Shown: in pieces, positions 1-64,000 of the stretch
Position numbering within the stretch: position 1 is the stretch's first letter
Layout: each line of letters begins with the position of its first letter
Source of the DNA: Patiria pectinifera
Lineage: Eukaryota; Echinodermata; Asteroidea; Valvatida; Asterinidae
Direction: 5' to 3'
NCBI GenBank assembly: GCA_029964075.1
Contig: CM057150.1
Coordinates: 1-64,000 of the forward strand
DNA: 64,000 bases
Notes under the pieces: generated by a model
What the model saw: the letters and a program-made list of their open reading frames with translations, nothing else
Databases searched by the model: none
What the model was told of the DNA's origin: nothing
Translations under genes and position numbers: made by a program

Positions 1-3000
1 GTAAGTGTAGATAAGGTAATGCTTACTCGAGGCAAACTTAGTTCTGTCTTGAAGTGTGCATGTCAATACCGTGTGGACATTATTCATGTTTTTCCCGCTG
101 TTATAGTTACAACTTCTCTTACCCAATTAACGTGACAAGATCTAACTTTTTCCTTGACCTAAATACAAAACCAACAGCCACTGGTAACAAACAAGATACA
201 ACGACTTTTGAATTATTTTGCAGCAGATTTATTGGAGCTCCTTTTCTGGCTTTCACTGGACAGCACTTCTCTAGGAATGGATTAAAATCAAGAGCACTGT
301 TTTTATTCGATCCCATTTGCAACTGGAATGTACGTGTGCTTTACAAGCTATCAAAACCACACTCTCTTCCTCTCAATCGCCGCTGACCAATTCCCACAGG
401 TCAAAGGTTAAACGGGTAATGTTCACAGACCAATCAGAATGTACACTAACAAACATTCAACCAATCAGACTGCAGAGCTGCTTATCCACGATTGTCCAGC
501 TAAAATATACAAACTTGTTCAGAACTTAACCGCTACATTTGACATTTATTGCACAAATATTGCATTTAATCTTTACAGAGATCATAACGAGGACCAAATG
601 CTTCAATTCCAAAAACCCAACATGATGGGCGCATTCTTTGTACAGAGTACTCAAAAACAAGATCGTCATAGTGGTTTGGTCGCAAATCCAAAATGCTGCA
701 AAATCCAAGGTTGCAATTTCATGCAGTTGCTTATTAGAAAATACTGCTGAGCAAACTGTTTGTGTATAAAGTAAACACTGACAGTGTATAACATTTTGGC
801 AGGTCATGTTGGTTTTTTGGTTTGTTTTTGTTTGGCTAAGCGTATCTCTCTTGTGCTTAGCAGCTCCAGGTGTTGGATTTAAGGTTGAAAATCAAATCTC
901 AGTAATATACATTTAGATGTACTGTCCTTTCTAAATACAATGTATTCCAATTTCACGCCAAAAAAGAAATGATTATTTCGTAATTGCTATTTTCCCCAAA
1001 ATACAACAGTTGGAAAGAATGTACATGTATTATCCAGACCACTCACTTGGTTGTGTACAAAGTCTGTGGAGGGTTGAATGCATTTTCAAAGGAGTTTCTC
1101 GCAAAAATGAAAATGTTTCTCAGTCACAGATTCTCGTCTTTTCAACATTTTTGTAATGACTGACCTTCATTGAGATAATGTATGACGAACAAAAAGTTAC
1201 GTCAGGATTAAACACTACTGTGTATTGTCCAGAAGTTATTCACTTTTGAGAAAGAACAAAAAATCGACCCACGGAACTAACAAATGGAATCAAATTTGAA
1301 ATTATTTACGGACTAGGAGGTAGACTGGTTACCGCCTCACGGTCAGTATTGATAATATCTGGTCTCCTCGCAGGGTAGATCGTTTTTGAGTACAGACATT
1401 CTTAAAGACAAAATTATATCGAAGTTATTGAGGAACAAGGACAGTACATCCTTAATAACATATCTTGATTAAAATACTCTGATATGCAAATCGACATCTT
1501 GATTACAATAACTCGTTTTTTAAAGAATTTATGCACTTACTTTTTAAAAAGGAATCACTTAAATTGCTTCATTTGCTTTTAACTAAGTACTGAAAATAAA
1601 AAACACCCAAAATCGGAATGGATTTTTTTTTATCCATTAGGAAAAAAACTCAAATCCAATTGTTGTTTTTAAGAGCACCGGGATGCATCTTCAAAGATCG
1701 ACTGTTACTGTAAGCACAAAGATGTAAAATATGTAAAAGATAAAGTCTCAATAAAATCTATAATATCTGCTTTATGTATACAGTTTGATTAGTACACAAA
1801 AATACATATTTTGGTTGATCATTTGCAGGAATTTGTAAAATATCAGGATGGAAGAAAATACCATCAATTGCACTAGCTGCAAGCTCACTGTATTAAAAAT
1901 ATATCACTTAGAAAAATCTGCATTTCTTTAATTACAAATATAATCAGTACGGTGTATTGGCAATTTGAAGTACTTATCCCTCACACAAATTTGTTTATTC
2001 AATTTTAATGCTTTCTTCATTTAATGTATAAATAAAATATTCGTCAGATTTCAAAGTCGTGGCCGATGATACAAAAGCAATTTACAAGCCAGATACTCCC
2101 CATAAAACGGTGCATAAAATGATCTCAAATGCACAATAAAATACTGAGTATATTTTTGTTACACAAATAATCCGATCGGGAATATATTTCCCTGCGTGTT
2201 GGATCAGGTGGTTTATAAGCATTTTATAGGTCCATAAAAAATAGCTCCGAGTAATATGATTGTATAACTATCAAAATGCCTTCTCAACTTAAAACAATAT
2301 TTCATTTTAAACAAAAAGTTGTCTTAAAAATCCATTAAAAATTCATACCGGAAGGCAAATTTTAAGTGTTATGTCTATTAGAAAAAAATATGATGACTTA
2401 TATCAGCCCTTTCAACAAACCAGAGAGTTAAAACAAATTTAGGGAAGAATAGCGTTATTATGGTGTAAAATAATGTAAGATTCGCAACTGTACAACGTAG
2501 AAAAAATACAAGTAAAAAATGGTCTCTCAAAACAGGAATGTTACTCTTACTTTGTCATCAAGCACCAAATCTGTAGAATTTTTATGAGTCAAAGACGTTT
2601 TTAAAAACATAACAATTTATAAACGCGACTGTCCATTGTTGCTTGTGAGTTGTCCCATAATGATAAGTGTAAGCCTAAAGGGATTATCATCCAAAAAATG
2701 CCTTGAACATATCCACAGTGTCAATAACACCTGATCACATGGATTCTGATAAGGCACGTTATTCTGATGTGACAAAGCACCAAGGCATATCAAAAAATTA
2801 ACCTGCTCCTGATTCTTGTGACATTTGCAGAAAAAAAACATGCTGAACTCCAATCTTTGGAAAATTGTGTTCACTTTAGATGTGCAGGGAGAAAGAGACC
2901 ACGCTGGTCCAAATATTTTGATAAAACACCCCCCCCCCACAAAAAGGGGGTGGGCACTTTCTGTACAAAATAATGATTCTTTATGTTTTCGAGCACCGCA

Positions 3001-5080
3001 CCTGTTTAAGTCTCCACAAATGTTGGTAGCTGGAGTCTAAATATAGGGCTGACCCTCCTTCCATAGACCACTATCATGTTGCGGCCTTCTTGATTTTTCC
3101 CCATTCAAATCAACATAACCAAAGCGAGGCTTGAAGGAAAAATAGTCTGTTTCCTTTTTGCACAAAAACATTATAATTTAGTACCGTTATTGGATACAGG
3201 GAGTATGACTGAAATGGTGGCAGCATGATAAAGGTTTATTATCTATAAGGAGTGAGATTGGAAGAAAATGGAAAATCCGAGAAACAATGGGCAGAAGGTT
3301 TGTGGGTCGATGATATTCCACAGCAATGTAGGGTCTATCGTATTCGTTCATATTTGCCTTCAGACACCCCTCACAAAGTAATAACACCCATTAAGTTTGT
3401 TTTGCATAGACCCATAATACGGTAAAACCTCAGGAATTCCAGATTTTAAAAGAGATTCAGTGTCCTGAAACCAGGAAAATCCTGACCAATCGCACCCCTA
3501 GTTCCCAGATTGCACCACAGTCATCTTAAAGACAGAGATTTCAAGGCTCTGATATTCTTTAAAAGTTCCACAACTTTTTCAATCCGGCACTTCCTCAACA
3601 TTGAAAGATCACCTCTTGTACCTTTTGCCTCCTTTCAATTATCAATGGCAATCTGTGCCTTAGTAATGCCTATTGAAAAAACAAACTTAATGTAATGTGA
3701 CGATTGTTAGTATATTAAAAATAATGGAAGGAACAAAGGTAAATGTATTTACAAAAATTATATAAATATTGCAACTCAAAAAATGTCTGCATAAATCATT
3801 AGCATTTTGCATATTTCCATATATTATACAACTATGACAACGATGATTAATACAAAATTATTTTTAACATATATCATTAAAGTACATACTCGAATGTTTA
3901 TTGAGGTCAATCAGCCGTGACCTCGTAGCCGGCTACGAGGTGGATAGATCGAGTGGCGGGGTATTCTGCAATTGTGCCACTTTTTCTTTTGACATCTGAT
4001 TTTAGTTTTGGATGGTGTTTTCTTCATTACCTTTATTGTTTTATTGTACATGTATAAAGCCAAGAGGAGTGGTTTTCCCACAGACTCCTTACTGATTAGT
4101 TTGCCATGTTTATTCATTAGTTAGACTTGTTCAAGCTGTTCATTTACTGTAGACTTGCATTTCCTTGATTTTGTATTTAGCCACCTGTTTCATTTAGTTA
4201 TTCTTATCTGCTTTGGACCTTTGCAAGTTTACTGTTCAGAAATGTTGAATTACCCCCTTGGTGATTAGTCCCACCTGGCATTCAGAAGACAGGGACCACT
4301 GTTTACCTTGTTCATTTAATATTCACAAGAGATTTTGGTGTTCTTGGCAAGACTGTATAGCAGGTCCACATGGCATTGTTAATATTACTTTAGACCTAGT
4401 GTAGCTTGACTTTGTTTGCATTGTTTACTGTTTCTTATTATGTTCTTTACTTTTCTTTTCTTTTCTTATGTTAACAGATTTCTGCCAGAAGTGTCTTTAA
4501 GGTCCACTTTATACAACACTGTGTTGGTTAAATACTGTTGGTTTTTAACTCGGTTAAGGTCTTTGGTTTAAGTTGGTTTTTAAGTTTCTTTAAGTCTTTG
4601 GGTTTTTTTTTAGGTTTAAGTTTTGGGTTTAGTCTTTGCTCTTACTTGATTTTCGTGGTCTTGGTTTTATAATTATCTGGTCATTTTGAAAGTTCTTGTC
4701 AATAAATTCTTTTTGTCTTGTTTTGTTCGAAATCTAGAATTGTGTCAGTTGTCCCTATTAATTCAGTCTCCTCGCAACTTTTCTCTTCAAAGATCCTGAG
4801 TTTAGTTTAGTTGTAGTAGTTTTAGTGCGAGTTCCCCATAGTGTGTCATTTTTCCAGGTTACATCTACTAAACAAAAATGATCAAATAATTGAGCTACAG
4901 AGAAAAATAAGCAAAGCTGCCAATTCATAAAATGTGCACATTGTATTCAAGTGAGGAATTCATTTGAGCATGGGTGGAGGAAAAAAAACAAATCAACAAA
5001 TGCGCATGAACAGTGGACAACGCAAACAAAAAGTGCATGGCGCCTATAGTGACCCCTTTCAATAGCTCCAATGGGAGGGA
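1..5080. other. 3' flank of the receptor gene, no gene recognised
   Basis: AT-rich sequence with only short, unconvincing open frames on both strands, homopolymer runs (for example C-run at 2930-2939) and no recognisable domain. A short inverted repeat around 3914-3944 (cctcgtagccggctacgagg) is the only clear local structure. A tyrosine-rich open stretch at 3290-3370 (minus) is treated in the findings. Confidence 0.6.
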
Positions 5081-5290
5081 CGTGCTGCATGCGCATATTG
5101 ACTCGTACGCACATAGGGCAAAGTACACATGATTTTGTTTTGAATCTGCATGAACTGGTAATAACTTGGCACGAGCGTCAGGTGCTCCTGTAATGTGCTC
5201 AAGATTCCCTCCCAGTGGTCCCCCCAACTCTCCTTTTGTAACCGTTGAGGGGGGTACTTGTGCACGGAGTCTATAAGAGCCCTGTATATC
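5080..5290 (+). repeat. SINE-like interspersed repeat, copy 1
   Basis: The segment around 5215-5275 (cccaactctcc...ggggggtacttgtgcac...gagtc) recurs in inverse orientation at about 20200-20260. Two dispersed, oppositely oriented copies 15 kb apart indicate a mobile repeat. Confidence 0.5.
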
Positions 5291-5394
5291 TCAATTCACC
5301 GCTTAACGATGCTGTACAGCACAAACCAATTAAATTTTAAAGTATGAAAAAAAAATTGGTTTATATTATACCTTTAAAATCTTGGCAAGGAACG

Positions 5395-5400
5395 TTTATT
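5395..5400 (-). promoter_or_regulatory. Candidate poly(A) signal of the receptor gene
   Basis: The plus strand reads TTTATT, that is AATAAA on the minus strand, about 680 bases past the stop codon. It is a plausible end of the 3' UTR but AT-rich sequence makes chance hits common. Confidence 0.3.
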
Positions 5401-5589
5401 TACAGCTTGTCCAGATGTTAAAAATTAGACACGTTTTATAGGCTTAATCAGTTGTTTTTTTTCAAAGAAGGATTTTGTGTTTAAACATTTTCTTCTGCCT
5501 CCTAGATAAACCGTAATTTTTTCACAATCATGTGTTCACTCTCTCTACTCATATCTATGAGACTTTGTGACAACATTTTCTACGGTTAA

Positions 5590-5795
5590 CTGGGTGGGAC
5601 TCGAACCAACGACCCCCCGAGTACTAGTACAGGTATCTTGTGATTCACTATTTAAATGTGCAACTTTAGAATGATGTACATATACTGATCACATACAGGT
5701 ATAACATGTATAAGGCTGCATCCGAATCAGCTGTCTACAGCTAGGTCTAGGTCTGCGCCTATTGAAAATACGCCGGGACGCGCTGACAATAGACG
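5590..5795 (+). repeat. Interspersed repeat, copy 1 (pair with 50525-50665)
   Basis: From about 5640 the sequence (gattcactatttaaatgt, tacatatactgatcaca, gctgcatcc.aatcagctgt, aggtctgc.cc) recurs in inverse orientation at 50525-50665. At 5595-5615 it has gggactcgaacc, the complement of a tRNA B-box, so it may be a tRNA-derived SINE on the minus strand. Confidence 0.5.
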
Positions 5796-6082
5796 CAGCC
5801 GTAGCTCTAGCTCTGGAAAGCTGTTTCGGACACGGCCTAACATTGCATTAAGGCTTGCTCATAATTAATGTGAATGTCAGGAACATTGGACGTCACACAA
5901 ATTTGCAGTAAAATTTGCAAGAATTGGAACGTTTTCAACAAGTGCGAATTTGCAGCATACGTGCACTTGCCATGACATCACAAATTCCCATTCAGTTTTG
6001 CACAGAGCATGAACAAGCCTTAAGGAATGTCTTGGAACACATTTCATATTTACGGCTGAGCGAAATCATTCCTTATCAGTGT

Positions 6083-6220
6083 CTACTTATCCTCCGGTTT
6101 CATCCGTGCGAAGTCCAGCGAAGCGTACTCCGTTGATTCCTCTGTCTGGATGGGTGGTTGGTCTACAGGATGTTGCTTCATATGACCCACCTCAGCATAG
6201 ATCAAGCCGTGCTCGGTCAC
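6083..6220 (-). CDS. Receptor terminal exon with LIYAEV and TEYASL, stop codon
   Basis: The last coding exon: acceptor taacctattttcccag, 45 codons, then TAG at 6083-6085. It encodes VTEHGLIYAEVGHMKQHP, and near the end ESTEYASLDFARMKPEDK. LIYAEV fits the ITIM consensus and TEYASL is close to the ITSM pattern (T at -2), spaced 26 residues apart, as in paired-motif immune receptors. This ITIM plus ITSM-like pair at the C terminus is the best functional clue in the gene; recruitment of SHP-type phosphatases is inferred. Confidence 0.85.
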   Translation of the reverse strand: MTEHGLIYAEVGHMKQHPVDQPPIQTEESTEYASLDFARMKPEDK

Positions 6221-9200
6221 CTGGGAAAATAGGTTAAAAGAAAAGATTATCATTATATTAGTTATCACCCAAGTGCGAGTGGAATAATGTATTGCGTCTT
6301 AGTCCCATATACCACGAGGCCAAAGGCTGAGGGACAAATGGAACACAGACACACCACATTTCCGTGAGTTTGTTACTGCATTCAATAGGGGACGTTGAAC
6401 AATAGAGGACAATAGGGTCCCCAATTCCCGAAGGTCCCCAATTTGGCAATGTGTAGAAAACATATGGGAGGTCTTCCTAAAAAGTTAAAAATACAACCAA
6501 AAGGGGGACAATAGAGGGTCCCCAATTGCAGGCAAATACACACTTGTGTGGGTGCAAATGGGTAAAGAAATGATGCAGAGTTATGATGGAACAAGCACGC
6601 TGTGCACACACTAGTCAGCAGTTATCGTTCACGTGCATGCAGCAGGAATAACGTATGCATCTTAGAAAAGCAGGATATGTGGAGTTAAGTATATGACCGT
6701 GGTGTTAGGTATATCACACTGTTGTTGCCATGGATTGACAAATCAAAACTGCCCTGCCTGTTACTCCTAGTACCGCCCAAAACTGCCCAGCACTTATCAG
6801 ACTTATGGATTTGTCAGAGAAAATTTTAATGTATGTAACACAATGCAGTGCAAGTGCTGGTCAATTTTATCTACATATACTAGTGTAGAGTAAAGTCTTT
6901 CAGGAGCAAAATATATGGCCCATTAGGCAGGAGTTTATCTCCGGATGAAACGACAGAGATTTGTTTCCCCTGGATGGGATGCCAGTCCATTGCAGGTTAC
7001 TCCCCAGCTAATGCAGGTACCCATTTATACTCCTGGGTGGAGAGAGGCAAGTGGGGTAAAGTGGCCTGCCCTAGGGCACAACATATTGCCAGCAGCTGGA
7101 TTCGAACCCCTGGCTCTGATCATGAATCACAAGGCCCTAACCACTAGGCCAAACTTTGTTTTGCCATGTCCCTACCCTTAGTACATTGTTATACTCTATT
7201 TCTAATACATGTATAAGGAAATAATTTAATAAACAATTCTATGCCCTAATGCTTTTGAATGAAGTACATAAAGTTCAAAGACTGGCCACACTATGCTGCA
7301 TGAGGGCTCCCTTCATGGACACCATTAACTGCACGAAGAAGACATGACTGTTTGCCTATCGTTTTTATCTTTAGCAAATAAATATTGCATGTGGGCTTAA
7401 GCATGGTAAAACCATCACATTGTTGACACATCCGGGTTATGGTTCCGTCAAGCATGTCAAGTGTTTTGTTTTGGACTGTTATGCATGGACTTTAGCCAAA
7501 ATCACTTGAAATTCATTACGTGCTTATACATTGCAAACACAATGACTGAATCTCCTTATTTTTATTCTGGTTCATGCAAACTGCCATGAGGAAGTAAGTT
7601 GCAAAACTAAATTTTTGGGTTGACAACCTTAATGACTAAAGCATGAATCATGTTTTCATTTAGTATTTAGACTGCCATTTGGTATACAATAATGTTTGAA
7701 GATATGAAGATCTGATACCCATGCAACAGTATTATTGTTGGCAAAGTCCTTCAGCCAAAAAAATAATAAAACCCTGAAAACGCAGCGTGAGAAGACGACC
7801 TTTAACACATCAAGCCCATTACCCCTTGCCCTTCATCTGTTTATTTTCTATTTTTACACTATCCAATCCATCTGTGTATTTCACACGGATTCTACACAAC
7901 ATTTATCTTTTGTAATCAGACAGACTTTGCACTTTATCACTACGTAAAGTCAGAAATCCGCTTCTAGAATTGTTTCTCTGTTTACTGACATTATTGAAAC
8001 CGAAACTCTCTGTAGACATTTGCTTAACAGTGCCCATTGACAAAGTTAAATAATGACATATCAAGTATTGAAACTAACGCCTGTAAGCAAACTGACAATA
8101 TGGAGACAAACTCATTAAGCGAAAATGGCCTTTGTATTTCTAGGTTTTGGGTCCAGGGAAAAGGGAGAGAGCCAAAATGGGGATTTTTAAAGAAAAACCC
8201 CAATTTTTCTCTGTCAAACTATTTTTGGAAGGGGCAGTTGCTGCTGCACTTCTAAGAAAATATACAAATTTAAAAAGCAACAAGATGTCTCTATGACACT
8301 TTTATGCTTTATAATTGTAATGTCATTCCTGATAAATGTTTATTTTTAAGACAGAACAAAGAAATGTATCAGGGCTCTTGAACATGTGCCCTACAGAATA
8401 CTGTTCCAAGCAGTGGTGTAGTCTGTGTTCTTACCACAGGGAGTGGGTTGGGGTGCTGGATGCTACAATGGTGGGACGTGGGGGGGGGAAGTTTCACCTG
8501 TCACCCAGTCTTTGTAAAATTAAAAAGTGGAAAGGGGGGGGGGGGGCTGGAGGAAGTCATCATCTTTTTATGGGGGCGCTCTTCAAATATAGTATCGGGC
8601 AATACCCCTGTAGGTGGTTCTTTGCAATATTTTTTTATGAGAGGGCGTGCCCCCTCCACTTACGCAGTTGATTCCAAAACTCTGCCAACTGAGCTATCCA
8701 GCCAATCCTACCAGTATGTTGCTGGTCCTGCAACAATTATTTGTTAAATTCTTTTTGTAGTAAAAAGCAAAGAAGACTCACCACTCGTCCACTTGTGTCC
8801 TGTTGCCCCCCAACACTTGCATATGTGTCAGCAGAAGCTAAATGATCAAAATGAAAAATGTTCATTTAAGGTAGAGTAAACCATTTGTAATTTTTGCATT
8901 TTTGAACAAAAGTTCTCAAAATCTAAAGACAGACATTTAATAGCTAACCTGAAGAAGTTTTGGCTCTGTGAAATGCTGTCTATTTCGAGAAAACGGAACA
9001 AACGTAAACACAATCTCCAGACACAATCCCGAAACAGCATTCAGGACATGATTATCATTCAGCGGGTTGTCACAGATTCGCCAAATTGCAAACTAACTAC
9101 AAATTCAGAGCACTGAGCATGATGTCCCAAAATTTTCGAAAAATGTGTCACTTGACAAATCTTTGGAAATGACCTTCTTTTGTTGTTTTCTTCAAATTGA

Positions 9201-12200
9201 CAGCATACCAGGAGGACTAATTTCACATGGATTTTATTACTTTTACTATCTTTGAAGCAAGTAACTGTTTTCACAATAATGTGGTCGGCTACTTTTTGGA
9301 TAGCGGCAGTTTACGAGGCAATCTTACGGTCTCGTAATCAAACATAGAGACAGGACAGTAGCGTCACTTACATCAGCGTTGTAGGACTTGAGTTAAGGAC
9401 TCGGACTCAAGTCACATTTTCGTGACTCGGCCCGACTCGAGTCACATTGGAAATCACGTGTTTTCATGCAAAGGAAAAATATAACGTTACGTATTTGTGC
9501 GACGAACGCTGCTGCGGAAAATCGTATCCAGGGGCCACGCATGCATGCCAAAAAGTGTCCGGTACCAAAAAGTGTCTGCTTACGACAATGCTAATAATAG
9601 GCTGGGGATTTTTGAGCTAGGGTTTTACTTAAAAGACAGAATAGATGATTGAAAAATATATTTAAACAAAATGATTAGTTTGGTAAACAACTAAGAACAA
9701 GTGACTTGTGACTCGGACTCGTGACTCGAACTCGGGGCTTGTGACTTAGGACTCGGACTCGACTTTGGTGACTCGACTACAACACTGAAGTACATTGAGA
9801 AAGGCAGTCGGACGGTTGCCGAAAGCTGTGATAGAATTTTCCCGTAAGTGCTGGTGTACAAGAATCAACTATATTATGACTGATCCTCAGCCAAAGAACC
9901 TTCATGCCATTAATATTTTACATTATTTTAGATATAATCACAAAAAAAGACAACCCGATATGAATATACCTGCAGCTGGGGGGCTCTTTGCCTTGTCTTT
10001 GTCACTGATCTGCACCTCTTCATATTGTGGCGGGAATATCTGTGACCCGATCCGTAGTCCCTTTACCCAGACAACCTAGCTAAGGATCAGTACCCCAGCA
10101 GCCGGGAATGCAGGCCCGTTTGGATGGAAATATACCGCCCTATACGCGTAGCAGCACTCACCCACGCCCCTCAACCTCAAAGATGGACAAGGACAGACAA
10201 TTAAGTACACAACAGTCAATGACCTCAATTACTGCTTGATTTATTTACACAGAATCAATGTCATATGATGGACCTCTCGTTAAATTATAATGTTAGCCTC
10301 TAATAAGTGATTGGTCTCTGAGCCTCTCAATTATCTCTGTAGGGGTAGCCTCGCATTAGCCGCTACGGTAAGGCAGTGCTGGGCAGCACGGTGATGCCTG
10401 GCTGGGGATAGCCTCTGAATCCCGGGTAAGAACCGTACGCCTCTAGCGTTCCTGTGCGCCTCCACTCTCCCGCCCTCGACCGTTTCCAGTCGCGATCCTT
10501 CCTCGAGGCGGCGGGTAGATGAGCGCGCCCTTCCGGCTCCGTCACGTTACAATCGGCAGATCGCTGTATGTCGCTCCGCCTCCAGTAGCCTCCGCGGACT
10601 CCGTGCCTCCTTATGCCAGCCCGACTTCACCGCACCACCCAGCACACGCCCGTCAGCGCGCGCAAGCTAATTTGCCTACCGTCTCTTCCCCGTAGATAAT
10701 CTCGGCGTACGCTCGGAAGGTTGTATCTGAGATAAGCCTAATTTGTGACAGTGTGTGTCTGAGCTGTGTCTACCTGAACTGAGCCTGTCTCGCAACTGCG
10801 CCGGGGCCTTATATAGGGCCCACAGCCGCGAGCGCGCCCTCTCTAGACTACGCTGCTATAGTAATTTGCGCCACAAAGCCTCCTTCTTAGCATGAACGTC
10901 CTCGTTCATAACAGCTAAAGACCTGATATTCAAAAGCAAATTACTCAAAACTTTCTTATATCAAAGCGTTTAATCTAAACAATGAAAAGGTCCATAACTT
11001 CAACAGGTCGGCGCCTCTTTATACATGCGCCTCATAAAAGAAACATAGTTAACTTTATAAAACTCTGAGAAAACTTTATAGAAAACTTTATAAACTTTAA
11101 GAAACTTTAAGAAAACTTATATAAAGGTTATAGAAAACTCTGTATAAACTTAAGAAATGATGGCTTAGAGAAACGAGCCTAACTCATAGGAAATCCGTAC
11201 GGAACATGCTGCCTCTGTGATCTCTCGGATGCGCTGTTACTTCTTGCGGAAATCTTGATCGAACTGGACATCGTACACCCTCTCCAACCGCTGCTCACGA
11301 ACTTTCACACCCTCCTTGTACTCTAGGGTGGTCGACACCTCCTTCACTCGGGTAACCCTGCCCCTCAGTACCTCTTCCAGGGATGTCACGTGGATTGGGC
11401 GCAGATCCTCTTGGATGTGCGCAGCTGCTCCGTTGTTGGGTGCTGCCTCAGCCGCCTCATGTTGTTGCAACTCTTCCGCCTCCTCTTCACTGCTCTCCAC
11501 GTGGTCCTGCTGGGCCATAAGGAACATCCCCCGAGGCTTACCGCCAAGTGGCTTACGCACTGGGGCTGGCACATCTTCTTCTAGCAAGGACAAAGAGGCC
11601 GGTGACAAAGACAGTCCTCCACTCGCCTCCGGTCCAACAATTGAGAGATCCAGGGGGCCTCCTTGAGTGATTGTACTCTGCTTAGCGGCATTCCGCTTGG
11701 CTGGCGGTTCCTCCTGTGCCTCTGGCTCACTTTGAGTCGGTCGCTTCCCTCCCCGTGGTTGTTCGTCGACGTCGTCTCCCTGATGGAGTATATGTAGGGC
11801 CTCTGCCCACGTCTCAGCATCTCCAAGATCCTTCACCTTCCGTCCCTCTGGTCTCTTCACCACCATCCGTCTGGTCTCCTTTGCCGCTTTTTCTCCCTCT
11901 TCGGAACGTCGCCTCTGCGCCCGCTCTCTCTCAGTCTCCAAGGGGAGAAGATCCACCTCATGGATGTGGGCCTCGTGATTCTGACGGTAGTGTCTTCGCA
12001 AGTTATCCTTCCTCGTACTCTTGAAGGGACACCGTACGCACCAAGCGAAGATCTGAGACGGGCCATGACCCACCTGTCTATGTCGGGCCAGGCTGGTCCT
12101 GTGCTGAAACGTCAGTGAGCACTCTTCACATTGGAACTTTTTCTTTTCCTGCTCCTTCATTGTGTTCAGTCGTCGTCACCTAACAAGTAAACAATAAAAA

Positions 12201-15200
12201 CAAATTGATAAGTTACTGAATTTGTACAGAATTATATGCTGCCTAACGGAAACGGAGAGGTAGCCTCCTTTCCCTCCGTGGGTTTCTTCGATTCTGGCTT
12301 ACAGGATCATTCTCCGTGTCCTGCATAGTCTCTGTAATTCCGTCTCCGTCAATGCTCCCTATGTCAAGTACTGGGTCAGTTTGTGTGTCCCCCTCTACAC
12401 CTCTGTCAGGAATCGTTTCCTCGTCACTCCTCTGGTGATGCCTCCCTGTAGGCGATCGCTCCTGATCCACATGAGGCGGAGTTCCAGTGACTTGTATCGG
12501 AGGTTTTGTTTGCCAAGACTCCATAGGAGTGCCTTTGTAAGGCTTCAGTCTATCGAAATGAACCACGAGCATCTTTCCTCTGGGTTTGTCTTGTACCCTG
12601 TAGTTTACGTCTGACAGCTTCCTTATGATGAGGTACGGCCCTTCCCATCTTGAAACTAACTTTTGGGAGGCCCCTTTCTTCCTTGCATGGTTATACAACC
12701 AGACGAAGTCACCTTCATCATAACCTGCACCCTCAACTCGTCTGTCATACGACAACTTTTGGCGTCTAGCACTAGTCTTGGTTTGTTCTCTGGCTCGCTC
12801 GTGGGCCTTTTGCATCCTCCTGCGCAACTCCTCCCCATAGTCTGTCTTTGGTTCCATAGCCTCGTCATCAGGAGGAGGCGCTTCTATAGTAAGGTCCACC
12901 GGCAGCATAACCTCCCTGCCCAACATGAGCATGTTCGGAGTCTCGCCTGTTGATTCTTGTGGTACCGATCTGTATGCGAATGTAGCAAAGGGGAGTTGCT
13001 GGTCCCAGTCTCTCTGGTTACGATGGGGGTCTAGCATCATCGCCACCGTATCGATAAGTGTCTTGTTATACCGCTCCACTAATCCATCTGATTTGGGGTT
13101 GTAGGCAACCGTGCGAGTTTTCTGAATGCCTAGTATCTGACACATCTCGGCGAAGACGTCCGCCTCGAAGTTGCGACCCTGATCTGAGTGCAATTCCTTT
13201 GGTACGCCATATCGGCAAACGAAGTTCTCTACAAATGCCTTGGCTACCGTCTCGGCTGTACTGTCGGGGAGGGCGTAAGCCTCCATCCACTTGGTGAAGT
13301 AGTCGGCTATAACTAGCACCCATTTGTTGCCTCTCTCCGTCTCCGGCATTGGGCCGACGAGATCCAACGCCACCCTTTCCATGGGAGCGCCGATTCGGTA
13401 CTGTCTGAGTGGTGCACGCCTCTTCCGAGCAGGGGACTTTCGTTTAGCACAGATATTGCATTTCCTGCACCAGGCTCTCACGTCCGCCGCCATTCCAGAC
13501 CAGTAATATCTCAACCTCAACTTGGCTAGTGTGCGACTGATTCCAAAGTGTCCTCCGGTCTTTCCTCCATGCAACTCATCCATCTTCGCCTCTCGAAGGC
13601 CGACTGGGAGGACTATCTGCCACTTTACCTCCCTACCGTCGTTCGATTCCCATCGCCGACATAACACTGACTGTCTCATCTCTAGTTGGTCCCATTGCGA
13701 CCAATAAACTTTGACCGCAGTTGCACGGGAGGACATGCCCTTCCAATCTGGCCTCTGACCTGACTCCTCTTTCCCAAGTACTACCCAGGCAATGGAGGGG
13801 TCTTTCAGCTGACCCTCCCGCAATGTGTCTGTGGTAACGTTTGGCTCGGCAACAACCACTCTCACATCCGCCGGCATAGGTGCCTCTACAGTATCGTCGT
13901 CCACTCGTCCACACTGCTTGCAAGGTCGACGTGACAGGCCGTCCGCATTTCCATGTTTCTTCCCAGGGCGATGAACTATTTCATAGTTGTACTGCCCAAG
14001 CACCTCCAGCCATCGAGCGATTTGCCCCTCTGGGTTCTTAAAAGTGACTAACCACTTTAATGCCGCATGGTCCGTTCGTACAGTTATCTTTTGTCCGTAT
14101 AGGTACTGCTTGAAGTGTTTAAGATAGACAATAATTGCAAGGAGCTCTCTGCGCGTCACGCAATAATTCCTCTCGGGCTTGGAGAGTGTACGGCTCGCGT
14201 AGGCAATAACGCGCTCCTCTCCATTTTGCACTTGCGACAAAACAGCTCCGATGCCGACTCCGCTAGCATCTGTATCCAATATGAACTTGCCCTCGGGTTC
14301 TGGGTATGCCAGTATTGGCGCCTCCTGCAGGTGAGTCTTCAAGGTTTGGAACGCCTCCTGGCATTCGTCACTCCAGTGGAAGACACGTGCTTTCTCAGTT
14401 AGCCTATGGAGCGGGCGAGCCACATCCGCAAAACCTCTGATGAATCTTCTATAATACGAGGCCAACCCCAGAAAACTCCTCAGTCCTCGGACGTCAGTCG
14501 GAGTTGGCCAAGATCTTATCGCCTCCAGCTTGTCTGGATCGGTAGATACTCCCTCCGGGGACACCACATGTCCCAGATACTTAACCTGCTGTCGGAAGAG
14601 GTGGCATTTTCCTGGCTTTAATTTAAGTCCAGCCCCACGTAACCTCTGCAGAACCTCCCTCAAACGGTTGATTTCCTCCATGATGGTTCGTCCATACACA
14701 ATAACATCATCTAAATAGACGAGCAAGGTTTCCCACTGGAGGCCACGCATTATCCTCTCCATGAGCCTCTCGAATGTGGCGGGGGCATTGCACAGACCGA
14801 AGGGCATAACCCTCCAGCTGTACAATCCCCCGCGCACAACAAAGGCAGACTTCTTCTGAGCCTCTTCATCAAGTTCGACTTGCCAATAGCCGGAGGCAAG
14901 ATCTAGGGTTGAAAACCATCTTGCCCCCGCTAGTGCGTCAAGGGTGTCATCGATTCGTGGGACGGGGTAAGCGTCCTTGATCGTCCTTTCATTGAGCCCT
15001 CTGTAATCCACACAAAACCTCTGCGTTCCGTCCTTTTTCCGAACGAGAACTACATTGGACGCCCACGGGCTGTCGGACGGCTCTATAATCCCCCGTTTTA
15101 ACAAGTCATCCACTTGCTTGTCGATCTCCTTTTGCTTACACAGGGGTTGTCGCCTCGGTCTTTCCCTAACAGGTCTAGCACTTCCGGTGTCTATGGTGTG

Positions 15201-18200
15201 TTTCACCCTGTCAGTCCTCCCTAGGTCGTGGTCTCCTCTGGAAAATACATCCGAGAACTCCGACAGCAGCCCAGCAACGGCGTAATGATAGCGTGTATCT
15301 AGCCCTTCAACACTTCGCTTCCAGAGGTCATGAAGGTGTCCAGGGACATGTACATCTTCCGTGCCTTTGTCCATAGCCTCCTGTCGCACCTCATCGACAT
15401 CCTCTTCATCCACTGGGGTGAGGCAGGCGACAGTAACCCCACAGCGCAAAACGCACTTCTGCCTCCCTGGGTTCAATACCCGCACCGGTAATGTATCTCC
15501 ATCCATGTTCACCAGTGACCTCGCAACTATAAGGCCCTTATCCGCTACCACGCCGCCTCCTTCGACTGGCTCTATCACCCCGACATGACACGAATCAAGT
15601 GACTTATCCATCCTCCCTGGTATAATGGTTTCATGTCCCGGCGGTATGACAGTAGTTCTGGCTACCACAATCCTCGCGCATAACGCTGTTCCCCATCGGC
15701 TTGTACATTTGATGTGTTCTCCATGCAACACAAGCTCCAAGGCCTTAAAGTCCAACATTCCTCCCGTTGGTATGAGAAAGTCCATTCCCAGAATTCCTTG
15801 TGCCTTAACCTTTGCAAAAACTGCACGTACTGGAAAATGGTTCTTCCTACCTGAACCTCAATTTGTGCCACACCCAAAGTTTCTATCGGTGTCCCATCCG
15901 CCTGAAACACTTTTAAGCCATCTGTCTCTAGCCTCGGCCGCCTCTCAGCTGGAATTCTGTAATACACCTCGGCTGAAATAACTGTATCAGTGGTTCCGGT
16001 ATCCACAAGGAGCGGAATGTCAAGGGAACGAATTTTCCCCTTAACATAAAGTCCTTTCTTGGGAGAAATTGTTGGCACAAGTACCTTCCGTTCAACTTCC
16101 GGGATATTACTACTTGAGTTTGGTTTTAGATTGAGGGTTGACCCTGCTGTGGTTTCAGCCCTTCCTCGGGTCCTAGGAGAGGCTGATTGCCGTTTCCCTG
16201 AGGCTTAGTTTTATTTCTCTTTTCCGGACAATCTCGTAAAAAGTGTCCATACCCTTGACAATGATAGCACTGGTCGCCTGGGGTTGCACGTCGCCTCTGG
16301 TGGAAACGGTATACCCTGGTGTCACGCCTCTTCTTTGTTTGACCCGCCTCGTCCAAAGTGTGGTCCGTCTGTTGTTCTGCGCCATGCTGAACGACATCCT
16401 CCACGGCGTCCTCCAGCACCCTACATTTTCCAGTGCCGAACTTGGGCCCATTCCTTTGAGCCTCAATCTTCTCAAAGTTTTCAGTTGCTAAGGCTGCCCG
16501 TATCGCCTCATCAAGTGTGGAAGGGTTGGCCCGGAATACCCCCTCTCGAATAGACTGACTAGCTATCGCATCAGAGAAGTGTCCCCTTGCGAGGCGGTCC
16601 CTTGCGGTTTCCGTAAACTCCGGGTACGAAAATGACGCCAATTCACGTACCGCCTGGCCGAGCTCCTGTATGGTTTCCTTCGGCTTCTGCCTCCTATTCC
16701 TTAACTCCAGGAGGAAATTTTCTGCGCGCTCTCCAGGTCCAAAACGCCCATCCAAAAGCTTGAGAAGTTCGCTGTATGAATGCCTCTTCTTCTCTCCGTC
16801 TCCATGGTGAAGAAGTATTTTTAGTGCCGGACCCTGGAGGCTCGCCGACAGAAACACCGCCGCCTCCTCGTCATCCCATCTATTCGCTATTTTACATGAC
16901 TCAAAGTGTTCCTTGTAGTCTATCCACGGTTGTTTATCTCCGAAGCGGTCTGGGACAATCCTTGGGCGACCTGAGCTCTTAGTCAGCCTCTCTTGTAACT
17001 GCTTCTCACCGATTATTTTTTGATCTCGTTGGAGAGGCCATGGTGTCTCCTTATTAGAGGCTCCTGCGCCTCCTATTCCACGAGCTGGCTCCTCACTTTT
17101 CTCTAGTTCACTTATGACCTCCACTGGCTTCGGTAACTCCACGATTGCCTCCACAGGTGGCGTTGTGTCTCCTCTAATGCCGGTAGATTGTGCCTGTGGC
17201 ATCCAAGACTTATTCTTCTTCATGATACTCCTCGGAGGCGTCCAGTTACCTCCAGTAGCCTCCTGCCCTATGTCCTGCACCTGGGAAATGGAGGCAAGTC
17301 CAGTGTGTACACCTGAATCCAGCGAAGTCCCCTGACCTATGCTCTTCCAAGCATCCTCTAGTCGAGATATCCTACTCATTAGTTTCTCTATTGTAGCCTC
17401 CTGGAGTGAACTCTCCTCCATTGAACGCTGGAGCTCATCCTCCCTTCCCTGGAGGTCCACTCGGAGACTGTCAACCTCCTCCTGAAGTTCCTTAGCAGTC
17501 TGGTCCGTCATTATTAGTTTGTGTCTTCGTCTTAGTTAAATTAAGGGTCCTATTTATCAATTAATAATTGTCCTCGCCTCCCCAAGGATGAGAACGTGGG
17601 CAAATGGTAGCTAGGCGTATAATCCCACTTCTGACACCATTTGTGGCGGGAATATCTGTGACCCGATCCGTAGTCCCTTTACCCAGACAACCTAGCTAAG
17701 GATCAGTACCCCAGCAGCCGGGAATGCAGGCCCGTTTGGATGGAAATATACCGCCCTATACGCGTAGCAGCACTCACCCACGCCCTCAACCTCAAAGATG
17801 GACAAGGACAGACAATTAAGTACACAACAGTCAATGACCTCAATTACTGCTTGATTTATTTACACAGAATCAATGTCATATGATGGACCTCTCGTTAAAT
17901 TATAATGTTAGCCTCTAATAAGTGATTGGTCTCTGAGCCTCTCAATTATCTCTGTAGGGGTAGCCTCGCATTAGCCGCTACGGTAAGGCAGTGCTGGGCA
18001 GCACGGTGATGCCTGGCTGGGGATAGCCTCTGAATCCCGGGTAAGAACCGTACGCCTCTAGCGTTCCTGTGCGCCTCCACTCTCCCGCCCTCGACCGTTT
18101 CCAGTCGCGATCCTTCCTCGAGGCGGCGGGTAGATGAGCGCGCCCTTCCGGCTCCGTCACGTTACAATCGGCAGATCGCTGTATGTCGCTCCGCCTCCAG

Positions 18201-21200
18201 TAGCCTCCGCGGACTCCGTGCCTCCTTATGCCAGCCCGACTTCACCGCACCACCCAGCACACGCCCGTCAGCGCGCGCAAGCTAATTTGCCTACCGTCTC
18301 TTCCCCGTAGATAATCTCGGCGTACGCTCGGAAGGTTGTATCTGAGAAAAGCCTAATTTGTGACAGTGTGTGTCTGAGCTGTGTCTACCTGAACTGAGCC
18401 TGTCTCGCAACTGCGCCGGGGCCTTATATAGGGCCCACAGCCGCGAGCGCGCCCTCTCTAGACTACGCTGCTATAGTAATTTGCGCCACAATATGCTGAC
18501 TCCTTAGCAGCTGAAATAAAATAAGTCACACAGAGGAATGTCAAAACTCCTACAATGTCCACTTCCATTCTTAAGTCATCACTTTCTGTAAATGCCTGAG
18601 CATCATCAACTATTATAAAAGAAGACTACATGGACCAGCTTTAACAGGCTTGTACAAGCCCTCTAATTAGGGGTTTCGGTTTTGTAGGGGTCTATGTTGT
18701 GGGAGTCCTTAGGATCCAAAGAGACCTTTTGGGTCACAGTGAGGTTCAATCACAACTCATTGACAGTCAGTGAGTCAGTCAGATACAATGAGGACACGAG
18801 GCTGAACCACCAAAACTAGATTAAAAGTGTACTCCAATACTCATTAGTTCATTATTGTCGTGGCCTTATTGTTAAGGTTAACTCCAGTAGCTGATTTAAC
18901 GTTACTTTACAAATGGGCAACTCTGCTTGCCCCACAACTTTTTGCCTAACATTCCACGCTGGGCAACAATTTACTTAAATTAACCGTAACGTCCTAAGGG
19001 CTCTTTGTGGGGTCAAGTACCAAATACCACAGATCAAGTCATACGCATGGCGCAAGCTATGCACTTTTTCATGAAATCAGCCGTTGGTCCAAATTACATG
19101 TGCTTAGCTCCAGTTGTAATTCAAAATGCAAGTTACAAAGATGGCGCTAGACTGGTACTCTGGGCTAGCAAAAACCAAGAGAAAAGTTGTCTAAAATCAC
19201 TCCTAAATAATTATATGCTAAACTGTGATCTGTACCTCTGGATGACGGAGGAACGTACTTCTTGGGTTTCTTCTTTGCTGCGTAGTCATCTGATGGTAAG
19301 ACAAACAAATGGAATATCAATAAGATTAGAATCGTAGGTGGGCTTGGTTGGTGGCCTCCGGCTACGTCATAAGATGGAATTTGCGTCAATATCGAATTCT
19401 GCCCTTTACCAAAGTAATTATTTTAGTAAACACTGTACACTCAGTATTGTTTCGATCACTTGGGTGATTAACGTGGGTGATAACTCACAATTACTGGGGA
19501 CAACACCGAGTATACAGTGTATATCAAATGTCGGTGGATGGCAAAACCCAATATTGAATTCTCGTCCTCTTTACTAGGCCATGGTTTGCAACTACACATG
19601 CGCCTATGCAAGGGCGTTGATAGCTTCTCAGAAATTGGGGAGACATAAATACCTTGATAAGAATTAATGCCAGAGCCAAGTGTGAAACGCAAAGCCCTAA
19701 TGGTGTGGGGTTCGGCTTAAGGGCCCCAGAAAACTTTGGATTCTAGATGCAGCTGTGTGGTGCGATCTGAGGCAATCTCTGACCACTTTAACAATCTTTT
19801 TTGGCAAAAGATCATAATTTTAAACATCATTTTTGAGTTGGGAGTCGCTGAATCAGCTATTTTGAGCTATAGAATCAAATAGGCTATAACTTTTATTCTG
19901 GGATGAAAACAGTGGTGGGGGAGGGGGGAGGAGGAGGTTAGGGGGGCCCCAAAGGATATGGCATACGCCAACTATAAAAAGTGTGTGTGTGGGGGAGTGG
20001 GAGGTGTGCCTACCATGAGGTGGTTTGGGTTTCTTGTCCTTGTTGACTTCAGCATAGGTCACATCAGGCAGATCTGAAATGAAATAATAACAGATTAGTC
20101 TGACTGGATGATGAAATTGACTGCGATGGGATGTGAACCTGCGACCCCCAGAATACCATAACAGACACAGTGGAGTTTTTCTGATCCCACACTACTAGTA
20201 TGGACTCCATGCACAAGTACCCCCCTGAACGGTAAGAAAGGGAGAGTTTGGGGAGACCACTGGTTTACAACTTCTAAGGTGTTACTTTTAGCACCTGAAG
20301 CTAATTGGTGGTTCATTGGGGGGTTGGGGAGGGGACAGCCCGTCGCCAAGTGGGGGGCCATGGGGGCCAGGGCCCCCCCGACGAGCAACTGAACCCCCCC
20401 ATCAACAAAAACCGTAAGCGTGTGCTCCCCCCCCCCCCCAATGCCTTGAGCTGGCAAAGGGCCTAAGAGGGGGCAATGGCCAGTTCCCCCCAAGGAGGCA
20501 ATTTTACTTGAGAAATACCTTCGCCCCTCCTCCCTTTCATTAACTTCTCTGAAAAGTGGTCGAAATACACAATCTACCATTCGCGCACGGCGTCCATTGT
20601 AGGTTAGTGCAAAATAGATAGCTTGACAAGCTGAACCATCATGGGCTATCGTGCATTCGATGAAGTACATGTTTTATCAAGGGCAAGTCCAAGAAGGTCC
20701 CTATTTGGTCTCATATGCAACACCATGTTTTCTTACATAATCATTGAAAAGACCAATAACAAAATGTCTTGTGGGTATTCTCTTTGCAGATGCCCAACAG
20801 CAGAATAAAGGAAACTACATTGAATCCAAGAATATCTTTAAAGGGTTACACTTTCATTACGTATCGGACATGACGTGTGCAGATTCTTGGACCTGCCCTC
20901 AAACTACATTGTATAGTCTAGTTCAAATGAACTTACTTGTGGGAGCTGATCTAGCCGATTGCGGCTTAGGAGGCAATTTAATCTTGTTGACCTGTGCATA
21001 GGTGTCTGAAGGAATGGGGAGAAAAGTAAATAATAAATTGTAAAGGTTTTATCAAATACCATGGTCCATCACTATTAGTAGCAAAAAAAGGATCCCATAA
21101 CAACCAACGGTCACCTTACATTTTCTGTAACAAAGTGTCATATCTAAATGGTGGTCACATGTCAAAGTACCAGGTCAACTGCCAAGATTTGAAAGATGTC

Positions 21201-24200
21201 AGTGCTCTAACTTCTACACTGGTTCCAACCCATCCTTCTCTACATTTCGAGAATAGGGTCTGGGAACCAGCTTAAATTTGCTCCACTACATGTATCAATG
21301 CAATAAGGTTTAAATCTGACCTATGACAATTAGTGATTTCCAACCGTAAATAAACTTGAAATAAAGCTTTGTATCAAGTACCCCCGGTACATGCACATAA
21401 TGCTTTTAAAAATTACACCAGAACATTAAACAAGTTCTACATCACATCACACTACACATAAATGTACATGTACCATACAAATGTAGAACATTTACATGCA
21501 GCATGCAATCTACTTGTTTAACTATTCGCTATCGAAGTGTTGTAATCGCGATGAATTAAGCCACACACATGTGCATGTGTATTCTAAGAAAAGTAAAATC
21601 GTTCGGAAAATTGGTCAATAAATGCTGCCTCGCAATGTCAACTGTTATGCTGCAGACTGTAATCAACGAAATAAAAGTCACGCCTGAAGATTCCCACTTT
21701 CTTAACCAGTTCGGGCCGGAGGCTGTGTACACGCAAAAGGTATGCGGTATTTGGAACAGATAACAGATAAACACGCAGGGGCCTGAGCGAGGTCGGAAAT
21801 ATCTGTCAGCGACCCGCTCGCAGTGAGCGAGGCCAAAAATATGAGTGTGCTGCCCAAGGATGATGGCTTCAACCCGCCTGGCTTGAGGTTAGGTGAAAAT
21901 AAATCCCGTGCCTCGTTCCGTTCATGTCAAAATAATCCCAGCGTGAACTGGTTAATGAGACAGCACAACATGCTCGGAATAAACACCAGTCCGTAGTGAA
22001 TGGTGGCCTTGAATCGGCATGATGCCGTTGCTGTGCCAACGACCGGTTTTAATGATCTTACGTAACACTTCGATAGTAAATTGTCCAAGACTATGCTAGA
22101 ATCAAATTATCAGGCCCTTTCAACCATTACATCAACAAGCATTTTGCTACATGTACAATGTATTACAAAATCTAAATACTCACCCAACCTGCTAACTATA
22201 TGCTAGTGCAATGAAAGGTGTTGTTCATGTATGGTTTAGAAATGATTGATAATAAGTACTTCAGAGACTTAACATATTTCACCAGTCATTTTGAGACCAA
22301 AGCTGGGCGAATAACATGACCTTCAGAGGTTAGTGTTAATCTTGATCCTCTGCCAACCTAGTCACATCTTGATTCATTATTAAGTTAATTTCTCAAGTTA
22401 AGCACATTATTTTGTTTCTGTGATCTGCAGTTAAAATAAGGACAGAACAAAACTCATGCACAGGACATTTTTTTCAATGTGAATCATGAATTCACTTAGT
22501 ACTGAAACATAGCCCAAAAAAGGGCTATAAGCCAAAGTATAACACGGTAAAATTTGTTCATATTGTGATTGATTAGTTTTTTTTTTAAATATTTGACCTG
22601 TAATATTTCATGCTTAGCCATGTTAGCATTTCTATTAACATTGCTTATTTTCTGTTTGAAGGGGAAGGGTGGGGTTTGACTGCCTACAAAACCAGGCCAC
22701 GCCCTTTTCAACCACAGCCTTTTCTACCAGACACTATCTACTTGGGTCACGCTTGTTGTTTCAGTAATATGTACATGTACACTCTAAACGCATGGAGTGA
22801 TGACATCAGGGCCATCCACTGGATGCTGGCATAAGACATGTACATGTAAGCGAACACTACATCTATGTATGTATTGTCTGAACACTTAACTGGTTATTGG
22901 CTATTTTATTGCCCATTGTAAATTTACACCACATGAAAAAACAGGACTGAAGCATGAACAGACTGTAATATCCAGAAAGCAGGGAGGAACGATGTGACCA
23001 CTAGACACACAAATGGACAAACAAACAAAAGGGTAGGACGAGCATGAAAAGTCTCAGGTTTTTTTAAGTGAGGTTTTCAAGTGACTGTTGGAAAAACATT
23101 GGACATGTTGGAAGACAGAAAATGATGGCAGAAGAAGCAAGGAAGATACTGAAAGCAGAAGACAAGTATGACAGGTTAAGATGGGTTATGATTAGCCGAC
23201 CTCCACTGTCCACAGTGTATCTCTTGACAGGAATGGGTCCTTTCGTAGCGTCTGCTTCCAATCCATCTACGGTTAATTAAACAAAACAAATCATTCCCTC
23301 TGGGGTTTGCCAAGCAAAGTATGGTAGAAAGCCGCAGATTTGTAATTAATAAACACATTCATCAGCGATGTACATTTTGCATTTTAGCAGAACACTTGAG
23401 GTAAACAAGAAGTTAGTGTTATCAATGATTAAAACTGAAGCTGAGCAGAAAATTTAGCTTTTTCAAGTTTATATTCCGAAAGAATGTGCCCGAAGACGGC
23501 GCTATTTCAGGCTATTTATATACTGCAAAAAGTATTACGGTACCAGATCACTGAACTGCTCAGCGATGCTAGTATTGTGTGGAATTTGATGTTGGCATCT
23601 CTGATGTACAAAGAAGTGCTTTGCATTAGCAAGGGCGGTTCCAGAGAAGTTAATGAATAGGTGGGGAGCAGAAGCTGAGCTGAAAATTCAGCTTTTTCAA
23701 GTTTATATTCCGAAAGAATAAGCCAAAAGACACATAAATAACATGACATTTGGCTGGTAATTTGCTGAGAAATTATTTTCTGTCTAAGCTTAAACAAACT
23801 TTTGACTTCAGTGTCCTAGCTTATGAACTAAAAATAATGACAAAATTGTGTATTTTATTTGGGCAGATATTGGTTCAGCATAATGGTGTTAAAGGCTTAC
23901 AGCAAAAACAAAAACAACTTAATAATTTGATTTTTATCTTGTAAATGAAGGGCAGCCAAGGTTGAACAAAAATTGGTCAATACACATTTTAGGTCCATTC
24001 TCAATAACTTTTTTAAATTTTACAACTTTTAGTCAGTGAAATTTTTTTGTGTGAAATTTACAACATACACAAAAATCAGGTTGTGGACTGCTTTCAAACT
24101 TTGAAAGTGGAAGTGAAAGTGAAAAATTAGAGAACAGGAAAACTGTAATATGACGCCATTTCCCCATACCACTAGCTCATGTACTGTACATGGAATGCCA

Positions 24201-27200
24201 GGCTATTTTTAAATTAAAAAGTCCTTGACTGCATACAGTGTACTTTTGTAACATAAGATGCGGTTAGTAGCAAGCAAAAGTGTTGACAAGGCACATGCAT
24301 TTGGAGTAACAGAGTTTCAAAAAATCCCTCAAACCAATTTGTTAACACTGCACATTCATGCCAACAACATTTCATCAATCAATATTATTAGTTATCTTGC
24401 GAGCGCGAGTGGAACACGGAATAATGTAGTGCGTCTGTGTCCCACATACCACGAGGCCGAAGGCCGAGTGGTATATGGGACACAGACGCACTACATTTTC
24501 CGTGTTCCACGAGCGCGAGCGCGATAACGAATTTATCTTCAAGCAAACTTGACGCACAGTAAAGTTGGAACACGCATGCTGTGTAACCTACGCGCAACTT
24601 TTGAATTCACAGTGAATTGTGCAGCACTAATCGCGTCACGTAGGCTTAGAATAGCGCAATACGCAGAGTGCGGTATGGACCGTGGCCGTGCGGTATGGTT
24701 ATATGTAGCACGGCTTGTTGCCATGGATCGACCAATCAGGATCGAGGATTCAAGTGTGCTTGAAGATAATATTAGTTATCCCGCGAGCGCGAGTGGAACA
24801 CGGAATAATGTAGAGCGTCTGTGTCCCTGTATGTGGGACACAGATGCACTACATTTTCTGTGTTCCACGAGCGGGAGCGTGATAACAAATTTATCTTCAA
24901 GCAAACTTGACGCACAATAAAAATGAAACGCACACTGTACACAAACTTCAGCGCTTATCCCATACACGTGCGTCTTTGTACGGAATGGCGCGTGCATCTT
25001 GGAATAGCGTAAAACGCAGAGTGCGGTATGGACCGTGGGCGATATTTTTTTTTACACAACTATCTCGGGTACTTTGTGCGCTTTCCTATGGGGCTTGGTT
25101 TTTATAACCAGGCTTGAGTGGAGGCTACTATTTTTCAACTTGGTACGGATTTCGGACTTTATTTCCCTTTTTTTAAAAATCCTCCAGAGCCTCAGATCAG
25201 GAAAAGAAAAAGGAAATTGCTGCTATACAAGTAGTTTCCGACTGAAAAATAACGTTTTTAAGATTCAACTTTAAATTGTTGAAAAAAAAGAGCAAAATCT
25301 TTGTTGGCAGAGCGAGGAATCGAACTCGAGACCTCCGATCATCAGCCAGCATGCGTAACCACTAGGCAACGGCGGTGCTCGGCAAAACCGTGCAATTCAT
25401 AACTTATATACTTTCACACATGTGGAGAGAGTATACGCGCGTGCGCGTAGGTAAAAGGTTAAAGGATTGTAACCGTGATTCAAGTCGCCTGAAAAATGGG
25501 TACCCCAGATAGTTGTGAAAATAAAATATTGGCGAACCGTGGCCATGCTACATAGTTATATGTAGCACGGCTTGTTGCCATGGATCGACCAATTAGGATC
25601 GAGGATTCAAGTTTGCTTGGTTAGGAAAACATGTTTAAAGCCGGTCTTAAAACTCATAAATTGTCATCTCTACCTCTGGATGACGGAGGAACGTATTTCT
25701 TGGGTTTCTTCTTTGCTGCGTAGTCATCTGATGGTAAGACAAAAAAATGGAATATCAATAAGATTAGAATCGTAGGTGGGCTTGGTTGGTGGCCTCAGGC
25801 TACGTCATAAGATGGAATTTGCGTCAATATCGAATTCTGCCCTTTACCAAAGTAATTATTTTAGTAAACACTGTACACTCAGTATTGTTCCGATCACTAG
25901 GGTGATTAACGTGGGTGATAACTCACAATTACTGGGGACAACACTGAGTATACAGTGTATATCAAATGTTGGTGGAGGGCAAAACCCAATATTGAATTCT
26001 TATCCTAATTACTAGGCCATGGTTTGCAACTACACATGCGCCTATGCAAGGGCGTTGATAGCTTTTCAGAAATTGGGGGGACATATGTACCTTGATCAGA
26101 ACTAATGTGAGAGCCAAGTGTGAAACGCAAAGCCGTTTTGGCGTGGGGTTCGGCTTAAGGGCCCCAGAAAATTTCGGCAAAATCGTTGCGCTGATGCAAT
26201 TGAAGAAGGTCCTGGACCCATCCAGCATAAATGGAGCGAGAACCCGCAGCCAGACATGATGGTTAATGGCTCTTAAGGAGTGAGGTCCGAATGGGATCGA
26301 GGGCCATATCAGCTGGGTTTAAAAATGATTAGCACAATGCAGTTCTGTCTTGTTTTATAACAAAGCACACTTCATTTTCAGGTTTTGTCTCCACTGACTA
26401 CGGCAATCATCATAATCATCATCACTGCATATATGTTGGCACCAAATTATTCGCTTTTTATATATCTTATATCACAAACACTTCTGCTACTTCTTACTGT
26501 TATTGTTTCCTCGGATTTGTACGCGCACTGTAATGATGCTGTGGTTTCTCTAGTTTGTGATGTGAATTGAGAACATAGCTTATGACAATGTCCACCGTTC
26601 CATGTGTCCTCCAGTGTGGTAGGCTTTGTGACAAGGCCACCGATCCCATTACCTCAATTGAGATGTGAGAAAATCAAGAAAAAGGCCCTGTAATGGAGCG
26701 GTCAGAACAAATTTTGAGACGTCCACAAAACTGTCATTTGCAATAAATGTCCTGTCGGACAGTGTGTCTGTGATAAATTTAGGTTGACCTTTTGAAACAC
26801 CAAGAAACTAGACAAGAAATTGAAACAAACCTACAAAAAAAGAAAAACAGAGGTTGACGAATGCCAATCTCAGTCTTTGTCTATGTCTGTTGTCTAGTTC
26901 TGTTGCCCAGCTGCGGCTTCAGCTGCCAAGGAGCTGCAATCGAGTCTGGGGGCAATGCATCATAAAACAAAATGTTAATGGAGCTGTAACATGGATTAAG
27001 CAAAGCACCCAGAATCGAAGCCAATCCTGATTTCGTATGATCACGCATGGCCAGATTTCAAGAGACACACATTAACCATGGAAGATCAGAGCCTGCAAGA
27101 CAAAATCGACTGTCTGATCGATCCTGTGTTATGATCACCCCTATGCGCTTGAGATCAGATATCACTCTCAAATGCCGGTTGAAATTATGTGCGTAGCTAT

Positions 27201-30200
27201 CAGAAAATAAGTGAAGATGACAAACTCTCACGAATGCACTATGCCTTTCTCCATGAGGATCAAACGATCTTCTTTGACCACATCAGAACAGTTATCTTTG
27301 AGGAACATAAGCTAAGGGCTCTTTAGAGCCTCCCCAGAGATGACAGGATAAACCTTCTCTGTGTGTATGGCTTCCCAACATCCAGGGTCAAGTCACCCTA
27401 TTCATGCGAGGGCAAGATTGCCTTCCACTCCCATCCTCGAAGGAGACAGAGCGACCTAGACTGTGACGCGTCTGTGGGGGGAGGGTGGTTCTTATGTCGA
27501 AGCAGCACGGTCCTCCATCGGTGTCAGCATAGCAGATAGCAACTGGTGCACAATGTGGCTGATTGGCTTAGGAATGAATAATCAAACTCGTTCCGTAGGC
27601 ACCGAGGGTCAAGGAGCTAGATCAGGAGGAGGAGTTCTGCTTGCAATCTGCTTTGCGTGGGAAGAGGGGGTAGATCTGTCCCCGAGCACTCCCCCTGTCA
27701 CATCTCTCATCACACAGTATGTCATAAAGCGACCAACCACATCTGCCAGAAATGCCACCGTCACCCTTCTCGGGATGACTTACAGCAAGGAGCTTATTGA
27801 CTCTTACTACAAGCTGGACATGGGGATCAGCTACTAAAATGTGCTTCTCCTCCGTGACCTTTAGATTATGCATGACCTGGAGCGGTGCTCGGTCTCTCCT
27901 GAGGAGATCGTTGAAGGAGAACCAAACATCAGTGAATGACAACCTGATACAGCCGAGCAAACTATTCGGTGTCATGATGGCTTGAATATGGAGCAGGGGA
28001 AGCGCAACCCAGGTCGAAAAAAAATAGAGAAAAAATATATTTATTTCCTATTGAAAATACATTTTAAAAAAATCTATTTTTTTCCATTGTATAATTTTGA
28101 CACCCCCCAAAATAGCGAAAAAATAGAATAGTGAAAAAATATCTTTTTCAAAAATAGAGGTAAAATAGAGGTAAAATAGTATGCTATTTTAAAAAATAGC
28201 ATGGTATTTAAAAATATGCTATATTTAAAAAATACAAAATGGCGTCTGTCCATGCAAACAACTGTTTTATAATACGTGGACATACATGTTAATAGTACGT
28301 ACACATGTCCTTGTGGACAATAAGCATCTTTAGCAGTCCTCAAACATACAGTACATGAAGTGAGCAAGCAATATGACTGCATAAGAATGGAATAATTGAG
28401 GAAATACATGTATGTCTATTAACATGAACAGTAATAATGCTGTGACAACACAGTGTCCAAACAATTAACATACACATACATCATGCACCATCAAGTTATT
28501 AAAACAGTTTGGTTCAACATGCTACGGGTGTGCGTGCTTTTTCAGCAAAATACAGCTTGAAAAGGTACAAGAATGTTACTCATAATTGTCCTGGAAAATC
28601 TACTAACCATGTGGTGGCACTTGTCACTCCATTACAGTGATTTGGATGCATTTTAACCCCAGATATACATGTACTTGCCCCCATTGCACACATCTCTACT
28701 GCAGCTGTGCTTCACAAACGGCTCTCAGAATGCAACTGACAAAATTCAAACTTGCCACACACACACAGGATGTTTATCTGGTATGCAAATTAAGTACTTG
28801 GCCTTCAGATTGTGTTGTACGTACTGAGCATATGTCTACAAAATAGCAAAAAAATAGTCCATCGTTCTCATAAACATGTGTAAGTGTCCAGAAAATAGAC
28901 GAAAAATAGACTGTGGACCACACAAAAATGTCTTAGTCTCCAAAAATAGTCACAAAATAGCGTGCAGTTTTAAAAATAGAAATAAAATAGAGTGGCAACA
29001 TGTACTCATTTTGATGTAATAGAAATAAAATATATTTTGTTCCTATTTTCTAGGAGAAAATAGCTTAAAAATGTATTTTCAATAGGAAAAACATAGGATT
29101 TTGCCAGAGATTTTCTATGAGGGAAGGCTTACACTGACTGCCCAACAAGTCAGTTGTGAACCATGTCAAAGACAAGCTGTCTTAATAATCGGCACTAAGC
29201 GCATGGCTCTGTACGTTGCATGATTAGGGTGGATGGGCGGCTCACAGCGCCGTGTGGTCCTTTATGATGTACCTGCTTTCATCTCAGCCTCCTCATCAGC
29301 CAGTATTTGTGAGACAGTCTCTGCGTCTTTGATGCGCATAAGCTCATCCTGGATATTTGCCTTTTTCTCATGTACAAGAGGTTATAGACGCTGCAGAAAC
29401 ATCAAGTTACAGTGGTGCGTTTCCTCCTCCTATAAAGTTGTTGTTGAGAAAGTCATCAGTGTCAATGTCACTGATGATTGGTTCTTCATCAGCGATTTCC
29501 TTGGGACAGACCGAGCACCGCTCTACTGGTCAAGCATAGTTCAGACGTCTTGCAGGAGAAGCACGCTTGGGTAGCTGAACCCCATGACCAGCTTCTACTA
29601 AGAGTCGACAAGCTCATTGCTGCATGTAAGTCATCCCGCGAAGGGTGACGGTGGCATTGATGAAGGAAGCGGTTGGTCGCTTTATGACGCACTGTGTGAT
29701 GAGAGAAGTGAGAGAGAGTGTGCTTGGGGACAGATCTACCCCCTCTTCCCACGCACAGCAGATATCTGCTGCACCATGAAAAGCGAGAGCCGCTCCCCCT
29801 TTTCTAGCTCTGGGACGAGTTGGATTGAACTGATGACATCTTTGAACTGCTCAGCCACATTGCGCACCAATTGCTTACTACTATGCTGACACCGATAGAG
29901 GACAGATCTGCTTCTACAAGACCTCCGCCCCCTCCCCAGACGTGTCATGGATTAGATCAATCTGGTTCCTCCGAGGGTTGGAGCGGAAGCCGATCTTGCC
30001 CTCAAACTCCCGGGTTAGGATATCTTTTATATAGGATGACTTGACCCTGGATGTTGGGATTAGGGTTAGGGTTACTGTTCTTATATAACCAAAGAAGATG
30101 GTCTGAACCTTATAGAGAGTTACATTGAGCATGCGTGGGAGTTTGTCATCTTCACTTATTTTCTGATAGCTACGCATTATTTCAAACGACATTTGAGGTG

Positions 30201-33200
30201 ATATCTGATTTCAAGCGCATAGGGCTGATCAGCTGCAGGATCGATCAGACAGTTGATTCTGTCTTGCAGGCTCTAATCTTCCGAGGCCACTCTTCTTGAA
30301 AGCTGGCGTGATCGCACGAAATAAGGATTGGCTTTGATTCTTGGTGCTTTCCTGAATCTGTCTTACAGCATTATTAACACTTTGTTTTACGATGTATTGC
30401 CCCCAAACTCGATTGCAGCTTCTTGGCAGCTGAAGCCGCAGCTGGGCAACAGAACTAGACAACAGACATAGACAAAGACTGAAATTGGCATTCATCAACC
30501 TGTTGTTTTTCTTGTCTTTTGTTGGCTGTTCAAGTTTCTTGGTATTTCATAAGGTCAAGCTACATGCATTACGGACAGATATTGTCCGACCGGGCTTTAT
30601 CCGAATTGTCAGTTGCGTGGACATCTCCAAACTTGTCCAGACCGCTCCATTACAGGGCCTTTTTCTTGGGATTGTTCAACCTCTCATTAGAGGTCATAGA
30701 ATCGGTTGCCTTGTCGCAAAGCCTACCACACTGGAGGACACATGGAACGATGTACATTGTCGTAAGATACATGCGTGTTCCCAATTCATCTCAAACCACC
30801 AAAACCACAGCATCATTGCAGTACGCGTACCGTTCCAGGAAACGTATAACAGTAAGAAGTATCGGAAGTGTTTTGTGATATAAAATATATTAAAAAAGAA
30901 TAATTTGGTGCCAACATATATGTAGTGATTATGATGATGATGATGATGATGATTGCCGTAGCATCATTAGGGACACAATCTAAAAAAGGAAGTGTGCTTC
31001 GATAAAACAACTCAGAACGTGGTTGTGCTTAACAAGTTTATACAAAATCCAGCCGATATGGCCCTCGATCCCATTAGGACCTTGCACCTTATGTTGGATG
31101 GGTCCAGGACTTTCTTAAATTGCATCAGCGCAATGGTTTTGCCAAAATAATGTGTTCATTCATGATCCTAGGTGCTCCCGTTCAAAAGTTATGTTTTTAC
31201 TCTATCAAATGGGGGTTATCTTGGATTTCAGGGTCAAAATGATGCCATAGCTTCAAACCGATGTCGGAATCGGAATCCTCATGGTCGACTTACCTGAAAA
31301 AGTGTCTTCATACATGATTGTAGGTGCTCTGGTTCAAAAGTTAATTTTTCAAGATGGCGCTGGCGGCCATCTTGGATTTGGCCCCCTAGCGAAAAATGCC
31401 GGGATTTTTGGGAGGGACCGGGGGGGCTAATTTCTTTATAAATGGTCCATAGAAGTCAAATCCATCGTCAAACCATCCTAGCCAGAGAATGGTCACGGAA
31501 CTTATGTTTTGGACCCAACTAACTGTAGAGAGAACAGATGCTCATCAAACAGCTGTCGAATAAAACAATGAGATGTTCATGCAGGTGTTCAAGTGGTTTT
31601 GCAGTGCACTTCAGCTGGGCTGGAGTCCATAATTAAGATGAAAACATGTGGCCTGAAAAATGAAGGATTTCATAAATCATAAATGAAGAAAGGCTGATAA
31701 GTGGTAAAATGTCAGGGGCGGATCCGGGAAGGATAAAAGAGGGGGATATTATGATGTAGATATACATGAAGCTGGCTGCACTTCCTGTACATGTAGCTGC
31801 TTATATATTTCTATTGTTTATATTTCTATAATTTACACTGATACACTTTTATATAATTTCATACATGTACAGAAGCAACTTTGGAAAGTGTTGGGTTTTT
31901 TTTTTGGGGGGGGGGGGGCAAAAGACAGTTATTCTGTTATCCTTCCTGGGTCCTTTCCTACTAGTTTTATTTTAAAAGCCTTTGACAATGATAACGTAAA
32001 GATGCTGAAACAATAGCAGCTGCTTTCATCACATGATGCATCTGTGAACACTATCATGTTCAGTTCAGGAAGAAAAGGTGAACATTAGAAATTGGTGATC
32101 TCAGGACTCATGCCATTCTCATGAGAAAGAAAAACCAAAAGAAACTTTTGCAAGGACTTCTGACAAATCAATTTTGTGTAAATTTTGTTTTGATTTTTTA
32201 CACATTTTAACAATTATTTCCCCTTCTTCAAATACACCAGTAAGATTTTTTCTTAAATACTGTTCCGAAGGAACAGTATTCTCCAAAATTCTCTAAAATG
32301 TATATGTACAACAAATTATTGACACCTTCCAGGTCATAGAAAAAACACAATTCTTAAGGTTTTTTTTCTCAGATATCATGACAGGGGCCCTGTACACAAG
32401 ACAGTGAGATGTGTAGATGTAGGCTGCTGATTCAGAGGATTGCTGCTTTTCATAAAACAAAAATCTTAAATAAATTGCTGCTATTCAAGTTGCTGACTTA
32501 CATACAGATGTACGTATAATAGTAAATATAAAAAATTTCAAATTAGAATTTAAGCCAAAGGCTTCAGAACTCGCTTTTTGGGGTGAGGATGAAAAAGGTC
32601 CTCATTGTCATTCAATGGTTTAGCACTATGGTCCTCTGCTTGGCTGTTATTTTTTTTACATTTGTCTATTTGTATTCAGATCATGCAGAACTGTATAGAC
32701 TGATCCTCTACAACAGCAGTGTGACACTGGGATACTTTCAGGATCAGTGTGTAATACACTATATGCAATAGTCCTTGTAGTCTGCGATGGTACCGCTACG
32801 TGTTTGGTGAAATTATATTCATGTAATGGCCGGCGATATGCTGTGAAGATATTCTATGGTGGTCTGTGATAGTGTGTGATAGTCTGTGATAATCTTTGAT
32901 AGGGTGTGATACTCCATGATGATCAGTGATGGTCTGTGATAGTCTGTGATAATCTTTGATAGGGTGTGATATTCCATGATGATCAGTGATGGTCTGTGAT
33001 AGTCTGTGATAATCTTTGATAGGGTGTGATATTCCATGATGGTCAGTGATTATCTGTGATAGTCTGTGATAATCTTTGATAGGGTGTGATATTCCATGAT
33101 GATCAGTGATGATCTGTGATAGTCTGTGACAGTGTTTAGGAACAGCCTATGATGACTCAATGCGGTTGTGATGATGTAGATCAGACCTTCAGTCTTGCTC

Positions 33201-36200
33201 GGTGCTTGGTATTTCTTGACGGCTTTGGGCTTCGGTCGAGTGACTGGTGGCTTGGAATCTCCTTCAATAAAAACAAAGTGACTGTTATTTACAAAATGAA
33301 AAATAACCCCCCAAAAACTACAACTTATTTACAAATGCTATGATTTATTTTTTTAAATCAAACAATACAAATTCTGCCAAAAAGCTATCACCATTACAGT
33401 GCCTTACATAAAATACGTTTTAAATGGGAGACAAACCAGTAAGTTAATACTATAATAGAATTCCAACTTTGGAATTTTATTGCATTAAAACATGTTACAT
33501 AATGTATTACATACATGTACACCAATAACTCACACGTACTTGTATTACATGTCATTGTTTGTACCAATAGCTTATAAATTGAACTACTGTTTGTACAGTA
33601 TTCATATGGCCTGGACAGAAATGAAAGTGTTAATTGACACTGCGATCAAGAGCAATAAATACAGGAAATAAAAGTGAAACTTGTTATTTAATATCTCAGT
33701 GCCCAGATCATGAAGATAAACAAAAAAAAACAAAACAAAAAACCCTATTCCTATCACACACATGACACAATGTCAATGTGAGCTATTTTTTTCTGTTTTT
33801 ATTATGTTTAGATTTGAACTGAAAATAAAAGAAGAAACTTTTCAAAATCCCCGACTTTTCTGGATTGATTTTCAATTACACAATGTCAAATGTCTGGACA
33901 AAAAAGCTTTCGGTTAGTTTTTGTTGTTAAGCTTTAAATTGAAAGCAAAATCGGAAGAGCAAGCTCCTCCTCCATGTGTTCAGAAATCCCCCCCTACCCC
34001 ACAGCTCCTGGATTTTTAAACATACTATCAAGACTACATGTATGTCACTCTACATGTAAGTAACAAATTTTTGTTTGTTAGTTTTGTAGCTCAATGAAGT
34101 GAAGTAAAGCACAATAAATCGTGTTATGAGATCATAAGTTTGCAAAATCAGACCTCTATTAGCAAGTGCGTTAGTAGCCTCAGTCCCAGACTCTGCAGAT
34201 GGGGAAGGTTTCTCAGAAATGCTCTCTAGTTTCTCATGGACTGTGTAAAAGCAATAAAATGGTTAATTCTAAGATCTGTTATGGAGACTAGGCTATTGTA
34301 AGTTTAGGCTTGTTAGTTTTAATGCTGTTTTGTCAAGATACATTTGAAGACTAAAGAATCTAAAGCCATTTTCAGGGACTGAAAACCACACAATCGTGAT
34401 CAAAATAGTTCGAGCACATGTAACACTTGATGAAATCAAGCTAATTCCCCCACTACAATTTTTTTTTTCTTCAGGACTAAAATATGAAGTTGATTTTGGT
34501 CATATTGGATTTTCCTTTTTTTTTTTTAATTATATTTAATTCTGTTATTGCTTTTTTTTTGCTAAGAGGTTGGGGGGGGGGTGTGCCAGGAAACTTGGGT
34601 GGGATAAAACAACATTATTAAAGGAATTTTTTTATTTTTTATAAACACCCAATTGTTCTTTATATGAGCTCCATGGACGGACAACAATGGTTTTTTCGTA
34701 CTGGTTCAAGCATATACAAATGAACATGTCTAGAGTGAAATACGCATTACTACTTTTTTTCTGATGTACACAAAGCAACAGTGTCTATTCGTGATCATAG
34801 GGCGTCTCAGCAAAGCGTCAAAATATCTCTCCCAGTACATTGTCTGCCCCAACTCTCTCTTTCCTGCCGATGAGGGCGCCCTATATAGACACTGCCATTA
34901 TGCTGCAAAGCACTGATAAAGCTGATGACACGTGTACATAGTTCATGTTTTGATATTTGCTAAATGATGAGCAGATCCCTTACATGTCAACAAGAGCCTG
35001 AGTGGATTTATCATCCACTTATCAATACTGAACAGTCCTTCTAACACAGTATCAGGTACAGGTGTTTTCCGGACTCTGTCTTAATTGGTTTGTACTTTGA
35101 AGCTTTAATCACTGGGTGGGGATGAAAATAGGTTAATGTACAAAATGTACAATGTTCACCACTTCAGATTCCAAACTGTATTACTGGTATGTTCAAAAAA
35201 ACACATAGTATCATGGGTGGTCGTAAATTTGTTTTATCTCTCGTCTTCCAAAGTACAGACTTATTACATAAAAACAAGTTTGACTTTTTTGTGCACGTTT
35301 TTTTAACCTAGGTTATTCTATCTAGGTTATGCAGAGTTCACTGGTTGTTATGCACTACCCCGGATTTGCGTCATCATGATAATGTACATATTTGTTGTTT
35401 GTTCTGATACAGACATGGAATGTTTTTGTCCCTGTCTTTTCCCTGGGTTTCCCCCAGTATATTTGTCCAGGATTTTCTCCCCCATAAATTGAGTATTTCT
35501 TCATTATCTTCAGAGCTACAGGTTCCTCAAGCCTTGGAGCTGAGGTGCCATGAGTGATGTTAAGAGAACCTTGGTTCCATTACAAAAAATAAATGAAACA
35601 AAAATCCAACGAGTTGCAGCCCCCCCCCCCCAAAAAATAAATTTTAAAAAACATGGCTGAAAATAATATCTAGATTCTTGATCACTAGCAAGACTATTGT
35701 TACACAATGTGTCAAAAATTACCAATCTGTGCTGATAAATGTGTCAATATATAAATGGAATTATGAAATGGGTATATTGGCTGACATGTGGTAGTGGGTG
35801 GGTGGGGCACAGCGTAGCAGGGGAGGCATACATGTATGAGGACAGTGTATCAGAATGGTATTGATCAAAGCACTCTAAATTATAAGGTTACTAAGTATGT
35901 ATGTTCAGCAATGAAAAACAAGATATTTTTTTCAAATGATATTTTAACTTTTTTTTTGGGGGGGGGTAATAAAGGTAATGTGGCAGAAACTTGTTTTTCT
36001 ATCTGAAATAGAAAATATTCTTTGATTTGTAAAAGCTGATGCAGTATATGTACACAGATGGTACACTTATTGTTTTCATTGTGTAGGGCCCACATGGGTG
36101 GGGTGGAGGGGGGTGGGTGGTACATAGTGCAAAGCTGCTTTTTTTGCTCACAAAAAATTAAGAGTTTTCATGGTATCAGTGCAAACCATCCAAAGTTTAC

Positions 36201-39200
36201 CTCCCAGAAAAACCAGGAAATCTTTCCCCCCCCCCCCTAATATACTCATTTCACCAGGAACAGAAATGAGGACAATGATGTGTCGGCACAAAAATCCACT
36301 TTCCATGAAATGACTAGCATGGTAAGTCTGGCAGGATGTGTGTGACGGGATGTGGGAGCAGCAATTGAATGTTTTTCCCTGACCTGTTTTTTGAGGGAGA
36401 GATGTTTCCCTCTTGGGGGGTACGGGGTACGAAACTTTTCTTTTGTTTTCCATGGTCATATAACCGTCGTCACTTTCTGCATGAGTATAAACTAAAAGCA
36501 ATTTCTACATTTTAACAAAAAATTCTACAGCTGCATTATGATCACTCTCTCGTAATATACTTTTTTCTTAATACTAGCTCCCATATCAATTCAATATTAT
36601 TATTTGCTTTTGCGACCAACTTGTTTATTTACACTGTATACTCGATGTTATGAGGGCTTGAGAAAAACATTCACCAGCTTGTTCAGGTTGGACTTGAACC
36701 CACAACCACCTACTTAGAAGTGCAGGTGTCTTGCTAGGGTTTGCTGGCTAGTTCAAATCTGACTTACATGTATTACGAATACCACAACCAATCATTATCA
36801 TTTGTACGATGGAATTATGAGCCAGAATCAAAGCAAATTCAGGCTCTTAAGAAGTCTTTTAATTTTATACAGATTCTAACCCTCTCATCATGTGACCTAT
36901 CACTTTTGTAATTACCGGTACATGTAAAGGCCACTTTGGCATGCGCATTACAGTCAGTCTGTATTTTATGGAGTCTAACTTTTACACTGCACCTGCCTCA
37001 GTGAACTTGGTTTTCATGGTGAGACCCCCGCACTAGTAAGCAGGAGGTCATGGGTTCGAGTCCCATCCCAGCAATCTAGTGACATTATTCTGACAAGCCC
37101 TCGGAAAACATTGAGTATACGGTGTTAAATTTACGTCAGTGCAGGCAAAAACTCAAATTAAATTTACATCCCCCTGATGTAAAAACAAAATTACCAAAAA
37201 AGGTGTCTTGACCATGTCTGGACCATATGATTAAACAAAACATATCTCATGAGTGCTAAAAGAAATGTTGGAAAAAAGGATCACTTCTCTCTTTTTATTA
37301 ATTTTTTTTTCTTCTCAGATCTACACTTTTGTCAAGTTTGTAAACAGAAAAGAAACAAAACTCTTTGGCTGAAAGCATTTAAATCTTGCAGACCTTCCTG
37401 ACGCAAGGACCTTTATCCACAAAAAGAGATGCGAGTTTCCTTCTCTGTGATAAATGTTTCCTCATCATCTATAGGATGGAAATGAACAAAAACTAGGCTA
37501 AACTTTAAAACAGGAATACAGTCAAAATGTACATGTACCTTGGTGATATACATGTACATGTACATAAGGTCTTCATTTAGTTAAAATGTTAGATCTACAT
37601 AACCTCTGTTTATAGACCTTTCTTTCACTTGTAAACAATTTCAGCCATTTATTAATGAGCTGCAACAAGGCACAGACATTATTACCAGTGACAAGCTCTA
37701 GTTTAAAATCCCACTGTTTGGACAAAGTACAAAGAAATACCGCTGTGTTCAGTAGTTAAGGTTAAAAATAAAAAAAATTAAAATAACTTTGAAAACAGTT
37801 AAGAAAGATCAGGCATATGATCTGCAGAAAAAAAAGCAAAACATAATACATGTTAATATATGCATGAAGGATCTGAATATAGTTTTATGGGTGACTGTCC
37901 ATAGTTGGCAAAAACTATAGCAAAAGACAGGTTAGGGGAATGAGTTCTAACAATGAAAATAGTTGGTGAAAGATCATGCATCTGAGAAGTCGGTAGAAAA
38001 AAAAGCAAAACATAACCATTAGATAGAGTACATTTGCAGCCCAGTCCATGCTCTTACATGCCTGATGTTGGAAGAGTTGGTTATTAAATTAAAGACACAC
38101 AGTACGGATGAAGTACATCCCCACTGTACAAAATGTACGTGATTGAAAGACAGTGGTTAGAGAGTGAAATAACTGAGAGGCAGCCAAGTCTAAATCTGTG
38201 TCCAAGACTAAAACATACAGTGAAAGACCTTGAAATCAACTTTGTTTCAAACATTCTTTGTCAATTTTGGGAATGAGCAAGGGTTGAAATCAACCTCAAC
38301 TTGAGAGTACCCTATTTCGTATCCATGTCCACGACAAGTTTATCACAAGTCTTAACAAGTCAATCAGTCACAAGGTACCGGTAGGCATTTTCGAATGAAC
38401 TGAAGGTAGGGCATTCCTTTACGAAAGCCCTGTAGTGCCATCAAGTATATATTTTGTCCAAGTTCGTTTTTATGAGATACATTTTCTCGAAATTCGTTTT
38501 TATGAGATACATTTTCTCGAAGTTCGTTTTTATGAGATACATTTTCTCGAAGTTCGTTTTTATGAGATACATTTTCTCGATGTTCGTTTTTATGAGATAC
38601 ATTTTACCCAAAGTTCGTTTTTACGAGATACATTTTACCCAAAGTTCGTTTTTATGAGATACATTTTGTCGAAGTTCGTTTTTATGAGATACATTTTGTC
38701 GAAGTTCGTTTTTATGAGATATATTTTACGGAATTACAGAGTTTTATGAATATCTCGTGCGCACGACATTACATCTCGTGCGCACGACTTTATATCTCGT
38801 GCGCTCGAGATATATGTCGTGCGCACGAGATAATTATGTCGTGCGCACGAGATATATGTCGTGCGCAAGAGATACTATGTCGTGCGCACCAGATATTATA
38901 TTGTGCGCACGAGATAAAAAAATAATTTTAGATGTTCCTTTAGGGGCTCAATACCGGACACGCTGCTTTCGTTACACACAAACTCGTCCGCTGCACGTGC
39001 AGCAAGCTCCGTTAATACTCATAATTATCTCGTGCGCACGATATATATGTCGTTCGCACGTGATAATTATCTTGTGCGCACGAGATATATGTCGTGCGCA
39101 CGTGATAATTATCTCGTGCACAACGAGATATTATGTCGTGCGCACGAGATAAGAAAATAATTTTGGATGTCCCTTTAGGGGCTCCGTAACTTCATAAAAC

Positions 39201-42200
39201 TCCGTAACTCCGTAAAATATATCTCATAAAAACGAACTTCGACAAAATGTATCTCATAAAAACGAACTTCGACAAAATGTATCTCATAAAAACGAACTTC
39301 GACAAAATGTATCTCATAAAAACGAACTTCGAGAAAATGTATCTCATTAAAACGAACTTTGAGAAAATGTATCTCATAAAAACGAACTTCGAGAAAATGT
39401 ATCTCATAAAAACGAACTTCGAGAAAATGTATCTCGTAAAAACGAACTTTGGGTAAAATGTATCTCATAAAAACGAACTTCGACAAAATGTATCTCGTAA
39501 AAACGAACTTGGACAAAATATATACTTGATGGCACTACAGGGCTTTCGTATTCCTTTGATATTGCTCAACCACTGTTAAGACCGGTTCATACTCGGTGTC
39601 AAAGCCAATGTTACTCTGTGACGTGAATCTTGTGACAAGTTTTAGCACTGCAAGTTTTCAAAAATTGAACCTTTTCGAAACAACTGTTTTGTGCCATCAA
39701 ATTCGTGGTGCTTTAATTCTTTGCTATGGAGTACCGAAGTGAATGCATCACACGCACAAAATGTGTGTGATAAGAAATTATCGCGTGATTCAGCCTGTGA
39801 ACCAACACCCACGCGTGCTTAATTCATTTGCGCTACACTTTCTGGTTCTAAATGACGTCACTTCGGTACTCCATTGCTTAGAGTACAAACCAGCCATTAC
39901 TTGTGATTCAGCTTGTGATGGACTTGAGTTTACTTGTGACCGGACAGGAGATGGACTTCTGAAGAATAAAGCTGGCTTCAGGTTGACCTACAATTTGCCT
40001 ACGCCGTGATGGAACCACCCTTGGTCAAGGCGTTTCTCGATGTTGTCCGTAAAAAACATATATGTAGCTATGCTATGCACTGTAGAAGAAGCAATGTTTG
40101 TTCTTCGCCACCTGATTTGCATATTGTAACCTAATTTGCATATAAGCTTCAGAAGGTCGCTGTATGGGCTTCCCACAGTGCACCGCGCAGCGAGTGTTTT
40201 TGTTTTTAGCAGTGAGATACCATCACCTGATCATGGAAACTATTGACGAACGGCTTGACCAAGGCTAGTTGCCTCAAGGGGAAAGCGAATCACAGGTTAA
40301 CCTAAGGCCAGCCTTAGACTACAATACTTTCCCATCAGTTTTTCCAGCTTTAGTACTTCTTGCTGTTTCTGCCAGAGACACAGACCCACACTTGACTACA
40401 AGACTCTACATGTAAGAACAGAGCATGCAATGTAGCTGAGGACCAGACCTGTTACATCCGCATCCTTCTTGGGTCTGAAGACCAAAGGTCCTGTGGCTTT
40501 TTGTCTTTGTTTACTTGGGCATAAGTTGCTGAAATATAAATATTTATGGGGAAAACATATGGGTACACAAAAATAACAATCTTGAGCAAAATGCATGAGT
40601 CTGACTGCAACTATCAGCAGACTATGAAACACTGAAGAGGTTGGGCGAACCAACATGATCCTGTCCTGATACAGTGCGGTACGTACGCTGGTACCATTGC
40701 ATATATCGCACGCACGTGCGACCATGGAGCATTTATATAGCTCCATGGTGCGACACACAGTGATTTTTTCATGTTGCCTGCCAATGTTTTTACCTTTTGT
40801 CTAGCCGGAGAAGGATCAGTGTTATGCCCTGTGTTTCTACCGTTGAAACACTCCAATAACGACTGGTGAAAGAGATTATAATTACATCGGCGATGATTTT
40901 AACGTGCCATTACCATCGACTTTTCATCGACTTTTCTTCGAAATTATGATTGAAATAAAATGACATTTTGTGAGAAAAATCCTTACAAAATCACATTTTG
41001 TGGGACACACTGTAAAAAAATCGGAAATTTCGTTGGAAAATTCAAGAAGTCGGTTTTCCGAATAAAATCCCCCACAGTAGTGTGGATGAGGTCTACGAGC
41101 GAATACTTACCTGTAGAGCGAATACTACCTATGCATTGTTCCCTATGCCGGCAGGCAATTTGCTAAGAGTTTTACATACAACAGCGCCCTCACGTGTCCT
41201 ACCCACGACGCCCTGTGACATGCGCACTACGTTGGGGTCCTCTTTTTCTCAAGCATTACCTGCGTAAGCACTCAAGGAATCAAGTATAGTGGGGAAGGAG
41301 GGAGGGGTGCTCTACAGGTAAGAATTCGCTTGTAGACCCCAACCACACTACTGTGGGGGGGGGGGGGGGGGTTCTACATCACTCTACTTACCTGTAGAGC
41401 GAATACTACCTATGCATAGACTCCACCGAGTAAGGCGGTGGGTATACGCGAACTACCGTATGTCTACAGGGGTGTAGGATATGAGGCGTGTCCGAAGGCA
41501 AACAACACCAACAAAAAACCAAAACCCCAGACGCTCTAGGCTTCACCTCGTAGGTGGAACCCAGAAATCTCGTGCGCAAAAGGTCAGGGAGGTGTCACCA
41601 TTATGGGGATGAACACATGATAGGTACACCTCATTAGACTTAATGCCCATAGAAATATATATTTATATGCTCACCCGTTAGCCCTTCTGTGAGGCTCGAC
41701 TGGCCACCAGCAGCACTTCTCTTCCAGCCTTGCCATCTGCCTGGAGGACATCCTTCAGGTAGCATTCGGAGAACGTGTTAGGGTTCTTCCAGCAGGCTGC
41801 CTTGACGATGTCACCTAGAGGGACACCCTTAAAAAAAGGCCCACGAGGTGGACAATCCCCTGACCTCATGCGCTCGAATGGGTCCCTCGGTTGCTGGCCA
41901 GCCGCCCGGTACGGAACGGATATCGGTCACGATCCAGCGGGTGATTGTATCGCGGGACGCCGGCCAATAGGGCGGGGTCGTTGTGATGAACAATTTCCCG
42001 TGTCCCGTACGAAGTGACTTCGTACGGTTGACATACTACTTAAGTGCTCGAACCGGGCACCAAAGTTTGTCGTTTGTCTCCTTCGAAAAAGACTTGATGT
42101 CCGGGACAAAGATGTCTGGGGCGTAAAGGCCTGCGACTGGTTCTTTGCGAGAAAACCAGCCGCAGGGATCAGGCGGACACCCCCGGTTCCCACCGGATGT

Positions 42201-45200
42201 GTCTGTCTGTATCGATAATGAGTGCAGTTCGCTACGTCGTCGGGACGTAGCGACAGCCAACAGAAAAGCTACTTTGATGGAGAGTTGTAACAAAGTTGAG
42301 CAATTCATTGGTTCAAAAGGAGCCTTCCCCAGTGTGGATAGTACACTGAAGAGATCCCAAGATGGGATTAATGTGCGAACTGGGGGACGAGTATTAAACA
42401 TCCCCTTGATCAGTTGGCTAATTGCAGGGTTGCCGGAAACGGAAGAACCGTCTGGAAATCCCTGATGGATCGAGACACGAGGGAGATGGGTGGGAAGGCG
42501 TAGGCCAGTAGGCCGTCCCACCGCACCGACAGCGCATCGGTCTGCTACGCGTTGGGCTCTGGGCCCCTCGTGCGTAGATCGGTAGCTGATTGTTCATTCG
42601 CGACGCGACTAGGTCCACATGCGGCCGGTCGATTAGTCGGAAGATCGACTGAGCCACCTGTGGGAGCAGTGACCACTCTGTCGGGGCGATCCAGCCTATG
42701 GAGAGAGCGTCGGCTGTGACGTCCTCCTCGCCCGGGATGTGGACTGCCGACAGTGCTATCCCGTGATGTATGCACCAGAGGGTGAGATCCCACGCTAGTG
42801 CACACAGATGGCCTGACCGAGTGCCCCCCTGGTGATTGATGTATGCCACCACTGTGGCGTTGTCGCTTCGTACCAGGACTGCTTGCCCTCTGACGTCCCA
42901 CTGGAAATGCTTTAGTGTTTGGTGACTGCCAGCATTTCCAGGACGTTGATGTGGGATGATTGATGTTCGGGGCCCCATACGCCCGCCACTTGTCGCGGGT
43001 GGAGGGTAGCCCCCCAGCCGTACCCTGACGCGTCGGTCGTGATAAGTACCGACGGGCGGGGCGGGCGGTAAACGCGGCCCTGCGTTATATTGGCCTCGGC
43101 TAGCCACCAACGAAGGTGGGGGACTAGCCAAGACGTAGTGGGCACCGGATGGTCGATCGGGTGCCAGCGGGGTCTGTAGAAAGAAAGCAGGTGAAGTTGA
43201 ATTGGTCTCATCCTCAACCTGCAAAAATCCACTAAGTCCACCAAACTGGCCATAAGGCCCAACAACCAGAGCCAGGCTCGGGCCGGAGCCACTACCGTCA
43301 GGAGAAAAAGGGACACGCACTGCCGAAGGTTCAGCAGGCGGTCCTCCGATGGTCGGGCCAGTCCCCTGCGAAGATCGAGGGATGCACCTAGAAAGGTGGG
43401 AACCTGTGAGGGGACTGGATGGGATTTCTTGGTGTTGATGAGAAATCCAAGGTCGGAAGCAAGGTGCCACGTTAGTTGGAGCGACGCTTCCGTCTCCCCC
43501 CGAGAACGACCGACTACTAGCCAATCGTCGAGGTACATGAATATCACGATCCGGGTGAACACCCACGGAGAAGTGGACAGCCCGAACGGGAGCACCCCAA
43601 ATTCGTACAGTATATTTTGTATTGGAAACGTAGGAATTTGCTGTGCTCCGGCCTGATCGGTACGTGAAAGTACGCGTCTTTCAAGTCTTTACTGGCCGCC
43701 CACGCTGGCGTTATGATCGATTCGAGAATGGTCCGTAACGTTTCCATGCGGAAACGTTTCGGACGTATGAACTTGTTGAGGTGTTTTAAGTTCAATATTG
43801 GACGCCACACGCCGGTCTCCTTCTTGGGGGCCAAGAGGAAGGTTGACATGAAACCTGCCCGGGTCCCCCCTTGGGGGACAACACGAACTGCTCTCTTTAA
43901 AAGGAGGGCATCGATCTCCCCCTCGAGGGAGCGGCGTTTTGCTGTGTCGGGCGGTTCGGGCGTTGTCCGAATAAGCATGTCCCACGGGAGGGGGGGGGGG
44001 TCCTCGTAAACTCGAGCGCGTAACCGCTGCTGATCGTTTCGAGGACCCACCGGTCGGAAGTCACCTGCACCCAGGACCCCACGAACTCCTGAAGGCGGCC
44101 TCCCACGGGTCCACCGGCGGGAGGCCGCTCGGAGACGCATAAGTCACTTGTGCCACGCCCCGGTGTACCGGGGATTGGGCGCACGGAAACCGCGTCCTGA
44201 CTGGGGACGCTGTTGTCCAGTATGTGGTTGTGAATAACGCGGGCCGACCGTCTTATCGGCGCGCCCACGGAATCCACCACGGGCCGCCCTGACCGGGGGG
44301 CGGCGCCGGGTGAAAGACAAAAGAAGGCTGTTTCTTTGTCTTGTCCGCGGTTTTCAGCTCGGCCGGTTTCTTGAGATTAATTTTCTCAGTGGCCTTGAGG
44401 CGCTTTGCTTCGGCCTCCATGGCCTCCTGGAACTTACTAGAAAATAAGTCCAGGCCTGAAAGCGGAAGTTCGTCGAGACGCTTACGTGCTCCAGGTGACG
44501 GGAGGAAAAGCGCATCTAGCACATTGGCGCGGCGTTGCCAAGGTCGACACTCTAGCAAACTGGTCGAGAGTGGAGCATCGGCCGCGATCGAGGCAATGGA
44601 GAGCTGCCACCATCATGTCGGCTGGTATCACCGAATCTTCTTCATACCCCAAGGCCAGGTACTCGGACAGGAGAAGAAGAAAAGACGTCGCACGCATACC
44701 CATGCGTGCCGCCGAGTCCATTCTACGGGTGACATCCTCCACGGGTTTTGTCCGTAGGGAACTTTGGAGGAAGCCGTCCCTCGGTCAGCAGCGAGTTTGT
44801 CAATGGCCGAGTCCGGCAGGACTGGAGTTGAGAAATATTTCTCAAAATCCCCTGGGGGAAATTGATAATACGAGTCTACGCGCTTAGCGTAGGCACTCCA
44901 TGTCTTTGCGTGCATTATCCCGTCGATATGGTCAACGCACACGAGGTCCAGCGGCATTGTGTGAAAGGCCCGGACCGGTTCTGCCATCGGTCCCGATCTC
45001 TTCTTGAACGACTGACGCTCAGGAGGAGGAGGAGGTTCGGTACCAGCACGGAGATTCAGAACCCTGATCATATCCCGTTGAACCAAGCGGAGTTCGGTCT
45101 CAGCCACCGATAGGCGTTGCATGGTGCGGGTCAGCTCGCTCTCGTCCGCCGAATTGTCAGAGTCCGGGGGGCGAGTTGCCACCTTGGAATGGGAACCATG

Positions 45201-46939
45201 CCTCGGGGGCGAAGCAGCGCCGTCACGGTGTCCCGGTATCGAGCCCCGCTCGGACTCTAGTGACACCGATGGGTGTAAACTAATATCGGGCGGGGACGCC
45301 GGTGCACGGCCCTCCGTGCACGGCATTGTCCGCTGGTCTGTAGTCACTTCACCACGGCCGTGATGATTGGCGTGTGGGGGCTGTAATTCTGGAGGAGATT
45401 CCGGCGCACGGCTAACCGTGTGTGGTATGTCCCTTTGGCCCGGAGTCATTCAGCTGTGACCGTAGTCTCCCTGTCAGCCCGACAATGAGGCCTCCAGGGA
45501 GTGAAAAGCCTCCAAAAAATCATCGCGTGAAATCGGGTCGCCACCCTTGTGGCGTTTCCCACGGTGTGATCGACCGAATGACCAGCTAGAACTCGTCGAA
45601 GAACGGCGGGAATGGCGGTTCTTTTTCGATTTTTTCTTTTTTGAAGAATGACTCCAAGTAGTTGCCGAGGATTGCGGGGACACGTGGATACCCGAACAAC
45701 GAATGAAATCCGATGTAGAGGCATGGCCCTCAGAGCGTAGCGTTAACACTCCGGGCGTTAACGCTCCGGGGGAATCTTAGGGATTCGGCTCTACGCAATC
45801 AATAGCCCGGGCGGCCGACAGCGACCCCACGCCGGTAACATAGGCGAGGGCTGTACGGTCGAGCCGTCCATATAAAAGCCCATCCCTAGGCATCGTGGTA
45901 ATCACGGGGCTGGGTGGGCCTGGGTGCACTGAGCCATGGAGGAGTACTTCCTCCGGCTGTGTGTGCCCCGTAGACGGGCCAGGGACGGGCACGGTGCGCC
46001 CCGTAGCGGAGCCTTGCCGCACGTCCCTTTTTGGGTACTGCCCCGGCTTCAGACAATTTCCTTGTCTTGCCGGTGCGTTTTCCCTTCAGCTGGGCGGACC
46101 CGTGAATATTGACCGAAGACGGTGGGGTTGTACGGCCCCCCGCTTGGTCAACGGGTCCGTCAGCTCCGACAGCCGGCAGTGGCTGAAGGGGCTGACTAGG
46201 AGACTGCTGCCGCGGTGACGTACCATCACCGGTGCAGTCCCCCCCGAGAACTCGGGCTTGTCTGGTGGGATGTACGTCCCTCCATTATCGACACACCCAG
46301 TCCTCCCCAACTTCCTAGATTTACTCATTTCTATTTCACTTTCACTTAGAATAATTCACTAGAACAACTCTACAATAAACACTTTCTCTTTATATCTGAT
46401 AAATAGCTTTCTCCCAGCAAAGAGGCATAAATAAAACAGTGAAATTCGGGTCGATCGAAATTTCACGATATACCTCGCCTGCGGCTAAGAGAAAAACAGG
46501 ACGCTAACGTAGTGCGCATGTCACAGGGCGTCGTGGGTAGGACACGTGAGGGCGCTGTTGTATGTAAAACTCTTAGCAAATTGCCTGCCGGCATAGGGTA
46601 CAATGCATAGGTAGTATTTGCTCTACAGGTAAGTAGAGTGATGTAGACTCAGAAAAGTTTCATCTCTGACAACACTTATTTGCATTAATCCAGAAGTTTT
46701 GAGTGTTGAAGTTCAGATAGAAGTGGTTTTCAGGGTTTTTTTTAAGAAAGGTTTACCATTGTTCTGCAGGGCTTGGTTTGTTATGCCATTGTTCTCCTCT
46801 GGCCGCACATCATAGCTGAAAAGATGGGGAAAAAATAAGAATATAAATCAAGTAAACTGATGAATAAAAGCTTTAAAGAGGGACTACATGTATAAAGACT
46901 CATTAAGGGACAGCCATTTTCTGAAGGGCCACCAGGCTT

Positions 46940-46975
<36 letters not shown>

Positions 46976-49900
46976 CAGGCTCCTTCAACCAATAGTGTTA
47001 TTTGAATGCGCGTACACCTGGTCTTTAAGAATGTTTGTGCCATGAGAGCGAATGCGGTTGCACCTCAACAAATGACTTCTAATTTTGTTTGCCAAATTAG
47101 TCTAGATCAAGTAAAAATCTGTGGATTAATTGCATAACATTATGTTATCAAAGTAGTGGGTCTCATGTAACACGCCTGGGCGCCCCTTTGCATTTCCTCA
47201 TTACACTTTTTCCAGCTAATTTCTTTCGTATGTTTTGACTTATGAATTATGAAGTTTTCAAATTAAGGTTGGATTAGAATGTTAACTTGTTAAACTAACC
47301 AATGTAAATGTGGGGAGCTGGGTTTGCGACTTGAAGAAAGTCTATTTGTTTAGTACACGGGACATGCACTTTTCCTGCTGTTCCAGGCTAATAGCCCGTG
47401 GTAGTGATTCCTCTGCGGCCCTTCCCTTCTTACGGTACTGGTACCCCGTGAAATGAAACAGACACCGTGAATATTTGGATTTATTTTATGGGTTGGTTTA
47501 TTCTTTGAATTCATATGATTTTCCGTCAACATTATTGAGAAAACTACTTAATGTAAGCTGACTTCGTAGTAATCCAGAGGGGGGTATAACCGGAATGACG
47601 GAACAGCCCATGTTGTCTGATACGCGCGCTGGCGCAGCAATGCGTTTGTGCGGCCTTTTTGCTGTTATCGCGTTGGCATGGAGCACAGATCTCACATTTG
47701 TCGCTCTAGAAAGTCTCCGGAGTTTCACAAGCAGCTACCGTTCGAGTTATATTTCCTCGACAGGACTCGTTCAGCCAGCCTGCCATTGCAGGGTGAGTTA
47801 TTTACTGATTGTGCCCACTCCTTGCACGTTATTTCGTGGTGCAAAAACTTTTCTAATGTGTTCAAGTTTTGACAAGTTGGCAATGAGCGCTGTGGACTTT
47901 CGTGCATGTACAGTAAACATGTGCACATGTGCACATGCACTGTCGAGCTCACTGCGTGGTACTTTCGGTGTGCATTTACATGTACATGTACATAAACTAT
48001 GAATTACGTTGCGTACATGTATGCCTTTGCTTTAGGCGTTGAGTGACTGTTGTTGCGGAGCCAGCATTTTCAGGCGCTTGAGTGCTTCCCCCGTGGGCTG
48101 CACCGTGACCGTTCTTTGCATAATACTCTACCAGTGACTTGTGGTCTGGGTAAGAGCCTTAATAGATTGTCAAGATAAGTAAATAATATTTTTCTTTGGT
48201 AACATATTAATGTATAATTATAAAGTGCCTATTTATTTTCCAGAATGATGAACATGTATGTTTTATTTAATTTACTCTGGTTTTTGTAGGGTCTTTTATT
48301 GGATCTTTTATTGGACCTTTTATCGAGTTGGAGAAATAAATCAGCATTGATTCCAAGTCTACTCTACTCTTGTGAGTTCTTTATCCTCAAAACTGAGGGT
48401 CTTGCCTGGACCCTGATTCCAGAGTCAGGGATATCCTCACATTGGAATATTTTGTTTTTACTTATCACCGACAGTTGTACTGCAATTATACCCCGTCTTA
48501 CTAAGTGTCTTCAACTTCTAATTTTTGTTTGGATTTAATTATGAACAGGACCAAAAAAGAATCTTTTCTACTACAATTACGAAAAAACATTATAAACATT
48601 CATAAACTGGCAAGTAATTATGATTTCAGTTAATGAGATGTTAAAATTGTCTATGAACAAATGAATGTCATTCCTTGTCATTCCAAGTTCTGAGGTAAAA
48701 CAATTTTTTTCCGAGACAGAGGCATGTCACTGGAAACACAGACGTACATTTTGAAGGGAAACAAAAATGGCATTGATTTGCAGTAAATTGATCAATAAAT
48801 TATAAAATCCTTAACACTAATAATTTATTTTCTTTGACTGTTTCAATAAATTCAAAATGGAAAATATAACCAAGTCACTCTCTTTTTTTCTGCATGTTTT
48901 TAAGAATATATCAATTTTTATTATTTGAAACAAAGTACAATTTGGTTAAAGATGTGTATAAACAGGACATAACATAAAAACAAAAACTTTCCTGGATCAT
49001 TTCAATGCCAATTGTATAAACAAAGCAACAATCAACAGATGACATAAAACACATCAACTAACTTTCAGTTTCACTTAGGAAACCACAAATGAGCCTTTGG
49101 GCATGAATTATTGGTACATGTAGATTGGGAAGGATTTGGCCAAGGAAATTATGCTTACAATCAAGGAAAAGCAAGTTCAGGCATTGCCAGTGTTACTTGT
49201 ACAAGTACCGGTACATGTACGTCATCTTTTGGGGTTTTTCCAAGTCACAGACCCACTTTAATGTTAGTAACTTCCTGAATTCCGAGCAAAACAAAAAAAG
49301 CTGAACCTTCAAAGACCAGAAATGTGTTGTATAAGTTACAATGGTATGATGCTTGTCTTTCAAGAGAATATCTACATGTAGTTATTAAAGGCAAGAATAA
49401 TTGGCTCAAGAAGGTGGCGGTGTTTGACATCTCTCCAGTAGACAACTTCTTAGGAGAAAAACTGTACTCATGTGGTCCTTGAACATGGGCCACATTGGTG
49501 AAAGGCACTCACTTTAGCCACCCATGCTACCCTCATGTTTATTTAGTGGTCGTTTATTTAGTGGTCATAACACCCGCATCCCCTCCAATGTAAAACCTAA
49601 CAAAATAATAGCAGTCTGTGGGTTGCAATGTACACATACATGCAAACCAAAACTTGTGAACATTAACCTCTCACAAGCTCTCAGCTAGCACGGAACTATA
49701 CAGTGCTCATGACACACATGTACATGTAAATGTATGTTTGAAAGGCAAGACCAATGTAAATAATCAACACGATAACTACTTTATTTCACGAGGTTCTTTA
49801 AAGTTTTCTCCATGTAGTTAAACTTATAATCAACTGACCTTGGTTCTTGTAGTTCAAGTTCTTCAATATCGTAGGCACGGCTGAAGGAATCTACAAGAAA

Positions 49901-52900
49901 TAGCACAAGAGAACCCCTTTAAAGTACTCCTTTAAACAAGAGTCCGTCAAAATGAGTTTTTTGACAGCGCATACAATAGTCCACGTTAAAAACATTTTGA
50001 AAAATTGTCCCCACCCTTCAAAGCGATACTCCAAATATGGGCTTTCAGAGGAGTTTTGTTTCAAAAGCAGAACATGGGCTAAAATGGACCCAGAGTCCCC
50101 AAATGTGTTAAGCAGGAGTTAGACATGTTTGCGAAGAAGTAGTCTTCGTTCAAGCCTGTATCTGAATTTGTATTTCCCTAGTTTGCAGCCAGTCCCGTAA
50201 AATACGCAGTTACGTTGCCGTGGCGGTCACGTGGAGGTCTCTATCAACAAGAATAATCATCCTCATTCTTGGCAATATTGGCAACACTACCTGGGAAATG
50301 CTGAGCATACATGCACATGTACTAGCTTGAATACTGCGTGCGTGAGGTGTATGCATTGAATTTCCTGGGTAGCATTGCCAATATTGCTAAGACTGGATTT
50401 CATTGATCGTGTTGATAGAGACCATTGAGTTTTCCTCGGTTATTTTCAGAACCTCAAAAAAACTCACAAAAAAGAGGTTGCATGGTGCTTCCAACTTATT
50501 GATAGAGATATTTGGATTGTAACGGACCGCCTATTTTCAATGGGTGCAGACCTAGACATAGCTCTGGACAGCTGATTTGGATGCAGCATTATTCATGTTA
50601 TACCTTTATGTGATCAGTATATGTACATCATACTGAAGTTGTACATTTAAATAGTGAATCAAGGGAATAAAGACCAATCCAGTCTTGAACTATAACGAAT
50701 AGAGAAAAAGCCAAAAACATTTCACCTCTTTCTTTTACAATTTGATCGACGTAGCTTTACCAACCTTCCTTGCCATTCTTCCTCTGGGCTAAGGTCCTGA
50801 CCAAGTACACAATCAGAACAATGATGGTAGTGGCGAGTATGAACCCTCCTACTGCCGCTCCAACGGCGAGGCCAGTATCAGGTCCACGGGGAGTTGCATC
50901 AGTTGGCTTGACTATCAGTAAGGAACAGTAAAAAGTAATAGATTCATTTATATTACCTTTTTCATCAGGCCACTGCAAACATTCCAATGATAATCTCAGC
51001 TTAATTAAAAACCACATCTCAATTCTTCATATGTGGTGTCAAAAGGTCAAGGCAACATTGTTGACTGCAATTTGCACGTAAAGATTTCCCCGTACACATG
51101 CATGTTAAATACAATTCACACAACCACAGCTTCTTACAAACTGGTCATCAGGAAGGTTTTTAGAAGTGCCAATATTTGCACATATTTGCTATAAGATTTA
51201 AGCTTTGCATGGTAGAGACCAAAGACAATCTTTCAGAACTTAAAGCAGGACTGTTCTTATCAGAACTAAAACTACTTAGTGAAAGTTGATAACAAGCAGG
51301 ACAAGTTCTTTTTAGAACTACAAATATCTACTGAGCTGTAATTATTACCACGTGGTGTTACCGAAGACCAAAACGATACACATTTGCTAAGCACTTGACT
51401 TAGTCGGTTTAGAGTTTAAAAAAGACTAATATACAATCAAACGCTTAGGAAATGTGTTACGCAACAATTTGCTGACAACCAGTCAGGTGTACATCATAAG
51501 TTATTCTGCCTATTAAGAAGGCTTTACTAGGCAAATGTTCACGTCAAATTAGGTTTGCCTTTCACCGACGTATTAACACTGTATACTCAGTGTGTTACCT
51601 CCCAAGTGAACGATGGAAAAAAAATCACTGGGGTGGGACTCGAACCCACAACACCCTGCTTTCCAGTGCAGACGTCTTACCACTCGACCACCAAGCTAAC
51701 GGGATCAGTTGGCCAGTTCAAATCTATTGTACATAGCAGCAAGTACCACATTTACTATTCATAAGATGATTTTTTTTGGCGACGGTGGTCAAGTGGTAAG
51801 ACATCAGCATTAGAAAGCAGCAGGTCATGGGTTCGAGTCCCAACCACATGTTTTTTTCCAACTTTCACTCGGGAGGTAACACACTGAGTATACAGTGTTA
51901 ATACGTCGGTGAAGTGCAAAACCTAATTTGATAAACAGGTACATCCCCCGACGCAAAAAAATCATCTTATGAATAGTAAATGCAGTACCAACTGCTATGT
52001 ACAATCATCCAATCCCGTTAGCTCGGTACTCGAGTGGTAAGACATCTGCACTAGAAAGGAGGAGGTCGTGAGTTCGAGTCCCACCAAAGTGATTTTTTCC
52101 AACTTTCTCTCAGGAGGTAACACACTGAGTATACCTAAGGGCAAAACCTAATTTGATATACATCACCCCGACACAAATGTTACAAATGTTCACTTCTTAA
52201 ATGTAGTTAATTCTGTGTTAAGAAAATATACGATAAAACTGGATCAAAGTTGCCAGAAGACAGAGTGCAACAGTTACCAATTTCAGCAGCTGCAGGTTCA
52301 CTGCACAAATCATCGAAGCACTTTTTGGAGCGGACGGCTTCAATGTCCCCTACAGCTCGTCTTCTTCGCTTCTGAGATAACACACACCATTCAGAGAGGG
52401 TCACTTTCTGATTTGAGCTGATACAGGCTCCACACTCTTTCCATGTGCCATTGCCTTGGTATTGGACTTCCAGCTGGATGCATCCATTCCCTTCTTTCAA
52501 TCCTGCAACTTCCACGGTTCCACCTTGCTCGTCATACTTTACAGTGATACCTGATTTAATTGGATATTCAAAAATGGTCATGTATACATGTACATGTACA
52601 CGTATTTTAATTACAATTATTCCAATCCTTCAATTTTTACGTCAACATAATCTACCATGATTTTAGGGGGAACGAGAAAGCGGTACCAATGAAGTAAGCA
52701 AAAGGACGTTTATGATTCCAACCTCATTGATGCAATTCTATTCCGAGAACTCAAGCTTTAAGCAGAGGGGTGGCGCAGATGTTTTACTTTTATTTTGTTT
52801 AAGGCTGAAACTCCCCTTTATTTAATTGTAAATGTAGTAGATGCGAACTTTAGTCAATGTTTGCCACATTAACATTCATGAGTGATCTTTCGAAGTTGTC

Positions 52901-53136
52901 TACCGGTACCTGTATCTACATGTACAATGTACATGTACACGTACCCCAAAAGTGAAAATATTAAGAAAGGAAAACAGCTACGTTTTATCACCATGACCTA
53001 CATGTACCTACATCAATGCCATAACCTTTGAGATGTTTGTTTTGGTGAAAGGATAAAAAGATAATTGAACAAACCAAGTACCAGTACATATAGATTATGA
53101 ATGTACACATACCTGAGCTAGGGCCTGGTGGATTAG
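6083..53136 (-). CDS. Tyrosine-motif type I membrane receptor, 5' end outside window (whole gene)
   Basis: This is the span of one multi-exon gene read on the minus strand, from a micro-exon at 53113-53136 to the stop codon at 6083-6085. The joined product would have an ectodomain, one transmembrane helix and a tail of about 300 residues. I placed 18 exons by AG acceptors, GT donors, open frame, matching phases at every junction and resemblance among tail exons (YAEV/YAQV followed by Lys- and Pro-rich sequence). Tail exons between 40528 and 9970 are all phase 1-1. Motifs seen include VTYAEV, SAYEEV and LIYAEV (fit the ITIM pattern), TEYASL (ITSM-like), GYMTM (PI3K p85 type) and YQAP/YVPP (YxxP). 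An inhibitory or mixed signalling receptor is inferred; the family is not identified. Introns hold a DIRS element, a fold-back element, a large inverted repeat and a Gypsy element. Signal peptide and most of the ectodomain are not visible; the plus-strand Gypsy element at 53717 onward lies upstream. Confidence 0.75.
6245..6620. mobile_element. Hairpin MITE, degenerate copy
   Basis: It shares with 24385-24540 the order agttatc..., gcgagtggaa, aataatgta.tgcgtct, ccacgaggcc.aaggc, and the mirror-image acacagac.cac.acatttccgtg. The hairpin is worn down here. It lies just upstream of the terminal receptor exon. Confidence 0.45.
6920..7170 (-). mobile_element. tRNA-derived SINE
   Basis: On the minus strand the end near 7150 reads TGGCCTAGTGGTTAGGGCC (A-box-like) and, 35 bases on, GGGGTTCGAATCC (B-box), the internal promoter of RNA polymerase III. 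A tRNA-unrelated body follows towards 6950 (ggatgggatgccagtccattg on the plus strand). No good tRNA fold is kept, so it is a SINE rather than a tRNA gene. Confidence 0.65.
7171..8781. other. Intron sequence, nothing recognised
   Basis: AT-rich intron between the terminal and penultimate receptor exons. It has G-runs at 8480-8490 and 8533-8548 and no convincing exon or element border. A pyrimidine-rich AG near 7337 on the minus strand opens only a short frame. Confidence 0.5.
8782..8837 (-). CDS. Receptor tail exon DTYASVGGQQ
   Basis: A 56-nt exon with acceptor gatcatttag and a consensus donor (gtgagt). It enters in phase 1 and leaves in phase 0, matching the phase-0 start of the terminal exon. 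It encodes SADTYASVGGQQDTSGRV. The tyrosine is in TYASV (YxxV). As the only exon converting phase 1 to 0, it must be present for the terminal exon to be read in frame. Confidence 0.76.
9374..9787. mobile_element. hAT-like MITE
   Basis: Imperfect terminal inverted repeats start CAGCGTTGTAG on the left and, complemented, CAGTGTTGTAG on the right, and continue into gactcggactcgagtcac-type repeats. The flanks acttacat (9366-9373) and aagtacat (9788-9795) match at six of eight bases, fitting an aged 8-bp target duplication. CAGNGTTGTAG ends and 8-bp duplications are typical of the hAT superfamily. No coding capacity. Confidence 0.65.
9970..10025 (-). CDS. Receptor tail exon SAYEEV, 3' part (split by Gypsy insertion)
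   Basis: This is the remaining 56 bases of the split exon, up to donor gtatat, encoding EEVQISDKDKAKSPPAA. The two parts total 76 bases; minus the 4-base duplication this is 72, a multiple of three with phase 1 at both ends, exactly like the other tail exons. The uninterrupted motif is SAYEEV (fits ITIM), followed by a Lys-rich run ending in SPPAA. The exact fit of target duplication, length and phase makes this the firmest exon reconstruction in the window. Confidence 0.8.
10026..10875 (-). repeat. 3' LTR of the minus-strand Gypsy element
   Basis: It begins TGTGGCGGGA and ends GCGCCACA on the plus strand. On the minus strand it contains a TATA-like CTATATAAGG at 10809-10815 and an AATAAA at about 10239-10244. 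As the gene is on the same strand, these signals could start or end host transcripts. Confidence 0.95.
10876..10888 (-). other. Polypurine tract
   Basis: The minus strand reads AAGAAGGAGGCTT directly before the 3' LTR, the usual position of the plus-strand primer. Confidence 0.65.
11237..12160 (-). CDS. ORF3: two C2H2 zinc fingers, acidic protein
   Basis: 307 codons from ATG at 12160, in the place between pol and the 3' LTR where other LTR elements carry env. Two classic C2H2 fingers lie at residues 11-32 (CX2CX12HX4H, CEECSLTFQHRTSLARH) and 41-62 (CVRCPFKSTRKDNLRRH). A long Glu/Arg/Pro-rich region follows, then a basic-acidic C-terminal block (residues 250-307) with LEEVLRGRVTRVKEVSTTLE. 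There is no signal peptide or membrane segment, so it is not an envelope protein. A DNA- or RNA-binding role, perhaps in targeting or particle function, is inferred; I know of no named family. A strong splice acceptor lies just upstream. Confidence 0.85.
   Translation of the reverse strand: MKEQEKKKFQCEECSLTFQHRTSLARHRQVGHGPSQIFAWCVRCPFKSTRKDNLRRHYRQNHEAHIHEVDLLPLETERERAQRRRSEEGEKAAKETRRMVVKRPEGRKVKDLGDAETWAEALHILHQGDDVDEQPRGGKRPTQSEPEAQEEPPAKRNAAKQSTITQGGPLDLSIVGPEASGGLSLSPASLSLLEEDVPAPVRKPLGGKPRGMFLMAQQDHVESSEEEAEELQQHEAAEAAPNNGAAAHIQEDLRPIHVTSLEEVLRGRVTRVKEVSTTLEYKEGVKVREQRLERVYDVQFDQDFRKK
12170..12200 (-). promoter_or_regulatory. Candidate splice acceptor for ORF3 subgenomic RNA
   Basis: Between pol and ORF3 the minus strand reads tttgtttttattgtttact then tgttag|GTGACG, a textbook pyrimidine tract plus AG, about 20 bases before the ORF3 ATG. 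A spliced mRNA joining the leader to ORF3 would explain how this downstream frame is expressed. Confidence 0.5.
12243..15785 (-). CDS. pol: Pol: reverse transcriptase, RNase H, integrase
   Basis: 1180 codons, uninterrupted. Reverse transcriptase lies at about residues 195-375 with FCVDYRGLN, FSTLDLASGYWQ, FGLCNAPATFERLM and catalytic YLDD (357-360). RNase H at about 500-615 has ILDTDASGVGIG and RTDHAALKWL. Integrase has the HHCC zinc site (CRKCNICAKR), and a DD35E core (LDLVGP, HSDQGRNFE, DGLVERYN), then a GPY/F-type module (SRWEGPYLIIRK) near 1055. The order RT-RNase H-IN places it in Ty3/Gypsy (Metaviridae). All catalytic residues are present, so the copy looks competent apart from the protease frame. 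Confidence 0.95.
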   Translation of the reverse strand: MDFLIPTGGMLDFKALELVLHGEHIKCTSRWGTALCARIVVARTTVIPPGHETIIPGRMDKSLDSCHVGVIEPVEGGGVVADKGLIVARSLVNMDGDTLPVRVLNPGRQKCVLRCGVTVACLTPVDEEDVDEVRQEAMDKGTEDVHVPGHLHDLWKRSVEGLDTRYHYAVAGLLSEFSDVFSRGDHDLGRTDRVKHTIDTGSARPVRERPRRQPLCKQKEIDKQVDDLLKRGIIEPSDSPWASNVVLVRKKDGTQRFCVDYRGLNERTIKDAYPVPRIDDTLDALAGARWFSTLDLASGYWQVELDEEAQKKSAFVVRGGLYSWRVMPFGLCNAPATFERLMERIMRGLQWETLLVYLDDVIVYGRTIMEEINRLREVLQRLRGAGLKLKPGKCHLFRQQVKYLGHVVSPEGVSTDPDKLEAIRSWPTPTDVRGLRSFLGLASYYRRFIRGFADVARPLHRLTEKARVFHWSDECQEAFQTLKTHLQEAPILAYPEPEGKFILDTDASGVGIGAVLSQVQNGEERVIAYASRTLSKPERNYCVTRRELLAIIVYLKHFKQYLYGQKITVRTDHAALKWLVTFKNPEGQIARWLEVLGQYNYEIVHRPGKKHGNADGLSRRPCKQCGRVDDDTVEAPMPADVRVVVAEPNVTTDTLREGQLKDPSIAWVVLGKEESGQRPDWKGMSSRATAVKVYWSQWDQLEMRQSVLCRRWESNDGREVKWQIVLPVGLREAKMDELHGGKTGGHFGISRTLAKLRLRYYWSGMAADVRAWCRKCNICAKRKSPARKRRAPLRQYRIGAPMERVALDLVGPMPETERGNKWVLVIADYFTKWMEAYALPDSTAETVAKAFVENFVCRYGVPKELHSDQGRNFEADVFAEMCQILGIQKTRTVAYNPKSDGLVERYNKTLIDTVAMMLDPHRNQRDWDQQLPFATFAYRSVPQESTGETPNMLMLGREVMLPVDLTIEAPPPDDEAMEPKTDYGEELRRRMQKAHERAREQTKTSARRQKLSYDRRVEGAGYDEGDFVWLYNHARKKGASQKLVSRWEGPYLIIRKLSDVNYRVQDKPRGKMLVVHFDRLKPYKGTPMESWQTKPPIQVTGTPPHVDQERSPTGRHHQRSDEETIPDRGVEGDTQTDPVLDIGSIDGDGITETMQDTENDPVSQNRRNPRRERRLPLRFR
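15662..16078 (-). CDS. Protease region, frame ends within a T-run
   Basis: The frame carries the aspartic protease active site LLVDTGTTDTVIS and continues to VGRTIFQ at about 15840. From there the protease-like sequence goes on in the frame of the pol ORF, so the frame changes by one base at a run of four T near 15838. This is either an indel in the copy or assembly, or a second frame change; the rest of this frame to 15662 looks like non-coding read-through. The start given is an open-frame limit, not an ATG. Confidence 0.7.
   Translation of the reverse strand: MPTISPKKGLYVKGKIRSLDIPLLVDTGTTDTVISAEVYYRIPAERRPRLETDGLKVFQADGTPIETLGVAQIEVQVGRTIFQYVQFLQRLRHKEFWEWTFSYQREECWTLRPWSLCCMENTSNVQADGEQRYARGLW
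16126..17511 (-). CDS. gag: Gag polyprotein
   Basis: 461 codons from an ATG 110 bases after the primer site. The N terminus is a predicted coiled coil (heptads in TAKELQEEVDSLRVDLQGRE and on), then a Pro/Thr linker, a capsid-like helical region containing DYKEHFESCKIANRWDDEEA and the following NFLLELRNRRQKPKETIQEL typical of Ty3/Gypsy Gag, and a zinc knuckle CYHCQGYGHFLRDC (CX2CX4HX4C) near residue 415. It packages the element RNA into particles. It ends in TAA at 16126, with the protease frame already open across that stop, so -1 frameshifting is the probable route to Pol. Confidence 0.9.
   Translation of the reverse strand: MTDQTAKELQEEVDSLRVDLQGREDELQRSMEESSLQEATIEKLMSRISRLEDAWKSIGQGTSLDSGVHTGLASISQVQDIGQEATGGNWTPPRSIMKKNKSWMPQAQSTGIRGDTTPPVEAIVELPKPVEVISELEKSEEPARGIGGAGASNKETPWPLQRDQKIIGEKQLQERLTKSSGRPRIVPDRFGDKQPWIDYKEHFESCKIANRWDDEEAAVFLSASLQGPALKILLHHGDGEKKRHSYSELLKLLDGRFGPGERAENFLLELRNRRQKPKETIQELGQAVRELASFSYPEFTETARDRLARGHFSDAIASQSIREGVFRANPSTLDEAIRAALATENFEKIEAQRNGPKFGTGKCRVLEDAVEDVVQHGAEQQTDHTLDEAGQTKKRRDTRVYRFHQRRRATPGDQCYHCQGYGHFLRDCPEKRNKTKPQGNGNQPLLGPEEGLKPQQGQPSI
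17621..17639 (-). other. Primer-binding site, tRNA-Leu type
   Basis: Just inside the 5' LTR the minus strand reads TGGTGTCAGAAGTGGGATT, the complement of a 3' end ending CCCACTTCTGACACCA, which resembles animal tRNA-Leu. It marks the start of minus-strand DNA synthesis. Confidence 0.7.
17642..18490 (-). repeat. 5' LTR of the minus-strand Gypsy element
   Basis: It matches the copy at 10026-10875 except for one missing C in the run near 17784 and an A for T at about 18349. The TATA-like box is at 18424-18430. This LTR would drive the genomic RNA. Confidence 0.95.
18491..18510 (-). CDS. Receptor tail exon SAYEEV, 5' part (split by Gypsy insertion)
   Basis: This is the first 20 bases of a phase 1-1 exon, after a strong acceptor (ttattttatttcag). 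It encodes AKESAY and stops at the LTR border. The last four bases (atat on the plus strand) are the target-site duplication. Read straight into the element, the frame gives ten LTR-coded residues and then a TAG stop, so the Val at +3 of the tyrosine motif and all later exons would be lost. Confidence 0.8.
19234..19735. repeat. Segmental duplication, unit 1 (exon plus intron)
   Basis: About 500 bases, from the exon donor to gggttcggcttaagggcccc, recur at 25672-26166 with a few percent difference. The unit includes one tail exon and a SINE-like tail (actgagtatacagtgtatatc). Confidence 0.8.
19236..19289 (-). CDS. Receptor tail exon DYAAKKKPKKYVPPSS, proximal copy
   Basis: A 54-nt phase 1-1 exon with acceptor gtcttaccatcag and donor gtacag. 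It encodes DYAAKKKPKKYVPPSSR, the same peptide as the exon at 25674-25727. It holds a YxxP tyrosine (YVPP) and a DYAAK tyrosine in a Lys-rich setting. Keeping the peptide identical while flanking intron has diverged by several percent suggests either recent duplication or purifying selection. Confidence 0.68.
20014..20073 (-). CDS. Receptor tail exon VTYAEVNKDKKPKPP (ITIM)
   Basis: A 60-nt phase 1-1 exon with acceptor gttatttcatttcag and donor gtaggc, encoding LPDVTYAEVNKDKKPKPPH. VTYAEV fits the ITIM consensus (V at -2, V at +3), which when phosphorylated recruits SH2-domain phosphatases in vertebrate receptors. A Lys/Pro-rich stretch follows, as in sister exons. It lies 864 bases downstream of the TYAQV exon in gene order. 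Confidence 0.76.
20105..20660 (-). repeat. SINE-like repeat and G/C-run sequence
   Basis: The part at 20110-20270 has a B-box-like complement (gggatgtgaacctgcgaccc) and matches the repeat at 5080-5290 in inverse orientation. The following part has long C and G runs (20395-20440) and an open but featureless minus frame, which I take as mobile-element debris. Confidence 0.45.
20937..21005 (-). CDS. Receptor tail exon DTYAQVNKIKLPPKP
   Basis: A 69-nt phase 1-1 exon with acceptor ccccattccttcag and a consensus donor (gtaagt). It encodes TYAQVNKIKLPPKPQSARSA then PT. The tyrosine lies in TYAQV (YxxV); the following Lys/Pro run contains PPKP, a possible SH3 site. It is clearly homologous to the exons at 20014 (TYAEVNKDKKPKPP) and 40449 (TYAQVNKDKK), which is strong evidence for duplicated signalling cassettes. 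Confidence 0.75.
21006..23200. other. Intron sequence, nothing firm
   Basis: AT-rich intron. A short plus-strand stretch at 21622-21690 (MLPRNVNCYAADCNQRNKSH then stop) faintly recalls the start of a THAP zinc finger but is cut by a stop and has no continuation. Confidence 0.4.
23201..23266 (-). CDS. Receptor tail exon GLEADATKGPIPVKRYTV
   Basis: A 66-nt phase 1-1 exon encoding GLEADATKGPIPVKRYTV and then DSG, with one tyrosine in KRYTVD. The acceptor (taattaaccgtag) is fair and the donor (gtcggc) is weak. Phase agreement at both ends, the absence of stops and the KRY context are the support. The motif does not match a well-known docking class. Confidence 0.48.
24385..24765. mobile_element. 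Hairpin MITE, copy A
   Basis: A near-perfect hairpin: gcgagcgcgagtggaacacgg, aataatgtagtgcgtctgtg, tcccacataccac and their mirror images back to ccgtgttccacgagcgcgagc, spanning 24394-24530. Downstream it carries ttatcttcaagcaaacttgac, whose complement recurs at 24749-24770 (tcaagtgtgcttgaagataa). Thus inner hairpin and outer repeats both exist. Confidence 0.65.
24766..25030. mobile_element. Hairpin MITE, copy B
   Basis: A second copy directly abuts the first, sharing attagttatc, gcgagcgcgagtggaacacgg, the central palindrome (shorter here) and ttatcttcaagcaaacttgac, followed by gcagagtgcggtatggaccg as in copy A. A fragment of the same family is at 25540-25615. Confidence 0.6.
25315..25392 (-). 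mobile_element. tRNA-like SINE head or tRNA pseudogene
   Basis: The minus strand reads GTTGCCTAGTGGTTACGCATG (A-box-like) and GTCTCGAGTTCGATTCCTCG (B-box in T-arm). The acceptor stem does not pair, so it is not an intact tRNA gene. Confidence 0.55.
25672..26166. repeat. Segmental duplication, unit 2 (exon plus intron)
   Basis: It matches 19234-19735 in the same orientation. The similarity ends at about 26166, where the left arm of the large inverted repeat starts, so that repeat either inserted at, or cut off, the end of the duplicated unit. Confidence 0.8.
25674..25727 (-). CDS. Receptor tail exon DYAAKKKPKKYVPPSS, distal copy
   Basis: A 54-nt phase 1-1 exon encoding DYAAKKKPKKYVPPSSR with acceptor ccatcag and donor gtagag. 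It has two tyrosines: DDYAAK and KYVPP (YxxP). The protein sequence is identical to that of the exon at 19236-19289, and the similarity continues about 450 bases into the flanking intron, so one arose from the other by segmental duplication. Immediately beyond the duplicated block (plus-strand 26167) begins the large inverted repeat. Confidence 0.6.
28046..29087. mobile_element. Nested AT-rich element with 23-bp inverted ends
   Basis: The ends are TCCTATTGAAAATACATTTT (28046-28065) and its complement at 29068-29087. The ends and interior are full of aaaatagaaataaaatag-type sequence. It occupies the spacer of the large inverted repeat, so it is probably a nested non-autonomous element. Confidence 0.5.
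29240..29545 (-). pseudogene. Coding remnant in the right arm (coiled-coil-like)
   Basis: The minus strand has HEKKANIQDELMRIKDAETV then SQILADEEAEMKAG at about 29280-29375, and SVCPKEIADEEPIISDIDTD at about 29460-29520. The frame is interrupted between them. It is a decayed exon of the protein carried by the inverted-repeat element; the product is unknown. Confidence 0.4.
32853..33130. repeat. 60-bp minisatellite
   Basis: Four to five copies of a unit with tctgtgataatctttgatag and ggtgtgatattccatgatga, itself made of roughly 10-bp tgtgatagtc steps. It lies 57 bases from a receptor exon. Confidence 0.85.
33187..33258 (-). CDS. Receptor tail exon KKYQAPSK (YxxP)
   Basis: A 72-nt phase 1-1 exon encoding SKPPVTRPKPKAVKKYQAPS, then KTE. 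It has a basic Pro-rich run and one tyrosine in YQAP, a YxxP site of the type bound by Crk-family SH2 domains. The layout (Lys/Pro run, then KKY, then Pro) matches the exons at 25674 and 19236, which read KKYVPPSS. The acceptor (attgaaggag) has a poor pyrimidine tract and the donor is gtctga, so the call depends on phase and similarity. Confidence 0.55.
34154..34240 (-). CDS. Receptor tail exon HEKLESISEKPSPS, no tyrosine
   Basis: An 87-nt phase 1-1 exon with a strong acceptor (gcttttacacag) and donor gtctga. It encodes HEKLESISEKPSPS followed by AESGTEATNALANR, a Ser/Glu/Pro-rich linker without tyrosine. It could act as a flexible spacer between signalling modules. It is supported by splice signals, exact phase agreement and lack of stops. 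Confidence 0.58.
36384..36476 (-). CDS. Receptor tail exon with YMTM and YPVPPKR motifs
   Basis: A 93-nt phase 1-1 exon between acceptor tatactcatgcag and donor gtcagg, encoding SDDGYMTMENKRKVSY followed by PVPPKRETSLPQKT. Two docking signals are visible. GYMTM fits YxxM, the site known to bind the SH2 domains of the p85 subunit of PI3-kinase, as in the CD28 family. SYPVPPKR joins a YxxP tyrosine to a Pro-rich PxxPxR-like stretch of the kind SH3 domains bind. This module differs from the YAEV-type modules and would give the tail an activating-type signal if phosphorylated. Function is inferred from motif only. Confidence 0.7.
36640..37200. mobile_element. Two SINE-like units, opposite orientation
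   Basis: At 36690-36740 (minus) and 37020-37075 (plus) there are tRNA-like B-boxes (gggttcgagtcccatcc). The plus unit continues into attgagtatacggtgttaaa and gtcagtgcaggcaaaaactc, the same tail as in the units at 51555-52190. Confidence 0.6.
37411..37468 (-). CDS. Possible receptor tail exon DEETFITEKETRI (uncertain)
   Basis: After acceptor ttccatcctatag the frame reads DEETFITEKETRISF and then stops. A donor (AAAG|gtcctt) would leave phase 1 only if the run of five T at 37426-37432 region were one base shorter; a weaker donor (TTT|gtggat) keeps the frame as it stands. The exon has no tyrosine and its support is its place in the gene, its phase-1 entry and its acidic/basic composition, so it is a weak call. 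It may be a decayed exon or intron sequence. Confidence 0.3.
38421..39549. mobile_element. Fold-back element with minisatellite arms
   Basis: The element starts ACGAAAGCCCTGTAGTGCCA and ends with its exact complement. Arms of about 330 bases consist of nine to ten 30-bp repeats (agttcgtttttatgagatac plus attttctcga), facing each other. The core has near-palindromic tatctcgtgcgcacgagata repeats, again mirrored. Direct repeats attccttt at 38413-38420 and 39550-39557 are a perfect 8-bp target duplication. It has no transposase. Confidence 0.85.
39726..39874. mobile_element. Small MITE with 17-bp inverted ends
   Basis: ATGGAGTACCGAAGTGA at 39726-39742 and its exact complement at 39858-39874 bound a 149-base segment; tgct flanks both sides, a possible 4-bp duplication. 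Confidence 0.55.
40449..40528 (-). CDS. Receptor tail exon TYAQVNKDKK, frame broken by one base
   Basis: The start encodes TYAQVNKDKK, almost the same as the exons at 20937 and 20014, after a clean acceptor (tttatatttcag). Its second half is open in another frame (KATGPLVFRPKKDADVT) up to donor gtctgg. The exon is 80 nt instead of a multiple of three, and the two frames meet at a run of five A. Either one A was lost in the genome or in the assembly, or this is a poison exon whose inclusion shifts the frame. The tyrosine sits in a TYAQV motif. Confidence 0.5.
41105..41233. repeat. DIRS terminal inverted repeat, left
   Basis: It includes cctatgccggcaggcaattt and gcgccctcacgtgtcctacc, which recur complemented at 46506-46634 with a few mismatches. 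An extra outer stretch 41069-41104 is found complemented in the internal region. Confidence 0.9.
41300..41420. repeat. DIRS internal complementary region
   Basis: 41307-41358 (gctctacaggtaag ... ccacactactgtgggg) is the complement of the left outer end 41069-41117, and 41374-41415 matches the complement of the right outer end; a G-run of about 18 bases joins them. In DIRS elements this region templates the circular intermediate. Confidence 0.8.
41678..42521 (-). pseudogene. DIRS tyrosine recombinase, frameshifted
   Basis: The first catalytic box is in LLAVATSRRRSELHSLS, followed after a frame break by AHEVRG (HxxR) and, at 41760-41830, GDIVKAACWKNPNTFSECYL with the nucleophilic Tyr. The R-HxxR-Y set is that of tyrosine recombinases, which insert DIRS circles without target duplication. 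The frame is broken at about 42040 and again near 41870. Confidence 0.8.
42520..44140 (-). pseudogene. DIRS reverse transcriptase and RNase H, frameshifted
   Basis: The RT begins with RRSLEGEIDALL and MSTFLLAPKKETGVWRPILN, then SKDLKDAYFHVPIRPEHSKF, shifts frame at about 43600, and goes on with LPFGLSTSPWVFTRIV and catalytic YLDDW. The stretch between FTRIV and YLDDW is shorter than usual, so an internal deletion is likely. RNase H follows (LITTDASGYGWGATLHPRQV, then in another frame VRSDNATVVAYINHQGG and ALSAVHIPGEEDVTADALS). Family motifs identify DIRS; frame breaks show it is defective. Confidence 0.85.
44253..46328 (-). pseudogene. DIRS Gag-like region, frameshifted
   Basis: An ATG at 46328 opens MSKSRKLGRTGCVDNGG; the frame shifts several times. 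The longest part, 44628-45449, is Pro/Ser/Glu-rich with a short coiled-coil stretch (ETELRLVQRDMIRVLNLRAG), then a helical part (GIMHAKTWSAYAKRVDSYYQ) and SAIDKLAADRG. Later parts (LDQFARVSTLATPRQCARCA; FSSKFQEAMEAEAKRLKATE) continue in other frames. Assignment as Gag is by position in the element. Confidence 0.6.
46506..46634. repeat. DIRS terminal inverted repeat, right
   Basis: The complement of 41105-41233. The outer end gtagagtgatgtaga (46633-46647) reappears complemented at 41374-41390. Confidence 0.9.
46757..46815 (-). CDS. Receptor tail exon, YDVRPEEN
   Basis: A 59-nt exon entering in phase 2 and leaving in phase 1, between a good acceptor (ccatcttttcag) and donor gtaaac. It encodes YDVRPEENNGITNQALQNN. 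The first residue is a tyrosine (SYDVRP across the junction), close to but not a perfect YDxP docking site. From here on the tail switches to phase 1, which begins the run of interchangeable phase 1-1 exons. The DIRS-like element at 41069-46647 begins 110 bases downstream in the following intron. Confidence 0.7.
46942..46973. repeat. (AC)n microsatellite
   Basis: Sixteen AC units without interruption, 126 bases from a receptor exon. Confidence 0.95.
47595..47789 (+). CDS. Possible short coding exon with signal-like N terminus
   Basis: A CpG-rich patch in an AT-rich intron has an open frame starting MTEQPMLSDT, with an internal MRLCGLFAVIALAWSTDL that looks like a signal peptide, and a good donor at 47790 (TTGCAGG|gtgagt). 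It might be the first exon of a plus-strand gene inside the receptor intron, but I cannot find a second exon or a domain. Confidence 0.2.
47800..49838. other. Intron sequence, nothing recognised
   Basis: AT-rich, with tacatgtaca-type short palindromes (47970-47993, 49200-49220) that are scattered through the window. No exon signal passed both splice-site and phase tests. Confidence 0.5.
49839..49890 (-). CDS. Receptor juxtamembrane tail exon, RAYDIEEL
   Basis: A small exon encoding SFSRAYDIEELELQEP, acidic and with one tyrosine in AYDIEEL (YxxI/E type). The acceptor is tttcttgtag, the donor gtcagt. It enters in phase 1 and leaves in phase 2, and the next exon supplies the single base that completes a Ser codon. 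A second acceptor (ccttcag) ten bases downstream, with exon end at 49880, would pair with the alternative donor of the transmembrane exon and change DSFSR to GCR without altering the frame. Confidence 0.65.
50525..50665 (-). repeat. Interspersed repeat, copy 2 (pair with 5590-5795)
   Basis: It carries the sequence of 5640-5790 in inverse orientation (gcctattttcaatgg, gcagacctag, cagctgattt.gatgcagc, tgatcagtatatgtaca, atttaaatagtgaatc). Confidence 0.55.
50765..50911 (-). CDS. Receptor transmembrane exon
   Basis: The exon encodes KPTDATPRGPDTG, then a Gly/Ala-rich hydrophobic helix of about 25 residues (GLAVGAAVGGFILATTIIVL followed by IVYLV), then the basic stop-transfer RTLAQRKNGKE. This is a type I topology: short Thr/Pro extracellular stalk, helix, basic cytoplasmic edge. 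The acceptor is ccttactgatag. Two donors lie four bases apart: GAAG|gttggt gives phase 1 and fits the longer form of the next exon, while GGTTG|gtaaag (exon end at 50761) is the better donor and fits the shorter acceptor of the next exon. Both keep the downstream frame. Confidence 0.8.
51555..52190. mobile_element. Cluster of three tRNA-derived SINE-like units
   Basis: Unit 1 (51555-51700) is on the minus strand; units 2 (51775-51965) and 3 (52020-52185) are on the plus strand. Each has a tRNA-like head (gtggtcaagtggtaagacat ... gggttcgagtccca) and a shared tail (aacacactgagtatacagtg ... gtcggtgaagtgcaaaacct). Units 1 and 2 face away and form a long hairpin. Heads do not fold into clean tRNAs. 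Confidence 0.7.
52278..52550 (-). CDS. Receptor ectodomain exon with polybasic RRRR site
   Basis: A 273-nt exon in phase 1-1, between acceptor aattaaatcag and donor gtaact, encoding about 91 residues of the membrane-proximal ectodomain. It begins ITVKYDEQGG, has a beta-sandwich-like run of alternating hydrophobic residues, a CxxC-like pair (KECGACIS), a further Cys in SEWCVL, and the basic run QKRRRRAVGD, followed by KKCFDDLC. The Cys pattern and the position before the transmembrane exon fit an extracellular module. The RRRR|A run fits the furin consensus, which is an inference about processing. I considered a fibronectin type III or immunoglobulin-like fold but cannot assign a family. Confidence 0.7.
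53113..53136 (-). CDS. Receptor micro-exon, 24 nt, NPPGPSS
   Basis: The exon is flanked by a strong acceptor (tttttcttgcag) and a strong donor (gtatgt). It starts and ends in phase 1 and encodes NPPGPSS, a short Pro/Gly/Ser linker. It joins in frame to the next exon at 52550, forming a Gly codon at the junction. It is the most 5' exon I can place; the linker character suggests a hinge between ectodomain modules. At 24 nt it could be a chance match, but both splice sites are good and the phase agrees with the rest of the gene. Confidence 0.55.
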
Positions 53137-53623
53137 CTGCAAGAAAAACAAAGAAATTAAAATTGGAAATGTTAATAAATGACATGAAAATCTGAAAGAT
53201 TTGCATACATGTATGTAGTTTATATGCCTGAATACCAAGGTGGAACATGATGCTGCCATTCTGTCGACACTTTTCAAGTTTTTGAGACCTACCCAGTACC
53301 GGTACGAAATATCGTAACGCTATGGTAGGGGCCGGGCTTACATGTAAATGTGCGCTTTTCTAAACGAACTTGATGCCATTCTTTCTGTTTGGTTTTCTGT
53401 TCCCCTTGCTTCTTTAGGCTTACAAGTAAAGAGGAAATATTCTATTCAATAAACTTTTAAATTCTGATCGGGACATTACCTTTCACCATGTATGGGCTAA
53501 CACGTAGACAGTAGATGCGGTATTATACATGTTATGCATGATTTCCATCAGCCCTTACTTTTAACTCAGGGGAGGATACCCCCCCCCCCCAATTGGTTAG
53601 CCTCTCTGTTCCGACACCTCGAG

Positions 53624-53716
53624 GTTCCGACATCCCTACGTTCCGATAACTCAACCCACATACCACTATGTCTTATGTTCCGACATCCCTACGTTCCGAT
53701 AACTCAACCTACATAC
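53624..53716. repeat. 53-bp tandem duplication at the Gypsy border
   Basis: gttccgacatccctacgttc plus cgataactcaac occurs at 53624 and again at 53677, ending just before the LTR at 53717. Confidence 0.7.
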
Positions 53717-54850
53717 TGTAGCGAAAACCACTTTAATTTGTTGTCAAGTACTATTGATAGTTGTGCCAGCTGAAAAGTCATTCACTAGACATGCCAGAGC
53801 GCATATGTAAATTAGAGCTTCCACTAGCTGGCCAAGCTAATTGTTCCTTTTTCTACTAGCCTGGCTCTCTATTCAATTGACATATTTAACAATTCATGGA
53901 TTAGCGTGGGTTCGCCAAAACCAGGTCACTGTATTAAGGCAGGAGTGTTCTAATTATTTGCATAGATTACGTACCTTGCATTCCAGTTCAGTGGAAAAGT
54001 ACTGAGCTAGCTAGCAGTGCTAGTATAAAAACCCTGAGAACATGTTTGCCCACTGAGGATTTAGGACTGGGTGTGGTAGGAGAGACATGTCTCTCTGAGC
54101 CTGATTTCTTTTACTTTTTGACCTGCCAAGATGGCTCAAATTGTAACCGAAGATCAGTTGCCAACCTATTGGTGTCGTACGTAAGTTTTTCTTTTACATG
54201 CAGTAATGTGCCCCGTGCCCCATTTCAGCCGTGCTCGTTCATTTTATTATATCTAATGATTGTATTAAATTGTGATAGTCAAATTTGCTAGACTGTAATT
54301 ATAATTGTTTGCCGGATTTGCTTTCTGTGCATGTGGCTTTCCTGTTTTGGTGGGTGCTTTTTGGCAGGGTTGGTTGCTTACCGGCAAGGGGTTGATTCGC
54401 CCCCTTGGATAGCAATCTAGGAAATATTTATAAAAGGGCGATTTGCCATCTTATAGGCCAATATGCACAGGAAGTACAAGTAAACTAGTTTGTTACTCTT
54501 TTTCCTTGTTTTGACCTTGTTTGTGTTCAACTACCAATTTGAAATGGAACTAGAACACATTTTTGGTGGGCGTGGTTGAGCTGTTCGCCCAACATTTAAA
54601 CTATATGTCCTTACAATTGTCCGACATGTGCTTCACGTTATTTAATCATTCTTAATTTATTGATAATCACTGAATCCATACTGCCAAATTTGATGTAAAT
54701 AATAATAATAATAATAATAATTTAACTATTTTTGAATTAAAGGCCACAAGAAAAATAATCAGTGGCTGAATTGAAACGTCTTGTTCCTTCTAAAAATATT
54801 TTTGTATTGCTTTCACTTAACTGGCGGATCCCTGAGTAGGTTTCGTTACA
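53717..54850 (+). repeat. 5' LTR of the plus-strand Gypsy element
   Basis: 1134 bases, TGTAGCGAAA to TTCGTTACA. A TATA-like box (TATAAAA) is at 54024-54030 and an (AAT)n run at 54699-54721. Confidence 0.9.
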
Positions 54851-54855
54851 GTTTT

Positions 54856-54873
54856 TGGTGGCAGCGGTGGGAT
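54856..54873 (+). other. Primer-binding site, tRNA-Leu
   Basis: TGGTGGCAGCGGTGGGAT lies five bases inside the LTR and is the exact complement of the usual 3' end of animal tRNA-Leu (ATCCCACCGCTGCCACCA). Confidence 0.85.
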
Positions 54874-54951
54874 CCACGGTCAAAGTGTTTGTAATTTCCT
54901 TTCTTTCACCATATAAATATTTGGTGATTTTTTTCTTTTTGGCAAGCCAGT

Positions 54952-56091
54952 ATGTTACAAGAAGAGTTAGATCCTAATTTAGATTTGTTAAGTGCGGCTG
55001 AAGTGGGGGACACCACTCGGCCCGTGGGTGTTAAAGTTAGTTTTGCACCCAGTCCTAGCTCCTCCCTCATGGGCGGTAATGAGCACACACGGGGCACGCA
55101 TGTAAAAGTAGTGCGACAAAGAAATAGGCCTACTAGTACTCCAGTTTCTGTAGTACCGCCCCCCCCCCCCCACTGCAAAAAGTCGTAGGCACACACAGAG
55201 TGAATTTGCAGATAGTGTATACACTGGCGATTTTAATTTTACTCCCAAGTGGTCGAAATCAACCCCATCAAACCCATTTCACTGCCTGATACTTATGATG
55301 GTAAAACCCCATTGGAGGACTGGTTGACAAATTTAGAGTTATGTTGCTCAATTAATGGATGGAGTAAAGAGCAGAAGACTAGCTTCCTAGCTGTAAGACT
55401 AAGAGGTTCAGTATTACAAGTGTACACTGATTTGTCAGAGGAACGAAAGAGTGATTTTTCTGAGTTAGTAGATGCCCTTCAGGAGAGATTTAGTCCCAAG
55501 GGACAAGCAGAGCTCCTTCGTGCCCAGTTAAGGGCTAGGTCTCGTAGAAAGGGTGAATCATTGCCTGAACTTGCTAGTGAAATCCGTCGATTAGCTGTTA
55601 AAGCTTACCCTGACATTTCTTCAGAACTAAGAGAAGAGATCGGTAGGGATCAGTTTATCGAATCACTAGACTTACCTGATGTAAGAATGCAGGTTAGGCG
55701 AGCAAAGCCAAAATCATTGGGTACAGCTTTGTCTTTAGAACTAGAAGAGGAGGCATTCCTCCAACTTGAATGTAATAAAGAGTTACCTAAGAAGTTGGTG
55801 GCTAGTGCAACCAAGCAAACAGACACAGAGCTAGAACGTAAGATTGGTCAATTAGAACAGTCACTGATAGAACTCAAACGTCTTGTAAGTTCAAATCCTA
55901 GGCGAAATCAGTGGTCTAAAGGACCACTTATTTGCTGGAAGTGCCAACAACCCGGTCATAGACGAGCAGAGTGTCCAGAACTAACCAAAGAACAGACCCC
56001 ATCCACAGAGGCATCGACCTTAATGGGTCAACCACAGGTACAGGAAAACAGCAATGGACTGAGCAGGGGCCCACTGCTCAGTCAAACCTAG
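54952..56091 (+). CDS. gag: Gag, leader interrupted near a C-run
   Basis: An ATG at 54952 opens MLQEELDPNLDLLSAAEVGD, which runs into a 13-base C-run (55158-55170) and a stop at 55188. The main frame, open from about 55249 without an ATG of its own, has a capsid-like region (PLEDWLTNLELCCSINGWSK, ERFSPKGQAELLRAQLRARS) and a zinc knuckle CWKCQQPGHRRAEC. The sequence between is open in a third frame, so two small shifts separate leader and body; C-run slippage could be one. Role: particle formation. Confidence 0.75.
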
Positions 56092-56149
56092 ACAATCGGG
56101 CCCAGTCCTCAGCTTGCTTTGTACAAGGTTGCATTCATGGTGTTAACAT

Positions 56150-59100
56150 TAAGGTGTCATTGATACAGGCTCCTCAGTTACCATTTTACATCCTCAGATG
56201 TGGGAGATGATGCCTTTAAGTATCCGCCAAAAGCTCAAGCCTTGGGAACAGTCCATAGTAGCAGCTGAAGGAAGTTCTCTAGAGGTGATGGGTTGTGTGG
56301 ATGTCATTGTTGGGTTGGGTAAGCTGAGAAAACGTCACCAAATTTTGGTTGCACCCATTACCCAAGCAGGTATTCTTGGCCTTGACTTTGTGTTAACCGA
56401 TGGGGTAGTAGTAGATTTTCCAAGACGGAAATTGAAGTTTGATTCCATTGAAGTTCCGATAATTTCTGAGGGTTTAACTTTCACTTGCTGTCGAATTTCA
56501 GTAGCCGAGACAGTGACCATCCCAGCGAAGCATGAAGTAGTAATACCAGGGCTGTTACACAATCGTACTGGTAGTTCATCACAAGGGGTCATTGAGACTT
56601 CGGGAAGATTTTGTGAGAAAGATAATGGTCTGTTAGTTGGTCGTACATTTATTTATGCCACCCAAAGTCGGGTACTACTCAGAGTTTTTAATGTACAACC
56701 AAATGCGCACACTTTGTATAAGGGTACACAGATTGCTCTACTTCAACCTGCTGATGAAGTTGTTAAAGATGTTGACACAAACACAGAACAGGAATCTGAT
56801 AAGTGTGATTTAGATCCTGGTTTGAAGGAGTTATATGAGCGTAGTTCTGAAACCCTGAGTACTTCACAAAAGGCTGGACTAAAAGACTTGTTACATGAAC
56901 ATGGGCAGATTTTTTCAAAGTCAGGTGAACTGGGACAAACCGATTTAGTTTATCATAACATTGACACAGGAGGTGCTCGTCCACGTCGGCAACCCGCACG
57001 GCGTTTACCTTACCATCAACGACAAGAAGCACAAAAACAGGTGGCAGACATGTTGAAAGCTGGTGTCATCTCTCCGTCCAACAGTCCTTGGGCAAGCCCA
57101 ATAGTTTTGGTGAAAAAGAAAGATAATTCCATCAGATTTTGTGTTGATTACAGGGAATTAAACAAAGTCACCATCAAAGATGCATATCCGCTACCACGAA
57201 TCGATGACAACCTGGACGCCTTGACAGGTTCACGATGGTTCTCTTCGTTGGATTTGACCAGTGGCTACTGGCAAGTGGAGATGAGCCCCAAGGATAAAGA
57301 AAAGACGGCTTTCACTACAGGTAATGGCCTATATGAATTTAATGTCATGGCATTTGGCCTTTGTAATGCTCCCAGTACCTTTGAAAGACTCATGGAGCTA
57401 GTGCTTGCCGGTCTCCACTGGAAAACCTGTCTAGTAAATCTGGATGACATATTAATTTATGCCAAAACCTTTGAAGAACATGTGTCTCGACTTAGTGAAG
57501 TTTTTGGTCGTCTTTCTGCTGCTAAGCTGAAGTTGAAACCCAAAAAGTGTTGTCTTTTTCAGTCAGAAGTTATCTATCTGGGTCATGTGGTCTCAGAAGA
57601 CGGCGTTTCTACTGATCCCCACAAGACCTGTAGAGTCCTTAACTGGCCTACTCCTTGTAATCTGAAGGATGTCCGTAGCTTTATTGGCCTGTGTTCATAC
57701 TATAGACGGTTTGTTAAAGATTTTGCCTGCATTGCATCACCACTTCATAAATTAACCCAGAAAGACGTAGGTTTCAAGTGGACTGAGGAGTGTGAGACTG
57801 CCTTTCGGACTTTGAAGGAAAGGTTGACTACATCACCTGTTCTAGCATTTCCGGATTTCCCACTTCCATTTATTCTGGACACAGACGCCAGTGGCGACGG
57901 AATTGGCGGGGTCTTATCCCAAGTGCAAGATGGTCAAGAAAGGGTCATTGGTTATGCCAGCAGAAAGTTGAGCAAAAGTGAGCAAAACTACAGTGTTACA
58001 AAAAGGGAGTTACTAGCTGCGGTGTATTTCATCAAGCAATACAAACACTACCTGTATGGCAAGAAATTTCTACTTAGGACAGATCATGGGTCCCTGAGGT
58101 GGCTGTATAACTTCAAAGATGTTCAAGGGCAACTCGCAAGGTGGATGGAGACATTGAGTAGTTTTGATTTGGAAATTCGTCATCGGCCAGGCTCTCAACA
58201 CAAGAATGCTGATGCTCTTTCTCGGGTCCCTGTTGATTCTGATAAAGGTGACACTAAAGAAATTAGCGATAGTAATATAACGTGCAGTTCTATCAGTAAT
58301 GTCTTTTCAGGTTTGAGTATGGATGACCTTCGCCAAGCTCAGCGAGATGATCCCGACCTGACTGCTGTCATCAGTTGGAAGGAGAAGAGTGCAGAAAAAC
58401 CTTTTCGGAACCAGGTATCGGGCTGTAGTCGAGAGACGAAAGGCTACTGGTATATGTGGGATCAACTGGAGATGAAAGATGGAGTTTTGTACAGGAGATT
58501 TGAGGGTAAGTCTCCTTCTTCTTCAATTCTCCAAATTGTGGTGCCTGCATCCCTACGAAGACATGTGCTGTTACAGGCTCATAGTTCAGTGACCGGAGGC
58601 CATCTTGGGTACACAAAAACATTCAAGAAGATACAGCGATCTTTTTATTGGCTTGGTTGTCGTACCAGTGTTGCACGTTGGGTTAAGCAGTGCGAGAAGT
58701 GTGCTCGTCGAAAGTCACCAAGTCAAAAGTTGCCTGCTCCTCTACAACCTTCTTCAGTAGGTGCCCCATTAGAACGAATAGCAATAGATATCTTTGGTCC
58801 ACTCCCATATTCTAAACGTGGAAATCGTTATATTATTGTTGTTATGGATTACTTTACTAAGTGGGCAGAGGCTTACCCACTGTGTAATCAGGAAGCAGAA
58901 ACAGTAGCCAAAGTTTTAGTTGAACAATTTATTTGCCGCTTTGTTGTTCCCTTGAGTATTCATACTGACCAAGGTTCAAATTTTGAAAGTCGAGTTTTCC
59001 AGTCGATTTGTAGATTACTAGGCATTAACAAAACACGAACCACACCATACCATCCTCAATCAGATGGTCTTGTGGAAAGGTTTAACCGAACCATTCAGAC

Positions 59101-62100
59101 TATGCTGAGTATGTATGTCAAGGAAGACCAGTCTGACTGGGACATACATCTTCCATATGTCATGATGGCCTACAGAGCCAGTGAACCAGATACTACAGGT
59201 GTTAGTCCTAACCGTATGATGTTTGGTAGGGAGGTTTCTTTGCCATTAGATCTGTTGATTAGTAATCCTAACTCAAATATTGTACCACAAGAACCAGAAA
59301 CGTATGCCACTGAGTTGTATGAACGGTTGCAAAGAGCCTTTAATGTGGCAAGACAGAAGATTGTTGGTGAAGAAAAGAGACAGAAACGAATATATGATGC
59401 TAAATTAAAGGGTAAACCTTATGTAGTAGGCGATAGAGTTTGGCTTTATCACTTTGTCAGAAAGGTTGGACTGAGCCCTAAACTTCAATCGCATTGGAAA
59501 GGACCATATGTTGTAATCAAGAGAATTTCTGATTCAGTTTATCGTATAAAGCACTTACAAAGTGGTTATAGGACAGTAGTCCATTTTCATAGATTAAAAC
59601 CATGTTTTGTTAGTAATGATTTCAATGCAGAGACCTTGAGGGAGCCAGAAGTCCACTCTCGAGATGACATCAGGGATGGAGCTGACATCAGAAGTTCGAG
59701 TGAACTAGATGAACAAGCTGAACCAGATGATTTGAGTGGAGAGGTCGATGCTCAGGACGTTACCAGGGAAACAGCAGACGCAACTGGCGATGGGGAGTAT
59801 CTGAGCCGGGCCTCAGGACTGGACTCTACTAAACTGGGAGTGATGAGCAGTCGACATACTGATGACGACCGGCCCATCGACTACAGAGGAAGAAGTACAT
59901 CTCCAGACCGGCCCATCGACTACAGAGGAAGAAGTACATCTCCAAACCGGCCCATCGACTACAGAGGAAGAAGTACATCTCCAGACCGGCCCATCGACTA
60001 CAGAGGAAGAAGTACATCTCCAGACCGGCCCATCGACTACAGAGGAAGAAGTACATCTCCAGACCGGCCCATCGACTACAGAGGAAGAAGTACATCTCCA
60101 GACCGGCCCATCGACTACAGAGGAAGAAGTACATCTCCAGACCGGCCCATCGACTACAGAGGAAGAAGTACATCTCCAGACCGGCCCATCGACTACGGAG
60201 GAAGAAGTACATCTCCAGACCGGCCCATCGACTACGGAGGAAGAAGTACATCTCCAGACCGGCCCATCGACTACGGAGGAAGAAGTACATCTCCAGACCG
60301 GCCCATCGACTACGGAGGAAGAAGTACATCTCCAGACCGGCCCATCGACTACGGAGGAAGAAGTACATCTCCAGACCGGCCCATCGACTACGGAGGAAGA
60401 AGTACATCTCCAGACCGGCCCATCGACTACGGAGGAAGAAGTACATCTCCAGACCGGCCCATCGACTACGGAGGAAGAAGTACATCTCCAGACCGGCCCA
60501 TCGACTACAGAGGAAGAAGTACATCTCCAGACCGGCCCATCGACTACGGAGGAAGAAGTACATCTCCAGACCGGCCCATCGACTACGGAGGAAGAAGTAC
60601 ATCTCCAGACCGGCCCATCGACTACGGAGGAAGAAGTACATCTCCAGACCGGCCCATCGACTACGGAGGAAGAAGTACATCTCCAGACCGGCCCATCGAC
60701 TACAGAGGAAGAAGTACATCTCCAGACCGGCCCATCGACTACAGAGGAAGAAGTACATCTCCAGACCGGCCCATCGACTACGGAGGAAGAAGTACATCTC
60801 CAGACCGGCCCATCGACTACGGAGGAAGAAGTACATCTCCAGACCGGCCCATCGACTACGGAGGAAGAAGTACATCTCCAGACCGGCCCATCGACTACGG
60901 AGGAAGAAGTACATCTCCAGACCGGCCCATCGACTACGGAGGAAGAAGTACATCTCCAGACCGGCCCATCGACTACAGAGGAAGAAGTACATCTCCAGAC
61001 CGGCCCATCGACTACGGAGGAAGAAGTACATCTCCAGACCGGCCCATCGACTACAGAGGAAGAAGTACATCTCCAGACCGGCCCATCGACTACAGAGGAA
61101 GAAGTACATCTCCAGACCGGCCCATCGACTACAGAGGAAGAAGTACATCTCCAGACCGGCCCATCGACTACGGAGGAAGAAGTACATCTCCAGACCGGCC
61201 CATCGACTACGGAGGAAGAAGTACATCTCCAGACCGGCCCATCGACTACGGAGGAAGAAGTACATCTCCAGACCGGCCCATCGACTACGGAGGAAGAAGT
61301 ACATCTCCAGACCGGCCCATCGACTACGGAGGAAGAAGTACATCTCCAGACCGGCCCATCGACTACAGAGGAAGAAGTACATCTCCAGACCGGCCCATCG
61401 ACTACGGAGGAAGAAGTACATCTCCAGACCGGCCCATCGACTACGGAGGAAGAAGTACATCTCCAGACCGGCCCATCGACTACGGAGGAAGAAGTACATC
61501 TCCAGACCGGCCCATCGACTACGGAGGAAGAAGTACATCTCCAGACCGGCCCATCGACTACAGAGGAAGAAGTACATCTCCAGACCGGCCCATCGACTAC
61601 GGAGGAAGAAGTACATCTCCAGACCGGCCCATCGACTACAGAGGAAGAAGTACATCTCCAGACCGGCCCATCGACTACGGAGGAAGAAGTACATCTCCAG
61701 ACCGGCCCATCGACTACGGAGGAAGAAGTACATCTCCAGACCGGCCCATCGACTACAGAGGAAGAAGTACATCTCCAGACCGGCCCATCGACTACGGAGG
61801 AAGAAGTACATCTCCAGACCGGCCCATCGACTACAGAGGAAGAAGTACATCTCCAGACCGGCCCATCGACTACAGAGGAAGAAGTACATCTCCAGACCGG
61901 CCCATCGACTACAGAGGAAGAAGTACATCTCCAGACCGGCCCATCGACTACGGAGGAAGAAGTACATCTCCAGACCGGCCCATCGACTACGGAGGAAGAA
62001 GTACATCTCCAGACCGGCCCATCGACTACGGAGGAAGAAGTACATCTCCAGACCGGCCCATCGACTACGGAGGAAGAAGTACATCTCCAGACCGGCCCAT

Positions 62101-63274
62101 CGACTACGGAGGAAGAAGTACATCTCCAGACCGGCCCATCGACTACGGAGGAAGAAGTACATCTCCAGACCGGCCCATCGACTACGGAGGAAGAAGTACA
62201 TCTCCAGACCGGCCCATCGACTACAGAGGAAGAAGTACATCTCCAGACCGGCCCATCGACTACGGAGGAAGAAGTACATCTCCAGACCGGCCCATCGACT
62301 ACAGAGGAAGAAGTACATCTCCAGACCGGCCCATCGACTACAGAGGAAGAAGTACATCTCCAGACCGGCCCATCGACTACAGAGGAAGAAGTACATCTCC
62401 AGACCGGCCCATCGACTACGGAGGAAGAAGTACATCTCCAGACCGGCCCATCGACTACGGAGGAAGAAGTACATCTCCAGACCGGCCCATCGACTACGGA
62501 GGAAGAAGTACATCTCCAGACCGGCCCATCGACTACGGAGGAAGAAGTACATCTCCAGACCGGCCCATCGACTACGGAGGAAGAAGTACATCTCCAGACC
62601 GGCCCATCGACTACGGAGGAAGAAGTACATCTCCAGACCGGCCCATCGACTACGGAGGAAGAAGTACATCTCCAGACCGGCCCATCGACTACGGAGGAAG
62701 AAGTACATCTCCAGACCGGCCCATCGACTACGGAGGAAGAAGTACATCTCCAGACCGGCCCATCGACTACGGAGGAAGAAGTACATCTCCAGACCGGCCC
62801 ATCGACTACGGAGGAAGAAGTACATCTCCAGACCGGCCCATCGACTACGGAGGAAGAAGTACATCTCCAGACCGGCCCATCGACTACGGAGGAAGAAGTA
62901 CATCTCCAGACCGGCCCATCGACTACGGAGGAAGAAGTACATCTCCAGACCGGCCCATCGACTACGGAGGAAGAAGTACATCTCCAGACCGGCCCATCGA
63001 CTACGGAGGAAGAAGTACATCTCCAGACCGGCCCATCGACTACGGAGGAAGAAGTACATCTCCAGACCGGCCCATCGACTACGGAGGAAGAAGTACATCT
63101 CCAGACCGGCCCATCGACTACAGAGGAAGAAGTACATCTCCAGACCGGCCCATCGACTACGGAGGAAGAAGTACATCTCCAGACCCGCTGACGGCTGAAA
63201 ACATCCAACCATCATGTGGATATCGCCGGCGACAGCCACCACAGTGGATGAGAACTGGACAATATTTATTGTGA
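56150..63274 (+). CDS. pol: Pol with 85-copy C-terminal peptide repeat
   Basis: The frame opens at about 56150 with the protease motif IDTGSSVTIL and runs 2358 codons from the ATG at 56198. Counting from that ATG: reverse transcriptase about 265-450 (FCVDYRELN, LDLTSGYWQ), with NLDD in place of the usual YxDD at residue 414; RNase H about 555-670 (ILDTDASGDGIG); integrase with zinc site (CEKCARR), DD35E core (IDIFGP, HTDQGSNFE, DGLVERFN) and a GPY/F module (HWKGPYVVIK). An acidic linker leads to residues 1224-2328: 85 copies of DRPIDY(R/G)GRSTSP, then 30 residues to the stop. The upstream Gag-side frame does not run into the protease frame (break at about 56150). The tail is far beyond the normal Ty3/Gypsy Pol length. 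Confidence 0.9.
59867..63181 (+). repeat. 39-bp coding minisatellite, 85 copies
   Basis: The unit is gaccggcccatcgactac plus (a/g)gaggaagaagtacatctcca, 39 bases, exactly 85 times with no length change. Nearly the only variable base is A or G at the 19th position (Arg or Gly), plus one Asp-to-Asn change in unit 3. Because 39 is divisible by three and the unit lacks stops in several frames, long open frames also appear in one other plus frame and two minus frames; these are by-products. Confidence 0.98.
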
Positions 63275-63607
63275 TTGATTTTCTAAGTGAGGCAGCTGCT
63301 TGGACTCATGCCAGTTTTGGGGTGCACACCAACACTTGGACATTGGAGAATACAAGTTTGAACTGTTTATTGAAAATTAATTCACAATAACAACTTGCTA
63401 GTTATACATGTACATGACTAGAAGTAAGAATTCCTCTGAGATGGTCTCAATTACTCTGCCTGCTTGCAAGTATTTGAAATCTAATTGCTGTTAATTTTCA
63501 TTATAAGTTATGCATTTTGGATTGTTATGGATTACTAAATTAATTTTTGTAGAGCAAATCACGAATATTGTTTTTGAATTAAGGCGCAGAGACGCGCCTT
63601 CTCCCCA

Positions 63608-63618
63608 GCGGAGGGCAG
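63608..63618 (+). other. Polypurine tract
   Basis: gcggagggcag directly before the 3' LTR. Confidence 0.6.
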
Positions 63619-64000
63619 TGTAGCGAAAACCACTTTAAATTGTTGTCAAGTACTATTGATAGTTGTGCCAGCTGAAAAGTCATTCACTAGACATGCCAGA
63701 GCGCATATGTAAATTAGAGCTTCCACTAGCTGGCCAAGCCAATTGTTCCTTTTTCTACTAGCCTGGCTCTCTATTCAATTGACATATTTAACAATTCTTG
63801 GATTAACGTGGGCTCGCCAAAACCAGGTCACTGTATTAAGGCAGGAGTGTTCTAATTATTTGCATAGATTACGTACCTTGCATTCCAGTTCAGTGGAAAA
63901 GTACTGGGCTAGCAGTGCCAGTATAAAAACCCTGAGAACATGTTTGCCCACTGAGGATTTAGGACTGGGTGTGGTAGGAGAGACATGTCTCTCTGAGCCT
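63619..64000 (+). repeat. 3' LTR, first 382 bases (cut by window end)
   Basis: It matches 53717 onward, starting TGTAGCGAAA. The rest of the LTR and the right target duplication are outside the window. Confidence 0.9.

Follow-up and report, generated by a model that had tools for sequence, protein, structure and literature searches.

A young Ty3/Gypsy element inserted in a tyrosine-motif exon of an Ig/FN3 receptor gene of the sea star Patiria pectinifera

In the window, i.e., the whole 64,000-nt stretch of Patiria pectinifera DNA that was analysed, a young Ty3/Gypsy element at an ATAT target splits exon E14 of an Ig/FN3 receptor gene directly after a tyrosine codon (Table 1). Judged from the sequence, it is quite probable that the explanation holds as a whole, namely that the element left a hypomorphic allele with two RNA outcomes and that an empty allele is probably still segregating.

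Table 1. Coordinates of the element, the interrupted exon and the host exons in the window (slashes mark exon borders)
Feature	Position	Strand	Evidence or remark
Whole Ty3/Gypsy element	10026-18490	-	LTR pair and ATAT target-site duplication
Target-site duplication, copy 1	10022..10025	.	ATAT
Target-site duplication, copy 2	18491..18494	.	ATAT
5' LTR, 849 nt	17642..18490	-	TATA-like motif (18430); AATAAA (17860); the read-through frame meets its stop codon 31 nt in
3' LTR, 850 nt	10026..10875	-	LTR comparison
gag ORF, 469 aa	16126..17535	-	CCHC zinc knuckle
Protease reading frame (domain start)	15662..16204	-	-1 to gag; the overlap holds a G GGA AAC heptamer at 16198
pol ORF, 1204 aa	12243..15857	-	RT, RNase H and integrase in Ty3/Gypsy order (Pfam)
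Further ORF, 312 aa, located 3' of pol	11237..12175	-	C2H2 zinc finger, with one Pfam match passing the cut-off and another falling below it
E1 (NPPGPSS)	53113..53136	-	6/7 residues as in P0002
E2, juxtamembrane ectodomain with RRRR	52278..52550	-	77/90 residues as in P0002
E3, transmembrane segment	50765..50911	-	35/48 residues as in P0002
E4	49839..49890	-	12/16 residues as in P0002
E5	46757..46815	-	16/19 residues as in P0002
E6 (DDGYMTM, YxxM motif)	36384..36476	-	28/30 residues as in P0003
E7, weakest match	34154..34240	-	10/28 residues as in P0003; open phase 1-1 frame
E8 (KKYQAP)	33187..33261	-	24/24 residues as in P0003
E9 (DDYAAKKKPKKYVPPSSR), second copy of E13	25674..25727	-	exon map
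E10 (VKRYTVDSG)	23201..23266	-	20/21 residues as in P0002
E11 (DTYAQV)	20937..21005	-	21/22 residues as in P0002 and P0003
E12 (VTYAEV)	20014..20073	-	17/19 residues as in P0003
E13 (DDYAAKKKPKKYVPPSSR)	19236..19289	-	17/17 residues as in P0003
E14, 5' half	18495..18510	-	ag/CTGCTAAGGAGTCAGC, then duplicated-target ATAT; acceptor just upstream of 18510
E14, 3' half	9970..10025	-	ATATGAAGAGGTGCAG...GCTGCAG/gt
E15 (DTYASV)	8782..8837	-	18/18 residues as in P0002 and P0003
E16, last coding part (LIYAEV, TEYASL, stop)	6083..6220	-	44/46 positions as in P0002, stop codon counted

Insertion site and structure of the element

Joining the host flanks with one copy of ATAT yields a 72-nt exon (ag/CTGCTAAGG...GCTGCAG/gtatat, phase 1 at both ends), in which the insertion point lies directly after TAT, the Tyr codon of SAYEEV. 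Of the 23 residues of the rejoined exon, 21 agree with the homologue P0002 and 21 with the homologue P0003. The initial annotation was thus right in its coordinates of element and exon (LTR ends, ATAT duplication, host flanks), in the length and phase of the exon and in its SAYEEV motif cut after the Tyr codon. Splice and poly(A) judgements were made by simple consensus scores, with simple weight matrices of our own for the splice sites. On the exon's strand of the window, only 1.5% of AG dinucleotides reach the E14 acceptor score and only 2.4% of GT dinucleotides the donor score; by weight-matrix score the donor is weak (2.4), so E14 may be partly skipped even without the insertion. A special link between integration and the tyrosine was rejected, since the position after the TAT codon follows from the ATAT target, a tetramer with 243 occurrences across the gene span, counting the element, and 5 within 1381 nt of coding sequence.

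The element is a Ty3/Gypsy LTR retrotransposon. Its LTRs differ by one substitution and one one-base indel (99.8% identical), which supports a very young age and the recent event proposed initially. On the plus strand, they start with TGTGGCG and finish with GCGCCACA, TG..CA ends being present, and the 4-bp ATAT duplication stands on both flanks of the element. A candidate primer-binding site (TGGTGTCAGAAGTGGGA), presumably complementary to a tRNA, begins 2 nt inside the 5' LTR; a candidate polypurine tract (AAGAAGGAGGCTT) lies before the 3' LTR. When the RT piece was compared with solved chains, eight were matched at E ≤ 1e-10: 4ol8 (reverse transcriptase/RNase H chain, 1.4e-38), which we take to be Ty3, and 7q5b (Ty3-G polyprotein, 8e-38) were best, followed by 8r0s (1.6e-29), presumably a plant pararetrovirus, and by five chains at 4e-14 to 2e-13 that we take to be foamy-type retroviral enzymes, the RT piece being closer to Ty3 than to retroviruses. 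The LTR pair, the short target-site duplication, gag with CCHC and the order protease, RT, RNase H and integrase are shared with Ty3/Gypsy elements, whereas the C2H2 zinc-finger ORF after pol and a frame change within the protease domain, where pol is -1 to the protease frame, set the element apart. Among the matches listed for Gypsy elements with C2H2 ORFs and for LTR insertions in Patiria exons, no title or abstract start indicated a paper on this element.

Host gene and its relatives

Once the E14 flanks are rejoined, a single open frame runs through 16 minus-strand exons up to the stop; the other 15 are all open, with AG acceptors and, save for the last exon, GT donors. A longer E6 at 36201-36476 was rejected, as P0003 ends that exon at 36384. 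Pfam gave no match up to E 1 in the three minus-strand frames of about 46301-55700 and none for the host juxtamembrane ORF, and for the rejoined host peptide only two below-cut-off matches (WWE_2, 0.23; Lamp2 membrane segment, 4.8). PDB searches gave weak matches only (best 0.0034 and 0.22), which were taken as unrelated. The Ig and FN3 ectodomain of the host gene would lie upstream of 53136 and was not found in the window. A second Gypsy element stands between the exon at 53136 and the upstream ectodomain, and the introns in the window are rich in tacatgtac. An amphioxus origin, which these introns had suggested, was rejected because the protein homologies indicate a sea star near Patiria.

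In the two homologue searches, scoring was limited to the candidates with most words in common (7992 and 7989), so further relatives may exist. Nine homologues were found, i.e., four with a non-kinase tail (P0002, P0003, P0004, P0005), four receptor kinases, and one ending just after the membrane segment. P0002 is Patiria miniata LOC119735735 isoform X5, P0003 is the Patiria miniata 'Down syndrome cell adhesion molecule-like protein 1 homolog' (E 4.2e-176 against the host protein, 98% of the query covered), and P0005 is Asterias amurensis nephrin-like isoform X6. PF07679 and PF00041, which we take to be Ig and FN3 domains, are among the Pfam accessions listed for the homologues' ectodomains, and the homologues' juxtamembrane domain, transmembrane segment and tail match the host protein. 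This supports reading the host gene as a sea-star Ig/FN3 'nephrin-like' receptor, and E14 as the receptor signalling exon that had been proposed.

P0002, P0003 and P0005 resemble the host gene in the juxtamembrane domain, the transmembrane segment, the tyrosine-exon tail and a SAYEEV-type exon, and differ from it in having no insertion. YEE units number 17 in P0002, with 14 of 16 spacings exactly 24 residues (72 nt, the length of E14), and one in P0003, which also has no E13 copy where the host gene has E9. Absence of the exon from orthologous genes had been named as grounds against the original reading; E14 was found in the same place in all four homologues with a non-kinase tail, and the reading was not refuted. 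The match is close in the two Patiria proteins and confined to the core in P0005 and P0004 (8/23 and 5/23 residues, respectively, in local alignment of E14 alone). The five other homologues are uninformative on this point because they are receptor kinases or end after the membrane segment. Presence in all four and the range from 1 to 17 units indicate that E14 is real and that its copy number varies in the family. From these unit numbers in the Patiria miniata relatives, and from the juxtamembrane domain that the kinase relatives share with the host receptor, the signalling of the tail appears to be assembled from phase 1-1 exons that can be interchanged, including those of 54 and 72 nt.

The pattern [SIVLT]xYxx[ILV] is that of the immunoreceptor motif ITIM. 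By this motif pattern, and not by homology, the host receptor can be likened to vertebrate ITIM-bearing Ig receptors, with which it shares an Ig ectodomain (in the homologues here), one transmembrane segment and such tail motifs; the host tail differs in also having YxxM and YxxP motifs. By title or abstract start, no paper on the host receptor was among the matches listed for echinoderm ITIM receptors.

Predicted transcripts and alternative explanations

Element and host gene have the same orientation, both lying on the minus strand, and read-through gives AKESAY-CGANYYSSVV-stop, i.e., ten LTR codons and then a stop; both points agree with the initial annotation. Its loss of three tyrosine motifs stood as a loss but not as a count, since the insertion also replaces residues +1 to +3 of SAYEEV and four motifs are affected. 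The rejoined tail has four [SIVLT]xYxx[ILV] motifs, of which one is left after read-through and three after skipping of E14. An AATAAA in the same sense as the gene is located at element position 631 (0.13 expected from LTR base composition), and the first 1200 nt of the element hold one donor scoring above 4, at 17777. An LTR-derived exon running into the 3' half of E14 is considered unlikely because the element's final 1200 nt contain no acceptor scoring above 4.

We infer that the allele carrying the insertion is hypomorphic and that two RNA outcomes compete. In the probable main one, to which we give an even chance, the intact E14 3' splice site and the LTR AATAAA with its GU-rich stretch downstream would form a composite terminal exon; the receptor would end in ...SAY-CGANYYSSVV, keeping one of the four ITIM-like motifs, and the transcript should escape nonsense-mediated decay since the stop lies in the last exon. 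In the other, rated somewhat lower, E14 would be skipped and E13 joined to E15, in frame as initially proposed because E14 is phase 1-1, leaving a near-normal tail without the SAYEEV unit. In mouse, IAP and ETn insertions whose LTRs run in the sense orientation cause premature poly(A) or mis-splicing and so disrupt genes. The present case shares with them the gene-sense orientation, the LTR poly(A) signal and the exon-skipping alternative, and differs in that the insertion lies inside a coding exon with intact acceptor and intact donor and is known from sequence alone.

The insertion would be near neutral if E14 were optional (normally skipped or redundant), a protein without SAYEEV then working as well. 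The family proteins carrying 1 or 17 units of E14 type, the phase 1-1 exon whose loss keeps the frame, and the isoform X5 and X6 homologues, each representing a 90%-identity cluster (13 and 22 members), fit this reading, which is nevertheless rather unlikely: a single copy with the YE[ED]V core is kept in Patiria P0003 and Asterias P0005, and the sense LTR poly(A) signal could interfere even were the exon dispensable. Alternatively, the host gene could belong to a multigene family in which it is a redundant or decaying member; six of the nine homologues (P0001, P0002, P0003, P0006, P0007, P0009) are each listed on a Patiria miniata contig sized 28030815, and the ectodomain lies beyond the second Gypsy element, outside the region seen. 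That the insertion struck a pseudogene-to-be of this receptor cluster, already free of selection, is doubtful, with the 15 other exons all open and most of them close to Patiria; the E9/E13 copies also show one change over 54 nt, compared with 28 over 467 nt outside, a difference that is not significant as a sign of purifying selection on the duplicated exon (p=0.34).

An assembly or haplotype-merging artefact that joined the element to the host exon is very improbable. In size, both LTR differences and the frame change in the protease would fit long-read errors, and an error rate of 0.00066 is given for a published Patiria pectinifera assembly (PMC10511450), which need not be the source of the window. 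A misjoin would hardly produce exact LTR ends, an exact target-site duplication and two halves that rejoin to the base into a homologous exon. A young element splitting E14 and leaving a hypomorphic allele is the reading preferred here.

Polymorphism and the modular tail

LTR insertions that hit coding exons are as a rule quickly lost. With an element so young, the empty allele probably still segregates. In the published genome account of Patiria pectinifera, heterozygosity is put at 5% (PMC10511450). The LTR divergence is about 2% of that published figure, so the insertion is likely polymorphic if heterozygosity is similar here. It is a long shot that the locus forms a segregating natural switch, in which the LTR would supply a new terminal exon and one allele would encode a same-ligand receptor without three of the four ITIM-like motifs and ending in SVV, i.e., an inhibitory-to-decoy polymorphism. 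The SVV ending fits the class I PDZ pattern. If true, the polymorphism would add to a family in which tails otherwise vary through gain or loss of tyrosine exons. The event itself is an ordinary, known kind of mutation and the modular tail is of more interest. A very young insertion in a conserved signalling exon provides a direct test of how a modular receptor tail tolerates the loss of a unit.

Host gene model and homologues

Tail exons were located by inspection of the DNA and by a simple script for splice sites, and the peptide assembled from them was used as the query for a protein homologue search. This yielded proteins of Patiria miniata (P0002, E 1.1e-237; P0003, E 4.2e-176, 98% of the query covered) and Asterias amurensis (the nephrin-like P0005, E 7.4e-52). 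These matches place the window's DNA in a sea star near Patiria. P0002 and P0003 were subsequently mapped back onto the window, which gave the remaining exons and corrected the boundaries. The 16 host exons form one reading frame running from NPPGPSSGITVKY to ...MKPEDK, followed by a stop; 12 are phase 1-1, and the weakest is E7 (10/28 residues vs P0003). The rejoined tail carries four ITIM-like, one YxxM, and four YxxP motifs.

The homologues contain Ig and FN3 domains according to their listed Pfam accessions. P0001, P0006, P0007, and P0009 have the juxtamembrane domain in common with the host gene but carry a tyrosine kinase, whereas the tail of P0002 and P0003, which also have this domain, is ITIM-like; P0008 (Acanthaster) ends shortly past its membrane segment. 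The entries for P0001, P0002, P0003, P0006, P0007, and P0009 each name a Patiria miniata contig of one and the same length. These kinase and ITIM-like receptors possibly constitute a paired-receptor cluster.

The inserted Ty3/Gypsy element

The element interrupting E14 (the 72-nt SAYEEV exon) is flanked by ATAT at either end, and between its LTRs there is a single substitution plus one indel, the latter in a short C run. On the minus strand, gag is followed by protease, pol, and an additional C2H2 ORF; the pol ORF has the Ty3/Gypsy arrangement, with RT and RNase H preceding integrase. Among solved structures, the best matches of an RT piece were chain 4ol8, a reverse transcriptase/RNase H, and the Ty3-G polyprotein. 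Between gag and protease, the −1 heptamer G GGA AAC lies in the correct phase. A second −1 change of frame occurs inside the protease domain; a search of its overlap for a similar heptamer found none, and the corresponding protease part of the window's other Gypsy element is a single continuous frame, so that Pol of the inserted copy may be broken, or else there may be a sequencing error. The position after pol can be occupied by an env gene; for the 312-aa C2H2 zinc-finger ORF at this place, a literature search listed no paper by title or start of abstract. In the second Gypsy element, the long ORF terminates in a 39-bp repeat, present about 85 times, that encodes DRPIDYRGRSTSP or a close variant.

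Coordinates of repeats and related features in the window
Feature	Position	Strand	Remarks
Inserted Gypsy element	10026–18490	minus	LTRs 849 and 850 nt
312-aa C2H2 zinc-finger ORF	11237–12175	minus	3' of pol in inserted element
Duplicated block	19219–19739 and 25657–26177		carries E13 / E9
Imperfect inverted repeat	26171–27935 / 29468–31148		large, in receptor-gene intron; arms ~1.7 kb, aligned pieces 75–90% identical
Overlapping ORFs	42036–45449	minus	resemble DIRS-type retroelement (judged by eye)
Second Gypsy element	53717–64000	plus	LTR pieces 97% identical, right piece extends to window end

LTR divergence (K) was 0.0012 (1 substitution in 849 sites; 95% Poisson interval 0.00003 to 0.0066). 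Assuming that the sampled animal is as diverse as the published Patiria pectinifera (k-mer heterozygosity 5.16%, PMC10511450), the ratio of K to heterozygosity, in which the mutation rate cancels, is 0.023 (0.0006 to 0.13). With such diversity, the insertion would be far younger than the mean split of two haplotypes, and an empty allele is therefore expected. Both LTR differences could be sequence errors, given the error rate of 0.00066 of the published assembly (PMC10511450), which may differ from the one used here. Since the mapped exons account for 3.6% of the gene span (element excluded), an insertion into coding sequence is uncommon, though not rare; with an ATAT target, a cut directly past TAT is unremarkable, and the type of event is already known.

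Predicted transcript outcomes

The host reading frame runs into the LTR and stops after CGANYYSSVV; read-through would replace the last 81 residues (counted on the rejoined sequence) and leave one of the four ITIM-like motifs. Read in the direction of the gene, TATATA stands at 61 nt and AATAAA at 631 nt into the LTR; TGTTGTGT begins 25 nt past the latter, and the only donor scoring >4 in the element's first 1200 nt is at 17777. These features make an LTR-ended terminal exon of about 670 nt, starting at 18510, plausible. Nonsense-mediated decay is not expected for a stop without a later exon junction, and hence would not be expected here. Skipping of E14 would keep the frame open and retain 3/4 ITIM-like motifs. 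All three outcomes (read-through, LTR termination, and skipping) are predictions from the DNA.

Exon modules of the receptor tail

E14 matches P0002 and P0003 at 21/23 residues each and, aligned alone, P0005 at 8/23 and P0004 (a homologue with a non-kinase tail) at 5/23; the E-S-x-Y-E core is invariant in a five-row alignment including Asterias. P0002 contains 17 YEE units, spaced by 24 residues in 14 of 16 cases and by 42 in the other two, i.e., 24 plus the 18 residues of one DDYTAMKKPKKYVPPSSR unit. These lengths correspond to 72 nt (E14) and 54 nt (E13) in the window, on which basis both exon types, E14 and E13, appear to have expanded in number and become interspersed within the receptor family. 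The tail pattern of P0002, read from protein spacings, would fit a tandem expansion of exons of 72 and 54 nt. P0002 is isoform X5 of Patiria miniata LOC119735735, with three copies of the 18-residue KKPKKYVPPSSR module among the 17 YEE modules.

In the host gene of the window, E14 is present as a single copy and the E13 type in two, E9 and E13, which lie within the 521-bp duplicated block (29 mismatches, 94.4% identical); one mismatch falls in the 54-nt exon and leaves the protein unchanged. Judged by this alignment, a small segmental copy put a whole phase 1-1 exon at a second place in the gene, which is an exon duplication. The exon modules surrounding the insertion are the part worth specialist follow-up.
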